Part shown: positions 1 through 64,000 of the stretch, piece by piece
Numbering within the stretch: the first letter of the stretch is position 1
Layout of the letters: each line of letters opens with the position of its first letter
Source: Dyadobacter sp. CECT 9275
GTDB taxonomy: Bacteria; Bacteroidota; Bacteroidia; Cytophagales; Spirosomataceae
Direction of reading: 5' to 3'
Length of the DNA stretch: 64,000 nucleotides
Assembly: GCF_907164905.1 (NCBI RefSeq)
Contig: NZ_CAJRAF010000001.1
Coordinates: forward strand, 1,089,001-1,153,000
Made by a program: the position numbers and the translations under genes
The notes under the pieces: model-generated
Database searches by the model: none
What the model was told of the DNA's origin: nothing
What the model saw: only the letters and a program-made list of their open reading frames with translations

Positions 1-399
1 TTCATCATAACGTTTGTCTAAAATGCCAGGGACGTTTTCCACTACAAAAAATTTGGGCTTAGTTTCTTTAACAAGCCTGAAAAAGTGGCAAAAGAGATCA
101 TTTCTCATGTCAGACAAAACTCTCTTACCAATATAACTAAATCCTTGGCACGGTGGACCACCAATCAAGCCATCTAAGGCATTCGTTGGAATAGCAGAAA
201 TGTCAAAGATATCTTTACCAGTTAATTTCCCAATGTCAATGTCCGAGTGAATACTTGAAGGGAAATTTTTTACGTGGCTTGCAATAGCTTTACTATCTAT
301 CTCAAAAGCAGATTTTACATGAAAACCCGCCCTGGAGGCACCTAGACTTAAGCCACCAACTCCTGCAAATAAATCAACAACAATTGGGGAACTGGACAT
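1..399 (-). CDS. DNA (cytosine-5-)-methyltransferase, N-terminal part (cut by window edge)
   Basis: The 133 codons read from ATG at 399 to the window edge are open. They carry the C5-methyltransferase signatures: an N-terminal SAM-binding motif I (VDLFAGVGGLSLGA), the catalytic motif IV (GGPPCQGFS, Cys nucleophile) and motif VI (VVENVPG). The enzyme would transfer a methyl group from SAM to C5 of cytosine in a specific DNA site. The target-recognition domain lies outside the window, so specificity and the presence of a partner endonuclease are unknown. The segment is visibly AT-richer than the genes after 5.6 kb, which fits a horizontally acquired or phage-type solitary methylase. The family call is firm; its role is not. 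Confidence 0.9.
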   Translation of the reverse strand, partial: MSSSPIVVDLFAGVGGLSLGASRAGFHVKSAFEIDSKAIASHVKNFPSSIHSDIDIGKLTGKDIFDISAIPTNALDGLIGGPPCQGFSYIGKRVLSDMRNDLFCHFFRLVKETKPKFFVVENVPGILDKRYDE

Positions 400-620
400 T
401 AATAGAGGAACTTTTTTCCAAAGTTAGACTAAAATAATCAAAATTTAATATGTAACCGATATTTACATTTTAAAGAAATTAAATTCTTGTGCAATAAATT
501 TGGCCAAGGATCTTTATATCAAATCGTTTCATTTATAGTACCAGGTGTTAACTGCACTTGGTCACAAGTCAATAAAGGAGGATTTTATACTGCTCGTACT
601 CTGATCTTCAAAATGCCGCC

Positions 621-800
621 TCACTCATCACCTTCCTCATCTAACATATTAGCGAGATCCTTCGCAAAGCTCTGCATGCTCTCTATGAATTCACGCGCCT
701 CTTTGCCAAGTAGTTCGCGGAAATGTTTGGTTTTGTACTCATCGTAATAGTGTAGCCATACCATATCCGGAGCAACAATTTTATAAAAGAAGTTTTCCAT
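621..800 (-). CDS. small hypothetical protein (59 aa)
   Basis: An ATG-to-TGA frame of 59 codons begins MENFFYKIVAPDMVWL and ends in an acidic tail (MLDEEGDE). It is rich in aromatic and charged residues, has no membrane segment and shows no family I recognise. It follows the other minus-strand genes of the island, separated from the 76-aa gene upstream by a 90-bp spacer that contains a perfect 17-bp inverted repeat. Amphipathic composition and a plausible helical centre make it look like a real small island protein rather than a chance frame, but there is no functional evidence. Confidence 0.5.
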   Translation of the reverse strand: MENFFYKIVAPDMVWLHYYDEYKTKHFRELLGKEAREFIESMQSFAKDLANMLDEEGDE

Positions 801-825
801 AACTAAGATATTTACAATTCAAAAG

Positions 826-862
826 TAATGGATATATTCCAATAATTGGAATATATCCATTA
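826..862. repeat. perfect 17-bp inverted repeat with 3-nt loop
   Basis: The left arm (826-842, TAATGGATATATTCCAA) and right arm (846-862) are exact reverse complements around TAA. The structure lies between two minus-strand genes. No clear T-run follows on either strand, so it is not a textbook intrinsic terminator. It could be an RNA hairpin that limits read-through, a processing site, or a palindromic protein-binding or recombination site. Confidence 0.75.
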
Positions 863-890
863 TTAAATTCTCAGGTCGTGCGAAGAAGCT

Positions 891-1121
891 TTATGCTATT
901 GTAAAAGAAGAATAGAAATCCAGGCGTAGCCTGAAGTTGGACCATTCGGATGCTTCATTTAGCGTTGTATTTGAGCTTTTGCCAGCATCTGCGGGCCGAT
1001 CCTCGGAAAAATCTGGCGCTACCGGTTTATTTTCGCTGGCTTCTTTAAGTGCAGCCTGATAATTTTCAAGTGATCCATACTCCTTGATCATATCATAAAT
1101 ATGCGATACAATACTTCCCAT
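891..1121 (-). CDS. small hypothetical protein (76 aa)
   Basis: The open frame extends further upstream, but the ATG at 1121 (MGSIVSHIYDMIKEYGS) is preferred because it lies only 7 bp after the stop of the preceding gene, as expected in an operon. The longer version would overlap that gene almost completely. The protein has a short helical N-terminus and a polar, Asp/Glu/Ser-rich middle. No family is recognised. It is the last of a series of small minus-strand island genes before the inverted repeat at 826. Confidence 0.5.
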   Translation of the reverse strand: MGSIVSHIYDMIKEYGSLENYQAALKEASENKPVAPDFSEDRPADAGKSSNTTLNEASEWSNFRLRLDFYSSFTIA

Positions 1122-1128
1122 AATGTTT

Positions 1129-1482
1129 TTAGTTAATGGTGATAGGATAATCCGGCCTTCGGCCCATGTTGACAAGGATTTGATCCAGATTACTAAGGAT
1201 GGACTGCGTGTGAGCAGTAGCAGGCTCAAAGCGCAGCCGGTAATGTAATACCCTGGCCACTGAAAGTGGGATAGTCTGCTGTTTGATCTGATGCTGGTGG
1301 CCTGGCAGCTCATAACTGAGCGAACGTTTGTACCAGCTCAGATAAAATTCAGCCAGGATCAAGGTCTCAACTCTGACGTTTTCCTTTTGGGCTATTTGCA
1401 ACGCCTCTCCCAGGATCCGGAGAATGGTGAGCACTTCAAATTTGCCCAGCTTAATTTTTACGACAGGTACCAGACTCACCAT
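1129..1482 (-). CDS. hypothetical island protein (117 aa)
   Basis: The start was set at ATG 1482 (MVSLVPVVKIKLGKF) because this ATG overlaps the TGA of the upstream gene in the arrangement ATGGTGA. A start 8 codons earlier, at 1506, is also open. The sequence is mostly helical with a basic second half (RYLPG-type stretches, many His/Gln/Arg), has no signal peptide or membrane span, and matches nothing I recognise. The coupling to its neighbours indicates co-expression with the winged-helix gene cluster. Confidence 0.55.
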   Translation of the reverse strand: MVSLVPVVKIKLGKFEVLTILRILGEALQIAQKENVRVETLILAEFYLSWYKRSLSYELPGHQHQIKQQTIPLSVARVLHYRLRFEPATAHTQSILSNLDQILVNMGRRPDYPITIN

Positions 1483-1814
1483 TCGAAGGGCTGTACCATG
1501 GTCCATACGCCCTTTTCAAACTGGTAGATCTTGTTGAAGGCTCCCAGCTTCTTATGCTGACGGGTGTCAAAGATGGCCCCAGAGAATGTAGAACCACGAA
1601 AGTACTTCTCAAACACACGCAACATTTCATTAATGCCATCGCTGATGGTCATAATCTTGTTAGGCTGTGCATGCTCATTGCTCCATTTTCCCCAGGTGTT
1701 TCCATCATGGAATTTGAGTATCATAAAACAGCTGGCCATTTGCTTCTGCAGTGCCGCTCTTTCAGGACTCAGCCCTTGTTTTCTGTTGGGCTCAAAACTT
1801 CTTCTTGATTTCAT
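1476..1814 (-). CDS. hypothetical island protein (112 aa)
   Basis: The ATG-initiated frame begins MKSRRSFEPNRKQGLSPERAAL. It has a basic N-terminus followed by a mixed alpha/beta body (KIMTISDGINEMLRVFEKYFRG, then several Phe/Lys/Gly positions), which could be a small DNA- or RNA-binding fold, but no family is recognised. It starts about 40 bp after the winged-helix gene and overlaps the next gene by 7 bp, so the three are probably translated from one message. Confidence 0.55.
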   Translation of the reverse strand: MKSRRSFEPNRKQGLSPERAALQKQMASCFMILKFHDGNTWGKWSNEHAQPNKIMTISDGINEMLRVFEKYFRGSTFSGAIFDTRQHKKLGAFNKIYQFEKGVWTMVQPFEW

Positions 1815-1855
1815 AAGGATTGGTTTAAAAGGAATAATTCAAGTTCTTGTAACCA

Positions 1856-3331
1856 TTAATAAGAATAGTAACCCCGGCCATCGCCCTGCATGAATTCTTC
1901 TACATACACGATGGTTTCTTTGCTGATCTCTCCGGCCAGTGCTCGTTTTTTACGCGGCTGCATATAAGCGGGGGCCTGAAAACTCCTGGCTTGTTGTTCC
2001 AGATACTGTTTGCAGAAGATGTCCTGCCACTTCTTTCCCTGTCCGGCAAATATGACGCTGTAATATTGAAAGAGTGCGAGCTGGTCTTTGCCGGATACCT
2101 CCTTTCTTGGCTTTTCATTGAGCCGTAGTTTTTCAAAGTCGCGTCGTGCGGTACGCAACAACGCCTCACAGCGTTTTAGTTTTGCTTCCTGTTTGTCTGC
2201 ATAATCCTGCCGGTGCCTGGCGTGACGGATGGCATCCTTTTTCATCCAGGCATCTATGCCAATAAAGCCTTTCATGTTTGCTGCGTCAAAATAACCCTTT
2301 CCAGGAATATGGACCGCATAGGGATCTGGCCGGTAAGCATCCGGATGCATATCATAATAGCGGCCTGCTTTATCAAGTTTGGACATTTGGACCTGAAAGT
2401 AGTCATGCCACTGTTTTTCAGTCCAATCACCCTGGAAGTTTTCAAACACTCCGGCTGAAATAGCTGCCAGTGCTTTTTCCTGCTGCTCTTTGCTGAATTC
2501 ACGGTTTGGATAAACGACCTTCCAGGCATAGAGCCAGAATTCCATGAGCATATACAGGAAATTAGACTGCAGTCCTTTTGGCCCTTTTGGTTTTCTAGCT
2601 TCCAGCATGGCCGTGGCCTTTTCAATGCGTTTTTGATGGTTAGCAGCTGCGACTTCGGCCCGGCTTTCGCCGCCGCCCGCCGCCGGAATCTTCTCTCTGT
2701 GATCACAAGCAGCAGCATTGAGACCTTGCTCTTTGGTTTCGGTCTCACCCCTCTGTCCCTGAATGCTCTCTCTGTGCATAATTAACATATCCGCTCTCCC
2801 TTTTTCTTTTTCTGAAATCTCTATGTGGGTACTGGTATGCGGAAAAATTTTCCGTTGATCGCCCTCCAGGGCCATTTTAAGGCTGTTTTCAGCGTTTTCA
2901 GTCCCGGCTTCACCATACAGATATGGAGCAGCTATCCACAGTTCAAAATCACGTTTGGAGCCGTGGAATTTGGTCTGGATAAAGCCCAGTTCACGCAGTC
3001 GGATGATGTGGTTACGTACCGTCCGGTCTGTACAGCGGGCATATTTCGCCACCCGGATCGCATTCGTACGCAGCGCCGGAGGGTTAGCTACATCGTGGAA
3101 TTCCATCGGTAGGATTTCGCGGGTACGGTTGTAATTGTGGATGTACTCTGTCAGCAACGTGTGAAAGGTAGTGGTGACCGCTTCGGGAATAATCCCCTGT
3201 CTGCGGGTGATCAGCATCTCACCATTCGCACACCTGCGTTTATGTGAAACGGATGGACAAGCGTCATTGTGTGCATCAAAAGCCTGGGTGGCCCGCCTCA
3301 TGACCTGTGAGGCTTCAATTCTTGGCAGCAT
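1856..3331 (-). CDS. winged-helix DNA-binding protein of a mobile island
   Basis: This 491-residue protein has a helix-turn-helix/winged-helix segment near residues 85-140. The stretch RTNAIRVAKYARCTDRTVRNHI followed by LRELGFI reads as a MarR/replication-initiator-like wing. The middle is Ala/Glu/Lys-rich, and a basic coiled-coil-like stretch lies around residues 370-410 (DKQEAKLKRCEALLRTARRDFEK). Such proteins in Bacteroidota islands serve as replication or transfer regulators. That role is inferred from architecture and position, and no catalytic motif is visible. It is the largest gene of the island and is followed by three tightly spaced small genes. A tRNA-like gene lies about 110 bp upstream of its start. 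Confidence 0.6.
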   Translation of the reverse strand: MLPRIEASQVMRRATQAFDAHNDACPSVSHKRRCANGEMLITRRQGIIPEAVTTTFHTLLTEYIHNYNRTREILPMEFHDVANPPALRTNAIRVAKYARCTDRTVRNHIIRLRELGFIQTKFHGSKRDFELWIAAPYLYGEAGTENAENSLKMALEGDQRKIFPHTSTHIEISEKEKGRADMLIMHRESIQGQRGETETKEQGLNAAACDHREKIPAAGGGESRAEVAAANHQKRIEKATAMLEARKPKGPKGLQSNFLYMLMEFWLYAWKVVYPNREFSKEQQEKALAAISAGVFENFQGDWTEKQWHDYFQVQMSKLDKAGRYYDMHPDAYRPDPYAVHIPGKGYFDAANMKGFIGIDAWMKKDAIRHARHRQDYADKQEAKLKRCEALLRTARRDFEKLRLNEKPRKEVSGKDQLALFQYYSVIFAGQGKKWQDIFCKQYLEQQARSFQAPAYMQPRKKRALAGEISKETIVYVEEFMQGDGRGYYSY

Positions 3332-3442
3332 AAATGCTTACACGGTAAAAGTTATACGTTTGATAAAATATCCTCTTACCCGTGCCGGGAGCTACCCCGA
3401 TCACGGTATCAGAGAACCTGGAAGGTTTCAGTCCCTACCCTG

Positions 3443-3512
3443 TGGCGGGAGGCAGAATCGAACTGCCGTCCTGTGGATTAGACCCACCGAGCTACCGCTG
3501 CTCTATCCCGCA
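3443..3512 (-). tRNA. tRNA-like gene with CUA anticodon (amber-suppressor candidate)
   Basis: Read on the minus strand, this 70-nt stretch folds as a cloverleaf. The acceptor stem has six pairs plus a U1-C72 mismatch. T8 and A9 precede a D-arm GAGC/GCTC with loop AGCGGTA (A14, GG18-19 and A21 conserved). The anticodon loop is GTCTAAT on a GTGG/CCAC stem, giving U33, anticodon CUA (plus-strand 3479-3481) and A37. The T-arm is GGCAG/CTGCC with loop TTCGATT. The anticodon stem has only four clean pairs, or a fifth G-A pair if base 26 is missing, and no CCA is encoded. The first ten bases overlap the 3' end of the gene at 3503-3760, and that gene's TAG stop is T8-A9-G10 of the tRNA. It may be a functional suppressor, a decayed tRNA or an attachment relic. 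Confidence 0.6.
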
Positions 3513-3760
3513 AAGTAATTTTCTACTGCCACTACTGCTGCCATTCTGGAAGTGATCCGCTCACCGGGGTTAAATTCGGTCACTTTCTCCCCTTGGTGAA
3601 GCATGACCCGCCATTGGCCAGGTGTTGGCCGCATGATATAGGCCAGGGTTTCAGCATAAGGTTTGGGGGTGCCATCCAGTGTGGGCTCGTAGCGCCAGCG
3701 GCCATAAAAGTGCAGATGCTCACTGGCATCCACCCAGCCATAGTTCCAGCTCAGATTCAT
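3503..3760 (-). CDS. small hypothetical protein (85 aa), last gene of overlapping quartet
   Basis: The protein starts MNLSWNYGWVDASEHLHFYGRW. It is rich in Trp/Tyr/His with a regular alternation suggesting a small beta-rich fold. There is no signal peptide or membrane segment and no recognised family. Its ATG overlaps the TGA of the preceding 40-aa gene (ATGA), so it is probably translated by coupling. It ends in a TAG codon that lies inside the CUA-anticodon tRNA-like gene on the same strand. Confidence 0.6.
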   Translation of the reverse strand: MNLSWNYGWVDASEHLHFYGRWRYEPTLDGTPKPYAETLAYIMRPTPGQWRVMLHQGEKVTEFNPGERITSRMAAVVAVENYFAG

Positions 3761-3879
3761 AGATTCAAAAGTTCTTCCTCAGAGATAATTTCGCCTGAAC
3801 TGGGATCAGAAGTAACTTTTGAGCCCCAAAGCAACAGCAAAACGCACAGTACGAGGTAATAAGCGAAGAAATAAATCAT
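3757..3879 (-). CDS. tiny single-span membrane protein (40 aa)
   Basis: This 40-codon frame begins MIYFFAYYLVLCVLLLLWGSK and consists of one hydrophobic segment (residues 2-19) plus a short acidic tail (SGEIISEEELLNL). Both ends overlap neighbours by 4 bp: its ATG overlaps the TGA of the 55-aa gene and its TGA overlaps the ATG of the 85-aa gene. The precise interlocking is the main reason to call it real despite its size. A spanin- or holin-like accessory role in a phage-derived island is possible but unproven. Confidence 0.6.
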   Translation of the reverse strand: MIYFFAYYLVLCVLLLLWGSKVTSDPSSGEIISEEELLNL

Positions 3880-4043
3880 GGTTTTTTCTGATTGGCCAGC
3901 ACGATGCTGCGTGAAACAAAAAGAAATACGGTCACCAGCGAGCAGGCCAGGATCAGGTTGGTGTTTTCACCACACCATTCGGCGATTTTTTCACCCGAGA
4001 GAACCAGGCCGATTACAGTTGTGAGGGTTTTGGATGGAGTCAT
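3876..4043 (-). CDS. small membrane protein (55 aa), holin-like in size
   Basis: The 55-residue frame starts MTPSKTLTTVIGLVLSGEKI. It has a moderately hydrophobic N-terminal stretch and a strong membrane segment near residues 32-50 (LILACSLVTVFLFVSRSIVLA), with a basic C-terminus (NQKKP). Its ATG shares one base with the upstream stop (TGATG), and its stop overlaps the next start (ATGA). The general form, two hydrophobic segments with a charged tail, resembles small phage holins or island membrane peptides; no family is recognised. Confidence 0.6.
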   Translation of the reverse strand: MTPSKTLTTVIGLVLSGEKIAEWCGENTNLILACSLVTVFLFVSRSIVLANQKKP

Positions 4044-4291
4044 CAGACTAATTCACATTTAAGTTTAGGGTGTTCAAAAAGCGGGGCGGTCTGCGGGAGT
4101 TCTTTAACGATCACGTCGCGGACGTAAGCAGGCAGCAGATGAGCTTCAACACGTTCGTGGATGCCTCTCCATCTCCCTTCGCTCAATCCGAGAGCCAAGA
4201 GATCTGCCTTAATTTTCATCCTTCGCCACTCCGACTGAGCAAATAGCACCTCGCCCAAAGGGGTCCTGTTTTTGTTACTTACAATGTTCAT
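4043..4291 (-). CDS. small hypothetical protein (82 aa), first gene of overlapping quartet
   Basis: The protein begins MNIVSNKNRTPLGEVLFAQSEWRRMKIKADLLALGLSE-like and is mostly helical and basic, with a predicted amphipathic region (GRWRGIHERVEAHLLPAYVRDVIV). There is no membrane segment. It is the promoter-proximal gene of four tightly interlocked minus-strand genes and faces the divergent HTH regulator across about 300 bp of AT-rich DNA, so it is probably the first gene of the regulated operon. Confidence 0.6.
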   Translation of the reverse strand: MNIVSNKNRTPLGEVLFAQSEWRRMKIKADLLALGLSEGRWRGIHERVEAHLLPAYVRDVIVKELPQTAPLFEHPKLKCELV

Positions 4292-4589
4292 GTGGTGGGT
4301 TACAATATCGTTCGCAATTTTAATTACGATTCAAATGTAAAGAGATTACTATACAAAAGACAAGTAATAATTGTAAAATATTTTAAAGTGATCAATAATG
4401 ATTTGATAACTAGTTACTTAACTTAATTTTTGTTATTTATGGGATAGTTGGGTGGATACAAAACCTTCTAAAATGCGGCTAGATCATAGAAAAATTGAAG
4501 CAAATTCTTGAAGTTTACATTACAAATGTTAATATTTGTAATAATATGACAGTATAAAACTTTTGAATTGTAAACTAATATTTAACTAT
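4292..4589. promoter_or_regulatory. AT-rich divergent control region with palindromic operator candidate
   Basis: This 298-bp gap separates the minus-strand quartet from the plus-strand HTH gene and contains no supportable gene. It holds a 9-bp inverted repeat at 4519-4542 (ATTACAAAT, six bases, ATTTGTAAT) about 50 bp before the regulator start. Related half-site fragments (TTGTAA, TTACAA) occur at both ends of the gap. This is the usual layout for a repressor controlling itself and a divergent operon. No firm -33/-7 pair was assigned. Confidence 0.5.
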
Positions 4590-5027
4590 ATGCTAAAAAT
4601 TCCGATAGGGGTGGTCCTCAAACAGATCATTGACGAAAAAAGAATTAAAGCGCAGGACGTTGCTATAAGTTTGGGAGTAACCAGGCAGGCTGTATATCAG
4701 AGTTATTCAAAATCCGAGTTGTCCGATGGTGAAATTGTGAGGTGGGCTAATGCTCTTAAAATAGATAAGTCCGAGATTTTGGAAAGATGGAAAAATGCTA
4801 TGAAAACAAATGCAGAGGCATCGAAGGATGATAACTACCTTTTACAACATTTGGCCAACTTAGAAGAACAATTTCGTTCTTTGGCGGAGCAACTCAAGGT
4901 AAAAGATAAGCAGCTTGAAGGTATGCAACGGACTATTGATGTTCTACTGGGAAAGTCTGAGGACGTAATCAAATTGATGACCGCCCGCGTTATTCCTTTG
5001 CTTCCGGAAATGGAAGAAAGAGCTTAA
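4590..5027 (+). CDS. HTH-domain transcriptional regulator with coiled-coil tail
   Basis: The start was placed at ATG 4590 (MLKIPIGVVLKQIIDEKRIK) rather than the upstream TTG at 4563. Residues about 15-60 form a lambda-repressor-like (XRE-type) helix-turn-helix: DVAISLGVTRQAVYQSYSKS followed by DGEIVRWANALKI. Residues about 85-120 form a coiled-coil dimerisation segment (NLEEQFRSLAEQLKVKDKQL). It is divergent from the small-gene operon and preceded by a palindrome, so it is probably an autoregulatory island repressor. The gene is followed by an intrinsic terminator at 5123. Confidence 0.75.
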   Translation: MLKIPIGVVLKQIIDEKRIKAQDVAISLGVTRQAVYQSYSKSELSDGEIVRWANALKIDKSEILERWKNAMKTNAEASKDDNYLLQHLANLEEQFRSLAEQLKVKDKQLEGMQRTIDVLLGKSEDVIKLMTARVIPLLPEMEERA

Positions 5028-5122
5028 CGGTTACGGGATCGGTTACGTCCCAGTTTTGCAATGGCAAAACATGGTCAAAACCAACTATTTAAAGGCAGAA
5101 TTTCGGGTACCTCTCTCTCTGC

Positions 5123-5158
5123 AAAATGCCCTTCCAAGCAATTGGAGGGGCATTTTTT
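5123..5158 (+). terminator. strong intrinsic terminator
   Basis: The stem AAATGCCC/GGGCATTT extends through a TTCCAA/TTGGAG segment, closed by a GCAA tetraloop at 5138-5141, and is followed immediately by a T-run. It lies about 95 bp after the HTH regulator stop and ends that transcript. It is A-flanked on the left, so it may also work on the minus strand. Confidence 0.85.
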
Positions 5159-5216
5159 GTATTCGGGACAATTGCCGGGACAAAGACGCGTAAGAAGAAA
5201 CACACACGCTAACAAA

Positions 5217-5591
5217 ATGACAAAGGACCAGAGCAGCGATAGGCCGTTTAAACGCGCTGTGCTGCGGGATCGTGGAGGAGATTTGACGAAGGAATGGTAC
5301 GTTGAATATTATGCGTATGATGAGTCGGTCGGAGATCTGGTCAGGAAGCGCGTTAACATTCCCACTTCTTTTCAAACCAAAAAGGCGCGCATGGCTGAGG
5401 CTGTTAGGCTGATCGCGGAAATTAATCAATTGCCTGAAAGCGGACATTACTTTATAAATGGTTCAACAACTCGGCCCGGTTTATCGCCAATCGGGAGCAA
5501 ATTACTCGGACCATACTACCTTTTTTTCGGATACAACCGCAAGTATGTAGAGGAGAAATTTACTATTGGCAAGTGCAGTAGAATTTTCTGA
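5217..5591 (+). pseudogene. truncated tyrosine-recombinase (integrase), N-terminal arm-binding part only
   Basis: From ATG 5217 (MTKDQSSDRPFKRAVLRDR) the frame matches the N-terminal arm-type domain of Bacteroidota tyrosine integrases: DLTKEWYVEYYAYDESVGDLVRKRV-like beta-strands followed by the helix KKARMAEAVRLIAEINQLPESG. After about residue 80 the resemblance ends, and the frame closes at 124 residues. The core-binding and catalytic domains (R..HxxR..Y) of a normal ~380-420-residue integrase are absent. It is therefore a dead recombinase that marks the right boundary zone of the island, next to the native ECF sigma gene. Confidence 0.65.
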
Positions 5592-5688
5592 CATTCATCT
5601 TATTGAACAATTATGATGGAGCGCAACGGTGTCTATTGTCAGCTCTTTTCTTGTCTATCTTGCCACAGGTTAATGCGATCCTTTGAAA

Positions 5689-6285
5689 ATGGAGTCAGTG
5701 ATTTTAGACGATGGGGATTTGGTTGAGGGTATCCGCAGCGGGAACGAGGGGTCTTTTACGGCTGCCTACTATCGTTATCACCGATACCTTTACTATTTCG
5801 CGCTGCGTTTTATGAAGTCTCCTGCGCTTGCCGAAGAAGTGGTCCACGATGTGTTTCTGAAAGTTTGGGAAAATCGGCTAAGACTTAAAACGGAACTCTC
5901 CTTTAAGGGATATTTGATCAAGATTACAAAGAACCATGTATTGAACCTGCTTGCCCGCGCTTCGCGTGAAGAGCAGATCAGGTCCGAAATCCTGTACTTC
6001 ACTCCGGAAGGTTCGGAAGACACTGAAAACAGTATTTATGATCGTGACTACCAAAAACACGCTGAGGAAATCATTTCCATGCTGCCTGAACAGCGTCAGC
6101 GGATTTTCCGGATGTACCGTTACGAGGACATGTCCGGCGACGAGATAGCAGATCTTCTGAATATCTCAAAAGGAACTGTAAAGGATCATCTTTTAAAGGC
6201 AAACCGTTTTATCAGGAAATATCTGCACCGCATCGTCCCCTTGTCTTCCGACCTGTTTATTGTGTTATTTATTCATTTCATGTAA
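5689..6285 (+). CDS. ECF RNA polymerase sigma factor (Bacteroidetes FecI-like)
   Basis: The start is ATG 5689 (MESVILDDGDLVEGI); an upstream TTG is less likely. Sigma region 2 is at about residues 25-90 (AAYYRYHRYLYYFALRFMKSPALAEEVVHDVFLKVWENR). Region 4 is at about 130-180 (LPEQRQRIFRMYRYEDMSGDEIADLLNISKGTVKDHLLKA), a typical HTH. The length of about 198 fits the family. It recruits RNA polymerase to the promoter of the adjacent SusC/D operon when its anti-sigma FecR (6520) is inactivated by ligand-loaded SusC. The gap 6286-6519 holds no supportable gene. Confidence 0.93.
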   Translation: MESVILDDGDLVEGIRSGNEGSFTAAYYRYHRYLYYFALRFMKSPALAEEVVHDVFLKVWENRLRLKTELSFKGYLIKITKNHVLNLLARASREEQIRSEILYFTPEGSEDTENSIYDRDYQKHAEEIISMLPEQRQRIFRMYRYEDMSGDEIADLLNISKGTVKDHLLKANRFIRKYLHRIVPLSSDLFIVLFIHFM

Positions 6286-6519
6286 TTTATTTAAATTCAT
6301 GGAATAGGTGAGTGGCGTAGTATCTCTGAGCAGTGGCTTGCGTGGAGGGGAATGGAGGGAATGTTTTGTACAATTCGCTGAATGATTCCCATAAGATACC
6401 ACTTTGCAATGCTGCATTCGCAGAAATTTTATTTTTCTAATTGTTTTTATAATTATTTTCCAGATCAAGCATGCCTGCATGCTGGGTAAAGAGTATTACA
6501 TACAGAGCAGATATAATCT

Positions 6520-7524
6520 ATGGCCAGCAAGATATATATACAATCGCTTCTTAAAAAGTTTGTCGAAAATCGCTGTTCGAAAGAGGAGCAGACGGAGTTG
6601 TTCAATTTTTTGAATACACCTGAGGGACAGTACTTTCTGAGGGAATCCATGGATGTGGAATGGGACGCTGTTGAGCAAATCAACCAGGATCTTGATCCGG
6701 CTGTCAGTCAGCGCATTTTGAACAAGCTGCATGAAAGTGTGGCCGAAAGCGAGCGGAAGTGGAACAGGAGATGGTTTGCAGATAATGCGCGGGTTTGGAG
6801 AGTTGCGGCTTCGTTGATCGGCTTCCTGATTGTTTTTGGACTGGGGCAGCAACTTTATGGTAAGTTTAAAACATACCATTATGCCACGGAAAAAGGGCAG
6901 CGCCGAACAATTATTCTGCCCGACGGTTCCCGTGTATCATTGAACAATAATTCTGCGCTGACTTTCAATTCAGGGTGGAATTCCCGGAATGTAACCTTAT
7001 CGGGAGAAGCCTATTTCGATGTGAGCCACGATAAGGAGAAACCCTTTTTTGTCGAAACCTCGGAGATCGAAATTAAGGTTTTGGGAACCGCTTTTAATGT
7101 AAATGCTTATCAGTCAAATAAAACCGTTGAAACTATGCTGATACGCGGGCGGGTATTGATCAAAGATATCTCAAAGGGAGAAGAGGGTGGAGGTGAACTC
7201 GTTTTGAGTCCCAACGAAGTTGCGTTTTTTGACCGTAAACAATCGACGATGACCAAGACAAGTCAGGCTGCGTCAGAATTAAAGTTCTGGCATCGTGGCA
7301 ACCTGGTTTTTGAAGATGAGCCTTTGCATGTGATCATTCCTGAACTGGAAAAGTGGTTTGATACAAGAATCAGCATAGATGCACAATCCAGGAATTGCCG
7401 TTTTAGTTTGAACATCGACAGGGAAACGCTGCCCGAAGTAATGAAACTCTTTGAAGTGTCGAGCGGAGCCAAACTGGAATTTAAGAAGAAGGAAGTAAGG
7501 CTTAGCGGAGCCCTTTGTCATTAA
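6520..7524 (+). CDS. FecR-family anti-sigma factor
   Basis: The 334-residue protein has a cytoplasmic sigma-binding N-terminus (residues 1-85), one membrane span near 92-112 (VAASLIGFLIVFGLGQQLYG), a periplasmic FecR domain at about 120-220 (LPDGSRVSLNNNSALTF, VTLSGEAYFDVSHD, VLGTAFNVNAY) and a C-terminal DUF4974 segment from about 255 (FEDEPLHVIIPELEKWFD). This is the standard trans-envelope sensor: it receives the signal from the N-terminal STN domain of the TonB receptor at 7701 and releases the sigma factor at 5689. Confidence 0.93.
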   Translation: MASKIYIQSLLKKFVENRCSKEEQTELFNFLNTPEGQYFLRESMDVEWDAVEQINQDLDPAVSQRILNKLHESVAESERKWNRRWFADNARVWRVAASLIGFLIVFGLGQQLYGKFKTYHYATEKGQRRTIILPDGSRVSLNNNSALTFNSGWNSRNVTLSGEAYFDVSHDKEKPFFVETSEIEIKVLGTAFNVNAYQSNKTVETMLIRGRVLIKDISKGEEGGGELVLSPNEVAFFDRKQSTMTKTSQAASELKFWHRGNLVFEDEPLHVIIPELEKWFDTRISIDAQSRNCRFSLNIDRETLPEVMKLFEVSSGAKLEFKKKEVRLSGALCH

Positions 7525-7700
7525 AAATTTATCATTTAACGACGTCGCCTATAGAGAAACAACTACGTAAAACATGTTGACCCTATTGCCGGGAGCGATC
7601 AATAAGGGTACAAAAAATGCTTTCCATCATCTCGCCAAAGACCACCGGAAAGCATTCAGGTTTAATTCGGATTTTACTTTTACTAAACCAATCCAAAAGT

Positions 7701-10700
7701 ATGAAAAATACTTTACAACAAGGCTATGGCTTTGCTGAGAACCTCATTAAATCGAACAAATTAAAGTGGGCCTGTATGTTGACCTTGGTTCTTGTACTGA
7801 TGCAGGCACTTCCTTTTCAGGCGCAGGGTACGCCTTTGGAGGTCAAAGTGTCCATTTCAAGCCGGGAGGTTTCCCTGAAGGAGGTATTGAACAAGCTTGA
7901 AAAGCAAAGTGATCATCACTTTTTTTATAATACCGAACAGGTTGATGTCAATCGGAAAGTGACGGTTAAACTCGCTGGGTCTCTGGATGAGGCTCTGAAG
8001 ACACTCTTTGAAAATACGGACATCACATATCAGATTGCCGGAAAGCAGATATTACTTAAGAAACGTCCTCTTGCAAAAGCCGCTGCGTTGAACGGCCCAG
8101 TGCTGTTACAAATAGAAACGGAGATGAAGGTGCCTCCTGCTGATTTACGACCCCAGATCATTGAGCGAATGCTGCTTCGCAATGCGGATCGGGAGGTAAG
8201 GGGGCGGGTTTCCGAAGAGAGTGGCCAGCCTTTGCCAGGGGTTAATATCGCCATAAAGGGAACTACGCGGGGCGCCATTTCCGACGCAAACGGCAATTAT
8301 TCCATTGAAGTGATGGATAGGAATTCGGTCCTCGTTTTTAGTTTTGTGGGTTATGAAAGAAAAGAAGTGGTCGTTGGTGAGCAGACGGCCATCGATGTAT
8401 TACTGAAAATTGACCCCAAATCTTTGAATGAAGTAGTCGTGGTGGGGTACGGAGCAGTGGCCAAGCGCGATATCACGGGTTCGATTTCTTCTATATCTCC
8501 TGCGGAGTTCAAAAACCATCCGATGAATGACTTCTCTCAGGTGCTTCAGGGAAGAGCGCCTGGAATTACGGTAACCAATACGACGGGATCGCCCGGGCAA
8601 GCAGCCAAAATCAGGATCAGGGGCGCCAATTCGCTATCGGGTGGCAATGATCCCTTGTTTATTATAGACGGCGTTCCCGCGAGCTACGACATCAATATCA
8701 ACGACATTAAATCGGTTGAAATTCTGAAAGATGCGTCGGCAACCGCGATTTACGGTTCCAGGGGAGCCAATGGTGTAATTATCATCACCACGCTAAGGGG
8801 AGAATCAGGCAAGCCCAAAATCACGGTGAGCAGCAATATTGGTTTCAGCCAGGTCAGAAAAAAATATGACCTTCTCAAAGCGGCGGAATACGCTACGCTA
8901 ACCAACACCGTTTATGGGAGCAAGATTTATACAGACACTGATATCCAGGACTTTGCTGCCAAAGGAGGTACCGACTGGCAGAGCGAAATTTTTAAACCCG
9001 GGTTCAGCCAGAACTATCAGCTGTCTGTTTCTGGCGGGGCAAAAAATGTGAAGTATATGGTTTCGGCCAATTCCACCGACGAGAAGGGAACACTTTTGAA
9101 TACCAGCCGCAAAAGGCTTACGTTCAGAAGCAATTTAACCGCAGACCTTACTCAGAATCTGCAGGTTGGATTTGATATCAATGCTCAAAGAAATGAGCGG
9201 CATAACCCTGACCTGGGTAACGGTGGTGATAAGGCAAATCCGATTTACCAAAGTCTGCTATGGTCGCCTACCGAACCAATATATGCTGCCGACGGATCCT
9301 ACAACAAGGTGGATAAATACGGAGCTTTGGGTAAAAACCCTGTTTTGTTGGCTAAGGAGCCACTTTCTGATGCTTTTTCGCAAGGCGTGACCATCAATTC
9401 TTTTGTGAAATATAAAATACTGGAAGGCTTGTCTTTCAACGGTGTAGCACTTGTGACTAAGTCAACAGGCGATAACAGAAGTTCCACCAACGCAAATCTT
9501 TCCAGCGCGCTTTCCGCGTCCAGAAGTTCGTCGGATAATCTGTCCTGGCAGGTAAACGCCCTGATGACCTACGAAAAAAAGTTTCTGGACAAACATCATT
9601 TGTCGTTTTTGGGAGGATTTGAGCAGTTCGTGAATGAGTCCAATGGATTTTCTACAACGGCCATGGGTATCACCGACTACTACAATATCGGAAGCAGCTC
9701 GAGCGTCACTTCCAGCAGCGGATATTCTTATTCTGCATTGCAGTCGTTCTTTGGCCGCGTTAATTACGCGTTTAATTCGAGGTATCTTCTCACGGCCACC
9801 TATCGTGCGGATGGTTCTTCCAAGTTCAAAGACAAAAATAAATGGGGTTATTTCCCGTCCATGGCCGTAAGCTGGATTGCTTCGGAAGAAGAATTTGTGA
9901 AAAACTGGGGTGTCTTTGATAATCTGAAATTCAGGGCAAGCTGGGGAGTTACCGGCAACCAGGCAATTGCACCCTATGCAACTTTATCATCATTGGGAAC
10001 AGGTCAGTATTCGTACGGCTCGGCTGTTACGTACAAAGGCACCAGACCGAACGGCGCTGCCAACACCGGCCTCCGCTGGGAAGAAACCACCCAGCAGGAC
10101 GTTGGATTGGATCTCACATTCTTCAACAGCAGGGTTTCTTTGTCACTCGATTATTTCAAAAAGCAGACCAAAGGTGTTTTGATCAATAAATCGCTACCCG
10201 ACTATGACGCAGGCTACAGTGTTTTACAGAACATTGGCAGGATTGATAATAAGGGCTTCGAACTAAATGCCGATTACATTGCCCATCAGACAAAGGATTT
10301 TTCCTGGAGAATCAATTTTAACTTTTCGACCATCCGGAATAAAGTGATCAACCTTGGTGACGAGAAGCGTATTTTCAGCGGCGCGAATTACTATGGCGCG
10401 GGCGTAATGAATACCAGTCCGTATGTGATAGAGCCCGGGCAACCGCTGGGAGCCATCTGGGGCATGAAGTACCTGGGAATCTGGGGAACTAGCGAGGCGG
10501 ATAAAGCGCTGACTTTTGGCAACAAACCTGGCGATTCCAAATATGAAGACTTGAATAAGGATGGCAAGATTGATGCATCGGATTATCAGATCATCGGTTA
10601 TGCCAATCCCAAGTTCACCTGGGGCTTCAGTAATTCATTTACCTACAAAAATCTGGGACTGGATATCCTGCTTCAGAGTGTGCAGAAACGCGACGTTTAT

Positions 10701-11099
10701 AATATTACGTATGCTTCTGCTGCCGTGCTGATTCCAGACGCCAGAACGATTACACTGAGGGAGGCTTCAGACGTATGGACCGCTTCTAATACAGGCGCGG
10801 CCTGGCCTGCCGTGAGTACAACCAACACCAATTACATGAATTCTTCCAGATGGCTTCAGAACGGAGGGTATGTGAAGGTGAGGAACATCAGCCTTTACTA
10901 CCTGATTCCGAAACGCCTTGCCAGGATTGGCGATATCAAGGTAACGCTGAGCGGACAGAACCTTTTTACCATCACCAAATATAAGGGCTTCGATCCCGAG
11001 GTGTCATCGTCTGGTAACAGGGATGTGGAAGGCGGTATGGATTTTGGGGTATACCCAACATCCAAATTGATCACAGCAGCTCTTTCTTTAACTTTTTAA
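7701..11099 (+). CDS. SusC/RagA-family TonB-dependent outer-membrane transducer
   Basis: The start was placed at ATG 7701 (MKNTLQQGYGFAENL), giving a basic leader and a signal segment ending PFQAQG; the frame is open further upstream. In order it has: an STN signalling domain at about residues 50-125 (VSLKEVLNKLEKQSDHHFFY), a carboxypeptidase-regulatory-like domain at about 165-245 (RGRVSEESGQPLPGVNIAIKG), a TonB-box/plug region at about 250-370 (LNEVVVVGYGAVAKRDITG, IRIRGANSLSGGNDPLFIID) and the beta-barrel to the C-terminal Phe. It imports oligosaccharides with the SusD lipoprotein at 11111. The STN domain shows that it also signals to FecR/sigma. Confidence 0.94.
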   Translation: MKNTLQQGYGFAENLIKSNKLKWACMLTLVLVLMQALPFQAQGTPLEVKVSISSREVSLKEVLNKLEKQSDHHFFYNTEQVDVNRKVTVKLAGSLDEALKTLFENTDITYQIAGKQILLKKRPLAKAAALNGPVLLQIETEMKVPPADLRPQIIERMLLRNADREVRGRVSEESGQPLPGVNIAIKGTTRGAISDANGNYSIEVMDRNSVLVFSFVGYERKEVVVGEQTAIDVLLKIDPKSLNEVVVVGYGAVAKRDITGSISSISPAEFKNHPMNDFSQVLQGRAPGITVTNTTGSPGQAAKIRIRGANSLSGGNDPLFIIDGVPASYDININDIKSVEILKDASATAIYGSRGANGVIIITTLRGESGKPKITVSSNIGFSQVRKKYDLLKAAEYATLTNTVYGSKIYTDTDIQDFAAKGGTDWQSEIFKPGFSQNYQLSVSGGAKNVKYMVSANSTDEKGTLLNTSRKRLTFRSNLTADLTQNLQVGFDINAQRNERHNPDLGNGGDKANPIYQSLLWSPTEPIYAADGSYNKVDKYGALGKNPVLLAKEPLSDAFSQGVTINSFVKYKILEGLSFNGVALVTKSTGDNRSSTNANLSSALSASRSSSDNLSWQVNALMTYEKKFLDKHHLSFLGGFEQFVNESNGFSTTAMGITDYYNIGSSSSVTSSSGYSYSALQSFFGRVNYAFNSRYLLTATYRADGSSKFKDKNKWGYFPSMAVSWIASEEEFVKNWGVFDNLKFRASWGVTGNQAIAPYATLSSLGTGQYSYGSAVTYKGTRPNGAANTGLRWEETTQQDVGLDLTFFNSRVSLSLDYFKKQTKGVLINKSLPDYDAGYSVLQNIGRIDNKGFELNADYIAHQTKDFSWRINFNFSTIRNKVINLGDEKRIFSGANYYGAGVMNTSPYVIEPGQPLGAIWGMKYLGIWGTSEADKALTFGNKPGDSKYEDLNKDGKIDASDYQIIGYANPKFTWGFSNSFTYKNLGLDILLQSVQKRDVYNITYASAAVLIPDARTITLREASDVWTASNTGAAWPAVSTTNTNYMNSSRWLQNGGYVKVRNISLYYLIPKRLARIGDIKVTLSGQNLFTITKYKGFDPEVSSSGNRDVEGGMDFGVYPTSKLITAALSLTF

Positions 11100-11110
11100 T
11101 AATCACTGAT

Positions 11111-12583
11111 ATGAAAAAGTATGTCTATCTATTCTTTCTGACTTGTTCTTTTCTTTCGTGTCAGGTGCTGGACGAAAAGGTAAAGGGCCTGGTGACACCC
11201 GAGACTTATTACACGACGGCCGAGGAACTGGAGGGTGCTGTGGTACCTATTTATAACAAACTCGTGAATCTTTATGACCGGACGGGCCGGGTTACCTGCG
11301 CGATGTATGGTGCAGACGACGTTACCACAAGCAAAGCACTACCCGACCTGGTCGAATATGAGGTTTTCAAACCTACCGGAGCCAACGCATGGCTTAAGTA
11401 CTGGTGGAGCAATGCCTATGGAGGTATTAACAGTGCCAACAATGTCATCGTAAACTCCAGCAAGGTGCCCGATTCCGAAGCCAAAAATCAGGCCCTGGGG
11501 CAGGCTTATTTTTCAAGGGCGTGGCTCTATTTCTATCTCGTGCGGATTCACAACAAGATTCCGTTGATAACCGATATCACTGCGCATCCCGATATCAAAC
11601 GTTCCGAGCCGAAGGAGGTCTATGATCTGATTGTTTCTGATTTGCAAAAGGCTGAAAAGCTGCTTCCCGATTCATGGACAGGGTACAGATCCAACATAGC
11701 GATGACGAGCGGCACGGCCAAATCCACCCTTTCACTGGTTTATCTGACCATGGCAGGGTATCCTTTAAAGGATGAATCGAAATATGCATTGGCTGCGGAA
11801 AAAGCGAAGGAAGTGATCGATAACTCGGGCAAGTGGGGATACAAACTGGTGACAAATTTTGCTGATCTTTGGACCAAACAGCGCTTCAACGACGAAATTG
11901 TATTTGGCCTTTTTTATAACAACAGCAATGGAGATGCCAATCAATCGGCACCCCTGTGCGGCGCTCCGGCTGAATATTCTGGCTGGGATTACTATTTTGC
12001 CGAACTCAATTTTTACAAGGCATTCCCGGCGGGCGCAAGAAAGGATGCTACGTTCTGGACAAAATTCCCGATCGAAACCAAGGACTCCGTCGTTATCAAA
12101 GACTGGACCCAGTTGCAGCAGAAACATCCATACTATAAAAAGTATATAGAGATCGATGGATACGACTGGACAAAGCCCTGGGTTTACATCGACTGGAACT
12201 CCAGCCGCACCAATGTACTGATGCGTTATGCGGAAGTGCTACTGATCTATGCCGAGGCCAAGGCCATGAGTGGAGCGCCTGATGCGACTGCATATGCGGC
12301 AATCAATCAGGTAAGAAAACGGGCAGGGCTGGCAGATCTGACGGCGGGCTTGAACAAAGAAGCTTTCCGGGATGCGGTCATTGCGGAACGGGGCTGGGAA
12401 TTTGCAGGCCTCGAACCAAACGGCAGCAGATGGTTTGATTTGGTGCGGACTGAGGGCGTGGAAAAGGCCGCTGCTGACCGCGATGCCAGTGAAATACCTC
12501 TTTCCGTTACTCCGACCAAGGCGAATTATTTTGCTCCGATTCCTGACGGCGAAGTTTTGCTTAATCCTAATCTGGCAAAATAG
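11111..12583 (+). CDS. SusD/RagB-family glycan-binding lipoprotein
   Basis: The 490-residue precursor has a lipoprotein signal (LTCSFLSC, Cys at about residue 17) and the SusD fold. Visible signatures are the N-terminal ETYYTTAEELEGAVVPIYNKL segment, the TPR-type helices (AKNQALGQAYFSRAWLYFYLVRI) and the C-terminal NVLMRYAEVLLIYAEAKAMSG and INQVRKRAGL motifs. It sits on the cell surface as the lid of the SusC channel encoded 11 bp upstream. Ligand specificity cannot be read from sequence. Confidence 0.94.
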   Translation: MKKYVYLFFLTCSFLSCQVLDEKVKGLVTPETYYTTAEELEGAVVPIYNKLVNLYDRTGRVTCAMYGADDVTTSKALPDLVEYEVFKPTGANAWLKYWWSNAYGGINSANNVIVNSSKVPDSEAKNQALGQAYFSRAWLYFYLVRIHNKIPLITDITAHPDIKRSEPKEVYDLIVSDLQKAEKLLPDSWTGYRSNIAMTSGTAKSTLSLVYLTMAGYPLKDESKYALAAEKAKEVIDNSGKWGYKLVTNFADLWTKQRFNDEIVFGLFYNNSNGDANQSAPLCGAPAEYSGWDYYFAELNFYKAFPAGARKDATFWTKFPIETKDSVVIKDWTQLQQKHPYYKKYIEIDGYDWTKPWVYIDWNSSRTNVLMRYAEVLLIYAEAKAMSGAPDATAYAAINQVRKRAGLADLTAGLNKEAFRDAVIAERGWEFAGLEPNGSRWFDLVRTEGVEKAAADRDASEIPLSVTPTKANYFAPIPDGEVLLNPNLAK

Positions 12584-12741
12584 AAACGATAAAGCAGAAG
12601 AGTGATTTGTCGCGGGTTACTCGCAAGGGTAGCGCGCGGCAGGTCATTTTCTCAAAATTAAATCTCAATGCTTTATAGAATCGGTAAAAGGCACCTTTAT
12701 CATGATGCGTTGTCTTTCAGGAAAGTCTCTTTGGCTGTTGA

Positions 12742-13029
12742 CCTGTCGCTTTTCCGGTAAAAGCCGGTACTGCCATAGCGGATCTTTCCTGGGGAGGTGT
12801 CGCCCTTGAGTCTCCATCCGGAAACGAAGTATACCTGCACGTTTTGCGAAAGCCTACTTCAAAAACAATCCGGCTGCCCACTGCGGCTGATGGCAGAAAA
12901 TTCAGTTCCGCAAGGCTGCTGAAAAGTAAGCACAAGCTTAACCTTGTGTATGATGGCTCCGAATTGTTGCTGGAGTTGAGGGGTGATGATCAATGGGAAG
13001 ATCTGGATACGGTCATCACGTTGAGATAA
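12742..13029 (+). pseudogene. 3' remnant of a GH29-type alpha-L-fucosidase gene
   Basis: The frame has no proper start and reads the C-terminal beta-sandwich of GH29 fucosidases: ADLSWGGVALESPSGNEVYLHVL, then TIRLPT, SARLLKSKHKLNLVYDG and a terminal DTVITL. The catalytic barrel is missing and a stop lies immediately upstream. The full-length GH29 gene at 28097 ends with a different (discoidin-like) domain, so the scrap comes from another GH29 subtype. The rest of the 12584-13155 gap holds nothing else I can support. Confidence 0.5.
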
Positions 13030-13155
13030 ATATAAATCATTTTTTTCCGGAGCATGCCTTGCCGGGATCATCGCTGTATTAGTGTATATAATCTTTTCCT
13101 TACCGGCATCTCTTTCTGTCACGGTGTTTTAACATTTCGTTCAAATAAAATCTTT

Positions 13156-16100
13156 ATGAAAAGAAGCTTTCGCTTGTGGCTGTTGCTGGCTTTGACCACA
13201 ATGGCATGGGGTTTCAGAGCAGACGATTTACCTTTGTCACCTCACGTACCTTCTAAACTGGATATTAAAAAAGGAGCCCGCATCGCGTTGATCGGCAATA
13301 CGCTTGCGGACCGGATGCAGGAAGATGGATGGCTTGAAACCTACATACAATATCGCTTTCCTGATAAAGATATCAGCTTTCGTAACCTTGGCTTTTCGGC
13401 TGACGAAGTAGTGCTCAGGTATCGCGAGGAGGCCTTCGGTACGCCTGATGAATGGCTTACCCATGTTGGCGCAGATGTCATTTTTGCTTTTTTTGGTTTT
13501 AATGAATCCTTTTCTGGGGAAAGTGGTCTGCCGCGATTCAAAAAAGACCTAACAGATTTTATAAAACACAGCAAGCAACAGAAATACAACGGACAATCGG
13601 CTCCCGAGCTCGTATTGTTTTCACCGATCGCCAACGAGAACCTTAAAAGCAGGTTCCTGCCAGACGGGAAGGAAAACAATAAGCGCATTGAAATGTACAC
13701 GAAAGCAATGGCCGAAGTGGCTGCATTGGAAGGTGTTATGTTTGTTGATCTGTACAAGGTTACAAAAAAGCTATATGTCGATAATGAAGGAAAGGATCCT
13801 TTTACTATCAATGGAATACACTTCAATAGCAAGGGCAACAAAGCCATTGGGGACGCTATTGATACGGAACTTTTCGGGCCCGCACCGGACCGGAATAAAC
13901 AGAAAATTGCAGCATTGAACACCGCCGTAAAGGATAAGGATTTTCATTGGTTCAACCGCTACCGGACCACGGATGGCTATAACGTATATGGTGGACGTTC
14001 GTGGCTGAGCTGGGGAGGAAAGTCCAATCGTGATGTGATGTTACGTGAAATGGAAATGTTCGATGTCATGACCGCCAATCGGGATAAAATCATCTGGCAA
14101 TTGAATAAAACCAAACCGAAACTCGCGGAAGACGGAAGAGAGCTGGCTTATCCAAGACTCAAACCGGATGACAGTAACCTGCCTGAGCCGTTGCATGTTG
14201 ATTCCTACGAATCAGGCGTTCGAACCCCCAGAACGGCCCCCTATAAATACCTTGGCGGAGAAGAAGCGATAGGGAAAATGACCATCCCGGCTGATCTGAA
14301 GATCAATCTGTTTGCCTCCGAGGAGCAGTTTCCTGATCTGATTAACCCCATGCAAATGGCATTTGATGCGGACGAGCGACTTTGGGTAGTGACCTGGCCT
14401 ACCTATCCGCACTGGAATCCGCGAGGTGAACTGAACGATAAATTACTCATATTTCCTGACGACGACGGCGATGGCAAAGCAGACCGCTCCATTGTATTTG
14501 CCGACAGCCTGAACAGCATTACCGGCTTCACATTCTGGAACGGCGGGGTTGTGGTGGCGGCACCTCCTCTTTTGTATTACATGAAAGACACAAACGGGGA
14601 CGATGTGGCCGATTACAAAGTACGTTTGCTTGATGGCCTGTCGAGCGCAGATTCACACCACAGTGCAAATAGTTTTCAGCTCGGAGCTGACGGCGCTTTG
14701 TATTATTCACGAGGCATTTTTAATAAAAAGGCGCTGGAAACACCCTACGGCCCATTCCGGTCCGCAGCAGACGGCATCTACCGGTTCGATCCGCTCACTT
14801 TTGAATTCAGCTTTCACTTTCCTGTGGGCCCCAATCCCCATGGCGATGTCTTCGACCAATGGGGTTATCAGTTTGTTACCGATGCGACTGGTGGTACCGG
14901 TTATTACGTCAATATCGGAAAGGGTTTCGGGGCAAGACAGCTTTATGAGCAGAAGGTGAGGCCTGTGCCAGGTATAGGTATTCTTTCGAGCGAGCATTTT
15001 CCCTCCAAGTATAACAGTCAACTACTCATTGCCAATGTGATTGGTTTTCAAGGGATTAAAATGCATAACTTCAAGTATCAGGGTGCGGACATAAAAGCTG
15101 TTGAAACGGGAGATCTGGTCTCATCAACCGACCCCAATTTCCGTCCCAGCGGCATGGGAGTCGGCGGTGATGGCGCGTTATACATACTTGACTGGCAGAA
15201 TGCGCTCATTGGGCATATGCAGCACAATATGCGTGACCCCGGTCGTGACCATACCCATGGCCGGATCTACCGGCTCACTGCCAAAGACCGCCCGCTATTA
15301 AAACCCGCCAAAATGAAAGGAGCCACCGTTGGCGCAATACTTCAAAACCTTAGATCGAAACAAAACGGCACGCGGGAAATAGCGAGAGCGGAATTAACTG
15401 GTCGGCCCACTAATGAAGTACTAACTGCAGTAGATAAATTCTGCGCGGTTCTGGATCCAAAGAAACCTGCCGATTACCAGCCGCTGCTGGAATGCCTCTG
15501 GATTTATGAGATGCATCGGGTTCCCAATAAGGCGCTGCTGGCAAAAGTGTTCAGCATTTCGGATGCCAGGACCCGGTCGGCAGCCGTACGCACACTCGGT
15601 CACTGGGGCCCGAAAGTGGAAAATGGTATTGACATTCTTAAAAAAGCCATAGCCGATCCGGAGCCCTTGGTACGTGCACAGGCAATTCAGGCAGCAACAG
15701 CGTTCAAAAGTCTGGCAGGGGCTGAAATAATGATGGCTTCCGAAGGTTATCCACTTGATATCCAAATGGATGAGCAGATTTCGGCCGCCAGGAAATCACT
15801 GGATCAGTACTGGCGTCTTGCATTGAAAGAAGGGGTGCAATTGTCCAGATCCGGGACAGCATTTGTCCTGAAACATGGCACACCGACTGAGATCGCTTTG
15901 ATCAAACAAAACGAACAGATCAGCAGGTCATTGCTGTCACAAAAGCAAGTCCCATTCGGCATTGCAACCGATGCTGTTGAGAATATCCGGAAGCTCACCG
16001 GCAAAGACAAGGCGACTATTTTACTGGAGCTGATCAGCAAAAAGCAGGAGCTTGCCCCTGCCGTGTACCAGATGCTGGCGCAACTCCCCAAAGATGAGGT

Positions 16101-18462
16101 GATAAAAAACAAGGCCATGCTGACCGCCCTGCTTCTGAACGAAGGCCAACCTGCACAAGCCCGTACAGGTGCTGCCAGCGCTTTGCTTCGTGCTGGCGTT
16201 CCCTCGGGAGACTTGTTTGCAAAGACGACATCAAGTGCCAAAGGCAAGGCTGCTCTATTGAATGCCATCCAGTTGCTGCCGGAGGGAACGGAGCGAGATA
16301 TACATTATCCCCAAGTAAAGTCGCTTTTGACGCGGCAGAGTGCCGTACTTAACACAAAAGTACCCGTGAGCAATATGATGGGAAGATACGTGTACATCAT
16401 ACTTCCTTATAACAACGCCACGCTTTCCCTGGCGGAGGTAGAGGTGATCAGCGGGGGCAAAAATGTGGCCATTGGGGCCAAAGCGCGGCAGTCTGGTGTT
16501 GCAGGAGGCCGGTCAGCCGACCATGCCATCGATGGTATCAAAGGTGATAATCCGGACAATTACACCCAGACAGAAACTTTCTGGAATCAGTGGTGGGAGG
16601 TTGATCTGGGCAAATCATACAACATCAGCCAGATCAATATCTGGAACAGAGAGGATTGCTGTATGGAGGGCCTTGATAATTTTACCATCAAGATACTGAA
16701 TGAGAATTATGAGGTGATTTTGAAAAAGGAAGGAAATAAACAGCCTGAGCCTTACACAGGTCTCCTCGTTTCGGAAATGGCATCACAGCAAAGTCTGGCT
16801 CAGCTGGCCATGTCTACCATGCTGACCATGCCGTCGCACCAGTCAGATGCATTGAATGATCTCGCCCGACTGCTGAACGAGGGTAAAATGGCGGGAGCTG
16901 TCATGAATACCATGGGCGGCCTGGATCTAGAAGGACTTTCAGGCGATAAGATCCGGAACCTTGCCGACAACATTCTCAGGAACCTGGAAAGCGTCCCGCC
17001 TTTTGACCGGGATCAGGATACATTCAAAAATGGCACTGAACTCATGTTCAAGCTTTCCATGAGGCTACCAGCGTCGGAAAAGACAATGATCAACAACCGC
17101 CTCCGGAATATCCAGATGGTTGAGATTTCAATCAATTCCATCGCAGAACAAATGCGTTTCGATATCAATGAATTTAAAGTGCTGGCGGGACAGCCGGTGA
17201 AGATTACCTTCAGAAATCCTGATGCCATGCCGCACAATGTGGTAGTACTCAATCCCGGCAAAGCAAAGGAAATAGGAGAACTGGCTGGTACAATGGCCGA
17301 CGGTTTTGCGAAGAATTACGTCCCCGAAAGTAAGGATGTATTGGCTGCTACCAAACTCGTGAAGGGCGGACAAACCGATGTCGTGAAATTCATGGCTCCT
17401 TCCAAACCCGGAGATTATGAATACATCTGTTCCTTTCCGGGCCATTGGTCTATGATGAAAGGTACGATGAAAGTAAGGCCTGTCGGTGACGGTGATTTTG
17501 AGAAATACAGGGTTACGTACAAAGGAGATGCCGGACCTGGTTTAGGCAAGAAGATTGTTTTCATAGCTTCCGACCATGAATACCGGGGCGAGGAGACTTT
17601 GCCAGCACTGGCGCGTATTCTCGCCAAACGTTATGGATTTACCTGTACGGTCGTGTATGCTTTGGATCAGAACGGGCATATTGAACCGGGTGGAAATGAT
17701 CTCCGGGGGCTGGATGTTCTCGATGATGCAGACCTGATGTTTATCTTCACCCGTTTCTCTGATTTGCCGGATGAGGAAATGCGCCACATCGACAACTACC
17801 TCAAAAGAGGCGGGCCGGTTATTGGACTCCGGACTGCTACGCATGCTTTTAACAATATCGGCAATGCAAATTGGGAGCATTACTCGTATGATTACAATGG
17901 TCCGAAAAAAGCCTGGAAGCATGGTTTCGGAGAATTTATCCTTGGAGAAACCTGGGTTTCTCACTACGGGAACAATCATAGCCAATCTTCCCGGCTACTG
18001 ATCGAAGATGACCGCCGGGAACATCCCGTTCTTAGGGGTGTAAAAGATATGTGGGTGCAGTCGGGTGGCTATACGGCATACCCCGAGGGAATGGTGCTGG
18101 CCCGTGGACAGGTTCTGAACGGTATGACTCCCACTTCCGAAGCCGACAAAACCAAAGAGCTGCTTCCCGTAGCCTGGGTGAGAAGTTATATTCTCGAATC
18201 AGGGTCTACCGGGCGAGTATTTGCTACTACGCATGGAGCGTCTGAAGATATTCTGAATGACGGTTTCAGGCGGATGCTGATCAATGCGGTTTTCTGGTCC
18301 ATGGAAATGGAAAAGGATATCCGGCCAGACAACGATATCAGTTTCGTTGGGCCGTACAAGCCAACCACCTTCAATTTTAACGGCAACAAGGAAAATGTAA
18401 AACCGGCCGATCTGGCGGGTTGGGATTCACTGATCATGCCGGGGCAATTCCGGACAAAATAG
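13156..18462 (+). CDS. giant multidomain PVC-dehydrogenase / cupredoxin / ThuA fusion
   Basis: A start at ATG 13156 gives a signal peptide (LWLLLALTTMAWG). Segments in order: SGNH-hydrolase-like fold at about 42-243, but with I46-G47-N48-T49 where the GDS nucleophile should be and N219-G-I-H222 for DxxH. A PVC-type dehydrogenase-like propeller spans about 380-712 (LINPMQMAFDADERLWVV, DDDGDGKADRS). HEAT-like helices follow at 725-1060. A discoidin (F5/8 C)-like module lies at about 1075-1200 (VDLGKSYNISQINIWN). The cupredoxin is at 1325-1445, with H1360, C1425, H1430 and M1434 matching the azurin C-x4-H-x3-M spacing. A ThuA domain occupies 1462-1760 (IVFIASDHEYRGEETLP). Unlike its paralogues it has no CxxCH, so the copper site probably replaces haem as electron acceptor. 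Substrate unknown; probably periplasmic. Confidence 0.85.
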   Translation: MKRSFRLWLLLALTTMAWGFRADDLPLSPHVPSKLDIKKGARIALIGNTLADRMQEDGWLETYIQYRFPDKDISFRNLGFSADEVVLRYREEAFGTPDEWLTHVGADVIFAFFGFNESFSGESGLPRFKKDLTDFIKHSKQQKYNGQSAPELVLFSPIANENLKSRFLPDGKENNKRIEMYTKAMAEVAALEGVMFVDLYKVTKKLYVDNEGKDPFTINGIHFNSKGNKAIGDAIDTELFGPAPDRNKQKIAALNTAVKDKDFHWFNRYRTTDGYNVYGGRSWLSWGGKSNRDVMLREMEMFDVMTANRDKIIWQLNKTKPKLAEDGRELAYPRLKPDDSNLPEPLHVDSYESGVRTPRTAPYKYLGGEEAIGKMTIPADLKINLFASEEQFPDLINPMQMAFDADERLWVVTWPTYPHWNPRGELNDKLLIFPDDDGDGKADRSIVFADSLNSITGFTFWNGGVVVAAPPLLYYMKDTNGDDVADYKVRLLDGLSSADSHHSANSFQLGADGALYYSRGIFNKKALETPYGPFRSAADGIYRFDPLTFEFSFHFPVGPNPHGDVFDQWGYQFVTDATGGTGYYVNIGKGFGARQLYEQKVRPVPGIGILSSEHFPSKYNSQLLIANVIGFQGIKMHNFKYQGADIKAVETGDLVSSTDPNFRPSGMGVGGDGALYILDWQNALIGHMQHNMRDPGRDHTHGRIYRLTAKDRPLLKPAKMKGATVGAILQNLRSKQNGTREIARAELTGRPTNEVLTAVDKFCAVLDPKKPADYQPLLECLWIYEMHRVPNKALLAKVFSISDARTRSAAVRTLGHWGPKVENGIDILKKAIADPEPLVRAQAIQAATAFKSLAGAEIMMASEGYPLDIQMDEQISAARKSLDQYWRLALKEGVQLSRSGTAFVLKHGTPTEIALIKQNEQISRSLLSQKQVPFGIATDAVENIRKLTGKDKATILLELISKKQELAPAVYQMLAQLPKDEVIKNKAMLTALLLNEGQPAQARTGAASALLRAGVPSGDLFAKTTSSAKGKAALLNAIQLLPEGTERDIHYPQVKSLLTRQSAVLNTKVPVSNMMGRYVYIILPYNNATLSLAEVEVISGGKNVAIGAKARQSGVAGGRSADHAIDGIKGDNPDNYTQTETFWNQWWEVDLGKSYNISQINIWNREDCCMEGLDNFTIKILNENYEVILKKEGNKQPEPYTGLLVSEMASQQSLAQLAMSTMLTMPSHQSDALNDLARLLNEGKMAGAVMNTMGGLDLEGLSGDKIRNLADNILRNLESVPPFDRDQDTFKNGTELMFKLSMRLPASEKTMINNRLRNIQMVEISINSIAEQMRFDINEFKVLAGQPVKITFRNPDAMPHNVVVLNPGKAKEIGELAGTMADGFAKNYVPESKDVLAATKLVKGGQTDVVKFMAPSKPGDYEYICSFPGHWSMMKGTMKVRPVGDGDFEKYRVTYKGDAGPGLGKKIVFIASDHEYRGEETLPALARILAKRYGFTCTVVYALDQNGHIEPGGNDLRGLDVLDDADLMFIFTRFSDLPDEEMRHIDNYLKRGGPVIGLRTATHAFNNIGNANWEHYSYDYNGPKKAWKHGFGEFILGETWVSHYGNNHSQSSRLLIEDDRREHPVLRGVKDMWVQSGGYTAYPEGMVLARGQVLNGMTPTSEADKTKELLPVAWVRSYILESGSTGRVFATTHGASEDILNDGFRRMLINAVFWSMEMEKDIRPDNDISFVGPYKPTTFNFNGNKENVKPADLAGWDSLIMPGQFRTK

Positions 18463-18508
18463 AAAAGCTCACCTAACCATTTTTTTGCTCTCACTTTTAG
18501 GCCTCAAT

Positions 18509-20944
18509 ATGCACGAAAGTCCACAGAAGTTTTTTATCTCAATCTTAGTTTGCCTGCTGGCTGTTCAGCAAGTGAGTGCGAGAAACTACTACCTGTCGTC
18601 AGCGGGAAATGATACCAGAAACACGGGAGTGTCGACTGCATCTCCGTGGAAAAGTATTGAGAAACTGAATTCCAAAATTCCGGTTTTGTCGCCCGGCGAC
18701 TCTGTTTTTTTCAGAAGAGGAGATATTTTCAAAGGCAGTATTAATATCAATTCGAGCGGCAGGGCCGGGTCACCGGTTTATTTCGGGGCCTGGGGGAAGG
18801 GTAGTAAGCCCGTCATTTCGGGACTGGAACGAATCAGCGGATGGAAGAATGTTTCCCGTCATATATGGGAGGCTGTTTGCCAGGCGTGTGGGACCGAGTT
18901 TACTAATTTCATTGTGAACGGCAAGCGACAACCGATGGGAAGGTGGCCGAATGCAAGTGCACCCAATCGCGGCTATTTAAAAGTGAAATGGGCATCTGGA
19001 AATAATCGCCTGGTTAGTCCCGATATCCCTGATCCTGGCCGCTGGCAAGATGCCGATTTGGTGATCCGCACCAATCGGTGGGTGCTGGAACGGCTACCGA
19101 TTCTTTCCTCGAAAAGAGATACCATTACCACTTCTCCGACCTCCTACGACATCGATAAGGAATTTGGTTTTTTTATTTCAAATCATCCTTTAACGCTGGA
19201 CCAGCAGGGAGAATGGTTTTTCGACAAGCATACAAAGAAGATCCTGCTGTTTTCAAAAACTGATCCTTCGAAACTTATGACGGAAGCGGCCGTGGAGAAA
19301 GCGTTGGTTCGCATTGAAAAACAGCAGTTTATCACCATCGAAAATCTGGTGTTCAAAGGAGCACTCCATTACGCAGTAAGCGCAACTGGCGCCGGAGATA
19401 TCGCGATCAGGAATACCGAAGCGGTCATTTCGGGTATCGACGCCATATTTTTCGATCATTGTAATCACACTTTGTTCGAAAAAAATAAGGTCGGGTTTGC
19501 CAACAGCTCGGGATTGATGTTTGCCAATTGCCGTAATACATTGATCAGAAATAACGATGTCAGGAATATAGGTTTGGTGCCGGGAATGGGTTCTGGTGGG
19601 TCAAGCTACAATTACAGCGGAATTGCCATTTATGGTGCTTCGAACCTGCTCGAAAACAATCGCATCGACAGCGTGGGTTACCACGGTCTGCGGTTCGACG
19701 GAGATTCGATGACGGTTCGGAACAATGTCATCTCCAATTTCTGTATGGTTAAGGACGATGGAGGCGGCATCTATACCTGGGGTGAAGGAAATAGTACATC
19801 TGAGGCGCGGAGGAGCATCATTGGAAATGTGGTTTTCAACGGGATCGGCGCTGCACACGGCACGGATGATACCCTGCGCGTTTCCGCTGAAGGTATTTAT
19901 GTAGATGACAAATGCAACAACGTTGATGTAATCGGTAACACGATTTTCAAGTGTGGTAATGTTGGTATTTTCATACACAATTCCAGTCATGTCAGTATCC
20001 GGGATAATGTATCCTACGACAACGGAATTCAGTTTCAGTTGCTTTCAGCAGGCATGCCGCTTTTTCCAATCCATCATTGTGAAGCTAAAAACAACACTTT
20101 CGTGGCAAGGAAGGCAAACCAGCGGGTGGCTACATTCATTACCGATAAGTCCTGGCAGGATATCGGCACTATGGGTGCGCTGGATTCGAACTACTATTGC
20201 CGTCCCGCCGATCCGGAAATGATCATTCTGAGTTCATACAAATCCGGTCAGTATGACGTGAACAAAACCTATTCGCTTAAGGAATGGAAACAGATATCTG
20301 GTAAGGACCAACATTCGGCCGGGGCGCCACTGCATTTTTCCTACACGATTCGGAGAGTATTTCCGGAAAGAAAACTCACCTATGGCTTTTATAACGCAGG
20401 GCTTGATATCTGGTACCCCGGGGAAACGGCCGATAGCAAAACGGTTGCGCATTTGCTTGGTGAAGGGCTGAAAGAAGGCATGAATAAATGGGCGATTGCT
20501 TCTACGGACTGCGCTTTCAAGCCGGGCGAAAGCAACCGTTTTTTACTGAGATTCGAAGCCAGAGGTTCAAAACCGGGTGAGATCATCAAAGCGAATTTCA
20601 AAACCAGAGACAACCAGATCCTGTATACCAGGGAATTCAGGCTGGATGGGCAATTCAGGCAAAATGAGCTTTTGTTTATACCCACGCGCCGAAACGAACC
20701 TTTCGAACGTGTCAATTTTGAATTCAGCGATGCGCTATCTCCGGCATGGGTAAAAAATATCTCTTTCCAGGAGGCAGAAGTAACTATTCCCAACCCTGCG
20801 AATCACATTTTTTTCGTGGTGAATGAAACGGGACTTCCTAAAACAGTACCGCTTGGGAAAAAGCTCGTAGATGTTACAGGGAAAAGCGCCGGGAGTTTCA
20901 TAAAGTTAAAACCTTATGCATCAGCAGTATTTTTCATAAAATAG
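18509..20944 (+). CDS. secreted right-handed parallel beta-helix protein (polysaccharide lyase/hydrolase-like)
   Basis: The start at ATG 18509 gives a signal peptide ending QQVSA. The N-terminus carries the usual lead-in of these proteins (YYLSSAGNDTRNTGVSTASPW, then a GDSVFFRRGD segment). Residues about 270-560 contain the repeated coils of a parallel beta-helix (IENLVFKGALHYAVS, LIRNNDVRNIG, VRNNVISNF, VIGNTIFKCGNVGIFIHNSS). The C-terminal third is a beta-rich module. The fold is shared by pectate lyases and several glycoside hydrolase families, so the activity is open. It is nearly contiguous with the PVC-dehydrogenase gene at 20946 (1-bp gap), implying a functional pair. Confidence 0.8.
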   Translation: MHESPQKFFISILVCLLAVQQVSARNYYLSSAGNDTRNTGVSTASPWKSIEKLNSKIPVLSPGDSVFFRRGDIFKGSININSSGRAGSPVYFGAWGKGSKPVISGLERISGWKNVSRHIWEAVCQACGTEFTNFIVNGKRQPMGRWPNASAPNRGYLKVKWASGNNRLVSPDIPDPGRWQDADLVIRTNRWVLERLPILSSKRDTITTSPTSYDIDKEFGFFISNHPLTLDQQGEWFFDKHTKKILLFSKTDPSKLMTEAAVEKALVRIEKQQFITIENLVFKGALHYAVSATGAGDIAIRNTEAVISGIDAIFFDHCNHTLFEKNKVGFANSSGLMFANCRNTLIRNNDVRNIGLVPGMGSGGSSYNYSGIAIYGASNLLENNRIDSVGYHGLRFDGDSMTVRNNVISNFCMVKDDGGGIYTWGEGNSTSEARRSIIGNVVFNGIGAAHGTDDTLRVSAEGIYVDDKCNNVDVIGNTIFKCGNVGIFIHNSSHVSIRDNVSYDNGIQFQLLSAGMPLFPIHHCEAKNNTFVARKANQRVATFITDKSWQDIGTMGALDSNYYCRPADPEMIILSSYKSGQYDVNKTYSLKEWKQISGKDQHSAGAPLHFSYTIRRVFPERKLTYGFYNAGLDIWYPGETADSKTVAHLLGEGLKEGMNKWAIASTDCAFKPGESNRFLLRFEARGSKPGEIIKANFKTRDNQILYTREFRLDGQFRQNELLFIPTRRNEPFERVNFEFSDALSPAWVKNISFQEAEVTIPNPANHIFFVVNETGLPKTVPLGKKLVDVTGKSAGSFIKLKPYASAVFFIK

Positions 20945-20945
20945 A

Positions 20946-23216
20946 ATGCAATACATTTCTAAATTATTGATTGTGAGAAAATTCTCGAAGGTTTTCTTTT
21001 TTATGCTGCCGCTCTTTTTGAATAGCTGCGAAAAATCCGATACCGACACCTCCCTGTCCCTGCCGAAAATAAGCGTTGATGAAAATCCTGGTGCCAAGCC
21101 GCTTTCGCCAGAGAAAACCATGAAATCCATAAGGCTTCCGGAAGGTTACCACCTGGAACTGGTTGCCAGTGAGCCGATGATCACCGAGCCGGTGGCGATT
21201 GCCTGGGACGGTAACGGGCGCATGTTTGTAGCCCAGATGCAGACTTACATGCAGGACATCAATGCCACCAACGAGAATCTGCCGGTAAGCCAGATATTGT
21301 TGTTGGAGGATACCGACAATGATGGAAAAATGGACAAGAAAACGGTCTATATCGACAGTCTGGTACTGCCCCGAATGATGCTTCCGCTTGATGACAGGCT
21401 GATCGTTGGTGAAACCTATTCCAACAATCTGTTTAGCTACCGCGACAAAAACGGAGACGGACAGGCAGATGAAAAGTTACAGGTATACAAAAACGATACA
21501 CGTGATAACTGGAATCTGGAACACCAGAAAAGCGGATTAATATGGAATGTCGACAACTATATCTATGTAAGCACCGGACAGGTTCGTTACCGTTTCGATG
21601 GGACAAAAATGATCGCCGATAGCTTGCCGGAGGGGTCAAGAGGCCAGTGGGGACTTACCCATGATAACTATGGACGACTTTTTTATTCGCTTGCCGGGGG
21701 AGAGATACCGGCCATGGGTTTTCAGCAGAACCCGGCTTACGGGGATCTTGAATTCTACATGTCGCAATGGGAAAAAGGATTTGAACAGGTCTGGCCCATC
21801 CTTTCCACTCCTGATGTCGAAGGTGGGGTTCACCGCCTTCGTGAGGACAGCACGCTAAATCATTTTAGCGCCAGCTGCGGGCAATCGGTTTTCCGGGGAG
21901 ACCGTCTGCCCGGTGATCTTATCGGCGATCTGCTGATCTGTGAACCTGTAGGCCGGTTGATTCGCAGAGCAAAGGTGATGAACACCGGTGGTAAAAGGAT
22001 GTTGAGAAATGCATATCAAGATACTGAATTCCTGGCATCCACCGATATGAATTTCCGGCCTGTAAACACGGCAACCGGACCGGATGGGAATCTGTACATC
22101 GTGGATATGTATCGGGGGATTATCCAGGAGGGGACTTACACAGGACCATCTTCTTACATCAGGCCGCAGATATTGAAAAAAGGGCTGGATAAAAATGTTG
22201 GCAGAGGGCGCATTTATCGTCTGGTTCATGATGGGTACAATCGCGGAAGCAAGCCGCAGATGCTGGATCAGCCAAGTACCAGGCTGGTACAATATCTCTC
22301 ACATCCCAATGGTTGGTGGCGCGACAATGCACAGAAGCTGCTGATCCTGAGAAATGCGAGGGAAGTTATTGCTGAACTCCGTAAGGTGGCAGCGTGCTCA
22401 CTATGGGACCGAATCCCGTTTTTTAAAAATAACAACCGGCATTTGGGAAAAATACATGCTTTGTGGACACTGGATGGCTTGGGCGCGCTTGACCAGAAAA
22501 CGCTCTTCGAAGCTTTGGAGGATCCGGATACTCAGGTGAGGAGAACTGCCGTCCGGCTCAGCGAAAACTATCTCAGAAAATCAGATCAACAGGTATTGTA
22601 CAGACTTGCTGAAATGCAAACAGATCCGGATGTAGACGTGCGCACGCAGCTCGCGCTTTCCCTGCGGTACTTTCAGACAAATACTTCCAGACGAATGCTT
22701 GAAACCATTTTAAAGGGAGACAGTAAAAATGAGATGATCGTGAGTGCTGTCAAAGGATCTCTGGGTAAGTGGGAAACAGTAAAAGAAATCGATTTACAGA
22801 CAAACGGTCTCTCGGCTTCTGACAAAGCGCTGATTCAGAAAGGTGCTGTCATTTTCAAACAGCTTTGCGCCACCTGCCATGGTTCTGACGGGAAAGGCCT
22901 CCAGCTCGGAGAAACCGGAATGGCAGCACCACCGCTGGCAGGTTCTCCAAGAGTAAGGGGAGAAAAAAGGATTCTGATCAAAATACTGCTTTCTGGGTTG
23001 ACCGGCCCAGTAGACGGGAAAACCTATCCGGGCATTATGCCAGAAATGCAAAGAAACGACGATGACTGGATTGCCGCCGTAGCCAGTTACATCCGGACCA
23101 ATCTGGGAAATAATTCTTCCGTGATCACCACCGAAGAATTGATCGCCATCAAGGCAAAAGAACCGGGGCATTACGAGCCATGGACTTTGAAAGAGCTCGG
23201 GTTGAAAGACAAATAG
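20946..23216 (+). CDS. PVC-type dehydrogenase-like lipoprotein with HEAT repeats and cytochrome c domain
   Basis: A lipobox (FLNSC, Cys about 28) predicts membrane anchoring. Residues about 60-440 form the PVC/sorbosone-dehydrogenase-like beta-propeller (PEGYHLELVASEPMITEPVA, DTDNDGKMDK, NTATGPDGNLYIVDMYRG). Residues about 445-610 are HEAT-like helices (EDPDTQVRRTAVRLSENY). Residues about 625-735 are a class I cytochrome c with C641-x-x-C-H645 and a downstream Met-rich PGIMPEM segment for the axial ligand. It probably oxidises a carbohydrate and passes electrons to its own haem; the substrate is unknown. Its closest relative in the window is the gene at 25807. Confidence 0.85.
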   Translation: MQYISKLLIVRKFSKVFFFMLPLFLNSCEKSDTDTSLSLPKISVDENPGAKPLSPEKTMKSIRLPEGYHLELVASEPMITEPVAIAWDGNGRMFVAQMQTYMQDINATNENLPVSQILLLEDTDNDGKMDKKTVYIDSLVLPRMMLPLDDRLIVGETYSNNLFSYRDKNGDGQADEKLQVYKNDTRDNWNLEHQKSGLIWNVDNYIYVSTGQVRYRFDGTKMIADSLPEGSRGQWGLTHDNYGRLFYSLAGGEIPAMGFQQNPAYGDLEFYMSQWEKGFEQVWPILSTPDVEGGVHRLREDSTLNHFSASCGQSVFRGDRLPGDLIGDLLICEPVGRLIRRAKVMNTGGKRMLRNAYQDTEFLASTDMNFRPVNTATGPDGNLYIVDMYRGIIQEGTYTGPSSYIRPQILKKGLDKNVGRGRIYRLVHDGYNRGSKPQMLDQPSTRLVQYLSHPNGWWRDNAQKLLILRNAREVIAELRKVAACSLWDRIPFFKNNNRHLGKIHALWTLDGLGALDQKTLFEALEDPDTQVRRTAVRLSENYLRKSDQQVLYRLAEMQTDPDVDVRTQLALSLRYFQTNTSRRMLETILKGDSKNEMIVSAVKGSLGKWETVKEIDLQTNGLSASDKALIQKGAVIFKQLCATCHGSDGKGLQLGETGMAAPPLAGSPRVRGEKRILIKILLSGLTGPVDGKTYPGIMPEMQRNDDDWIAAVASYIRTNLGNNSSVITTEELIAIKAKEPGHYEPWTLKELGLKDK

Positions 23217-23362
23217 CCGATACGTGAAAAGCCAATGAAATTATATGGTCCTTCTTCGTTTTGCGACTCCTGAAAAGTTTATTACAACCAGACTTGAAAT
23301 CGTATTGAAATATGGGGATGTAAAAGCCCACGGCTATTTTTAACCGATAGATAACATCGCAC

Positions 23363-25486
23363 ATGATGAACCACTTTTTTCGCCGGATTCGATTGATTCT
23401 TGCTATCCTCTTAATAATCAGGGGTTTTAGTTTCGGACAGCAAATCTTCGTCAGCACTACCGGAAATGACCGTAACACAGGTACTTTCCAAAAACCACTA
23501 GCCACGCTGACCGCCGCACGAGACAAAGCGCGGCTCTTCAGAAAGCGTTCGGCTCTCAAAACTCCGGTTGAGGTTATCGTCAAAAAGGGGGAGTACCGGA
23601 TGAAAGGACCATTGATGCTGACGGCGGATGACTCGGGAACCCCGGAGTCGCCGCTGATATTCAAAGGAGAAGCAGGAAGCATGCCCGTTTTCAGCGGCGG
23701 GAAAACGCTTGGGAAGTTTGAGAAAGTGAATGAAGGTTTGTGGAAAATGGATATTGCCGAGGTGAGCGACTATGGCTGGTATTTTGAGCAGCTTTTTATA
23801 AATGGCAAGCGGGCACAAAGGGCACAGGCGGTCAATGACCTTTTCATCAAGCAGGTACTTTCAGTGAAGGAAACGGTAGTACTGATCGACTCCTCTTTTT
23901 CACACGATTTTGCAGTCCAAAAAGTAACCCTGCCGATAGAAAGTACGAAATGGCTGAATGGCCTTTCAAAGGCTGAGTTGGAAGATGCTGTGATCACCTT
24001 TTACCACAATTGGGATAATACGCGCCGGCGCATATCGGCATATAGTGCTAAGGATACAGCCATTTATGTAACCGGACAAGGCCAAAAACCCTGGAACGGA
24101 ATTAATTCCAATTCACTGTACAATCTGGAAAATATAAAATCGGCACTGGACGCGCCGGGGGAATGGTTTCTGGAAAGGCCTGGTACGCTATACTATAAGC
24201 CGCTTCCGGGAGAAACCATTGAGCAAACGAAGGCAGTGGTTCCGGTTTGTGAGCAACTGATTGTGATCACCGGAGATGAAAAACAAGATCGCCGGGTGTC
24301 CAATATCCGCTTTGAAAACCTCTCGTTCCAGATGACGAAATACCAGATGCCACGCTCCGGGGAGGAACCTGCGCAGGGTGCACATCATATCGGTACAGCG
24401 GTTGTGCTGGATAATACGGACCAGGTCTCCTTTGTGAATTGTGAAATTGCCCATACCGGAGGGGGAGCAATCTGGTACCGGAAGGCTTGTACCAACGGCA
24501 GGGTTGAAAGATGTTTCCTGCACGACCTGGGAGCGAGCGGGGTCAAGGTTGGGGAGCTTTCGCAGCCACTCAGGAATGAAGATCTCACCAGGTTCATTAC
24601 TGTTGACAATAACATTATGTCGGGCGGTGGAATGGTATTTCCCTGTGCCGTGGCCGTCATGATTTTCAACGCCAGCGACAACGAAATCACACACAACGAA
24701 ATCAATAATTATCAGTATTCCGGCATTTCGGTAGGCTGGACCTGGGGGTATAGTGCCAGTCCTGCCAAGCGGAATAAGATTGCGTTCAATCACATCCACC
24801 ACCTGGGCTGGGGCGTGCTGAGCGATATGGGGGGCGTGTATACCCTGGGTGTGTCAGAAGGGACAGTGGTGAACAACAACGTGATCCATCACATCTATTC
24901 GTTTGACTATGGCGGGTGGGGGCTCTACACCGATGAGGGTTCAACGGGTATCCTGATGGAAAATAATCTGGTCTACAATTGCCGGAGCTCGGGTTTTCAC
25001 CAGCATTACGGGAAAGAAAATATTATCAGAAATAACATCTTTGCCAACAACATCAACGCACAGCTGCAGGCCACACGGATCGAAAAGCATCGTTCGTTTT
25101 CGTTTACCAATAACATTATCTATTTCAATACCGGCGATCTGCTGAGTAACGGCTGGGACGAAGTCAATATTCTTACCGACCAGAATTGTTACTGGGATCC
25201 GCGCTCCACAGCGATCAAATTCAAGAAACAAAGTTGGGCAGCGTGGCACTCCAGCGGGAAAGATGTACATTCTGTGATAGCAGATCCTGGTTTCAGAAAT
25301 GTGAAGGCATTCGATTTTACCCTTACGAATCCGCAGTTAATGCAACAAATCGGTTTCAAGCCGTTCGACTATTCCCTGGCAGGTGTATATGGTAGTGCCG
25401 GTTGGAAGGCAAAAGCAAGGCTTGATCCGGCACTCGAACGGGTTTTCGATGAAGTGGTAACGGTGCGGGAGAAGGACAGAAAGTAA
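23363..25486 (+). CDS. secreted right-handed parallel beta-helix protein
   Basis: The 707-residue protein has a signal peptide (LILAILLIIRGFSFGQ) and the lead-in IFVSTTGNDRNTGTFQKPLATL. A beta-sandwich-like region at about 90-260 is followed by parallel beta-helix coils from about residue 300 (VSNIRFENLSFQMTKYQM, SFVNCEIAHTGGG, NEITHNEINNYQYSGI, LMENNLVYNCRSSG). The Asn-rich ladder is typical of pectin-active and other carbohydrate-active beta-helices. It differs in length and sequence from the beta-helix protein at 18509 but occupies the same position before a PVC-dehydrogenase gene (25807), so the pair looks like a diverged duplication of the 18509-20946 module. Confidence 0.8.
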   Translation: MMNHFFRRIRLILAILLIIRGFSFGQQIFVSTTGNDRNTGTFQKPLATLTAARDKARLFRKRSALKTPVEVIVKKGEYRMKGPLMLTADDSGTPESPLIFKGEAGSMPVFSGGKTLGKFEKVNEGLWKMDIAEVSDYGWYFEQLFINGKRAQRAQAVNDLFIKQVLSVKETVVLIDSSFSHDFAVQKVTLPIESTKWLNGLSKAELEDAVITFYHNWDNTRRRISAYSAKDTAIYVTGQGQKPWNGINSNSLYNLENIKSALDAPGEWFLERPGTLYYKPLPGETIEQTKAVVPVCEQLIVITGDEKQDRRVSNIRFENLSFQMTKYQMPRSGEEPAQGAHHIGTAVVLDNTDQVSFVNCEIAHTGGGAIWYRKACTNGRVERCFLHDLGASGVKVGELSQPLRNEDLTRFITVDNNIMSGGGMVFPCAVAVMIFNASDNEITHNEINNYQYSGISVGWTWGYSASPAKRNKIAFNHIHHLGWGVLSDMGGVYTLGVSEGTVVNNNVIHHIYSFDYGGWGLYTDEGSTGILMENNLVYNCRSSGFHQHYGKENIIRNNIFANNINAQLQATRIEKHRSFSFTNNIIYFNTGDLLSNGWDEVNILTDQNCYWDPRSTAIKFKKQSWAAWHSSGKDVHSVIADPGFRNVKAFDFTLTNPQLMQQIGFKPFDYSLAGVYGSAGWKAKARLDPALERVFDEVVTVREKDRK

Positions 25487-25806
25487 TGCCGCGCGGTAGT
25501 CGCCAGCACTCCCTGTTATTTTAGTAATTCTGAGAAAACCCGGGTAACATACACCGATCGCGGAACGAGTGTTTGCGTGAGTGGTGCGCTGCTGCGAAAA
25601 ATGAAAGTCAGCCTTGGGCAGGATGGAATCGGGTGTCATCAAGTATTAGCGGTTGCCAGATTGATTTTTTTGGAGACGGCAGGTTTATTTTTTGCCAAGG
25701 CATGTCTGCTGCTGCTGCCCACTGTATTACCAGTATATACCACAAGTAAATATCCGCAGCTGTCTCAGGACGGACGTGAAACTTTTTGTGACCATCAGTT
25801 AAAACA
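25487..25806. other. 320-bp intergenic region without recognisable gene
   Basis: No supportable coding frame, RNA gene or clear hairpin is visible. This is the longest gap within the first half of the enzyme run, so an internal promoter for the downstream genes is possible, but no convincing promoter pair was found. Confidence 0.5.
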
Positions 25807-28056
25807 ATGTACCGTAAGCCAGCGCTATTAATTTTCGTTTGCATACTTCTTGTGATCGGTTGTACCACGGCTATGAAAACGACCGTATTCCGGTCGCCAG
25901 AAAAGAAGGCAGTAAACCTGTACCCTTCCGCTGCATATCTTTCGCCGGAGGAAACAATCCATTCGATCACTTTACCCGAAGGATATCATCTTGAACTCGT
26001 CGCCAGCGAGCCGATGATCTCAGAACCGGTTGCTATGGTATGGGATGCCAACGGCAGGTTGTTTGTGGCGGAGATGCGAACTTACATGCAGGACATTGAA
26101 GCCACTGGTGAGAACCTTCCCACCAGCAGGATCTCCCTTTTGGAAGATACCAACGGGGACGGCAAAATGGATAAGAGCTCTGTATTCATTGATAGTCTGG
26201 TTTTGCCAAGAATGATGCTTCCACTGAACGATCGGCTCATTGTAGCCGAAACCTATACCGGAAACTTGTATAGTTACCGGGACACCAATGCCGACGGAAA
26301 AGCAGATGAAAAGATACTGGTTTACAAAGATGACCAGCGCGATAACCGCAATCTGGAACATCAGGAAAGCGGATTGATCTGGAACATAGACAATTGGATT
26401 TACGTGAGCAACGGGCCTATCCGGTATCGTTTCGAAAATGGCCAACTCCGGTCCGACACGCTGCCGGATCATTCCCGGGGCCAGTGGGGACTTACCTACG
26501 ACAATTATGGAAGGCTGTTTTACTCGGCCGCCGGTAGCGAAAATCCGGTGTTTGGCTTTCAGCAGAACCCGGCCTACGGCGAACTGGAGTTTTACCGGGA
26601 TCAGTGGGAAAAGGGTTTCGAAAAGGTATGGCCCGCTATCGCAACCCCGGATGTGGAAGGAGGTGCTAAGCGTTTGCGCGGAGATAGTACACTGAATCAT
26701 TTCACAGGTGCTTGCGGTCAGTCGATCTATAGAGGAAACAGGCTTCCCGCTGATCTGGTTGGCGATTATATTATTCCCGAACCGGTTGGTCGGCTCATCC
26801 GTCGCGCGAGGGTTACCAATCAGAATGGTAAAAGGGTGTTGAAAAATGCTTACGAGGGTGAGACCGAGTTCCTCACATCTACAGACATGAATTTTCGTCC
26901 CGTGAACACGGCGACCGGACCCGATGGCTGCCTCTATATTGTGGACATGTACCGGGGTATTATTCAGGAGGGTACCTGGACAGGCCCGAAATCCTATCTC
27001 AGGCCTCAGATATTGAGCAAAAAACTTGATAAGAACATCGGTCGGGGACGAATTTACAGGTTGGTGCACGATGACTATAAGCCTGATAGAATACTTCCTC
27101 TTCTGAAAGCAACAGATTCACAGCTTGTCAGCTATTTGTCTCACGCAAATGGCTGGGTACGTGACAATGCCCAGGTGCTTCTCATTTCACGGAACGCTGC
27201 GAACGTAATTCCAGATTTGCGTAGGTTGGCAGAGGGACGCACATCATTTCTTTCAGGCGTGTTTTCGGGAAAGAAAGAGGCAGACCACCTTGGCCGTCTT
27301 CACGCACTCTGGACATTGGAAGGACTGGGTTATGTGGAAAAGGATTTTTTGAAAAAAGTCCTTCAGGACGAACACCCGCAACTCCGGAAGGCTGCCATCA
27401 GGATACTTGAACCTTACGTGAAAAAAGGTGATACAGAGGTACAGAATTGGCTGGAAACCCTCAAAGACGATCCGGACTATGATGTGCGCATCCAGATCAC
27501 GCAATCACTTCGCTTTGTCAACAACGATAAATCGCGGGAATTACTGGCCCATATTATTAATCAAAGCCCTGGAAACGAAATGCTTACCGCCACCGTGCGG
27601 CAGACTCTGGGCGTATTGGAAATGGTGAAGCCCCTTGCGGTCTATACCAAAGGTTTCAGCGCCGCTGACAGCACCCTGATTACCAGAGGATCGGTCATTT
27701 TTAAAGAGCTCTGTTCAACCTGTCACGGAGCCGATGGAAAAGGTATACAGCTGGGCGAGAGCGGTATGGCTGCGCCACCGCTTAGCGGATCGGCAAGGGT
27801 AAGGGGGGAGAAAGATATCCTGATCAATATCGTCATGTATGGTTTGATGGGGCCGGTTGATGGCAAAACTTATCCCGGAATGATGCCTGAAATGAAATCA
27901 AATAATGATGAATGGCTTGCTTCTGTAACCAGCTACATACGTACCAACCTGGATAACAGCGCATCGGTGGTGAGCACTGCCGATGTGACGCGAATACGTA
28001 AGACCGTTCCCGACCGCTGGGCGTGGACTTTGAAAGAACTTGGCCTTGAAAAATAA
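25807..28056 (+). CDS. PVC-type dehydrogenase-like lipoprotein with cytochrome c domain (paralogue)
   Basis: This 749-residue lipoprotein (lipobox VIGC, Cys about 19) is collinear with the gene at 20946 through its whole length. It shares the propeller (PEGYHLELVASEPMISEPVA, DTNGDGKMDKSS), then HEAT-like helices (DEHPQLRKAAIRILEPYVKK), then cytochrome c with C636-x-x-C-H640 and a PGMMPEM axial-Met candidate. Identity between the two is high enough to read by eye, which indicates a local duplication. The function is probably periplasmic carbohydrate oxidation with electron transfer to the respiratory chain. Two related copies suggest two substrates or linkage positions. Confidence 0.85.
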   Translation: MYRKPALLIFVCILLVIGCTTAMKTTVFRSPEKKAVNLYPSAAYLSPEETIHSITLPEGYHLELVASEPMISEPVAMVWDANGRLFVAEMRTYMQDIEATGENLPTSRISLLEDTNGDGKMDKSSVFIDSLVLPRMMLPLNDRLIVAETYTGNLYSYRDTNADGKADEKILVYKDDQRDNRNLEHQESGLIWNIDNWIYVSNGPIRYRFENGQLRSDTLPDHSRGQWGLTYDNYGRLFYSAAGSENPVFGFQQNPAYGELEFYRDQWEKGFEKVWPAIATPDVEGGAKRLRGDSTLNHFTGACGQSIYRGNRLPADLVGDYIIPEPVGRLIRRARVTNQNGKRVLKNAYEGETEFLTSTDMNFRPVNTATGPDGCLYIVDMYRGIIQEGTWTGPKSYLRPQILSKKLDKNIGRGRIYRLVHDDYKPDRILPLLKATDSQLVSYLSHANGWVRDNAQVLLISRNAANVIPDLRRLAEGRTSFLSGVFSGKKEADHLGRLHALWTLEGLGYVEKDFLKKVLQDEHPQLRKAAIRILEPYVKKGDTEVQNWLETLKDDPDYDVRIQITQSLRFVNNDKSRELLAHIINQSPGNEMLTATVRQTLGVLEMVKPLAVYTKGFSAADSTLITRGSVIFKELCSTCHGADGKGIQLGESGMAAPPLSGSARVRGEKDILINIVMYGLMGPVDGKTYPGMMPEMKSNNDEWLASVTSYIRTNLDNSASVVSTADVTRIRKTVPDRWAWTLKELGLEK

Positions 28057-28096
28057 CGATCCGGGCACACCGGGAAATTAAACCCTGTTTAAGAAG

Positions 28097-29587
28097 ATGA
28101 ACAAATTGTACCTGAGTGTTTGTTTTTTTTTAGTAATTGTTTGGGTGACAGGTTGTAACAAGACCGGTGAGGCTCCTGAAAAATATGGTGCTCTCCCCAG
28201 TGAGAGACAACTCGCCTGGCACAAGCTGGAAAACTATGCATTCCTCCATTTTACCGTAAATACCTTTACCGACAAGGAATGGGGTTATGGAGATGAGGCG
28301 GAATCGGTTTTTAATCCGACCGATTTCGATGCGGATCAGATCGTGGGTACTTTGAAAAAGGCGGGCTTCAAGGGAGCCATTCTTACCGCCAAACACCACG
28401 ATGGGTTTTGTCTGTGGCCATCCATGTTCACTGAACACTCTGTAAAGAACTCGAAATGGAAAAACGGAAAGGGGGACGTAGTCAGGGAAATCTCGGATGC
28501 CTGTAAAAGACATGGTATTAAGTTTGGCGTATATTTATCACCGTGGGATAGAAATCATGCGGATTACGGCACACCGAAATATGTCGAATATTACCGCAAC
28601 CAGCTCCGGGAACTGCTTACCGGGTATGGCGAGATCTTCGAAATCTGGTTCGACGGGGCCAATGGCGGGGATGGGTATTATGGAGGAAAAAGGGAAGTCA
28701 GGAAGATAGACGCGAGTAACTATTATGAATGGGAAAAAACCTTGAAGATTGTGCGCGAACTGCAGCCCAACGCGGCGGTGTTCAGCGACGCCGGACCGGA
28801 TATACGCTGGGTTGGAAACGAGGGGGGCTATTCCAATGACACCTGCTGGGCGACTTATACGCCCAGTCCCCGGGAAGGATTTACCAGGGCCTGGGCCGGG
28901 ACCACGAAAGACTGGGAGGGGGAGAAGGGGCATATGAATGGAAAGTATTGGATGCCTGCCGAAACGGATGTGTCCATTCGAAAGGGATGGTTCTACCATG
29001 ATTCTGAGAACAGCGACAAAGTGAAAAGTGTGGATAGTCTGGTGAAGATTTATTTCAAATCGGTTGGAAACGGAACTTCCCTCAACCTGAACCTCCCGCC
29101 CGACAAACGGGGAAAAATCCATCCGACCGATTCTACCAACCTCATGGGACTTAAAGCATATCTGGATGAAGGATATAAGCACAATTTCCTCGCGGACAGT
29201 AAGATATCAGCAGGCGAAAACGGGGGATCTGTAAAGATCTCATCCTACGAACTTACCGACAGTGACGACGAAACCTATTGGTATAACGGGAAAAACACAA
29301 ATGCCAAGGTAATCACTTTTGAACTGGAGAAGGAAGCGGAATTCAATTGTTTTATGCTGAAAGAATATATTCCGCTCGGGCAGCGGGTTAAATCCTTTTC
29401 CATTGAAGTGTTTGACGGGGAAAAATGGAAGGAAATGGCCCGCGGAGCAACAATCGGTTATAAACGGCTTCTGAAGTTTCCACCCCAAAAAGCGAAAAAG
29501 ATAAGGGTGTTGATAAAGGATGCGCTGGCTACACCGCTCATTGCGGAAACAGGGCTATATCGTTTCCCGGACTTGAAAAGGAAATGA
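28097..29587 (+). CDS. GH29 alpha-L-fucosidase with discoidin-like C-terminal domain
   Basis: The 496-residue lipoprotein precursor (lipobox VTGC) has the GH29 TIM-barrel: WHKLENYAFLHFTVNTFTDKEWG, GAILTAKHHDGFCLWPS, FGVYLSPWDRN and IWFDGANGGDG, with D186 as the expected nucleophile in the WFDG motif. Residues about 365-490 form an F5/8 type C-like module (KVITFELEKEAEFNCFMLKEYIPLGQRVKSF is the typical region). It would remove terminal alpha-L-fucose with retention. The acid/base residue varies in GH29 and was not assigned. It is 40 bp from the PVC gene upstream and probably co-transcribed. Confidence 0.9.
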   Translation: MNKLYLSVCFFLVIVWVTGCNKTGEAPEKYGALPSERQLAWHKLENYAFLHFTVNTFTDKEWGYGDEAESVFNPTDFDADQIVGTLKKAGFKGAILTAKHHDGFCLWPSMFTEHSVKNSKWKNGKGDVVREISDACKRHGIKFGVYLSPWDRNHADYGTPKYVEYYRNQLRELLTGYGEIFEIWFDGANGGDGYYGGKREVRKIDASNYYEWEKTLKIVRELQPNAAVFSDAGPDIRWVGNEGGYSNDTCWATYTPSPREGFTRAWAGTTKDWEGEKGHMNGKYWMPAETDVSIRKGWFYHDSENSDKVKSVDSLVKIYFKSVGNGTSLNLNLPPDKRGKIHPTDSTNLMGLKAYLDEGYKHNFLADSKISAGENGGSVKISSYELTDSDDETYWYNGKNTNAKVITFELEKEAEFNCFMLKEYIPLGQRVKSFSIEVFDGEKWKEMARGATIGYKRLLKFPPQKAKKIRVLIKDALATPLIAETGLYRFPDLKRK

Positions 29588-29766
29588 GCTGCATGATGCA
29601 GGTTTTTTTGGGAGGGTAAAATCGAAATATAAATGGAGGTTCATGGTTGGTGGCTGTTTTTCAGATATCGGGCGGAATCGGATGAATTTCGCTCAGATAT
29701 TTTGTCCCGGCATCGTTCAAGTAGGCAGAAATAAAATATTCAAAGCAATCTATTAAGTCCTGAAAA

Positions 29767-31584
29767 ATGTTTTCTAAGCGCAGTTTTAATTCTTTCTGGT
29801 GGATTCGGTTCTGCTTGATTATCAGTAGTCTGTGGTTCGGTGAGGCCCATGCGCAGACCGTTTCTTTAAGCGACTTACGATTTTTTAAGAATCCGGGTAA
29901 TAACTGGCGGATCGTGGGTGGGGTAACGGCGGACCTTTCGAAGCACAACGAACTAAAGGCCAAACCGGGTGAAGGTATTTTAGTAAATGCCTCGGAAGTC
30001 GGAAGCGGTACACACCTGGAAACTGTTGCCGAACATGGAGATCTCGAACTGGAACTCGACTATATGATGGCACTGGGTTCAAATTCAGGTATTTACTTCC
30101 AGGGGCGTTACGAGATCCAGTTGCTTGATAGCTGGCTGATCAGAAAGGTTAGTGAAAACGACAACGGATCAATCTATGGCCGGCAGGCGGGAAGGCAAAA
30201 TGCAAGTCGTGCAGCCGGACTCTGGCAGCATATGAAAGTCAGGTTCAGAGCACCCCGTTTTGACCCAAATGGTAAAAAAACGGAGAATGCGCGGGTTGTC
30301 AGTCTTTACCTGAACGAGGTATTGATCCATGACAATGTGGAGCTGCCCTGGCAGACAGCCGGTGCCGTTCAACCCAATGAGGTCGCCAAAGGGTCATTGC
30401 TCATTCAGGGAGACCATGGCAGGGTTGCTTTTCGTAACATCAGCTTCAAACTGCTTGACACACCCTCTCCCTCGCTCGCTCACCTGCATTATGCGGTTTA
30501 TAAGGGCCAGAATACGAAGATTCCGGATTTCAGGGTCGCAAAGGCCCAATCGGAAGGAAACCAGACCAGCCTCTTTTCAGGAATAGCGGACAGATCCAAT
30601 AACTTTTTGATTCGCTACACCGGTACTCTGGAAGTTGGTGAAGCGGCCAAATACGACCTTTTCCTGGTCGCGGATGGTGGTTTTTCCAGATTAACCATCG
30701 ATGGAAAGGAAATATTTGATTGGGATAATCCTAATTGGCGGCAGTCACGTTCCGCTGAATTACCCGCCGGAGCATTGCCCTTTGAACTTATTTATTCCAA
30801 AGTAAACCAGGACGACCAGCCCGCACTCGGTCTGACCATTTCCGGAGCCAGGCTTCTGCCTACATTTACGGGTGATACCTGGGCCGTAGCAGGAAGATAT
30901 GAACAGGAAGGGCCGGTCTACATCGATGCGCCTGCACCGTTGGTGATACGCAGTTTCATGGATGTGCCCGAAAGAAATGCAGGCGACAAAACGCACCGTG
31001 CCACACATGCAGTTTCGGTAGGTGATCCGGCGGGCATTCATTACACCTACGACATGGACTTTGGGACTTTATTGCAATCATGGAGGGGTGACTTTCTGGA
31101 AGCTACGCCCATGTGGAGGGGCAGGGGTAACGGTTCGTCCCTGCCACGAGGCGTATTAAGCCGGTTGGGCACCCCAGGCCTGACGCTATGCCGACTGAAA
31201 ACGTCGGCAAGTCCCTGGCCTTCCGACACGACCGGAACGGGGTATGCGCCGGGCGGGTACTCACTAGATGCGCAGGATCAGCCAACTTTTTGGTACGAGG
31301 TATTGGGCGCGGCGGTCAGCGACGCAATCCGGCCCGTATCCACCGGCGAAGGCGTCCACCGTGAGATCACCGTGCAAAATCCGGGAGCCGATCTGTATGC
31401 TTTGCTGGCTTCGGGATCAGTCATTGAACAACTGGACGATCTCACCTATCTGATCGGAGACAGCCAGTATTATATCAAAATGGATAGCAGTGTCCCGAAG
31501 CCGCTGATCAGATCGTCATCGGGAGGGCAGGAACTAATCGTGCCATTGGATGAGGGCAAGTTGTCCTATTCGATATGGTTTTGA
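29767..31584 (+). CDS. DUF1080 (3-keto-glycoside hydrolase-like) and PA14-domain secreted protein
   Basis: The signal peptide ends EAHAQ (about residue 30). Residues about 38-215 are a DUF1080/GH16-like jelly roll (GDLELELDYMMALGSNSGIYFQGRYEIQLLDSW, WQHMKVRFRAPRF, HGRVAFRNISFKLL), a family shown in other bacteria to act on 3-keto-sugars. Residues about 238-358 are a PA14 carbohydrate-binding module (YTGTLEVGEAAKYDLFLVADGG). The last 230 residues match the region that often links such proteins to a dehydrogenase/cytochrome partner. That partner is the next gene (31638), encoded separately here 53 bp away. Confidence 0.8.
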   Translation: MFSKRSFNSFWWIRFCLIISSLWFGEAHAQTVSLSDLRFFKNPGNNWRIVGGVTADLSKHNELKAKPGEGILVNASEVGSGTHLETVAEHGDLELELDYMMALGSNSGIYFQGRYEIQLLDSWLIRKVSENDNGSIYGRQAGRQNASRAAGLWQHMKVRFRAPRFDPNGKKTENARVVSLYLNEVLIHDNVELPWQTAGAVQPNEVAKGSLLIQGDHGRVAFRNISFKLLDTPSPSLAHLHYAVYKGQNTKIPDFRVAKAQSEGNQTSLFSGIADRSNNFLIRYTGTLEVGEAAKYDLFLVADGGFSRLTIDGKEIFDWDNPNWRQSRSAELPAGALPFELIYSKVNQDDQPALGLTISGARLLPTFTGDTWAVAGRYEQEGPVYIDAPAPLVIRSFMDVPERNAGDKTHRATHAVSVGDPAGIHYTYDMDFGTLLQSWRGDFLEATPMWRGRGNGSSLPRGVLSRLGTPGLTLCRLKTSASPWPSDTTGTGYAPGGYSLDAQDQPTFWYEVLGAAVSDAIRPVSTGEGVHREITVQNPGADLYALLASGSVIEQLDDLTYLIGDSQYYIKMDSSVPKPLIRSSSGGQELIVPLDEGKLSYSIWF

Positions 31585-31637
31585 TTTTCCTGATACCTGT
31601 TTTATTTCATCCAATTTAAACCTGAATCCCATCGCAA

Positions 31638-33614
31638 ATGAATTTTATCAAGTACGATCTGGTAAGAAATAAACCGACAACACTCGTTTTCGCAACAATA
31701 CTGATATTGTCCTGTTGCCGGCTGGCAGCTCAGGAATCTCCAGAAGAGACAGATTATTTTAAAATATTTCCGGTCACAGCGCCGGAAGATGCCGTATTGG
31801 AAGTGGGGGGCCTGGCAAGTATCCCGAATGGTGATCTTGCTGTGGCGACGCGTCGCGGAGATATTTATATCATTGAGAACCCAACTGCCCGGTATCCTTA
31901 TTTCCGGAAATTCGCGAGCGGTCTGCACGAGGTGCTCGGGCTGGCCTACAAGGACGGTGCCTTGTATGCGGCTCAGCGTGGCGAGCTGACCAAAATTACA
32001 GATACCAATAAAGATGGGCATTCGGATAAATCTAAGTTAAGTGATACGGGTACCGACGGCAAGGCCGACACCTTCGAAACAATCTACGCATGGCCGCTCA
32101 CGGGCAATTACCATGAGTATAGTTATGGACCGAAAATCGCTGCCGACGGTACGTTTTTCGTTTCTGCGAACGTCGCTTTCTTTGATGAGGAATGGTGGAG
32201 CGGAGCAAGTCGGGTGCCATGGCGCGGGTGGGTGATGCATATCACAGGTAAAAACAAAATGGAGCCGTGGGCAACGGGAATGCGCTCACCCTGCGGACTC
32301 GGTATCATTGACGGTGAGCTCTTCTACGCCGACAACCAGGGTGACTGGATCGGCTCGGGCGGAATATGGCATTTGAAAAAAGGGGCCTGGACCGGGCATC
32401 CTGCAGGGTTACAATGGTCGGGGCAACCCAATTCACCGGTTAAAATTTTAAAGGACGATGTGTACGCCATTGTAGACCCCCGTAAAAAGCGAGGCGGCAA
32501 TGGGGAGTGGATCAAACCGGAAAACAATGTGAATGACAGGATTATACCTCTCTATACACTGAAAGACAAATTTCCTGCCTTGCAGACACCCGCAGTATGG
32601 CTTCCGCACGGCATATTCGGTGTTTCCAATTCGGAGCTCGTCAAAATCCCGGACAATGCTTTCGGGGCTTTTGGCGGACAAATCCTGATCGGAGACCAGG
32701 GGCAGAGCAAGATCATGCGGGTATTTATGGAAAAGGTCAAAGGAGAATACCAGGGTGCGGCCTTTGACTTCCGTTCGGGCTTCAACTCAGGTGTGCTGCG
32801 TATGGCCTGGGCTGGTGACGGCTCCTTGTTTGTAGGAGAAACCAGCCGTGGCTGGGGTGCATCCGGCAATGCATTGCAGGGGCTTGAACGCCTCGCCTGG
32901 AGCGGCCAGGATCCATTTGAAATGAAGGCAGTGCGGGCCATGCCGGATGGTTTTGAGATCGAATTTACCAAACCGGCCGATAGCAGAAGCGCCGCAAACC
33001 CCGCTTCCTATAACGTTTCGAGCTTTATCTACAAATACCACCCCGTGTACGGAAGTCCGCCGGTAAATCAGCAGGTTAATAAGGTTAAGGGTGTGAAATT
33101 ATCCCCTGATGGACTCAAAGCGCGCATCGTTGTTGACAACCTGCGACCGTATTATATTCACGAGATCCGCCTGCCGGGTGTGAAAAGCGCCGAAGGGGCC
33201 TACATGCTGGTACATCCGTTGGCCTATTATACTCTCAATAATATTCCGGATGGCGAGAAGTTGAGTTTTTCGGAATTGAGCACAAAAGAACAGGATGGCT
33301 CGGGTATTCCTGCAAAACTAACCGGCAAGCCTACATCTGCCCGGAACCGTGTTCCTACTTTTGAGGAGATCAAACCGCTGCTTGGCAAATACACATGCCT
33401 GGCTTGCCATAGTGCTGACAAGCGCCAGGTGGGTCCGGCCTATGCCTCAGTCGCGCAGAAGAATTATACCAATGAACAAATCGTAGAGCTGATATATAAT
33501 CCAAAACCTAAAAACTGGCCGGACTTTGCTACGGAAATGCCTCCCATGCCTCAAGTGCCCAAATCGGATGCCCTCAGGATTGCGGCATGGATCAATTCGC
33601 TGTCAAAAAACTAA
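31638..33614 (+). CDS. sugar-dehydrogenase-like beta-propeller with C-terminal cytochrome c
   Basis: This 658-residue exported protein (signal or lipobox near LILSCC) has a soluble glucose/sorbosone-dehydrogenase-like propeller at about residues 50-440 (LEVGGLASIPNGDLAVATRRGDIYII, AWPLTGNYHEYSYGPKIAADGTFFV, PHGIFGVSNSELV). A linker at about 440-570 resembles a beta-sandwich, and a small cytochrome c carries C587-x-x-C-H591 (TCLACHSADKRQVGPAYASVA) and a PPMPQVP axial-Met candidate. It is the fourth carrier-linked dehydrogenase candidate of the run and the natural electron-transfer partner of the DUF1080-PA14 protein upstream. Confidence 0.82.
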   Translation: MNFIKYDLVRNKPTTLVFATILILSCCRLAAQESPEETDYFKIFPVTAPEDAVLEVGGLASIPNGDLAVATRRGDIYIIENPTARYPYFRKFASGLHEVLGLAYKDGALYAAQRGELTKITDTNKDGHSDKSKLSDTGTDGKADTFETIYAWPLTGNYHEYSYGPKIAADGTFFVSANVAFFDEEWWSGASRVPWRGWVMHITGKNKMEPWATGMRSPCGLGIIDGELFYADNQGDWIGSGGIWHLKKGAWTGHPAGLQWSGQPNSPVKILKDDVYAIVDPRKKRGGNGEWIKPENNVNDRIIPLYTLKDKFPALQTPAVWLPHGIFGVSNSELVKIPDNAFGAFGGQILIGDQGQSKIMRVFMEKVKGEYQGAAFDFRSGFNSGVLRMAWAGDGSLFVGETSRGWGASGNALQGLERLAWSGQDPFEMKAVRAMPDGFEIEFTKPADSRSAANPASYNVSSFIYKYHPVYGSPPVNQQVNKVKGVKLSPDGLKARIVVDNLRPYYIHEIRLPGVKSAEGAYMLVHPLAYYTLNNIPDGEKLSFSELSTKEQDGSGIPAKLTGKPTSARNRVPTFEEIKPLLGKYTCLACHSADKRQVGPAYASVAQKNYTNEQIVELIYNPKPKNWPDFATEMPPMPQVPKSDALRIAAWINSLSKN

Positions 33615-33654
33615 ACCTCTTTTTGCTACTTCAATTTCCTAAACCCTTAACCAT

Positions 33655-34467
33655 ATGTTGAATACGACGCATCCAGCCCACTTTCCAATTCCTGTAAGGG
33701 TGTGGGCCATCCTCTGTTTACTGTTGATGTGCGCGGGCGTTTCGGAGCGGGTTCTGGCGCAGGCTGTCAAACCCGAGAAACGCCTTCTCGTTTTTTCTAA
33801 ATCGGCAGGATTCCGGCATTCGTCGATACCAGTTGGGAAAGCCGCCATTGTGAAGCTGTGCAGGCAAAACGGATTTTCGGTTGATACCACGGAAAATGCC
33901 GCGCTTTTTACCGATGAAAATTTAAAGAAATACGGGGCCGTGCTATTCCTTAATACCACGGGAGGTGTATTGGACGCGAATCAGCAAGCCGCGTTTGAGA
34001 GATTTATCAGGGCCGGGGCAGGATACGTGGGTATTCATGCAGCAACGGATACAGATCATCAATGGCCTTGGTACACAGCCCTTTCGGGTGCCTGGTTTAC
34101 GGGCCATCCCGACCAGGATACGGTTCAAACCACGGTTGTGAGCAGGGATCATATTTCGATGAAAGGGTTCCCCGAACACTGGTGGATTAAAGACGAATTG
34201 TACAATTTCGGAAATCTTAACCCCGATATCAAAGTCCTGTTGACCATTGATGAAAAAGCCTATGAAGGCGGGGACATGGGGGACTTTCATCCGATGTCCT
34301 GGTACCATGAATTCGACGGCGGGAGATCATTTTATACCGCATTTGGTCACAGGGAAGATTTGTATAGCAATCCGGTATATCTGAAACATTTGTTCGGAGG
34401 TATTCAGTATGCTTTAAAAAAAAGAAAAATTCCGGCTCATTTTCATGCAGATAAATCAAAAGAATAG
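33655..34467 (+). CDS. ThuA-domain secreted protein
   Basis: The 270-residue protein has an N-terminal signal segment ending RVLAQA and a single ThuA (class-I-glutamine-amidotransferase-like) domain: LLVFSKSAGFRHSSIPVGKAAI, YGAVLFLNTTGGVLDANQQAAF, GYVGIHAATDT, MSWYHEFDGGRSFYTAFGH. ThuA proteins occur in trehalose/disaccharide 3-keto catabolism, but the catalytic role is unsettled. It is a stand-alone counterpart of the ThuA domain fused at the C-terminus of the 13156 protein. Confidence 0.88.
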   Translation: MLNTTHPAHFPIPVRVWAILCLLLMCAGVSERVLAQAVKPEKRLLVFSKSAGFRHSSIPVGKAAIVKLCRQNGFSVDTTENAALFTDENLKKYGAVLFLNTTGGVLDANQQAAFERFIRAGAGYVGIHAATDTDHQWPWYTALSGAWFTGHPDQDTVQTTVVSRDHISMKGFPEHWWIKDELYNFGNLNPDIKVLLTIDEKAYEGGDMGDFHPMSWYHEFDGGRSFYTAFGHREDLYSNPVYLKHLFGGIQYALKKRKIPAHFHADKSKE

Positions 34468-34521
34468 AGCGGTTCGTGTCTTTTAAAACTACTGATACAA
34501 ATTGAGTTTGCCTGATATACG

Positions 34522-35283
34522 ATGTCTGAAAAAGAAGTGACCCGGCGCAATTTTGTTCGCGCATCCGTGAAGGGAATGGCTTTTCTGCCGCTTTCCGCTT
34601 ATGTCGATTCCCCTATACGAGGAACTGTCGCCACGCTCAGTATTGTCTGCGTAGGAGGCCATCCTGATGATCCTGAAACCGGTTGTGGCGGTACACTTGC
34701 AAAATTTGCCAAAGCCGGACACAAAGTCACGATCATTTATCTGACAAACGGAGATGCGGGAATTCCTGGAAAAAGCCATTCGGAAGCCGCTGCCATTCGT
34801 ACCGCCGAAGCGAAGCAGGCCTGCGAAATCCTCGGAGCGAAACCTGTATTTGCGGGCCAGGTCGACGGTGCGTCGGTCGTGACGAACGAGTGGTACGGAA
34901 AAATCAGGAAGCTGATTGAAGATGAAAATCCGGATATGCTGTTTACCCATTGGCCGATTGATTCCCACAAAGATCATCTGGCTGCCAGCATCATGACCCA
35001 GCGTGCTTACATTGATATGGGAGGAAAATTCCCCCTGTATTTCTATGAAGTCTGTACCGGAAGGCAAACCCGGAATTTTCACCCTACGGATTATGTCGAT
35101 ATCTCGGAAACGCAGGCGCAGAAAAGAAGGGCTGTGTTTTGTCACAAAAGCCAGGGTTTTGTTTCACTGGAATTTTATCAGAGGGATCACGGAATGATGG
35201 AAGATTTTCGGGGCATGAGTATTGGTACCAAAGCGGCTGAAGGCTTTGTAAGGTTTGTGAACGAGGGGGAAAGTATTCTTTGA
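34522..35283 (+). CDS. PIG-L family zinc-dependent deacetylase, Tat-exported
   Basis: A twin-arginine leader (EVTRRNFVRASVKGMAF) precedes a PIG-L/LmbE fold. The metal/catalytic motif is G-G-H47-P-D49-D50 with a second His-containing motif THWPIDSHKDH. Family members remove N-acetyl groups from GlcNAc-like sugars or related conjugates using zinc. The length of 253 fits the family. It sits in the enzyme run, 54 bp after the ThuA gene, and may deacetylate the imported glycan; the substrate is unknown. A second, much larger PIG-L protein is encoded at 45865. Confidence 0.88.
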   Translation: MSEKEVTRRNFVRASVKGMAFLPLSAYVDSPIRGTVATLSIVCVGGHPDDPETGCGGTLAKFAKAGHKVTIIYLTNGDAGIPGKSHSEAAAIRTAEAKQACEILGAKPVFAGQVDGASVVTNEWYGKIRKLIEDENPDMLFTHWPIDSHKDHLAASIMTQRAYIDMGGKFPLYFYEVCTGRQTRNFHPTDYVDISETQAQKRRAVFCHKSQGFVSLEFYQRDHGMMEDFRGMSIGTKAAEGFVRFVNEGESIL

Positions 35284-35349
35284 TAATTGTCCGAAATTGA
35301 CTGATTATCAATCCATCATAAGGTATACATGTCTATTACAGCGTTTTGA

Positions 35350-37260
35350 ATGACACAACGAATTATCAAATATCTGTTACTGGGCGCATCGTGGTGTAGC
35401 GGTTTTGAAGGGTTTTCACAAGTTTCCAGGACAGTCATCGGGGATTTGGTTAAACCGGAAGTCCGGGATGTATTTCTGCCTGTCGATGCGAGCCGGATAA
35501 AGGTGGGCGGCGAAATGGGCAGGCGTATCAGTATTACGGAACATGACAATCTGGAAAGTCTGCACCTCGAAAAGTATTTTATTGAACCGTTCCATAACAA
35601 AAAACGCTCCGAGGGCTTTGTGGGAACCGGCATGCTGATCGACGCCGTAACTAAAATGGCTGCCCATTCCATGGACCCGAAAACCATCCGTATCAAGAAT
35701 CAGCTGGTGGATCAGCTGATTGCAACGCAGGAGCAGGATGGATACATCGGCATGTTTATAAAACCGCAGCGCATGTGGGTGCTTTGGGACGTGCACGAAA
35801 TGAGCTATATTACTTTTGGTTTACTGACAGATTATCAATTGTTTGGAAATAAAAAATCACTTGATGCCGCCACCAGAACAGCCGACTATATTATGGCCAA
35901 CTGGGCAAAAATGCCTGCCGGTTGGGAGAAGAATACGGGCGTGAATCTGTTCGAGGCCATGACCGGACTGGATCGTGCCATGCTGACGTTGTACCGCCTG
36001 ACGGGCAACAGGAAGTACCTGGATTTTTCTTTGCAGCAAAAGAAGCTGAAAGACTGGAACCTGGACATTGAAATCGGCCGCCGGCTCGGACTGAACGGCC
36101 ATGTATATGGTTTTCTGGGCATGTGTCTGTCACAGCTTGAACTTTACCGGCTCAATACTGACCGTCAGTTGCTTAGCCAGACCAACAAGGCAATTGATTT
36201 TCTCACGAATGGTAATGGTGCCGTTGTATCCGGAGCGGTTGGGCAGTGGGAGGCCTGGACAAATGATCAGGATGGGGAAAATGCATTGGGGGAGACCTGC
36301 GCATCCGCATATCAGATCCGGGTTTACGAAAATCTTTTCCGGCTTTTCGGAGAATCAAGATTCGGCGATCTGATGGAAAGGACGATCTTCAATACGCTGT
36401 TTGCCGCCCAGTCGCCCGAAGGCGCCCAGATCCGTTATTACGCGCCGCTGGTTGGTCCCCGCAAATACTTTCAAGAGGAAGGTTATTGCTGCCCTAACAA
36501 CTACCGGAGAATTGTGTCAGAACTCCCCTTCATGATCTATTACCGGGGTGCAGGGGCAGGCCGGAATGGTGTCAGCATCAACTTATATACTGCTTCTTCG
36601 GCCAGCATTGATCTGCCGTCTGTGGGGCGTGTAAAGCTCGAACAACAAACGGATTACCCTAACAATGGCAAAGTCATAATCAGGGTTTCTCCCTCGAAAG
36701 CAGCATCCTTTGCATTGAATTTAAGAATTCCTGCATGGGCAAAAACCGCCAGGATTTCGATAAACGGTTCCGGCTGGACCGGGAAAGTGCAGGCCGGCAG
36801 CCAGGCAGTGATAGAAAGAAAATGGTCGGCGGGAGACGAAGTGGTGCTGGAGATGCCCATGGAGCCGCGACTCGTCAGGGGACGTCAGCGCCAGGCGGGG
36901 CGCGTTGCAATCATGCGGGGACCTGTTCTTTTTTGCCTCAATCCGGATCGGAATCCCGGCGTGGACAAACCCAACAAAGAGGTTGATCCGTCCGCTAACC
37001 TGAATGGCTTTGACCTGGGGCGTATGGTACTGGATCCCGCATCGATAAGCGAGGTTGAAAAAGATAATACCATTCGTCCGGATGGCATCTCGTTAAAAAT
37101 CAAGGCCTGGCGAGAAGGCTGGACGATGGGTCCTGGAAGTAATCCCACAGACATGGAACTGTTGCTGACCGAATTCAGCGATCCGGGCGGTAGGGCAACG
37201 TATTTCCGTCTGGCAGATCTCAGCGCGGCTGTTGATGATGAATTGTTTATGGGGAAGTGA
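35350..37260 (+). CDS. GH127-family (DUF1680) beta-L-arabinofuranosidase-like enzyme
   Basis: A signal peptide ending GFEGFSQ is followed by an (alpha/alpha)6 barrel with the GH127 signatures. The GETC motif (E315, C317) and GYCCPNN (C380, C381) match the Glu/Cys zinc site and Cys nucleophile of the family. W300-E301-A-W is a candidate acid/base. The C-terminal beta-sandwich contains FALNLRIPAWAKTARISING and a GRVAIMRGPVLFCL segment. The enzyme would release beta-L-arabinofuranose from plant glycans (hydroxyproline arabinosides or pectic side chains), though related GH127 members have other specificities. Confidence 0.87.
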   Translation: MTQRIIKYLLLGASWCSGFEGFSQVSRTVIGDLVKPEVRDVFLPVDASRIKVGGEMGRRISITEHDNLESLHLEKYFIEPFHNKKRSEGFVGTGMLIDAVTKMAAHSMDPKTIRIKNQLVDQLIATQEQDGYIGMFIKPQRMWVLWDVHEMSYITFGLLTDYQLFGNKKSLDAATRTADYIMANWAKMPAGWEKNTGVNLFEAMTGLDRAMLTLYRLTGNRKYLDFSLQQKKLKDWNLDIEIGRRLGLNGHVYGFLGMCLSQLELYRLNTDRQLLSQTNKAIDFLTNGNGAVVSGAVGQWEAWTNDQDGENALGETCASAYQIRVYENLFRLFGESRFGDLMERTIFNTLFAAQSPEGAQIRYYAPLVGPRKYFQEEGYCCPNNYRRIVSELPFMIYYRGAGAGRNGVSINLYTASSASIDLPSVGRVKLEQQTDYPNNGKVIIRVSPSKAASFALNLRIPAWAKTARISINGSGWTGKVQAGSQAVIERKWSAGDEVVLEMPMEPRLVRGRQRQAGRVAIMRGPVLFCLNPDRNPGVDKPNKEVDPSANLNGFDLGRMVLDPASISEVEKDNTIRPDGISLKIKAWREGWTMGPGSNPTDMELLLTEFSDPGGRATYFRLADLSAAVDDELFMGK

Positions 37261-37313
37261 AAAGTAAAATGTGAGAAGTAAAAAGTGAAAAGTGAGAGGG
37301 GCGAATCTCAGGC
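37258..37313 (+). repeat. short A/G-rich degenerate tandem repeat
   Basis: Directly after the GH127 stop, the unit GTGAAAAGTAAAA recurs with small variations (AAAGTAAAAT, GTGAGAAGTAAAA, AGTGAAAAGTGAG) over about 45 bp. It ends at the start of the GH32 remnant and may mark the deletion joint that removed most of that gene. Confidence 0.5.
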
Positions 37314-37490
37314 TTGATGTTTGTCCATGAGTACATCATTGAAGAATTTGCCAATGGCCGCCAGTGCAATACGCAGAGAGTATACCCGACGCTTGCTGAC
37401 AGTACGCTGTGCTAGATGTTTTCCGGTTCGGGTAAGGTGGAGATCAGAAACACGAAAATCTGGCAAATGGCTAAAACCAATTTTTACTGA
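37314..37490 (+). pseudogene. 3' remnant of a GH32-type (invertase/levanase) gene
   Basis: One frame reads the C-terminal beta-sandwich of GH32 enzymes: VHEYIIEEFANGRQCNTQRVYP, then after an in-frame TAG at 37413-37415, MFSGSGKVEIRNTKIWQMAK. The order and spacing match the family's DQSIVEVFANGG...GGKVEI...IW ending. The catalytic five-bladed propeller is gone and the frame is interrupted, so it is a dead fragment. It shows that the enzyme run once included a fructan- or sucrose-active enzyme. The remaining bases of the 37261-37568 gap are unassigned. Confidence 0.6.
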
Positions 37491-37568
37491 AACCCAGGCC
37501 TATTTGGTTTGAAATATTCTGTTTTTCATTTTGAACCGAATTGTTTGGGTGAATATACATAGTTCGAG

Positions 37569-38780
37569 ATGACAGAATCGGAAAATTTGAAAAAAACTAA
37601 ACCAGCGTTTTTCCTGCGGAAGGCATTCAGCATGTTTTTTCTGTTAGGTCTGGTTTTCAAAACACATGGTCAGAAAATCCCGGATTGCCTGATCGGTTAC
37701 ACAGAATTGCGAACCAATCTGCCGGGTGGCAGACAGCCAAATGTGAACACCATGCGGGCTGCTGTGGTCGGGGCTAATGGCAAAGGAAGGAGACAGCTTG
37801 CAAATCAACTGATTAGTGATCCCAATACGATGACCCAGTTTGCAGGCTGGTCGCCAGATGGGAAATTGGCTATTATCGGCAGCGGATGGAAGAGTCCCGA
37901 AAATGCACGGTGGGAAGAAGAAAACAAAAGTTTCCGGAATACGGAAGGAAATATGCGTTATGACTCCTATCTGTTCGATATCGAAAGGAACACCCTCACA
38001 AGTCCCACGCAAGTGGATCGGGTCAGTTACTCCAATACAGGACTATTTTTCTGGCCCGGAGACTCAGCTAAACTGGGTTTCACTGCACTGATCAACAATA
38101 TTTCGCATCCTTTTAAAATGGATCGTGATGGCAGAAACAAAGTCGATCTGACCCGTTCGATAGACGGATTTACCTATGGATTCAGTGCTTCGAAAGACGG
38201 GAGATATGTAGCCTATCATAAAGATTATCAGGTATATATTGCCAAATCGGATGGATCCGATGCGCGCAGGATCGAAACGGGAAACCATTTTAATTTTGCA
38301 CCACAATGGTCCCCGGATGGCCGGTATTTGCTGTTCGTCTCCGGAGAACGCAACACCAGCTGCGATCCGTATCTGGTAGACTTCGATGGACCAAATCCGG
38401 TCAAACTCGCTGACCGGAACGGTTACAAGGGATCGATCGAATTTTTGGACGTGTTCGACTACCATGAAGGGAGCAGCGATGTTCCGGTCTGGTCTGCGGA
38501 TGGGAAGTCCGTTTTTTATACTGCCATTTTGGAAAACGCAGTTGAGCTCTTTCAGATTTATCCCGGCCAGCGACCAGTCAGGCTTACGCATTCGGAGCCA
38601 GGTACGCTTCATTATCATCCCAAGCCTTCACCTGATGGAAAGTGGCTTTTGTACGGATCGAAAAGAAAAGGAGTCAGACAGCTTTTCATGATGGAATTGA
38701 AAGGTCAGGCCGAGCGGCAGATTACAAAAATGAAAGAAGGAACTGCCGCGATGTGGCCGCACTGGCAACCTGTAAGATGA
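37569..38780 (+). CDS. secreted TolB-like (PD40) beta-propeller protein
   Basis: A long hydrophobic leader ends near THGQK, followed by six WD40-like/PD40 blades with the repeated pattern W-S-P-D-G-K (FAGWSPDGKLAIIGSG, FAPQWSPDGRYLLFVSG, VPVWSADGKSVFYTA, HPKPSPDGKWLLYGSKR). Such propellers bind or process polymers, and some clades are oligogalacturonate-lyase-like, but no catalytic residues stand out. It is in the same direction as the enzyme run, 37 bp before the isomerase gene, and probably acts in the periplasm. Confidence 0.78.
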   Translation: MTESENLKKTKPAFFLRKAFSMFFLLGLVFKTHGQKIPDCLIGYTELRTNLPGGRQPNVNTMRAAVVGANGKGRRQLANQLISDPNTMTQFAGWSPDGKLAIIGSGWKSPENARWEEENKSFRNTEGNMRYDSYLFDIERNTLTSPTQVDRVSYSNTGLFFWPGDSAKLGFTALINNISHPFKMDRDGRNKVDLTRSIDGFTYGFSASKDGRYVAYHKDYQVYIAKSDGSDARRIETGNHFNFAPQWSPDGRYLLFVSGERNTSCDPYLVDFDGPNPVKLADRNGYKGSIEFLDVFDYHEGSSDVPVWSADGKSVFYTAILENAVELFQIYPGQRPVRLTHSEPGTLHYHPKPSPDGKWLLYGSKRKGVRQLFMMELKGQAERQITKMKEGTAAMWPHWQPVR

Positions 38781-38817
38781 TTTCCACCGGAGTAGTATAA
38801 AATTAAACGAGCAGCAA

Positions 38818-39630
38818 ATGTCTTCAAGAAGAGATTTTATCAGGCAAACCAGTGGCGTATTGGCGGTGAGCCTGGGTTCCGGAGTAACCGAACGGCCCGT
38901 TGCCAGGGATGCGTTTCAGTTAGGTATGGCGGGCTATACTTTTCATAAATTCAGCCTCGATCAGACCTTGGAAATGATGAAGCGGGTGGATGTCAGGAAT
39001 CTGTGTATCAAGGACTTTCACCTTCCCTTAAACAGTACTTCCGATGAGATATCCGCATTCTTTCAAAAATTGAAACAAGCCGGCGTGACAGGCTACGCCG
39101 TTGGACCGATCGGTGATGACGACACAGATATTGAAGGGGCTTTTGATTATGCGTCCCGGGTAGGTGCTCAACTTATCGTAGGAATCCCTGCCCTGAAAGA
39201 TATTCCGGAGATCGAAAAAAAGGTAAAGAAATACAATGTCCGCTACGCGATACACAACCATGGTCCCGACGAAAAACGCTATACCGACGCGCTTTCGGTC
39301 TATAACCTGATCAAAAATACGGACCCCCGAATGGGGATCTGCCTGGACATCGGGCATGACATACGTTTTGGAAGCGACCCGGTGGCGGACCTGAAAAAGT
39401 ATGCCGACAGGATCTTCGATATTCATCTTAAAAATGTGACTGCAGCTTCCGCAGCGGGCAGGGCGGTTGAACTGGGGCGAGGTGTCATACATATTCCCGC
39501 ATTGGTTGGTGCACTAAGACAAATCAGATACAGTGGCATGTGCAGCCTGGAATACGAAAAAGATATGGAGGACCCGCTGGTGGGAATCGCCGAGTCGGTC
39601 GGTTATTTCAAGGGTGTCTGTGCGAAATAG
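38818..39630 (+). CDS. Tat-exported sugar phosphate isomerase/epimerase-family TIM barrel
   Basis: A twin-arginine leader (SSRRDFIRQTSGVLAVSLGSG) precedes an AP-endonuclease-2/xylose-isomerase-like TIM barrel: AYGYTFHKFSLDQTLE-type start, YAIHNHGPDEKRYT, GICLDIGHDIRFGSDP and the metal-ligand HLKN and SLEYEKD motifs. Family members catalyse isomerisation or epimerisation of free or keto sugars with a divalent metal. Export is unusual for this fold. Its 27-bp spacing to the Gfo/Idh/MocA gene recalls the paired isomerase/oxidoreductase genes of 3-keto-glycoside pathways. Confidence 0.85.
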   Translation: MSSRRDFIRQTSGVLAVSLGSGVTERPVARDAFQLGMAGYTFHKFSLDQTLEMMKRVDVRNLCIKDFHLPLNSTSDEISAFFQKLKQAGVTGYAVGPIGDDDTDIEGAFDYASRVGAQLIVGIPALKDIPEIEKKVKKYNVRYAIHNHGPDEKRYTDALSVYNLIKNTDPRMGICLDIGHDIRFGSDPVADLKKYADRIFDIHLKNVTAASAAGRAVELGRGVIHIPALVGALRQIRYSGMCSLEYEKDMEDPLVGIAESVGYFKGVCAK

Positions 39631-39657
39631 GATAAACAATTTTTCAGTTTGGAAAAA

Positions 39658-41001
39658 ATGAAAAACTCCCGGAGGGATTTTATTAAAAAGACTGCTGTGG
39701 GCAGCGGCGCCCTTGTTTTTGGCGGCGTGATCAAAGGAATGAGCGCAGCAAGTTATGCGAGGGTTATCGGTGCCAATGACCGGCTAAATGTTGCGATCGC
39801 TGGTTTGGGTCGGCGGCTTGATGCCTATTTTGAACCCGTTTCGCTTAAAACAAGCAACGTACGACTGGTGACCTTGTGCGACGTCATGGAACGGCAGCGA
39901 ATCAGGGCTGCGGGGGAATTTGCAAAACACATCGATTATAAACCGAATCTGGAAAATGATTTCAGAAAGGTTTGTGAAGATAAAGACATCGATGTACTCA
40001 TCAACGCTACGCCCGATCACTGGCATGCACCCGGAACCATTATGGGGGTGAAAGCCGGCAAGCATGTATATGTTGAAAAGCCATGTAGCCATAATCCCAA
40101 GGAAGGTGAGTTGCTGGTCGCGGTGCAGAAAAAATATGAGAAAATCATCCAGATGGGCAACCAGCAGCGTTCTGCAGCGGAGTCGGTAGAGATTGTCAGG
40201 GACATTCACAACGGTGTGATCGGTAAAGCCTACGAGGCGGTTGCTTTTTACTCGAGCGACAGGGAGGAAACACCCGTCTCCAAAACAGCTCCGGTACCCA
40301 ACGGGCTGGACTGGGATCTGTTTCAGGGGCCATCGCCCAGAAAAAAGTATATGCACGACACATGGGATTACAACTGGCACTGGTACGGCTGGGATTTCGG
40401 AACTGCCGAAGCGGGCAATAATGGTACGCATGAACTGGATGTTGCAAGGTGGGCCCTGCAGGTAGACTTTCCGGAGCTGGTTGAGGCACGGGGCTCCAAA
40501 CGGCATTTCGTAAATGACGGATGGACGATGTATGATACGATGGATGTTACGTATCGGTTTCCTGGCAACAAAGTGATCAGATGGGACTGCAAAAGCCGCA
40601 GCGCGTATACGACCTATGGTGCTGGACGGGGTACCATCATTTATGGAACGGAAGGGACGGTGTTTGTGGATCGGGGAGGTTTCCGGTTATACGATCGGAT
40701 GGGCAAGCTAATCAGAGACAGTCAGGCGAAAGGGAAGGAGGCGGGCACTGCGCTGGGCGGTGGCGGAGATATGTCCACACGGCATATCGTCAACTTTTTC
40801 AATGCGGTGCGCGGTACTGAAAAGCAAAACTCGACCATTGCAGATGGGGTAAGAAGTACGCTGTTGAGTCATCTGGCCAACATTTCGTACCGTACTGGTA
40901 AATTTCTGAAAACCGATCCCGAAAACGGGCACATCCAGGATCAGCAGGCGATGAAACTCTGGACCAGGGCCTATGAGCCGGGATGGGAGCCGAAGATTTA
41001 A
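39658..41001 (+). CDS. Tat-exported Gfo/Idh/MocA-family oxidoreductase
   Basis: The start at ATG 39658 (MKNSRRDFIKKTAVGSG) gives a twin-arginine leader; a TTG 9 bp earlier is also open. The Rossmann part begins RLNVAIAGLGRRLDAYF, contains INATPDHWHAPGTIMGVKAG and the family's catalytic EKP motif (VEKPCSHNP), and is followed by the C-terminal alpha/beta domain (GNNGTHELDVARWAL). Family members oxidise or reduce sugars with tightly held NAD(P); exported, cofactor-retaining versions do glycoside oxidations. The next gene starts 10 bp downstream. Confidence 0.9.
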   Translation: MKNSRRDFIKKTAVGSGALVFGGVIKGMSAASYARVIGANDRLNVAIAGLGRRLDAYFEPVSLKTSNVRLVTLCDVMERQRIRAAGEFAKHIDYKPNLENDFRKVCEDKDIDVLINATPDHWHAPGTIMGVKAGKHVYVEKPCSHNPKEGELLVAVQKKYEKIIQMGNQQRSAAESVEIVRDIHNGVIGKAYEAVAFYSSDREETPVSKTAPVPNGLDWDLFQGPSPRKKYMHDTWDYNWHWYGWDFGTAEAGNNGTHELDVARWALQVDFPELVEARGSKRHFVNDGWTMYDTMDVTYRFPGNKVIRWDCKSRSAYTTYGAGRGTIIYGTEGTVFVDRGGFRLYDRMGKLIRDSQAKGKEAGTALGGGGDMSTRHIVNFFNAVRGTEKQNSTIADGVRSTLLSHLANISYRTGKFLKTDPENGHIQDQQAMKLWTRAYEPGWEPKI

Positions 41002-41011
41002 TTGCGTACCT

Positions 41012-42283
41012 ATGAAAACCACCGTGCTTTTCGGCCTCACCGCTCTGCTTCTTAGCTTTTCTGTTTGTGCTCAGGAAATGGAGACCAATGAAGATGAGCG
41101 CAAAGTGAATGCCTATGTTTTGCCAGAACTGCTCAGGACAAATTCAGGAAAGCTGGTGCGAAACGTGCGGGACTGGGAGCGCGTGCGCCGGCCTGAAATT
41201 CTCGCCGCGTTTGAGGACTATATTTTTGGAAAAACACCGGTGCGCAAACTTCCTCCAAGAATTGCCGTCACCTCTGTCGACCAGAAAGCCTTAAACGGGA
41301 AGGCCATTAGAAAACAAATCACAGTTTTCTTTTCTCAAAAGGACAAACCCAAAATTGATATCCTTCTTTATTTGCCTGCGGGCACACGAAAACCTTTTCC
41401 GGTATTTTTAGCTCTCAATTTCGAAGGAAATCACTCTGTTTGTGCCGATTCCGGTATAACCATAAGTCAGCGCTGGATGAGATACGACAAGGTGCGCGGG
41501 ATAGAAAATCATTATGCTACGGCAGCCAGTAGGGGCTCCCGGGCCGAACGCTGGCCGGTTGAAGAGATATTGCAGCGGGGGTATGGCCTGGCGACGGTTT
41601 ATCAGGGAGATGTGGAACTGGACCGTCCGGAAAGATCGCCAGATGATATCCATGCGATGTTTCGCAAACCCGGGCCAGGCGATTGGGGAGGTATAGCGGC
41701 TTGGTCATGGGGCCTGAGCCGTGTCATGGATTACCTGGTCACGGACACGCAGGTAGATGCCAAAAAAGTTGCAGTGCTGGGACATTCGCGACTGGGTAAA
41801 GCTGCGCTCTGGGCCGGAGCGCTGGATAAAAGATTTGCGATGGTCATTTCCAACAATTCCGGAGAAGGAGGTGCATCATTGTACCGACGAAATTTTGGAG
41901 AAACGATTGCAGACCTCACCAGAGCGGTGCCATACTGGTTTTGTGAGAATTTCAGCGAATTTAGTGGGCACGAAAATGATTTGCCTGTGGATGCGCATGA
42001 ACTGATTGCCCTGATGGCGCCTAGACCCGTGTATGTGGCAAGCGCTGTGGAAGACACATGGGCGGATCCGCGGGGGGAATTTTTGTCTCTTTATCACGCA
42101 AGTCCTGCTTATCATTTATACGGGCTCAGAGGACTGGAAAGCAATCGGCAGCCCGACGTCGGACAAAATGCCGGAGCCGGAGTATTGGGCTACCATTTAA
42201 GGAAAGGTGATCACGAATTAACACGTATTGATTGGCAATATTTTCTCAACTTTGCCGACAGGTACTTTAAGAAAAAAATGTAA
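41012..42283 (+). CDS. secreted alpha/beta hydrolase, CE15-like glucuronoyl/acetylxylan esterase
   Basis: The start at ATG 41012 gives a signal peptide ending SVCAQ. The alpha/beta-hydrolase core carries the CE15-type nucleophile elbow G-H-S259-R-L-G-K (family form GxSRxGK), the preceding GGIAAWSWGLSRVMDYL helix, and a late His in GDHELTRIDW. A lid-type region with NHYATAASRGSRAERWP is typical of bacterial CE15. It would cleave esters of 4-O-methylglucuronate or acetyl groups on plant polysaccharide. Exact specificity is uncertain because CE15 and CE7-like acetyl esterases resemble each other at this level. Confidence 0.8.
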   Translation: MKTTVLFGLTALLLSFSVCAQEMETNEDERKVNAYVLPELLRTNSGKLVRNVRDWERVRRPEILAAFEDYIFGKTPVRKLPPRIAVTSVDQKALNGKAIRKQITVFFSQKDKPKIDILLYLPAGTRKPFPVFLALNFEGNHSVCADSGITISQRWMRYDKVRGIENHYATAASRGSRAERWPVEEILQRGYGLATVYQGDVELDRPERSPDDIHAMFRKPGPGDWGGIAAWSWGLSRVMDYLVTDTQVDAKKVAVLGHSRLGKAALWAGALDKRFAMVISNNSGEGGASLYRRNFGETIADLTRAVPYWFCENFSEFSGHENDLPVDAHELIALMAPRPVYVASAVEDTWADPRGEFLSLYHASPAYHLYGLRGLESNRQPDVGQNAGAGVLGYHLRKGDHELTRIDWQYFLNFADRYFKKKM

Positions 42284-42341
42284 CAACGGCTTGCAAAGCC
42301 CTGATTGCTCATAAATCCATTTTCGTTTTCAATATTGTTCA

Positions 42342-44684
42342 ATGAAGCTAAGATCCTACGCCCCTTTTGTTATTCTAATCCTCACCAGTTTCCGTGCCCT
42401 TGCGCAGGATGACAAGGTTCTGTGGTACAAGGCACCCGCCAAAGAGTGGACCGATGCATTACCTGTAGGCAATGGCCGGCTGGGAGGAATGGTGCACGGG
42501 CGCTACGACAAGGAACTGATCCAGCTCAACGAAGAGAGTGTATGGGCCGGGAGCAAGATCAATAACAACAATCCGCAATCGGCGGCACATCTGGGGGAGA
42601 TACAGCAGGCGATTTTCAAAGGAGAATATAAAAACGCGGTATCGCTGGCGGATCAATACATGGTGGGTACGCCTCCGCGGGTGCGTTCCTATCAGCCGCT
42701 CGGAAACCTGTTTATCGAATATCCTTTTAAAGGACAACCTGAAAGCTACCGGCGGAGCCTCACGCTTTCTTCCGGTATTTCCAGGACCGAATTTACGGTC
42801 CAAGGGAATAGAGTGGTGCAGGACGTGTATGTTTCGGCTCCGGGTGATGTGATGGTACTGACGATCACAGCCACGCAACCGGTTGACATGGATATTTATC
42901 TGAACAGGGAACGGGATGTGAACAGTTACCAAAGCAGTGCAGGAATTGCTTTTTTTGAAGGCCAGATCAATGACAAGGAAGACAAGCGGGTAGGACCCGG
43001 AGGAAAGCACATGCGATTCGCAACGGCCATGAAGTTACTGGAAACAGATGGCAATACTTCGGCGCTGCAATCAGCCAGTACTTCGGGGTTCAGGATTACC
43101 GGTGCGAAAAAGCTGGTGATCGTGCTGACAGGCGCTACAGATTACAATATTGAAAAGCTGGATTGTGATGCTTCAATAGATCCGCTTGCAATTTGCAAGT
43201 CTAAATTAGCTGCGAACGCCGGAAAGTCCGAAACGCTGTTGAGAAAAATCCATCTTGCTGACCACCGCGCTTTTTTTGATCGCGTGAGTCTGAAGCTGGG
43301 CGCGCAGGCAAACAGCGATCTTCCCACCGACGAGCGGCTGAACCGGGTAAAAGCGGGTGGGGTGGACCTGGACCTGATCGCCCTGTATTACCAGTATGGA
43401 AGATACCTGCTGATGGCTTCTTCGCGGAAACCGGGCCGTTTGCCTGCCAATTTGCAGGGAATCTGGAACGAAAGTTATGAAGCACCGTGGAATGCCGATT
43501 TCCATACGAACATCAATTTGCAAATGAACTATTGGCCGGCTGAATCGGGGAATCTGTCGGAAACGGCCGATCCCCTGATCCATTTTATGGAAAAGATCAC
43601 CGGTCCGGGCGGCGTTACGGCCAAAGAAATGTACAAGGCTAGGGGCTGGACGCTGCATCATTTGACCGACCCGTTTGGAAGGACAGGAGTGGCAGACGGG
43701 GTCTGGGGTGTATCACCCATGGCGGGCCCGTGGATGACTTTTCCGTTGTACGAACACTATGCATTCACCGGCGATATTAATTATCTGCGAAAAACGGCGT
43801 ATCCGGTTCTGAAAGGATCTGTGGAATTTGTTCTGGATTTTCTGATCAAATCCCCGGAGGGTTACCTTGTAACAAACCCTTCTCATTCCCCGGAAAATGC
43901 CTTTTTTGTACCCGGAACCGATAAAAAGGAGCGTTCACAACTGTCGTATGCTGCTACAATCGACACGGAGATTATTCATGGATTATTCAATTATTATTTA
44001 AAATCGGCAGAAATTCTGAAACTGGATACCGATCTGGTCAGTAAGGTGAAACGAGCTCAGAAACAGCTTCCTCCCCTTAAAGTGGCCGCAAACGGAACTT
44101 TGCAGGAGTGGATCGAGGATTATGAGGAGGCGGAACCGGGCCATCGGCATATTTCCCACCTGCTGGGTTTACATCCCCTGAACCTGATTTCTCCGAAAGA
44201 TCCCATGCTATTTGAAGCTGCCAGGAAGACAATCGCCCGGCGCCTTTCTAACGGGGGCGGGCAGACAGGATGGAGCAGGGCATGGATCACCAATTTTTAT
44301 GCGCGCCTGCTCGACGGCGACAAGGCCGGTGATCACCTGCAGGTGCTGCTGCAAAGAAGCACAGTGAATAATCTCTTTAATACCCACCCGCCTTTCCAGA
44401 TCGACGGAAATTTCGGAGGTGCGGCCGCGATAGCTGAGATGCTGCTACAGTCTCACAATGGTGAACTTCATATTTTGCCCGCACTTCCTTCCAGCTGGAC
44501 AGAAGGCTCCGTCAAAGGTTTAAGAGGGCAGGGTGGCTACACGATCGACATCACCTGGAAAGCCGGCAAACTGACCGATCTGGTTATCAAGGCAGACCGG
44601 CCCGGTAAATATTCCGTGAAGTACAAAGAGCATGTGAGGGTCGTTGATTTCAAAAAATCGGGTGCTCGGAAGGTTATTTTTTGA
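42342..44684 (+). CDS. GH95 alpha-L-fucosidase/alpha-L-galactosidase
   Basis: The 780-residue protein has a signal peptide ending RALAQ, an N-terminal beta-sandwich (WTDALPVGNGRLGGMVHG, LNEESVWAGS) and an (alpha/alpha)6 barrel with the GH95 active-site motifs: TNINLQMNYWPAE (paired Asn), LQEWIEDYEE (acid) and QIDGNFGGAAAIAEM (base Asp). These match the residues known in 1,2-alpha-L-fucosidase. It inverts terminal alpha-1,2-fucose or galactose linkages of plant xyloglucan- or pectin-type glycans. It is the last gene of the forward run, followed by a transposase graveyard. Confidence 0.92.
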   Translation: MKLRSYAPFVILILTSFRALAQDDKVLWYKAPAKEWTDALPVGNGRLGGMVHGRYDKELIQLNEESVWAGSKINNNNPQSAAHLGEIQQAIFKGEYKNAVSLADQYMVGTPPRVRSYQPLGNLFIEYPFKGQPESYRRSLTLSSGISRTEFTVQGNRVVQDVYVSAPGDVMVLTITATQPVDMDIYLNRERDVNSYQSSAGIAFFEGQINDKEDKRVGPGGKHMRFATAMKLLETDGNTSALQSASTSGFRITGAKKLVIVLTGATDYNIEKLDCDASIDPLAICKSKLAANAGKSETLLRKIHLADHRAFFDRVSLKLGAQANSDLPTDERLNRVKAGGVDLDLIALYYQYGRYLLMASSRKPGRLPANLQGIWNESYEAPWNADFHTNINLQMNYWPAESGNLSETADPLIHFMEKITGPGGVTAKEMYKARGWTLHHLTDPFGRTGVADGVWGVSPMAGPWMTFPLYEHYAFTGDINYLRKTAYPVLKGSVEFVLDFLIKSPEGYLVTNPSHSPENAFFVPGTDKKERSQLSYAATIDTEIIHGLFNYYLKSAEILKLDTDLVSKVKRAQKQLPPLKVAANGTLQEWIEDYEEAEPGHRHISHLLGLHPLNLISPKDPMLFEAARKTIARRLSNGGGQTGWSRAWITNFYARLLDGDKAGDHLQVLLQRSTVNNLFNTHPPFQIDGNFGGAAAIAEMLLQSHNGELHILPALPSSWTEGSVKGLRGQGGYTIDITWKAGKLTDLVIKADRPGKYSVKYKEHVRVVDFKKSGARKVIF

Positions 44685-44935
44685 GGAGGGCGGTAGAAGG
44701 AGGCAATAGGGCAATGTCGTTGACTTCGGGAATTAAAGTCTGCGTATATTGTATTAAAGTATTAAATTGGACATAGTATAAGAGAGTGGAAGATGATTTT
44801 GAAATGGAATATAGAAACAAGGTAAACGAAAATACACCGCAGCGCCGGACCTCCATGAGTTTGAAAATCAAGGATTTTTGGCTTTCCATCGAGAAGGAGA
44901 GCCTTACGGAGTATGGAGGCGCAGAAAACTGACAG

Positions 44936-45250
44936 TCAAGAATTTAGTGTTGATCATGACCTTTCGGAAGGGCTTACAGCGCGAAATGGACCGTTTCTTT
45001 GCTCGGTTATCTGATGAAGATTTAGATATAGCGCCTTACAAAGGTCCGTGCCACGCCCGGAAAATTAACCGAACTGACTATCTGAGAGTAAGTTATGAAT
45101 TGATCATCCCGGCACTTATCAAACAAAAGTTTGCCCGACTAATCGACTGCTTTGATGAACTAATTTATAGAGCTACCCAGGTCATAAGACCAAATCGCAA
45201 ATTCCCAAGAAAGCACAGGCCGCAAAAAAACACTATATGGCATATAAAAA
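44936..45250 (+). mobile_element. IS4-type transposase remnant
   Basis: A frame from about 44936 reads the N-terminal zone of IS4-family transposases (MTFRKGLQREMDRFFARLSDED, then YLRVSYELI), without the DDE catalytic residues. It closes in unrelated sequence (about 45360). It has no complete ends or inverted repeats and is not a functional element. The 44685-45864 gap has no intact gene. Confidence 0.35.
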
Positions 45251-45573
45251 ACTATGACGGACCATTAAGTGACATTGTCTCGTATCCTGGAAACAGTCTC
45301 CTTCAAAGCTCCTGTCATATTTTATATTGCTTTCTTACAGCATTTTCTCTCGCGCAATGATGATTGATAAGGCATAAATGTACCTTGTGTCATATTACGT
45401 TTAACCACCGTATCTTTAAACTGATGAACTTACGATCCAACCAATAGGCCAACTCGATCGTTGGTCGGGCATAGGACAGGGGGGAAAGACCAAGCGGTTT
45501 TTCAAAGAGTCAATGAATACATGCTGGCTGATCTTTCCGGGTCCCTGGTTTATGGGAAACATAGTCCAATCCA

Positions 45574-45864
45574 AAACTGACAATTGCACAACTTGATGAA
45601 ATCACCCAACGCATTATCATTGACGAGTACCATCTGCGTACGCTTAATGAAATTAACGAGACATTGCTTCTATGGTGGTTTCCGCCGGCTTCCTGCCTCA
45701 TTTATGTAATTCAACTATGAACCCTGGTTCTGTTTCAATGAGGGTTGACAAGACCAGGTGGATCCAGTTCCAGCGTTCCACGTCAGATTGCATTTTTCAA
45801 GGCCTGATACCAGCAACAATGTATTTTGCTCCATCATGTTCTCTGATAAGAATAAATGCTTTAA
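45574..45864 (+). mobile_element. decayed Mu/IS481-like transposase C-terminal fragment
   Basis: One frame at 45574 reads LTIAQLDEITQRIIIDEYH, like the C-terminal helix-plus-YHxRxH zone of Mu-type integrases. The neighbouring frame from 45672 continues as AGFLPHL followed by a RWIQF-like stretch. A frameshift between them and several in-frame stops show decay. The fragment abuts the end of the PIG-L gene on the opposite strand. The assignment is tentative because only the C-terminal part is visible. Confidence 0.3.
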
Positions 45865-48369
45865 CTACTTTCCAAGCGATAACAAATTGACAAACACCCG
45901 GTAAGCACCCGGAACACCCGCGGGTAGCTCACGAAACCACGATAAACTTGTGTAAACATAATTTCCTTTCCCATACTTGGCGACAAGGATCCCGCCATCC
46001 AAAGCAGGGTTGTCGGGGTCATTGGATGAGATGACAGCCTCGTATTCGGGTGACCATTTTTGCGGGAAATACAGGCCGCGCTCCTGTACCCAGTCCTTAA
46101 AATCGGCTGGGGTAATCTTGTTGGGAACATTCAAAACCGGACTTTCGGGTTTCAGGAAACGCACCTCCGAACCTTCCACGGTTATGCGATCGCGGGTTAG
46201 GGTAAATGGGTATGGCCCGATATCCTTCATCACCAGGTCCATGTCGGTATTATATTGAATGATGAAGTTGCCCCCGTTTTTGACATAATCCATCAAAGCC
46301 GCCTGGTAATGCTTCATCCGCTTATTGGTATTGTAAACCCGCACGCCAGCCACGATCGCATCAAATTGACTGAGCTTTTCGGGCGTGATGTCTTTGTCTT
46401 CAAGTACCGTCACCTGGTACCCGATCTGCCGCAGGCTGACGGGAATCAGGTCGCCGGCCCCCATCAGATAGCCAATGTTACTGCCTTTTTTGATCAGGTC
46501 CAGCTTGATGGCCCTGGCCGTCGCTTTGGGGAAAAAGACCTGGGTGGGAATGTGTCCATAACTGATCATACCAAAGCTATGGTCATACGATTTTCCCTCC
46601 ACTTCTACCACGGCAGTAATTTCCGTTTCCTGGGATTCGGCGGGCGGGTAAAGCGCAAATTCCACCATTTGCTCCTCGCCTTTCAGTTTCAGGGCAAAAG
46701 GAGCGCGCTCAGGAACCGATTTCCAGGCCGATGGCAGGTCGAGACGTACTTCTCCCACACACTCATCTTTTCCGGCTTTAATCGCGACCAGTACTTTTTT
46801 GGCTTGCTGGTCTTCAAACATGTAAACATCCTGCGCAATATTGGCAAAAACCGGTGGGGTCACCACCAGAGGCTGGTATACTTCCCCGGCGACGGGATCC
46901 TTTTTCTTGAACACCACAGGTGTTTCATAATGCAGTTTCTGACCTTCTATCAGCACTTCAAGCGCGACCATTGCAACCGGCGGGTTCTCGCCACGACCGA
47001 TTTCCTCCTGGTCTTCCACTGAAAAAAGTCCTTTGTACCCGATCGGTTTTCGTAGCCAGTAAGGTTGTGAAATGGGCATTTCAGCTGGTATTTTGGTTTT
47101 GAATACAAAATCCAGATCGTTGTTATTTTTTAAAAGGGCCGAAAGTGTCGTGTCACCCGATTCAAACGGGAATACCACTTTCTGCAAAACCACATTCGCC
47201 GACGACCGGTTGACCGCCTCGACCGAAACCTGCACCGTTTCTCCGGGCGTGAATGCAAAATCAGCGGCTGTTGCTTCCAGGTAAAGCCCGAGCGAGTTTT
47301 TAATGAGCTCGTTGACCTCTTTTAATTTCGTCGTTTTCCAAAACCCATCCGGCAGTTTAGTTAGTTCAGTCTTGATTTTCAGCAACATCGGGACACTCGC
47401 AGACGGGTCGGCAGGCTTGTAACCTGCAAGCAGCGCGGTCACCAGCTGCTGTATTTTTTCACTGCCTTTCACCCTTGTCCAGGTGGTATTAATGTCTTCA
47501 AAAAGCTCCTTTTGCGCTTTGGTGCCTTTGGTATGCTGCAAATATTCCACCGACACCCCGCGGGTGCCGATCGAACCAAATCCCTGGCTTTTATGCATAC
47601 TTCTGCTTTCGGCGGAAATCTCACCATAGGACTTGCCCAGCAATGCATTATAACCTCCCACATCAAGCTGCAGATAGTTTTTTACATTTTTGATAAATTC
47701 CTCCTTATTGCGGATCCCCCACATGCTGATATTCCACATTAGCCTTTTGGCCTGCCAGGGTTCTACATATTTCAACTGTTCGGGGAAACGTTTCGGGTCT
47801 GCGGCGGCGTCAAATGCTTCTTCGGCTAAAATGGACGAGGCGCTGTGATGCCCGTGCCCTGCGCGGGAATCCGGCGGGAACCGCGTCACGATCACATCGG
47901 GCTTTACATTGCGGATTACCCATACGGCATCAGCCAGCAGCTTTTCCCTTTCCCAGATCGTGAACACTTCTTCGGGGTTTTTGGAAAAACCAAAATCATT
48001 GGCCCTCGAAAAATACTGCTTGCCGCCATCCATGCGCCTGGCCTGCAAAAGCTCCTGGGTGCGTATCATCCCGAGCTGCTCGCGAATCTCCGGCCCGATC
48101 AGGTTTTGCCCGCCATCGCCGCGTGTAAGGGATAGGTAACTGGTATTAAACTGCCTTTCATTGGCCATATAGGCAATAAAAGTCGTGTTTTCATCATCCG
48201 GGTGTGCGGCCATGTAAAGTACATTGCCAAGCACATTCAGCTTGCGCATATCGTGAAGGATCTTTGCCGCCGAAGGTTTTGCCGGAGCCTGGGCCAGGAG
48301 TTGTGAGGTGTACATGCCGCCGGCCAGGCACAGGCAAACCATCGCGTTTTTGAAGTTAAAGCGCATCAT
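45865..48369 (-). CDS. large PIG-L-family deacetylase with C-terminal beta/amidotransferase-like region
   Basis: This 834-residue exported protein (leader ends TSQLLAQ) has an N-terminal PIG-L domain with H56-P-D-D-E60 (AAHPDDENTTFIAYMAN), a GDGGQNLIG motif and SRAGHGHHSAS. A ~500-residue extension follows. Its middle is beta-rich (ATAADFAFTPGETVQVSVEAVN, a NEW3-like segment). Its last ~180 residues resemble a glutamine-amidotransferase-like fold (SNIGYLMGAGDLIPVSLRQIGYQV, IVAGVRVYNTNKRMKHYQ, GGNFIIQYNT). Substrate is unknown. It is 40 bp downstream of the second SusD gene in the same direction, so it is probably part of that utilisation locus. Confidence 0.85.
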   Translation of the reverse strand: MMRFNFKNAMVCLCLAGGMYTSQLLAQAPAKPSAAKILHDMRKLNVLGNVLYMAAHPDDENTTFIAYMANERQFNTSYLSLTRGDGGQNLIGPEIREQLGMIRTQELLQARRMDGGKQYFSRANDFGFSKNPEEVFTIWEREKLLADAVWVIRNVKPDVIVTRFPPDSRAGHGHHSASSILAEEAFDAAADPKRFPEQLKYVEPWQAKRLMWNISMWGIRNKEEFIKNVKNYLQLDVGGYNALLGKSYGEISAESRSMHKSQGFGSIGTRGVSVEYLQHTKGTKAQKELFEDINTTWTRVKGSEKIQQLVTALLAGYKPADPSASVPMLLKIKTELTKLPDGFWKTTKLKEVNELIKNSLGLYLEATAADFAFTPGETVQVSVEAVNRSSANVVLQKVVFPFESGDTTLSALLKNNNDLDFVFKTKIPAEMPISQPYWLRKPIGYKGLFSVEDQEEIGRGENPPVAMVALEVLIEGQKLHYETPVVFKKKDPVAGEVYQPLVVTPPVFANIAQDVYMFEDQQAKKVLVAIKAGKDECVGEVRLDLPSAWKSVPERAPFALKLKGEEQMVEFALYPPAESQETEITAVVEVEGKSYDHSFGMISYGHIPTQVFFPKATARAIKLDLIKKGSNIGYLMGAGDLIPVSLRQIGYQVTVLEDKDITPEKLSQFDAIVAGVRVYNTNKRMKHYQAALMDYVKNGGNFIIQYNTDMDLVMKDIGPYPFTLTRDRITVEGSEVRFLKPESPVLNVPNKITPADFKDWVQERGLYFPQKWSPEYEAVISSNDPDNPALDGGILVAKYGKGNYVYTSLSWFRELPAGVPGAYRVFVNLLSLGK

Positions 48370-48409
48370 TTGGAATGGGGATAAATGGGAAACCGCTGGT
48401 TTCTGGATT

Positions 48410-49810
48410 TTAATTTTGCTTAAAGGATGAATTGATATCGAGCTCCCGCTGCGGGATCAGGTAAAGCAGCCGGGCCGTTTTACCCTGCGTTTTCATCACT
48501 TCCGCTGCTTTGCCAAATCGCAGCAGGTCTGCCCAGCGATGGTTCTCAAAAGCCAGCTCAACCCTGCGTTCGTGTAACAGTTTTTCCTCGAAAGTACCCG
48601 CTGTGGCTGCGCTGACCGGTGCCAGTTTTGCCCGGGTCCGAACAAGGTTAATATACCCGTAAGCCTCTGCCGACTCACCCAATGCTTCCGCCAGCATCAG
48701 CAATACATCGGCATAGCGCAGTACCACGAAATTATACGAAGCGTCGTTTTCGTTGAATGCGTTTTCCTTGCCGAATTTGTTGATAAACCGCGTATCGTTC
48801 CGTGAGCTGGTGATCAGCAAACCCGAGCTGTTAACATAACTGGAATCCATTGATTTGAGAAAACGGTCATCCCCGGCTTCATAGGCGTTCATCATATTCA
48901 CGGTCGGACGGTTTTTATAGGCACCTGTAGTTTGTCTCAGCAACGGAGAAAAAGCATTGGTAAACGAATTTCCCGTGCCGGTGCCACCTCCTTTAAACTG
49001 TACTTCGAAAATAGATTCTGCATTGTTTTTATTGGTCAATCCCCAAAGACTGCCATAATCTGCCAGTAATGAGTACCCATAACCGTCCACAATTCTTTTC
49101 AAAACCGTTGTCGCGCCTGCTTTGTCTCCGGCAGTCAGCATTACTTTTCCCAGCAATGTGGCGGCTGCACCTTTGGTGGCACGGCCCAGGTCTGCTGCAG
49201 CATGTTTGATAGGCAAAGCCGCTTCTGCGGTCGTGAGGTCGGTAATGAGTTGTTTATACACTTCCGAGGCAGGAACCTGGGGTAGTGAGCTGCCTTCTGC
49301 CACCGATTTTGCTTCGGAAAGCGGCATGGGAATGTTGCCGAACAAAACCGCCAGATTATAATAAAACAACGACCTGAGAAACAACGCTTCTCCCCTGATC
49401 CGCTCCTTCACGGCCGCATCCATATCAATCGGCCCGATCCGGTCCAAAACAATATTGCAGCGGGCAATACCCAGATAGGAATCCGCGTAGGCGGCTGTGA
49501 TCATTTCGCTGGTGGCGATCTCTGAAAAATTGTCGATCACCGTCAGCTCGGCACCCAGCCCCGTACCATCCGGTCCCTGGTCGGTATTATCCGACCGCAT
49601 TTCCTGCATGATCCAGTAACTCTGGTTGTAAGTCCCGGTCATCTGTAAGGCTTTGTAGGCCGCATTAATGGCCGTGTTCATGTCGCCTGCCGTGAGGTAA
49701 AAACCATTCACATTCCGCTGGGTGACCGGGTTCAGGTCTGTAAAATCCTGGCTGCATGACCACAGGCTTCCTGCGATCAAAGACGCCAAATAGAAGTTTT
49801 TTAATTTCAT
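48410..49810 (-). CDS. SusD/RagB-family lipoprotein
   Basis: The 466-residue precursor has the lipobox LWSC (Cys about 19) and SusD helices (DMNTAINAAYKALQMTGTYNQSYWI, IRGEALFLRSLFYYNLAVLFGNIPM, FVVLRYADVLLMLAEALGES, INLVRTRAKLAPV). It is the surface binding partner of the SusC protein at 49843, with 32 bp between the genes. Specificity is unknown and may differ from the first pair at 7701/11111. Confidence 0.93.
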   Translation of the reverse strand: MKLKNFYLASLIAGSLWSCSQDFTDLNPVTQRNVNGFYLTAGDMNTAINAAYKALQMTGTYNQSYWIMQEMRSDNTDQGPDGTGLGAELTVIDNFSEIATSEMITAAYADSYLGIARCNIVLDRIGPIDMDAAVKERIRGEALFLRSLFYYNLAVLFGNIPMPLSEAKSVAEGSSLPQVPASEVYKQLITDLTTAEAALPIKHAAADLGRATKGAAATLLGKVMLTAGDKAGATTVLKRIVDGYGYSLLADYGSLWGLTNKNNAESIFEVQFKGGGTGTGNSFTNAFSPLLRQTTGAYKNRPTVNMMNAYEAGDDRFLKSMDSSYVNSSGLLITSSRNDTRFINKFGKENAFNENDASYNFVVLRYADVLLMLAEALGESAEAYGYINLVRTRAKLAPVSAATAGTFEEKLLHERRVELAFENHRWADLLRFGKAAEVMKTQGKTARLLYLIPQRELDINSSFKQN

Positions 49811-49842
49811 ATCCTTTTCGCTTTAAAGTCAGTGAGGTGGTA

Positions 49843-52800
49843 TCAGAAGGTTACATTCAGGCCGAACGTGAAGTTGCGGGACAATGGATATGCGCCATAA
49901 TCCTCCCCCTGCACGCCGGTGAGGCCTGCCTGGTTATTGACCTCCGGGTTATAGCCAATGTATTTTGTACTGGTAAACAGGTTGGTCCCCGAAATGTAAG
50001 CCCGAAGCGATTGCACTTTTCCTAGCATGGTTTTAGGGAATGTGTAACCCAATGTGATACTTCTCAACCTGAAATACGATCCGTCTTCGACCTGGTAGGA
50101 AGAGGGACGGTTATTTCCTCCATGCAGATCCGTCAGGCGATCGGCGCGCGGAATGGTACCATTGCCAGGGTTTTCGGGAGAGATCCATCGCTCGGTCCAG
50201 TCTTTGTAAGAATTGGTTGCAGCCTCGCCGTTTCCGAGGTGGCGGCGGGTCAGGTTCAGGATCTTGGAGCCTTGTACACCCTGGAAGAAAACACTCAGGT
50301 CCAAACCCTTGAAGCTAAAACGATTGGTAATACCGTACATAAAATCAGGCATATAGTTGCCTATCACCGTGCGGTCGCTGGCATCCACTTTTCCGTCCCC
50401 GTTCACATCCTTGAACCGCAGGTCACCCGGCCGGGCGGCAGGTGCCAGTGCGTCCTTGGGCGCAGCGTCTATTTCAGCCTGTGTCTGATAAATACCATCG
50501 ACGACATAGCCATAGTAACTGCCGATCGGGGAGCCTATCTGGGTGATGTGCCGGATACCCGCGCCTCCCGAGCTGAGGATCGGATCACCGGTGGGACCGA
50601 GTTTCAATACGTCATTCTGGTTGGCCGAAAAATTAAAATCCGTCGACCAGGTAAATGCGCCAACGACGTTACGGCTGTTGATCGTCAGCTCCACGCCTTT
50701 GTTTTCCACTTCACCGATATTTTGGAGCGCTGTCGCAAAACCGACGGAGGAAGGCACCTGTACATTCAGCAACAGATCCGAAGTGGTCTTTTTGTACCAG
50801 TCGGCGGAGATGAAAAGCCGGTCGCGGAACAGGCCGAAGTCAATGCCGAAATCTACCTGCGTGGTTTTTTCCCAGGTCAGCTTATCGTTACTGATCGTAG
50901 AGGGCGCGATGCCATTTACAATCACATTATTAAATGTGTAGTTATAGGGGCTCAGCAAGCCGATCGCTGCGTAGTTCGGGATCAAGAAATTCCCTGTTTT
51001 ACCCCAACTGCCGCGCAGTTTCAAATCAGTCACGGCTGTTAGCCCTTTCATGAAAGTCTCTTCCGACAAGCGCCATCCTGCTGAAAATGAAGGAAACGCG
51101 CCTGTTTTATTTCCTGCTCCAAATCGCGAGGAACGGTCCGAACGGACGGTGGCAGTCAGCAGGTATTTGTCACGAAAAGTATAGTTTACCCGCGCCAGCA
51201 TGGACACCAGCGACCATTCCTGGCGGTTGTCGCCCCCGCTCGTAACCTGCCCGCCGCTGATGGAAGGCGACAGGTCGTCGGGATGGTTTTGTGCGTAGAC
51301 CTGATTGGCATCCAGCCGGTCTTTCTGGGCGCTATAACCCATTACTGCCGAAATGTGGTGGTCTTTCCTGAAAGTCTTATCATAAGACAATGTATTCTCC
51401 ACTAGCCAGTTGTAGTTCAAAGATGCGTTTGACTGAGCATATGGGTCTCCAACGGTTGCGTTGCGGTTCAGGAATGCCCTGGCCATGTAAAACGACCGGT
51501 TGTAACTATTGACATCAATACCAGTATAAAGCTTGTATTTGAGGCCGTCGATGATTTCGTATTCAAGAAATACATTGCCGAATGTCCGGAACTGTTTCAG
51601 GTCGTCGGTCACATATTTAATGATCGCCAGCGGGTTACTGGCTGCTGTCATATTGGCGCCGCGGCCTTCTGCGGTCAACAAATGAGACTGGTTATCGGTC
51701 TGGTTGATTGTCCCGTCTGGCAGGTAAGGTGATACAGTCGGCGATGTAACGAGTGCCGAGTACACAATGCCCGGGGGATCGGCAAAGTAAGGAGCACCTG
51801 CTGGCGAGCGGTCGGTATTTGTAAAGGAAGGGCTCAGTCCAAAACCGATTTTTAGTTTTTTGACAGGGTTTACTTCCAGGTTCGCACGGAAGCTAAACCG
51901 CTCAAAACCGCTTCGGTCGATAATGCCTTTCTGATTAAAATACCCGCCGGAAAAATAGTAGTTCATGGTTTCGGTACCGCCCGAAACCGATGCATTATAG
52001 CTTTGGACCGGGACTGACTTGAAGATCAGGTCCTGCCAGTCGGTGTCGGTTCCGGTGGGATTTGCGAAATCGTCGGGTATGAAGTAGCTGCCGTTTGTGG
52101 ATTTGCCATAACGGGTTACATTCTCATCGTTAATATTCGCTGTTGGAACATCCTGCAGATATGCATTGTTTTTGGAATCTTTTACATATGCCGTTAGCTC
52201 CGCCGAATTCATCAGGTCCACTCTTTTGGCCACCGATTGTATCCCAAAATAAGCATCAAAACCCACAACAGGCCTAGTACCTCTTTTCCCTTTTTTGGTG
52301 GTAATCAAAATAACCCCGTTGGAACCTCTTGAGCCATAGATCGCAGCCGCAGAAGCATCCTTCAACACTTCAAGCGATTCGATATCATTGGAATTGATCG
52401 TGCCGAGCGGGTTAGAAGCGGGCAGCGCAAAAGCGGTGGTGCGGCGCGTTATATCGCCCTGAATGCCCGGATCCATATTTTTTGTCACCGGAAAACCGTC
52501 AATCACATACAACGGCTCATTGCCTGCAGATACCGACCCCAAACCCCGCACGCGGATGGTTGTGGCAGCACCAGGCTCTCCGCTCGGCTCCTGCACCTGC
52601 ACACCGGCAATCTGTCCCTGAATAGCATTCTCAAAGTTTGTGACCTGAACTTCACGGATATTTTTGGCTGAAAGCGAGCCAATTGAGCCGGTAATATCCC
52701 CCTTTCGCTGCGTTCCATACCCCACAACCATTACCTCGCTCAAACTACTCACCGACGCATCCAGGCGTACGTTTATCATCGTTTGGTTACCTACTGTCAA

Positions 52801-53421
52801 CTCTTTGGTCACATACCCGATAAATGAAAAGACCAGCACTGCATTTTCATCAGTCACGCTAAGTGAAAAATTTCCATCTATATCCGTCACAGCGCCTTTA
52901 TTGCTGCCTTTGACCAGAATGCTCACACCAGGAAGCCCCGCATTCTTTTCATCGATGACCTTTCCTTTGACGCTGATATCAACGGAGCTCTTACGTACCA
53001 GAACTGGCTCTAAAACGTGCGGCTCTGGCTCAGTACCTAATAACACCGGCTTAACCAATGCCGGCTGCTGTTTTTCCTTTTGCTCCTTTTTTCGGATCAG
53101 ATACGCTTTTTTTCCTGTTTTGATAAATTCAAGACCATTAGGGTTCAGAAGGCTCTTCAATTCTGCTTCCAGATTTCCGTCCTGCTCAGCCGGTTCCGGC
53201 GAAACCGAAATTCCCTGAATGATCGATTGCTTAAAAAGAATGCTGACATGGTGCTTCTTGCCCAGCTCCATTAGGACATCTTTGAGTTTGCCGGGCCGCT
53301 TCGTTTTGTGGTTTTCCTGCTGCATAGCAGGGCGTAACAACGCGATCTCTTGTGAAAAACCAATTCTGGCGGTCAGCATACAGGCGCCAACCAGGCATGT
53401 TCGTAAAATCGGGATCTTCAT
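49843..53421 (-). CDS. SusC/RagA-family TonB-dependent outer-membrane transducer
   Basis: The start at ATG 53421 overlaps the FecR stop by 4 bp (ATGA). After a signal peptide (ARIGFSQ), an STN domain lies at about residues 40-115 (LKDVLMELGKKHHVSILFKQS). The regulatory-like domain is at about 150-225 (VKGKVIDEKNAGLPGVSILVKG), and the plug (SEVMVVGYGTQRKGDITG, RVRGLGSVSAGNEPLYVIDG) leads into the barrel ending in Phe. The STN domain implies signalling to the FecR/sigma pair encoded upstream (53418 and 54476). Confidence 0.94.
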   Translation of the reverse strand: MKIPILRTCLVGACMLTARIGFSQEIALLRPAMQQENHKTKRPGKLKDVLMELGKKHHVSILFKQSIIQGISVSPEPAEQDGNLEAELKSLLNPNGLEFIKTGKKAYLIRKKEQKEKQQPALVKPVLLGTEPEPHVLEPVLVRKSSVDISVKGKVIDEKNAGLPGVSILVKGSNKGAVTDIDGNFSLSVTDENAVLVFSFIGYVTKELTVGNQTMINVRLDASVSSLSEVMVVGYGTQRKGDITGSIGSLSAKNIREVQVTNFENAIQGQIAGVQVQEPSGEPGAATTIRVRGLGSVSAGNEPLYVIDGFPVTKNMDPGIQGDITRRTTAFALPASNPLGTINSNDIESLEVLKDASAAAIYGSRGSNGVILITTKKGKRGTRPVVGFDAYFGIQSVAKRVDLMNSAELTAYVKDSKNNAYLQDVPTANINDENVTRYGKSTNGSYFIPDDFANPTGTDTDWQDLIFKSVPVQSYNASVSGGTETMNYYFSGGYFNQKGIIDRSGFERFSFRANLEVNPVKKLKIGFGLSPSFTNTDRSPAGAPYFADPPGIVYSALVTSPTVSPYLPDGTINQTDNQSHLLTAEGRGANMTAASNPLAIIKYVTDDLKQFRTFGNVFLEYEIIDGLKYKLYTGIDVNSYNRSFYMARAFLNRNATVGDPYAQSNASLNYNWLVENTLSYDKTFRKDHHISAVMGYSAQKDRLDANQVYAQNHPDDLSPSISGGQVTSGGDNRQEWSLVSMLARVNYTFRDKYLLTATVRSDRSSRFGAGNKTGAFPSFSAGWRLSEETFMKGLTAVTDLKLRGSWGKTGNFLIPNYAAIGLLSPYNYTFNNVIVNGIAPSTISNDKLTWEKTTQVDFGIDFGLFRDRLFISADWYKKTTSDLLLNVQVPSSVGFATALQNIGEVENKGVELTINSRNVVGAFTWSTDFNFSANQNDVLKLGPTGDPILSSGGAGIRHITQIGSPIGSYYGYVVDGIYQTQAEIDAAPKDALAPAARPGDLRFKDVNGDGKVDASDRTVIGNYMPDFMYGITNRFSFKGLDLSVFFQGVQGSKILNLTRRHLGNGEAATNSYKDWTERWISPENPGNGTIPRADRLTDLHGGNNRPSSYQVEDGSYFRLRSITLGYTFPKTMLGKVQSLRAYISGTNLFTSTKYIGYNPEVNNQAGLTGVQGEDYGAYPLSRNFTFGLNVTF

Positions 53422-54422
53422 AAGTCTTGTTTTATGGATGTACGCAATTCAATTTTGTCCGCTGTGCGTGTTATATTCATATCGAACATTGCTGATAATA
53501 TTTCCAGTAATGCTTCGGGTTCCCTGGCTTGGTAAATCCCCCCGATTTTACGGGAAGCGAGTTCGTCGTCCGCAATGTGGATGTGCACATCAAAGCGCTC
53601 GTTGATCTGCTCCACCACTTCGGCCAGGGTGGCATCGTCAAAATAAAATGTCTGTTCTTTCCAGGCGGTAATGGCCAGCGGCTCCTCTGGCGTGACTACC
53701 TTGAAGCTACCGTGGCTATCGGCAGTGAAGTAGTTACCGGGACTGAGATAAAGTTCCTGCCCGGCCGGGAGGTTTAGTTTTACCTTCCCCTTTGCCAAAA
53801 AGACCCTTTTGCCGCGCGCACTCGAAAATGCATTGAACTCGGTACCCAGCACCTCGATCCGGTAGCCGTCGCCCATGAGCACCTGAAAGCGCAGGTTATT
53901 CTTTTGGTGTGTTACCTTGAATTCTGCCTCACCGGTCAGCCACACCTGACGTACATCCTCCCCGAAACCGAACCTTGGCACTTTCAGTACAGAATTGGAG
54001 TTGAGCGTTACTTCGGTGCTATCGCTCAGAAAAAAGCTGGTGAAACGGTCGTGGGGCGATTCGATCGACCTATACATCAGCTCTGAATTGAATACGTACG
54101 CCAATGTAAGCGCTACTGAAGCAGCCATGAGGATCCCGATCCAGGGAATCAGGTTACGCGATTTTTTGCTGACCTGTACCAAATCTTCGGCGTGTTTTTC
54201 CTGAGCTACTCCTTGGTCCAAAAAAAGGTCGTATTTGCGCTGCGATTTTTCTGTGTCGATCAGGAGTTGGGGGTGGCACCGCTCCCATTCGTCGAGGCAG
54301 CGGTAATAATGCTCTTCGTTTTCACTGTCGTCAAGCCATTGCTCGATCAGCTTTCGTTGCAGGCATGAGGTCTTGCCTTCGAAAAAATCAAACAGTAGCT
54401 GCTTGGTTATCAATTCATTCAT
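53418..54422 (-). CDS. FecR-family anti-sigma factor
   Basis: Its 334 residues are the same length as the first FecR. The protein has a cytoplasmic part (residues 1-90), a membrane span near 92-112 (LIPWIGILMAASVALTLAYVF), a FecR domain (FLSDSTEVTLNSNSVLKV, VWLTGEAEFKVTH, VLGTEFNAFSSARG) and a DUF4974 C-terminus (TFYFDDATLAEVVEQINERF). The stop overlaps the SusC start, so the two are translationally coupled. It pairs with the sigma factor at 54476. Confidence 0.92.
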   Translation of the reverse strand: MNELITKQLLFDFFEGKTSCLQRKLIEQWLDDSENEEHYYRCLDEWERCHPQLLIDTEKSQRKYDLFLDQGVAQEKHAEDLVQVSKKSRNLIPWIGILMAASVALTLAYVFNSELMYRSIESPHDRFTSFFLSDSTEVTLNSNSVLKVPRFGFGEDVRQVWLTGEAEFKVTHQKNNLRFQVLMGDGYRIEVLGTEFNAFSSARGKRVFLAKGKVKLNLPAGQELYLSPGNYFTADSHGSFKVVTPEEPLAITAWKEQTFYFDDATLAEVVEQINERFDVHIHIADDELASRKIGGIYQAREPEALLEILSAMFDMNITRTADKIELRTSIKQDL

Positions 54423-54475
54423 TGAGGCTGAATATAGGTCCAGATATCAGTATGTGGCAAAATTCTCATGGGTTG

Positions 54476-55129
54476 TCAAAGGAACGCGGGCAGCAGGATC
54501 GTCAAAAACCAGCTGTCTTTAAGGCCCGTGCGAAGTTTGATCAAAGCCCTGCTGACCAACCCTTCCACTGCTTTCGGGGTAATCTGCAGTTCCCGGGCGA
54601 TCTCATCATATTTCTTCCCTTCAACCCTTTTCAGCAGATAAGCCTTGCGGCATTGCGGCGACAGCTCCTGGATGATACTTTCGACTTTAAGATAGAGCTC
54701 GGTGTATTGGAGTGCCTCATCCGGGTTGACGGTCTGGGCTACAGGAGAAATGGATTCGAGCGGATCGGTTTGCTGCAGGTTCCATCGCATGTAGTTATAA
54801 GTTCGGTGACGTACCGCCTTGTAGAGATAGGCACGGTAGGAACTGGTGACGTGTTCAAAAATCCTGTGCTCCCAGAAGACTTCGAAAAGTTCAGAAACGA
54901 TATCCTCTGCTACTTGCTGCGAATGCACAAATCGTGCGGCGTGGCTGCATAACGTAACATAATACCGACGGAATAGCAACGAGCATCCCTCTTTGGGACT
55001 TGCCGCAAATGTTTCGCGCAACAGACGTTCGTCATCCGCTAGGACCGGGGTTTTCTCCCGGAAAGAAACAGGGCGTTGATTTTTGCCCCATGCATGATCT
55101 TCTGAATTGCCTGGTAATGGTGTTGTCAT
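54476..55129 (-). CDS. ECF RNA polymerase sigma factor (FecI-like)
   Basis: The 217-residue sigma factor has region 2 (FRRYYVTLCSHAARFVHSQQVAEDIVSELFEVFWEHR, about residues 50-95) and region 4 (LSPQCRKAYLLKRVEGKKYDEIARELQITPKAVEGLVSRAL, about 150-195). It is the first gene of the minus-strand Sus locus, 54 bp before FecR, and would drive the SusC/D/PIG-L operon when released. The N-terminal ~35 residues before region 2 are variable, so the exact start is less certain. Confidence 0.9.
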   Translation of the reverse strand: MTTPLPGNSEDHAWGKNQRPVSFREKTPVLADDERLLRETFAASPKEGCSLLFRRYYVTLCSHAARFVHSQQVAEDIVSELFEVFWEHRIFEHVTSSYRAYLYKAVRHRTYNYMRWNLQQTDPLESISPVAQTVNPDEALQYTELYLKVESIIQELSPQCRKAYLLKRVEGKKYDEIARELQITPKAVEGLVSRALIKLRTGLKDSWFLTILLPAFL

Positions 55130-55517
55130 CCTGGGAACCGTTTGCTTGCCTTCTTAACAAGAAGACAAGTTTTTAACTGTTTTCCCTCGGCTAAACCTCA
55201 CAATAATTGGAAAAAACTAATTTTTGAAAAATATTGTAATTAGTTATTATAATAATTCAAAATATAATAGCTGATTTTCTCTAAAATGGCAGAATAACAG
55301 GAAGTTGCTCAGGTTAGCAGCGAGGCATTTGATATGTTGCTCCCTTGGAAAATTACTAGGCTTTGGTGGTTGGGCGATAGCAAGGTGACGGAATTGAAGA
55401 CATTTGTCATCAGAGATTAGAGAATTCGTAGCCACAGATCACCACAATTCGGCAATTAAGGAAATTTCGTTTAGGTTGAAATTGCACATGATAAATAATT
55501 GATCTATATTTCTTTCC
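55130..55517. other. 388-bp AT-rich intergenic region
   Basis: No supportable gene is visible. It is very AT-rich around 55200-55270 and probably contains the promoter of the minus-strand sigma/FecR/Sus locus. No single promoter pair could be picked with confidence. Confidence 0.45.
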
Positions 55518-55721
55518 CTACTGATAAACAATAGTCTGTTGGTGGTCAATCTGCCACGGAATCACGTGGCCAAGCCATCCGAATTCTCCAATGATGGATT
55601 TGTACTGGTTCCAAAGGCCGTATTGAGCGATAAAGTCATCGCCGATCAGCGTGATGCCGTCCCTCTCGTTAACAAAAAGGGAATGAAAAGGGTAATACTT
55701 TCCGCCGACTTTGACATCCAT
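55518..55721 (-). CDS. short hypothetical ORF (67 aa), possibly a 3' gene fragment
   Basis: The frame MDVKVGGKYYPFHSLFVNER continues with a GITLIGDDFIAQYG segment that loosely resembles the active-site loop region of retropepsin-like proteases, but it has no signal peptide and no recognised domain. It begins 38 bp after the lipoprotein gene at 55760 in the same direction. Composition looks protein-like; the evidence for expression is weak. Confidence 0.35.
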   Translation of the reverse strand: MDVKVGGKYYPFHSLFVNERDGITLIGDDFIAQYGLWNQYKSIIGEFGWLGHVIPWQIDHQQTIVYQ

Positions 55722-55759
55722 TGCAGACTTTACCGATTGTCATATTTTTGGAATGAAAA

Positions 55760-56287
55760 TCATAACATTACTTGAAGTATCAGCCGGGAGTCTATTCGTG
55801 AAACGGTAAACGAATGGTCCTCGATTACCGGATCAGTTACGCTAATATGAAACGGATTACATTCGTTGTCTGATTCTTTTTCCTTATTCATATAGGATAG
55901 GGTTGTAATTCCTACATTGGGGATGTTTATTTTGTATTTGAATGCCCCCTTTTTGGTATCAAAAATGTGAAACACCAGAGCGCCATACATAGGTGAACCC
56001 GATCTATTTTCAATCATCCCGTGTTCTGAGGAGAGGTCTCCCAGCTCTGGGGTGATGGTTATCGTTGCAGGATCAATATTTTTTGACAAAAGAATGTTCT
56101 CTCCAGTTTTCCCATCGACAAATAATAGCCCCACCTGGGTAGGTGTTCGTTCACTAAGCACATCTTCGCAGGGATTTGGTTGTTTTGATTTCTGACACCC
56201 TGGCCCAAAACTTAGGGCAACCAGGAATACCAGAGTCACGTAATGACATTGCTTGGAAAGCAAAGGAGCTAGTCTTCTGTTTTTCAT
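55760..56287 (-). CDS. lipoprotein of unknown function (175 aa)
   Basis: The N-terminus KNRRLAPLLSKQCHYVTLVF plus FGPGC forms a lipoprotein signal (Cys about 31). The mature part is beta-rich with alternating hydrophobic strands (TQVGLLFVDGKTGENILL, ATITITPELGDLS, GALVFHIFDTKKGAFKYKI) and no recognised motif. It faces the periplasm or the cell surface. It lies between the decaying barrel gene (56744) and the short ORF at 55518, all on the minus strand, and may belong to a small outer-membrane module. Confidence 0.65.
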   Translation of the reverse strand: MKNRRLAPLLSKQCHYVTLVFLVALSFGPGCQKSKQPNPCEDVLSERTPTQVGLLFVDGKTGENILLSKNIDPATITITPELGDLSSEHGMIENRSGSPMYGALVFHIFDTKKGAFKYKINIPNVGITTLSYMNKEKESDNECNPFHISVTDPVIEDHSFTVSRIDSRLILQVML

Positions 56288-56743
56288 AGTGAATTTCTGT
56301 TAAAACAAGTAGTAATTTTCTCTACGGTTGTCATGCTGCGTATTTTCTAGTTGTTCTCTGCCTACGCCTGCGGTTGGGCATGCCTTTTTTAGCAAGCAAA
56401 TCAGTACGTTGCGGTGAACCGAAGTTATTGTTGCCGAAGCATTAGTTTTAGTAAATCAGTTTCTTACCGGTATTATTGTCACCTTCCGCAACGGATCGAT
56501 TAAAGCTATCGTTAGTGGTAAGCCGAGCTTCATGTTGTAGTAGCTAGCTTGTTGATATTTTCAAACTTTGCTTTAGCTTGTGTATGTTTTCCAACTTTGG
56601 TTTTCTTTTGGTTCTGCAAATCCCGCTGTATTGTCAACTAATGGAGTTCGGGCCTGTCAGGCTTGAGTATATGTTCGTTTAATTCCTCTAGACTTGCTCA
56701 TTCGACGACTCTACTAACCTTCCAAAACCAACCAGGATAACCT
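56288..56743. other. 456-bp non-coding gap without recognised features
   Basis: Short open stretches exist, but none shows a protein family, tRNA fold or strong hairpin. The sequence may be decayed DNA next to the interrupted barrel gene. Confidence 0.5.
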
Positions 56744-59131
56744 TTAATTACGGTTTGCCCTATTCTCTTCATCACTTTTTTTACTTGCCGGTGCCTTGTA
56801 GGTTGAACTTCCAAAGTTATAGGTCAGGCTGAATACCAAGCGATGCGTACCGTAATAATGATAAAAGTCATTGTCGATAATAGTCTTCTCCCGGAAAATG
56901 AGCCGTCTTCGGCCTGTATGAAAAGCGTCGTACAAAGTTAGCTTGGAATTAACCCTATTCTTGAGCCAGGACTTTTGAAGTCCGAGATCAAAAGTATAAG
57001 CGGGCGCAAAAATGTAAAGGCCGTTACCACTTTTGGATTCATAATTGTAGCTTAAATCCAGCAACCAGTTTTTGAAACTGAATACCTGATTGCCATTGAC
57101 GGTGTAATTGAATATGCCGATGTTGTAGGTCTAACCCAAATATGGCCTAAGTTCCCTGTTAAAATAAAGGCCAATGTTGTTATTGACTCGCCACCATTTC
57201 CTTACAGTTAATGGCATGCTTGCCTGGATATTAGCAAAATTCCTGTATGGCAAATTAGTGCCCAGATAGGCCAAAATATTTGTCACCGGATCGTATTCCG
57301 GGTACCGTACCATGGGATCTTTTTCTCGACCCGCATTTAATGAAGCATGAAAATTCCTAATGGTATAGGACAGGGAAAAAAGCTCAGTCGTGGACGGTTG
57401 AAGATAAGGATTTCCGATCCAATAGTTTCGCGGACTCAGATAGAAACGGAACGGGTTCAGTGCTTCGAAGGTCGGCCTGGTGAGGCGGCGGCTGTAAGTG
57501 AATGCCAACTGGTGACTATTTTCGATTTCATTGGTAAAATTAAGGCTTGGTAGCCATTTTAAGTATTTTTTTTCGGTAACGGCAGCATCTGTTATTGAAT
57601 TTGCAAGGTTGCTTGTTTGTTCTGTTGTTATACTCAGGCTATAATTAAATTTGTCTCGATGCCCGCTGTAAGAAAAGTAAGCCGCGGCAATACGTTCCTG
57701 ATAGCGGAACAGATTACTGCGCCTGGGATCGGGGATGAATACATCATTGCTCAGTGTATCGTAGCGAAGATTGTTCCTGGTGGTCGTATAGGCAAATTTG
57801 CCGCCAAATTCCAATTTCCCTCGTTTTATATTTTGTGTATAATCTGCCTGGGCGGCACGGATCATTACATTGTTTCTTGCAATGGTTTTCCAATAATCGG
57901 TTAATTGATTACCAGGCACTTTTCGGTTTTGAATATCCTCGGTTTGCCGGTTGTCTATCTGTGCGAGTGCGGTAGCCACATGCAGTTCGCTGTTCTTGAA
58001 GCTTACATCGTAATTTAGTCCGCCGCTGTAATTATGCTGCTTTGGCAGAGCGTTGTTTTCGCTTGTGATCGCTGAAACGGTTTTCGCAAAATCATAGGTT
58101 TGTGTAATCAGCTGGTTGCCTGTGACAGCATTCCGGCCAATTTGGTAAGTCCTCACATAGGCCTCAAGGTTATGTCCCTTCAGTATCTGGTAACCAACTC
58201 TTGCCTGTATATTTAAGTTACGATTGAACGTGATAGTCCTGGTATCAGTGGTCATGGCATTGGAATCGGACAGGTATTGCAGCGCATGATATTTATAGAA
58301 AGTGCTGCCGGTGGTTTGTCCAAGGTTAAGATCATAGACAAAGCTGTTTGTTTTGAAAGTAAGAGCAAGGGTATTGTCCAACAGGCTGTACAAGTTTCGT
58401 TGGAATCGGATATTATAACTCCCCCTAAGCCCCAGGGCCTGATTTCTTTTGAGTTTAACATCGATGATGCCCTGATACTCGCCATCATATTTTGACGATG
58501 GCTGGTTGATCTGCTCAACGGATTCGATCATATCGGGCGAAAGGCTACTTAAATAGACCCGAATTTCGTCCCGGTTCATGTTTACAGGTTTGCCATCTAC
58601 GAAAAGCGTTGGAGTTGCCCTGCTTGCCAATAGCATTGTTCCATCGGGATTAATTTGAAGGCCCAGAAGTTTTCTGAACACATCCAGTAAACTGGCATCT
58701 GCCTTAAAAAATGGGTTGCCGGCAACACCAATTTTTACCTGGCCATTTCGTATCTCGAAATTAGGCCGCTCGCCTTTGACTGTAACTTCTTTGAGCAGGC
58801 TGATATCTTCCGTCATTAGAATAGTACCCAAATTCAAGATGTTAGTGCCGTTTTCGTTTAGCAGGATTTCCTTTTGAATGTTCTTATAGCCTATACAGCT
58901 GGCCGACAATACGTATTTGCCGTGCGGTGTTTCTCGGAATTCAAATATCCCTGCTGTATCGCTAAGTGCATATTTAATTTGGCTTGATAAGTCCTGGGCG
59001 GCTAATGCCAGATTACCAAGGGGAATACTTTGTCCGGTTTTCCCATCCACCAGTTTTCCAGTGATAGTTTGTGCTTGTAGACAAAGGCTTGCAATCGAGC
59101 AGAGGTATGATAACAAAAACTTCAATCCCAT
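56744..59131 (-). pseudogene. outer-membrane beta-barrel (TonB-receptor-like) gene interrupted by in-frame TAG
   Basis: The start at ATG 59131 (MGLKFLLSYLCSIASLCLQAQ) gives a signal peptide. It is followed by a regulatory-like domain (ITGKLVDGKTGQSIPLGNLALAA), a plug-like part (KVGERPNFEIRNGQVKIGV-type, VDGKPVNMNRDEIRVYL) and a barrel. The frame is stopped by TAG at 57131-57133 after PYLG, but the same frame continues with YNIGIFNYTVNGNQVFSFKN to 56744, exactly where homologous barrels continue. The 796-codon gene therefore has one nonsense codon. It may be a recent mutation, an assembly error or a suppressible amber. An AraC regulator gene lies just upstream. Confidence 0.7.
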
Positions 59132-59260
59132 TTTCGCTTTTTTGGATTTTGTAGAATGGCTCAAAACTAGCGCAGGTGATTCAGAAGGACGTTTTAATTC
59201 TCAGATTCAGGAGTACGGAATTATAAACCAGTACCAAAACTTATGCAGATGACCCAGGGG

Positions 59261-60184
59261 CTACTGTGCTCTGTAAAGTGTAGGGGTCGTATTTTTATGT
59301 TTTTTAAACGCAGCGTAGAAAGTTGATTTTGAATTGAAACCAACTTCGTAGCCGATTGCTTCAAGTTTCATGCCCCGGTCGCGGGCCATCAATTCACAAA
59401 CCTCGTTTATTCGGTATTCGTTAACGTATACAGCAAAGCTTCTAGCCATGTTATCATTGAGTAACTGCGAGAGCTGATGGCCTGAAATATTGATCTTTGC
59501 CGCTAGTTCGTTTAATTTAAGATCCGGATTTTTATAAAGCTGCTGTTCTGTCATGATCTTATGGAGCCTGGCTGTAAGCGAAAGTGCATGCTCCTCGATA
59601 ATTTTCTTATTACCGTACCGCTCAGCATCCTCATTGCCCAGGAACGCGGTATCGGATTTCCTTCTGTTTACAAAAAGGGGGATGTTTAGATAGATCAGCA
59701 GCGAAAAAAAGACTGCCCCGCTGATATAGATATAATTGGAAGAAGTGAAGAAAACAATCAGGTAGGCAGCCAAAATAACGGCATTTGTCGCAAAGATGGA
59801 TAGTATTGGCTTTTCGCTTGGAGACAACTTTTCGCCGGATAAGAATAACTTAGCAAAAACACTTCGCAGCTCCCAACCTGTAAAGGCAAAATAAACGACC
59901 CATTGTCCATATATGATATGTACAATATAATGGTTCCAATCCCATGGGTGACTCTGGTACGGAACCATTAAGCCAACGATCACAATGAGTACAAACCAAA
60001 AACAAAACGTGTATTTCCAGGTGACCGGCGTTTTTTGAAGCTGCACCAATGCTGCCTTCGTAAAATAATACAGGGAGGGACCAATAAAAAAGCAGCCCGA
60101 CAGGCCAATCTGCAAATAGATACGGGGCGACTCCGGATGAAAATAAGACAAAATTGCTTTACCGATCCTAATGCTGAGCGCCAA
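59261..60184 (-). CDS. AraC-family membrane regulator lacking its first transmembrane helix
   Basis: The C-terminal ~110 residues are an AraC/XylS DNA-binding domain (LKLNELAAKINISGHQLSQLL and LEAIGYEVGFNSKSTFYAAFKK). The N-terminal ~180 residues hold several membrane spans of the 7TM sensor type common in Bacteroidota. The frame has no ATG at the N-terminus. It is open up to 60235 and runs YFLGFSLLALSIRIGKAI, but the first helix and start codon of such proteins are missing, replaced by the 3' end of the BRCT gene read in another frame. A TTG at 60184 is the only start-like codon. It is probably truncated by a deletion and may be non-functional. It may have controlled the barrel gene downstream. 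Confidence 0.65.
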   Translation of the reverse strand: MALSIRIGKAILSYFHPESPRIYLQIGLSGCFFIGPSLYYFTKAALVQLQKTPVTWKYTFCFWFVLIVIVGLMVPYQSHPWDWNHYIVHIIYGQWVVYFAFTGWELRSVFAKLFLSGEKLSPSEKPILSIFATNAVILAAYLIVFFTSSNYIYISGAVFFSLLIYLNIPLFVNRRKSDTAFLGNEDAERYGNKKIIEEHALSLTARLHKIMTEQQLYKNPDLKLNELAAKINISGHQLSQLLNDNMARSFAVYVNEYRINEVCELMARDRGMKLEAIGYEVGFNSKSTFYAAFKKHKNTTPTLYRAQ

Positions 60185-61070
60185 TAGCGAAAAACCCAGG
60201 AAATACGACGAAGACGTTTTTTCCGCCTTTCTTCTTCAGGTTCATGGCCTTTTCCACCTTCCGGCCATACATCTCAAAAGCCCAGGAAGGGTTTCGCACG
60301 TCGCATATCACGAGGTAGTGCAGCTTTGCGGTCACCGAGTCGGCAGCAATGCCCCCATAAAGTATAACGATCTGCGCCAATTCCTTCCGCGAATACCTCG
60401 AGGACTCTCCGGTGAAACAGAACGAGTATTCCTGGATCAGGATCGAAACCTGCTGCTCTGACAGCTTTACAGGAATGGCGGCCCTGTGCTGCTTGACCAG
60501 CTTGATGGAGCTTACTGAATGACAGAATGTAAGCAGTTCACTGTGCTCGTCTGCAGATAGTTGGCGTTCGGCCCGGATGCACTCAATTGCGGGCAATAGA
60601 GTATCAAACGGCCATGTTTTAAACAATCACGCATTTTCGTAAGACCAGTTTCCGAGAGCGGCGAGTTCTTCGATATTGATCGTTTGGTCCGCCGAAATCC
60701 CCGCCAGAAACCCGCCGAGCTGTTGCGTGGAAGAGGTGATCACATCATAATAAGTATTCCGGTTGCAATCCAGGTAATTCCTGCAAAGTCAGATCAGGCC
60801 CTTGGCCTCTTCGGTCGTCGCAACGCCATCGCTGATAATTGAATTAATCTTGGTGATAAACTTGTTGTATGGAGCCTTCGCCTGTAAGCTGGAAACGGAG
60901 TCGATCCATGCACGAAGCAAATCAATTTCGCTGTCATTGATGTGACCATCAGCCTGAATGCCGACAATCAGCCCGTAAAGCGTATTCAAATCTTTATGAA
61001 CCTGAGCTGGCCCACAGAATTGACGGAACGATCCGCTATCGTATTGGTCGAAATGGGAGGTGCTGAGCAT
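60168..61070 (-). pseudogene. BRCT-domain protein gene with two in-frame TGA codons, fused to AraC gene
   Basis: From ATG 61070 one continuous frame reads HFDQYDSGSFRQFCGPAQVHKD, a tellurite-resistance-like (TerB) helical region, and, after TGA at 60789 and TGA at 60627, a BRCT domain (FCFTGESSRYSRKELAQIV, VEKAMNLKKKG). All three pieces stay in the same frame and together match one full protein, so the stops are nonsense mutations, not gene borders. The normal C-terminus is absent: after GGKNVFVVF the frame runs into the AraC gene. This is a dead gene ended by a deletion junction near 60225. Confidence 0.7.
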
Positions 61071-61344
61071 TTTGGAGGTTGAGCTAGGTTTACTTTTAGG
61101 GTAAAGTAATCGATGTAACCATTCTAATCCGTTTTCCCTGGGAATTGAGGAAACGGTATGTGAGTGTCCTGGTTTGCTGTTTTACGAGCGGATCCGGCCG
61201 TTGTGCTTATCACTGTGGTGTGGCTGATCACAGGTGGAATCAGAAATTGGACTGGTCGACCGGAATACTCCGTTGGACAGATCATAAAGTAGTTTTGACT
61301 GCCGTCACTCCAATAGGATACCGTTACAACACACCCAAAACATC

Positions 61345-61372
61345 TTTAAGCGTATCTTAAGAAATTGTTAAG
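61345..61372 (+). promoter_or_regulatory. three 11-bp-spaced TTAAG repeats upstream of the two-component operon
   Basis: The hexamers TTTAAG (61345), CTTAAG (61356) and GTTAAG (61367) start exactly 11 bp apart, one helical turn, about 90 bp before the response-regulator start. This is the layout of OmpR/PhoB-type response-regulator boxes and suggests autoregulation. Nothing else was recognised in the 61071-61461 gap. Confidence 0.7.
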
Positions 61373-61461
61373 GGAATTTTTAGTAAATCATGCTTTACTT
61401 AGCGGTTGTGGTAAAGAATAACCGGGCCTATATGGGGGCACTATCTGAAAAATGGAAGTTT

Positions 61462-62145
61462 ATGAGAATCCTCATTATTGAAGACGAAAAGGGTATCCTG
61501 AATTTTCTCAAGCAAGGCTTAGAGGAAGAATCATATGCGGTGGATACTGCGGCGGAGGGGAAATCGGGCCTGGATATGGCCCTCACTGGAAATTATGATC
61601 TGCTGCTGATAGACTGGATGCTTCCTGGCAAAAGCGGCGTGGAAATCTGCCGGGAATTCAGAAAACATTTTGCCAAAACGCCGGTTATATTTCTTACTGC
61701 CCGTGACACCGTACAGGATACTATTTTCGGATTGCAAGCCGGTGCCAATGACTACATAAAAAAACCGTTCAGTTTTGACGAACTTCTGGAGAGGATCAAG
61801 GTACAGCTGCGGCCTGTCTCGGGTGAACAAGCTGAATTCACCCTCGGCCCGATCCGGATCGACACCCATTCGCACCAGGTATTCAAAGGAGATGAAGAAA
61901 TAAAACTGACGCAAAAGGAATTCGGATTGCTTGAATTTCTTTTAAGAAACAAAGGGAAAGTTTGCCGTCGGACGCGGATCATCGAGAGCGTCTGGGACAT
62001 TCATTTTGAGTACAACACCGGGATCATTGACGTATATATCAACTCCTTAAGAAAAAAACTTAAACTGGCCAAAGAAGAAGATTACATCCAGACCGTCCGT
62101 GGCATGGGTTACATTGCAAAAGAGATCGGACAACCCATATCATGA
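61462..62145 (+). CDS. OmpR/PhoB-family response regulator
   Basis: The start at ATG 61462 (MRILIIEDEKGILNFLKQG) removes a 24-codon upstream extension. The receiver domain at about residues 1-120 has acidic pocket ED residues, phospho-acceptor D51 (LLLIDWMLPGKSG) and the K in YIKKPFSFDELL. The winged-helix DNA-binding domain at about 130-225 contains LTQKEFGLLEFLLRNKGKVCRR and a GMGYIAKE end. Its stop overlaps the kinase start by 4 bp. The 11-bp-spaced repeats upstream of it and of the Rieske gene are plausible binding sites. Confidence 0.93.
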   Translation: MRILIIEDEKGILNFLKQGLEEESYAVDTAAEGKSGLDMALTGNYDLLLIDWMLPGKSGVEICREFRKHFAKTPVIFLTARDTVQDTIFGLQAGANDYIKKPFSFDELLERIKVQLRPVSGEQAEFTLGPIRIDTHSHQVFKGDEEIKLTQKEFGLLEFLLRNKGKVCRRTRIIESVWDIHFEYNTGIIDVYINSLRKKLKLAKEEDYIQTVRGMGYIAKEIGQPIS

Positions 62146-63524
62146 TTACTTCCTACAAGAATAAGATTGCGTCCAACTTCACGCTCAGCACGGCACTTTT
62201 GGTGGCGGTCATTTTTCTGGTCATTTATTATGTAGTCCGTATCGCTGTTTTTAGCGGGTTGCAAAAAGATATCACATTTGAAGCAGACAAACATTTTTAT
62301 GAGGTAGGGGTAAAGGATGGCGCGCCTTTCATAGCCGATAAAGCCGAATGGTTTGAAAGAGAGCACCAGGAGCTGGAAGTCAATCCGGTATTTGTCCAGA
62401 TTACAGATCGCCAAGGCAGGGTTATTGAAAAGTCGCCGAACCTGAAACAGGATGCTCTAACGGCTGATTTATCCCAGGAGAACAAAGTTTTTTTTCGGAG
62501 TAAGCTGAAAGGGCTATCTATTGCACAAATTCAGCTAGCACTAAAAGAAAGGGATAAAATCGCCGGATACCTGGTGGTTGCCCTTCCGATCGAGGAGTCG
62601 GAGCGGGTTTTAGGCACGCTGAAAAATGTGCTGCTCATTGCTTTTCCCATCGTGCTACTGGTGCTGTTCTTTGTGACGAGGTTCATTGCGGGCAAGAGCA
62701 TCCAGCCTGTACTGAGTGTGATTGATACTGCGGGCAAAATTACCAACGAAAATCTGGCGGCCCGTATACCACTTCCGCCAGGCAAAGACGAACTTGGGAA
62801 ATTGGTGATTACGATCAACGACCTGCTGGACCGCATAGAAAATGCAGTGCACCGGGAAAAACAATTTACTTCCGATGCATCGCACGAATTGCGTACCCCG
62901 CTGGCAGTGATCAAGGGAACGCTGGAGGTTCTGATCCGTAAACCGCGATCAGCCCAGGAATATGTCGGGAAGGTAGCATATTGTATTAAAGAGATCGACA
63001 GGATCAGTTATCTGGTGGACCAGCTATTGCTTCTGGCCCGGTTTGAGAGCCAGAAAAAGGCGCTGGATGCGCAGGCTATTGACCTTTCGGAGTTGACAGC
63101 CACCATCCTGCAAAGGCAACAGGATCAGATTCTTGCCAAAGGCCTTTCGGTTGAACTGGAAGCCGGGGAGCATTATGATGTATGCAGTGATCCATACATG
63201 GTCGATATCATTATTGAAAACCTCATTTCAAATGCCGTTAAATATTCTCATCCTCATGAAAGGATTAGAATTGAGATAAAGAAAATGAATGCCGAAATCA
63301 TTTATTCGGTGATTGACCGGGGGATCGGCATTGCTCCCGAGGAAATCCCAAAAATACAGGAGCCCTTTTATCGCTCCCATCCTTTGCAACACCCGCATAT
63401 CACAGGAAATGGTTTGGGACTTTCTATTGTGAAAAGAATGTGTGAACTGCTGGTGATCCGGTTCGAAATTGAAAGCCATCCGGATGAGCATGGAACCACA
63501 GCCAGGCTGACTTTTCAGTCTTAA
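62142..63524 (+). CDS. HAMP-domain sensor histidine kinase
   Basis: The 460-residue kinase has a first membrane span near residues 14-38 (FTLSTALLVAVIFLVIYYVV), a ~140-residue periplasmic sensor and a second span near 158-180 (VLLIAFPIVLLVLFFVTRFIAG). Then come a HAMP linker, a HisKA domain with H248 (DASHELRTPLAVIKGTLE) and an HATPase with N-box (IIIENLISNAVKYS), G1 (DRGIGIAPEE) and G2 (GNGLGLSIVKR). It phosphorylates the response regulator at 61462. The stimulus is unknown, but the downstream Rieske gene suggests an envelope redox or metal cue. Confidence 0.93.
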   Translation: MITSYKNKIASNFTLSTALLVAVIFLVIYYVVRIAVFSGLQKDITFEADKHFYEVGVKDGAPFIADKAEWFEREHQELEVNPVFVQITDRQGRVIEKSPNLKQDALTADLSQENKVFFRSKLKGLSIAQIQLALKERDKIAGYLVVALPIEESERVLGTLKNVLLIAFPIVLLVLFFVTRFIAGKSIQPVLSVIDTAGKITNENLAARIPLPPGKDELGKLVITINDLLDRIENAVHREKQFTSDASHELRTPLAVIKGTLEVLIRKPRSAQEYVGKVAYCIKEIDRISYLVDQLLLLARFESQKKALDAQAIDLSELTATILQRQQDQILAKGLSVELEAGEHYDVCSDPYMVDIIIENLISNAVKYSHPHERIRIEIKKMNAEIIYSVIDRGIGIAPEEIPKIQEPFYRSHPLQHPHITGNGLGLSIVKRMCELLVIRFEIESHPDEHGTTARLTFQS

Positions 63525-63577
63525 GCAAACCTTAAGATTTCCTTGAGAATAACCTAAGAATGCCCGCTTTACTTTTG
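63520..63577 (+). promoter_or_regulatory. four 11-bp-spaced repeats and a Bacteroidota-type -7 element before the Rieske gene
   Basis: CTTAAG (63520), CTTAAG (63531), CTTGAG (63542) and CCTAAG (63553) repeat at exactly 11-bp intervals, the first overlapping the kinase stop codon. TACTTTTG at 63570-63577 fits the TAnnTTTG -7 consensus, with no good TTTG at -33, so the repeats probably replace it as activator sites. The same hexamer pattern lies upstream of the response-regulator gene. Confidence 0.7.
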
Positions 63578-63619
63578 ACTGGTCTTTGAGACCAAGCAAT
63601 TTTAAACAAATACATTCTT

Positions 63620-64000
63620 ATGAGCTTTGAGAAAAATGCTGCCAATGTTAGCCGCCACGATTTTTTGAGGCAGTTGGGCTTCGCCGGATCGGCTCTGGCT
63701 GCGGTCTATTTTGCCGGAACGCTTGAATCCTGCACCAATGACAGGGTCAGCCCGGAACCTAACAACCTGACCCTGAATTTGAATGACGCGGCCAACGCCG
63801 CCCTGAAAAAAAATGGAGGATATGTGATCAGGGAGGGCGTCGTAATCGCCAGGAGCAACACAGGGGCATATATTGCTGCCACCCTCACATGTAGCCATGA
63901 GGGTAAAAACGAGATCACCTATCAGACAGACCATTTTTATTGCACTGCACACGGGGCCAAATACGACAATACCGGAAAGGGCCTGAACAGTGAAGGGAAA
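63620..64000 (+). CDS. Rieske [2Fe-2S] protein, N-terminal part (cut by window edge)
   Basis: From ATG 63620 the frame is open to the window end (127 codons). It has a twin-arginine-like leader (NVSRHDFLRQLGFAGSALAA), possibly a lipoprotein Cys (ESC), and the Rieske cluster ligands C91-S-H93 and C108-T-A-H111 (TCSHEG, FYCTAHG). Such proteins transfer electrons as part of a bc-type complex or as stand-alone periplasmic carriers. It is probably regulated by the two-component system just upstream. Confidence 0.85.
   Translation, partial: MSFEKNAANVSRHDFLRQLGFAGSALAAVYFAGTLESCTNDRVSPEPNNLTLNLNDAANAALKKNGGYVIREGVVIARSNTGAYIAATLTCSHEGKNEITYQTDHFYCTAHGAKYDNTGKGLNSEGK

Follow-up and report, generated by a model that had tools for sequence, protein, structure and literature searches.

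What can a bacterium do with a single polypeptide that joins a propeller of predicted sugar-dehydrogenase-like fold to a copper domain, in a gene cluster where the sisters of that propeller carry haem? The question is raised by a gene in the window, the whole stretch of 64,000 nucleotides from Dyadobacter sp. CECT 9275 that was analysed here. An earlier sequence-only reading took the gene product (called P0001 below) for a six-part fusion, and for a self-contained redox and sugar-processing machine in which copper replaces haem as the electron acceptor.

A six-part chain and its gene cluster

The reading frame runs free of stops through 1768 codons and translates to 1768 residues (Table 1). 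An in-frame ATG at 13054 would lengthen the product to 1802 residues; the residues that follow the start at 13156 read, by eye, like a signal peptide, which suggests that the protein is exported to the periplasm. A profile search of each segment recovered all of the named parts, and the six-part fusion is borne out: the Pfam matches lie above their cut-offs, with HEAT_2 alone slightly under, and ThuA does sit at the end of the chain. The CxxCH motif (C..CH) was found, by a pattern scan, to be absent from all 1768 residues, as had been claimed, and the likeness of the propeller to the genes at 20946 and 25807 was confirmed as well. An odd base composition was considered and rejected, the GC content of the gene (0.492, against 0.477 for the window) lying within the range of the listed neighbours (0.447-0.519). 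No sigma-70-like promoter was seen in 12400-13300, a consensus that is not meaningful for this phylum, and the protein had no match in an anti-phage defence library.

Table 1. Domains of P0001 and neighbouring genes, in positions of the window
Feature	Position	Strand	Parts or evidence
Whole ORF P0001, 1768 aa	13156..18462	+	signal-peptide-like N terminus, SGNH, linker, PVC propeller, HEAT, discoidin, helices, cupredoxin, ThuA
SGNH/GDSL-like domain, residues 35-241; GNT, GFNE, NGIH; without nucleophile Ser and block-V Asp	13258..13878	+	Lipase_GDSL_2 (PF13472) 37.9 bits, cut-off 32.9; motif counts
Linker between SGNH and propeller, residues 252-343; conserved, mostly helical	13909..14184	+	homologue alignment, model
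PVC/DUF7133 propeller, residues 369-722; PQQ-sugar-dehydrogenase-like fold	14260..15321	+	DUF7133 (PVC propeller, PF23500) 209.8 bits, Pfam curated cut-off 27; TIGR02604 (PVC-type dehydrogenase domain) 197.7 bits, cut-off 122.2; structure matches
HEAT-type helical repeats, residues 743-1099	15382..16452	+	Pfam HEAT_2 25.8 bits, cut-off 27.7; long helical array in the predicted model
Discoidin / F-type-lectin-like domain, residues 1109-1198	16480..16749	+	F5_F8_type_C_2 (PF22633) 51.7 bits, above Pfam cut-off; FBP32 2.5e-21
Helical stretch, residues 1212-1320	16789..17115	+	homologue alignment, model
Type-1 copper (auracyanin/azurin-like) domain, residues 1324-1440; ligands H1360, C1425, H1430, M1434	17125..17475	+	Pfam Copper-bind (PF00127) 60.4 bits, cut-off 21.2; alignment, fold match
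ThuA domain, residues 1462-1734	17539..18357	+	PF06283 40.2 bits, cut-off 33.4; 72% identical to own-genome stand-alone ThuA
ECF sigma, upstream	5683-6285		
FecR, upstream	6520-7524		
SusC-like TonB receptor and SusD-like protein, upstream	7617..12583	+	
Haem-bearing sister	20946..23216	+	DUF7133 + HEAT + cytochrome c (CxxCH)
Second haem-bearing sister	25807..28056	+	DUF7133 + HEAT + cytochrome c (CxxCH)
Alpha-L-fucosidase (PF01120), 3-keto-disaccharide hydrolase (PF06439), cytochrome c protein, ThuA, PIG-L, GH127	within 28097..44684	+	
PD40, AP_endonuc_2 (xylose-isomerase-like), GFO/IDH/MocA oxidoreductase, glucuronyl esterase, GH95	within 28097..44684	+	

The locus, a polysaccharide-utilisation cluster, has an oxidative (keto-sugar) flavour, and beta-helix proteins are also among its downstream genes up to 44684. 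The family PF06439 includes the 3-ketotrehalose hydrolase BT2157 (PMC9007349). Because of this setting, with haem-bearing sisters close by, the description of P0001 as self-contained is too strong. Two further observations concern the window. A third cytochrome c protein (CxxCH; 31638-33614), with a weak propeller score, adjoins a ThuA gene. A second SusCD cluster, which has an ECF sigma and a FecR to itself, lies on the opposite strand (45865-55129, -), and in it a PIG-L protein has a weak ThuA match, below the cut-off, near its end.

Of the 7994 candidates scored in a protein search with P0001, 2641 reached E 1e-3, and the best 120 of these were listed. The same full-length domain order is found in 13 of the 119 other listed homologues, at 61-79% identity in P0002-P0011 and at 39-42% in P0016, P0030 and P0047; P0012 has the same order minus the discoidin domain. 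Among the carriers are members of the Cyclobacteriaceae (P0004), the Sphingobacteriaceae (P0011) and the Fulvivirgaceae (the discoidin-less P0012). This recurrence of the order shows that the chain is neither a matter of chance nor the product of a frameshift. Across 98 relatives (47 of the same genus), with up to four candidates scored per genome, the best match (3.5e-173) covered ThuA alone, and the matches listed were partial, for example to stand-alone ThuA proteins (up to 74% identity) and to SGNH-PVC-HEAT proteins (34-47%). At E 1e-250, the own genome stood alone among 395 sampled genomes of the class. The six-part form thus looks scattered rather than core.

Such a patchy record could also be expected if the chain were an artefact or a decaying fusion, that is, a sequencing or assembly error or a string of functionless modules, since none of the 98 relatives (with at most four candidates each) has a match at the full-length level and one genome in 395, its own, has the match at E 1e-250. 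The ten homologues of the same order at 61-79% and the three at 39-42%, with copper ligands and SGNH replacements conserved, refute this explanation as far as sequence can, and we consider it extremely improbable. We rate the protein as a variant within a known family, uncharacterised and partly misnamed; no literature on the copper fusion was found among open-access papers.

The copper domain, the propeller and the flanking domains

The complete azurin-type site that had been proposed is well founded. The four ligands are in register with those of auracyanin A (2.9e-18) and the azurins, and the C-terminal loop CSFPGHWSMMKG is almost identical to the loop of azurin 2aza. A structural model of residues 369-1441 was built from 42 sequences (pLDDT 87.8, pTM 0.75), and in it the copper domain superposes on auracyanin A with a TM score of 0.90 and a deviation of 1.6 Å; as far as prediction goes, the site is thus placed in an auracyanin fold. 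The cupredoxin domain is present in 320 of 328 collected homologues, and every one of the 320 keeps all four ligands. While the type-1 copper fold, as modelled, and the ligands are common to auracyanin A, azurin and P0001, the former two are free carriers, whereas the copper domain of P0001 is a covalent part of the chain. The score against the azurin equivalog TIGR02695 (60.9 bits) stays below the cut-off of 105.1.

The propeller is less easily read. Two models were made from the same homologues, and in both the nearest structures are the PQQ sugar dehydrogenases and AA12. The fold search scored 28.0 for model 1, against about 24 for the next kind of protein; for model 2 the preference is less clear (26.6 against 24.1). 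Profile comparison likewise places the propeller near the PQQ sugar dehydrogenases. The predicted fold is therefore held in common with PQQ-dependent soluble glucose dehydrogenase and AA12 pyranose dehydrogenase, from which P0001 differs in an identity of less than 20%, in a carrier that is copper, and in the absence of the RNPQG arginine. This arginine, which we take to be a PQQ contact, aligns with Pro559, and by profile alignment none of 240 proteins has Arg there. H502 aligns with what is presumably the catalytic His of the PQQ sugar dehydrogenases; the position is His in 96 of the first 120 proteins and in none of the second 120. Beside it, H501 is invariant in 240/240 but not across DUF7133 at large. 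The 13 Pfam families listed for P0001, with E values of 10 or less, do not include PF07995. A PqqD search of the own genome gave two matches, but PqqD was judged to be non-specific. PQQ is a candidate cofactor, and sugar oxidation by the propeller is inferred. In the same genome, a GSDH (PF07995) protein runs into a cytochrome c-like part with CSSCH (L116:1237-2892), a parallel case of a built-in carrier.

In the literature that was searched, no settled activity was found for a DUF7133/PVC propeller or a close relative. E. coli BL21(DE3)pLysS has a LacZ of its own. It was in this strain that Lac161_ORF7, a propeller-HEAT-cytochrome c protein, was produced; it was reported to release glucose from lactose, with a Km noted as LacZ-like (PMC5342196). 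The host LacZ is a possible contaminant of the preparation, a caution that is ours and not that of its authors. A rival explanation takes the propeller for a glycosidase or a lyase, with the copper or haem domain serving in another role such as redox sensing, metal storage or docking. It gains some weight from the alignment of the catalytic-type His with H502 instead of the invariant H501. The repeated attachment of the propeller to two unrelated kinds of one-electron carrier is hard to explain without electron transfer, and we hold the glycosidase or lyase explanation to be rather unlikely.

The SGNH domain had been described as degenerate, with losses of the GDS serine and the DxxH aspartate. 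The residues are as stated: P0001 has IGNT at 46-49 and NGIH at 219-222, with T49 and N219 in place of the two catalytic residues. They are not, however, peculiar to this protein. Position 49 in the 120 listed proteins (query included) is T in 73, G in 34, A in 10, N in 3 and Ser in none; G47, G114, E117, N219 and H222 are kept in all 120, N116 in 119 and N48 in 118. A private decay of the domain was accordingly rejected, since the replacements are common to all 120 listed homologues. It is a shared Ser-less variant, alike in the 119 nearest listed homologues and not universal: the more distant L090 of the own genome has IDGSQ at block V where P0001 has INGIH, and a separate SGNH ORF in L096 has GNS at block I where P0001 has GNT. 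With Ser-less active-site blocks common to the 119 nearest listed homologues, the domain is, on the showing of its sequence, not a classical esterase. It exceeds the profile cut-off of the SGNH/GDSL hydrolases (PF13472) and lacks their nucleophile Ser and DxxH Asp. Against PDB sequences it gave weak GDSL matches alone (best E 0.14), and the predicted fold rests on Pfam and on the secondary structure of the model.

The discoidin domain is closest to the F-type lectins, FBP32 first and the fucolectins with the family profile; it has a contiguous Cys pair, and the gene cluster includes a fucosidase and GH95. The sugar motif of F-type lectins includes R-x-D-x4-R/K. In P0001 the corresponding stretch is R1165-E-D1167-CC-ME-G1172, whose second Arg is replaced by Gly, and it is Arg in P0016 and P0030. 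The kinship to fucose-binding lectins in sequence is thus clear, but the motif is incomplete, and fucose binding is unsupported on account of the Gly. Some relatives have PA14 at the place of the discoidin domain, or lack the domain; in the latter (P0012 and P0021, for example) the helical stretch directly follows HEAT.

The ThuA domain exceeds the family cut-off and had no match up to E 1 among PDB sequences. P0001 has it as a C-terminal fusion, whereas many SGNH-PVC relatives carry an N-terminal ThuA. In a tree of 97 rows made by a quick method, the C-terminal ThuA of P0001-P0012 groups with the stand-alone ThuA of the genus (support 99), apart from the N-terminal ones, and that of P0016, P0030 and P0044 forms a separate C-terminal group (support 100). 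The supported branches force at least two changes of the C-terminal label. Two separate captures of a C-terminal ThuA would be the simplest reading of these sequences; a single gain with later loss or release is a possible alternative.

Copper and haem across the family

The 328 homologues were drawn from three overlapping best-120 lists, one of which had a copper-only protein as its query, and the shares that follow are not natural frequencies: 159 carry both copper and haem domains, 161 have copper alone, 7 have haem alone and 1 has neither, as classed by the cupredoxin profile and the C..CH pattern, which other haem motifs would escape. In the 159 proteins with both (such as P0017 of Fuerstiella, P0028 of Pirellulales, P0086 of Maioricimonas and P0254 of Gemmataceae), the CxxCH lies 40-79 residues past the end of the copper domain. 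Within the own genome the states are exclusive: of 35 propeller-bearing ORFs, 21 have CxxCH, 6 a C-terminal cupredoxin, 8 neither and none both, a count in which 7 of the 35 score less than 25 bits for the propeller and the two ORFs of one split copper protein are entered apart. The claim that copper replaces haem is therefore upheld in part, by these exclusive states and by the exchange in place described below. It does not hold throughout, since with both present in 159 of 328 proteins copper is not always a substitute for haem and, with the haem following the copper, can also be an intermediate.

Several own-genome loci deserve mention for themselves. The split protein, of the type SGNH-propeller-HEAT-copper, occupies two overlapping ORFs of 712 and 650 aa (L098:895-4829; contig C4, about 707394-711330); most copper-type relatives in the genus are one ORF of about 1304-1342 aa, and the split is either a broken gene or an assembly error. 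One ORF counted as neither (L092:912-3785) shows, close to the N terminus and not at the C terminus, a partial match to Copper-bind (31.1 bits) with C-x4-H-x4-M. At L107:1035-3661 and L108:149-2768 (C2 and C4), a cupredoxin ORF adjoins a weak-scoring propeller ORF without CxxCH, so that copper and propeller form a pair of two separate genes.

Two further kinds of known protein lie close to P0001. The PVC-type heme-binding CxxCH proteins (TIGR02604/DUF7133) have the propeller and HEAT in common with it and include the sisters in its cluster; P0001 has a copper domain in place of the CxxCH, and its chain also includes SGNH, discoidin and ThuA. The functions of related 'Planctomycete-specific' cytochrome c proteins were called wholly unknown in a survey (PMC5615132). 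The SGNH-PVC-HEAT-copper-cytochrome proteins (for example P0014 and P0086) share the core order from SGNH to copper, but their CxxCH follows the copper domain, their ThuA, if any, is N-terminal, and in P0086 PA14 replaces discoidin.

The case for interchangeable copper and haem modules is strongest in P0044. This protein has the order SGNH-PVC-HEAT-discoidin-helices-cytochrome c-ThuA, and P0016 and P0030 have a cupredoxin at the place of its cytochrome c (in Pfam terms, Cytochrom_C in P0044 against Copper-bind in P0016 and P0030). The identity of P0044 to P0016 is 74% in SGNH, 82% in the linker, 83% in the propeller (83-84% with P0030 included), 46% in HEAT, 67% in discoidin and 82% in ThuA; it falls to 23% in the helices and 17% in the carrier, which is 74% identical between P0016 and P0030. 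On a tree of SGNH+PVC, made by a quick method from 73 of 145 eligible rows and subject to a long-branch warning, P0044 groups with P0030 (support 96) inside a clade with P0016 (99). P0044 is known from a single contig and a single 90% cluster, which has 15 members, and no second protein of its exact order was among the listed matches of a search with it as query. That search gave six more haem-only members, in which the cytochrome c comes directly after the helices (P0255, P0261, P0308, P0317, P0320) or after HEAT (P0268). On the same tree the copper-only label changes 11 times, at least 8 of them forced, and the haem label twice, as gains or losses. The former count is perhaps inflated, since the copper-only P0063, P0064, P0069, P0084 and P0108 end just past the copper domain within a clade that mostly has both, and are possibly cut or split gene models. 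As far as these sequences can tell, exchanged modules among relatives support, and do not prove, that copper does the job of haem.

The pattern could be turned around by supposing that copper is a relay. In the ancestral protein the electrons would have gone from propeller to copper to haem; the terminal cytochrome was then lost with ThuA in its place, and a free cytochrome or azurin now collects them. The 159 proteins with CxxCH 40-79 residues after copper, where P0001-P0012 have ThuA, would fit this course, as would the sister relation (support 96) of the P0001-P0012 clade to a clade of 7 rows with both, and a separate Copper-bind ORF of 176 aa in the own genome. The cytochrome c of P0044 sits, however, at the copper position itself and not behind it, and in P0255, P0261, P0308, P0317 and P0320 it comes directly after the helices. 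In addition, among 25 proteins of the genus and family that are more distant, 9 have haem only, 16 copper only and none both. A relay is, on balance, an unlikely account, though one of some weight.

A proposed working and its meaning

The best explanation of the whole, to which we give a probability of about 0.47, is an exported enzyme resembling the sugar dehydrogenases that drains its electrons through an attached copper domain. P0001 would be a periplasmic enzyme of the polysaccharide-utilisation cluster, and the most likely role of its PQQ-sugar-dehydrogenase-like propeller is to oxidise a hydroxyl group on an oligosaccharide. The electrons would pass from the propeller to the covalently attached type-1 copper domain and from there to a soluble respiratory-chain carrier. 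By sequence, this copper domain is in the place held by a cytochrome c in some other members of the family, and close relatives differ in the carrier module with the rest of the chain alike. HEAT and discoidin would make up a scaffold, probably in contact with carbohydrate; the Ser-less SGNH domain may bind the substrate, and the C-terminal ThuA probably acts on the oxidised (keto) sugar, which agrees with the neighbouring genes for a 3-keto-disaccharide hydrolase, ThuA and GFO/IDH/MocA. Counting against the explanation are the missing RNPQG Arg, the variable H502, the 159 of 328 homologues with both carriers and the two haem-bearing sisters in the cluster.

A broader reading, which we put forward only tentatively and with more doubt than belief, sees the propeller-HEAT part as a catalytic unit with an exchangeable acceptor socket, in which swaps of the C-terminal module have repeatedly provided copper, haem or copper followed by haem as the acceptor; P0001 would be a copper-only sugar oxidiser that drains the electrons through copper and feeds the keto sugar to its own ThuA. 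The matched pair of P0044 and P0016 allows a direct test of dehydrogenase activity and of electron uptake by the carrier. It is worth pointing out that DUF7133/PVC propellers are abundant, with 36 matches in this genome alone, some proteins having two. One of the copper proteins, of the order ThuA-propeller-HEAT-copper (L082:1612-5151), has many Dyadobacter homologues of up to 83% identity. In all of its best 120 listed homologues (P0121-P0240) the copper ligands are present and CxxCH is absent beyond residue 100, yet about two dozen of them, by hand count, are named 'PVC-type heme-binding CxxCH protein', which points to a naming error in the annotation of the family. If the socket reading is true, many proteins named 'heme-binding CxxCH' would be copper enzymes.
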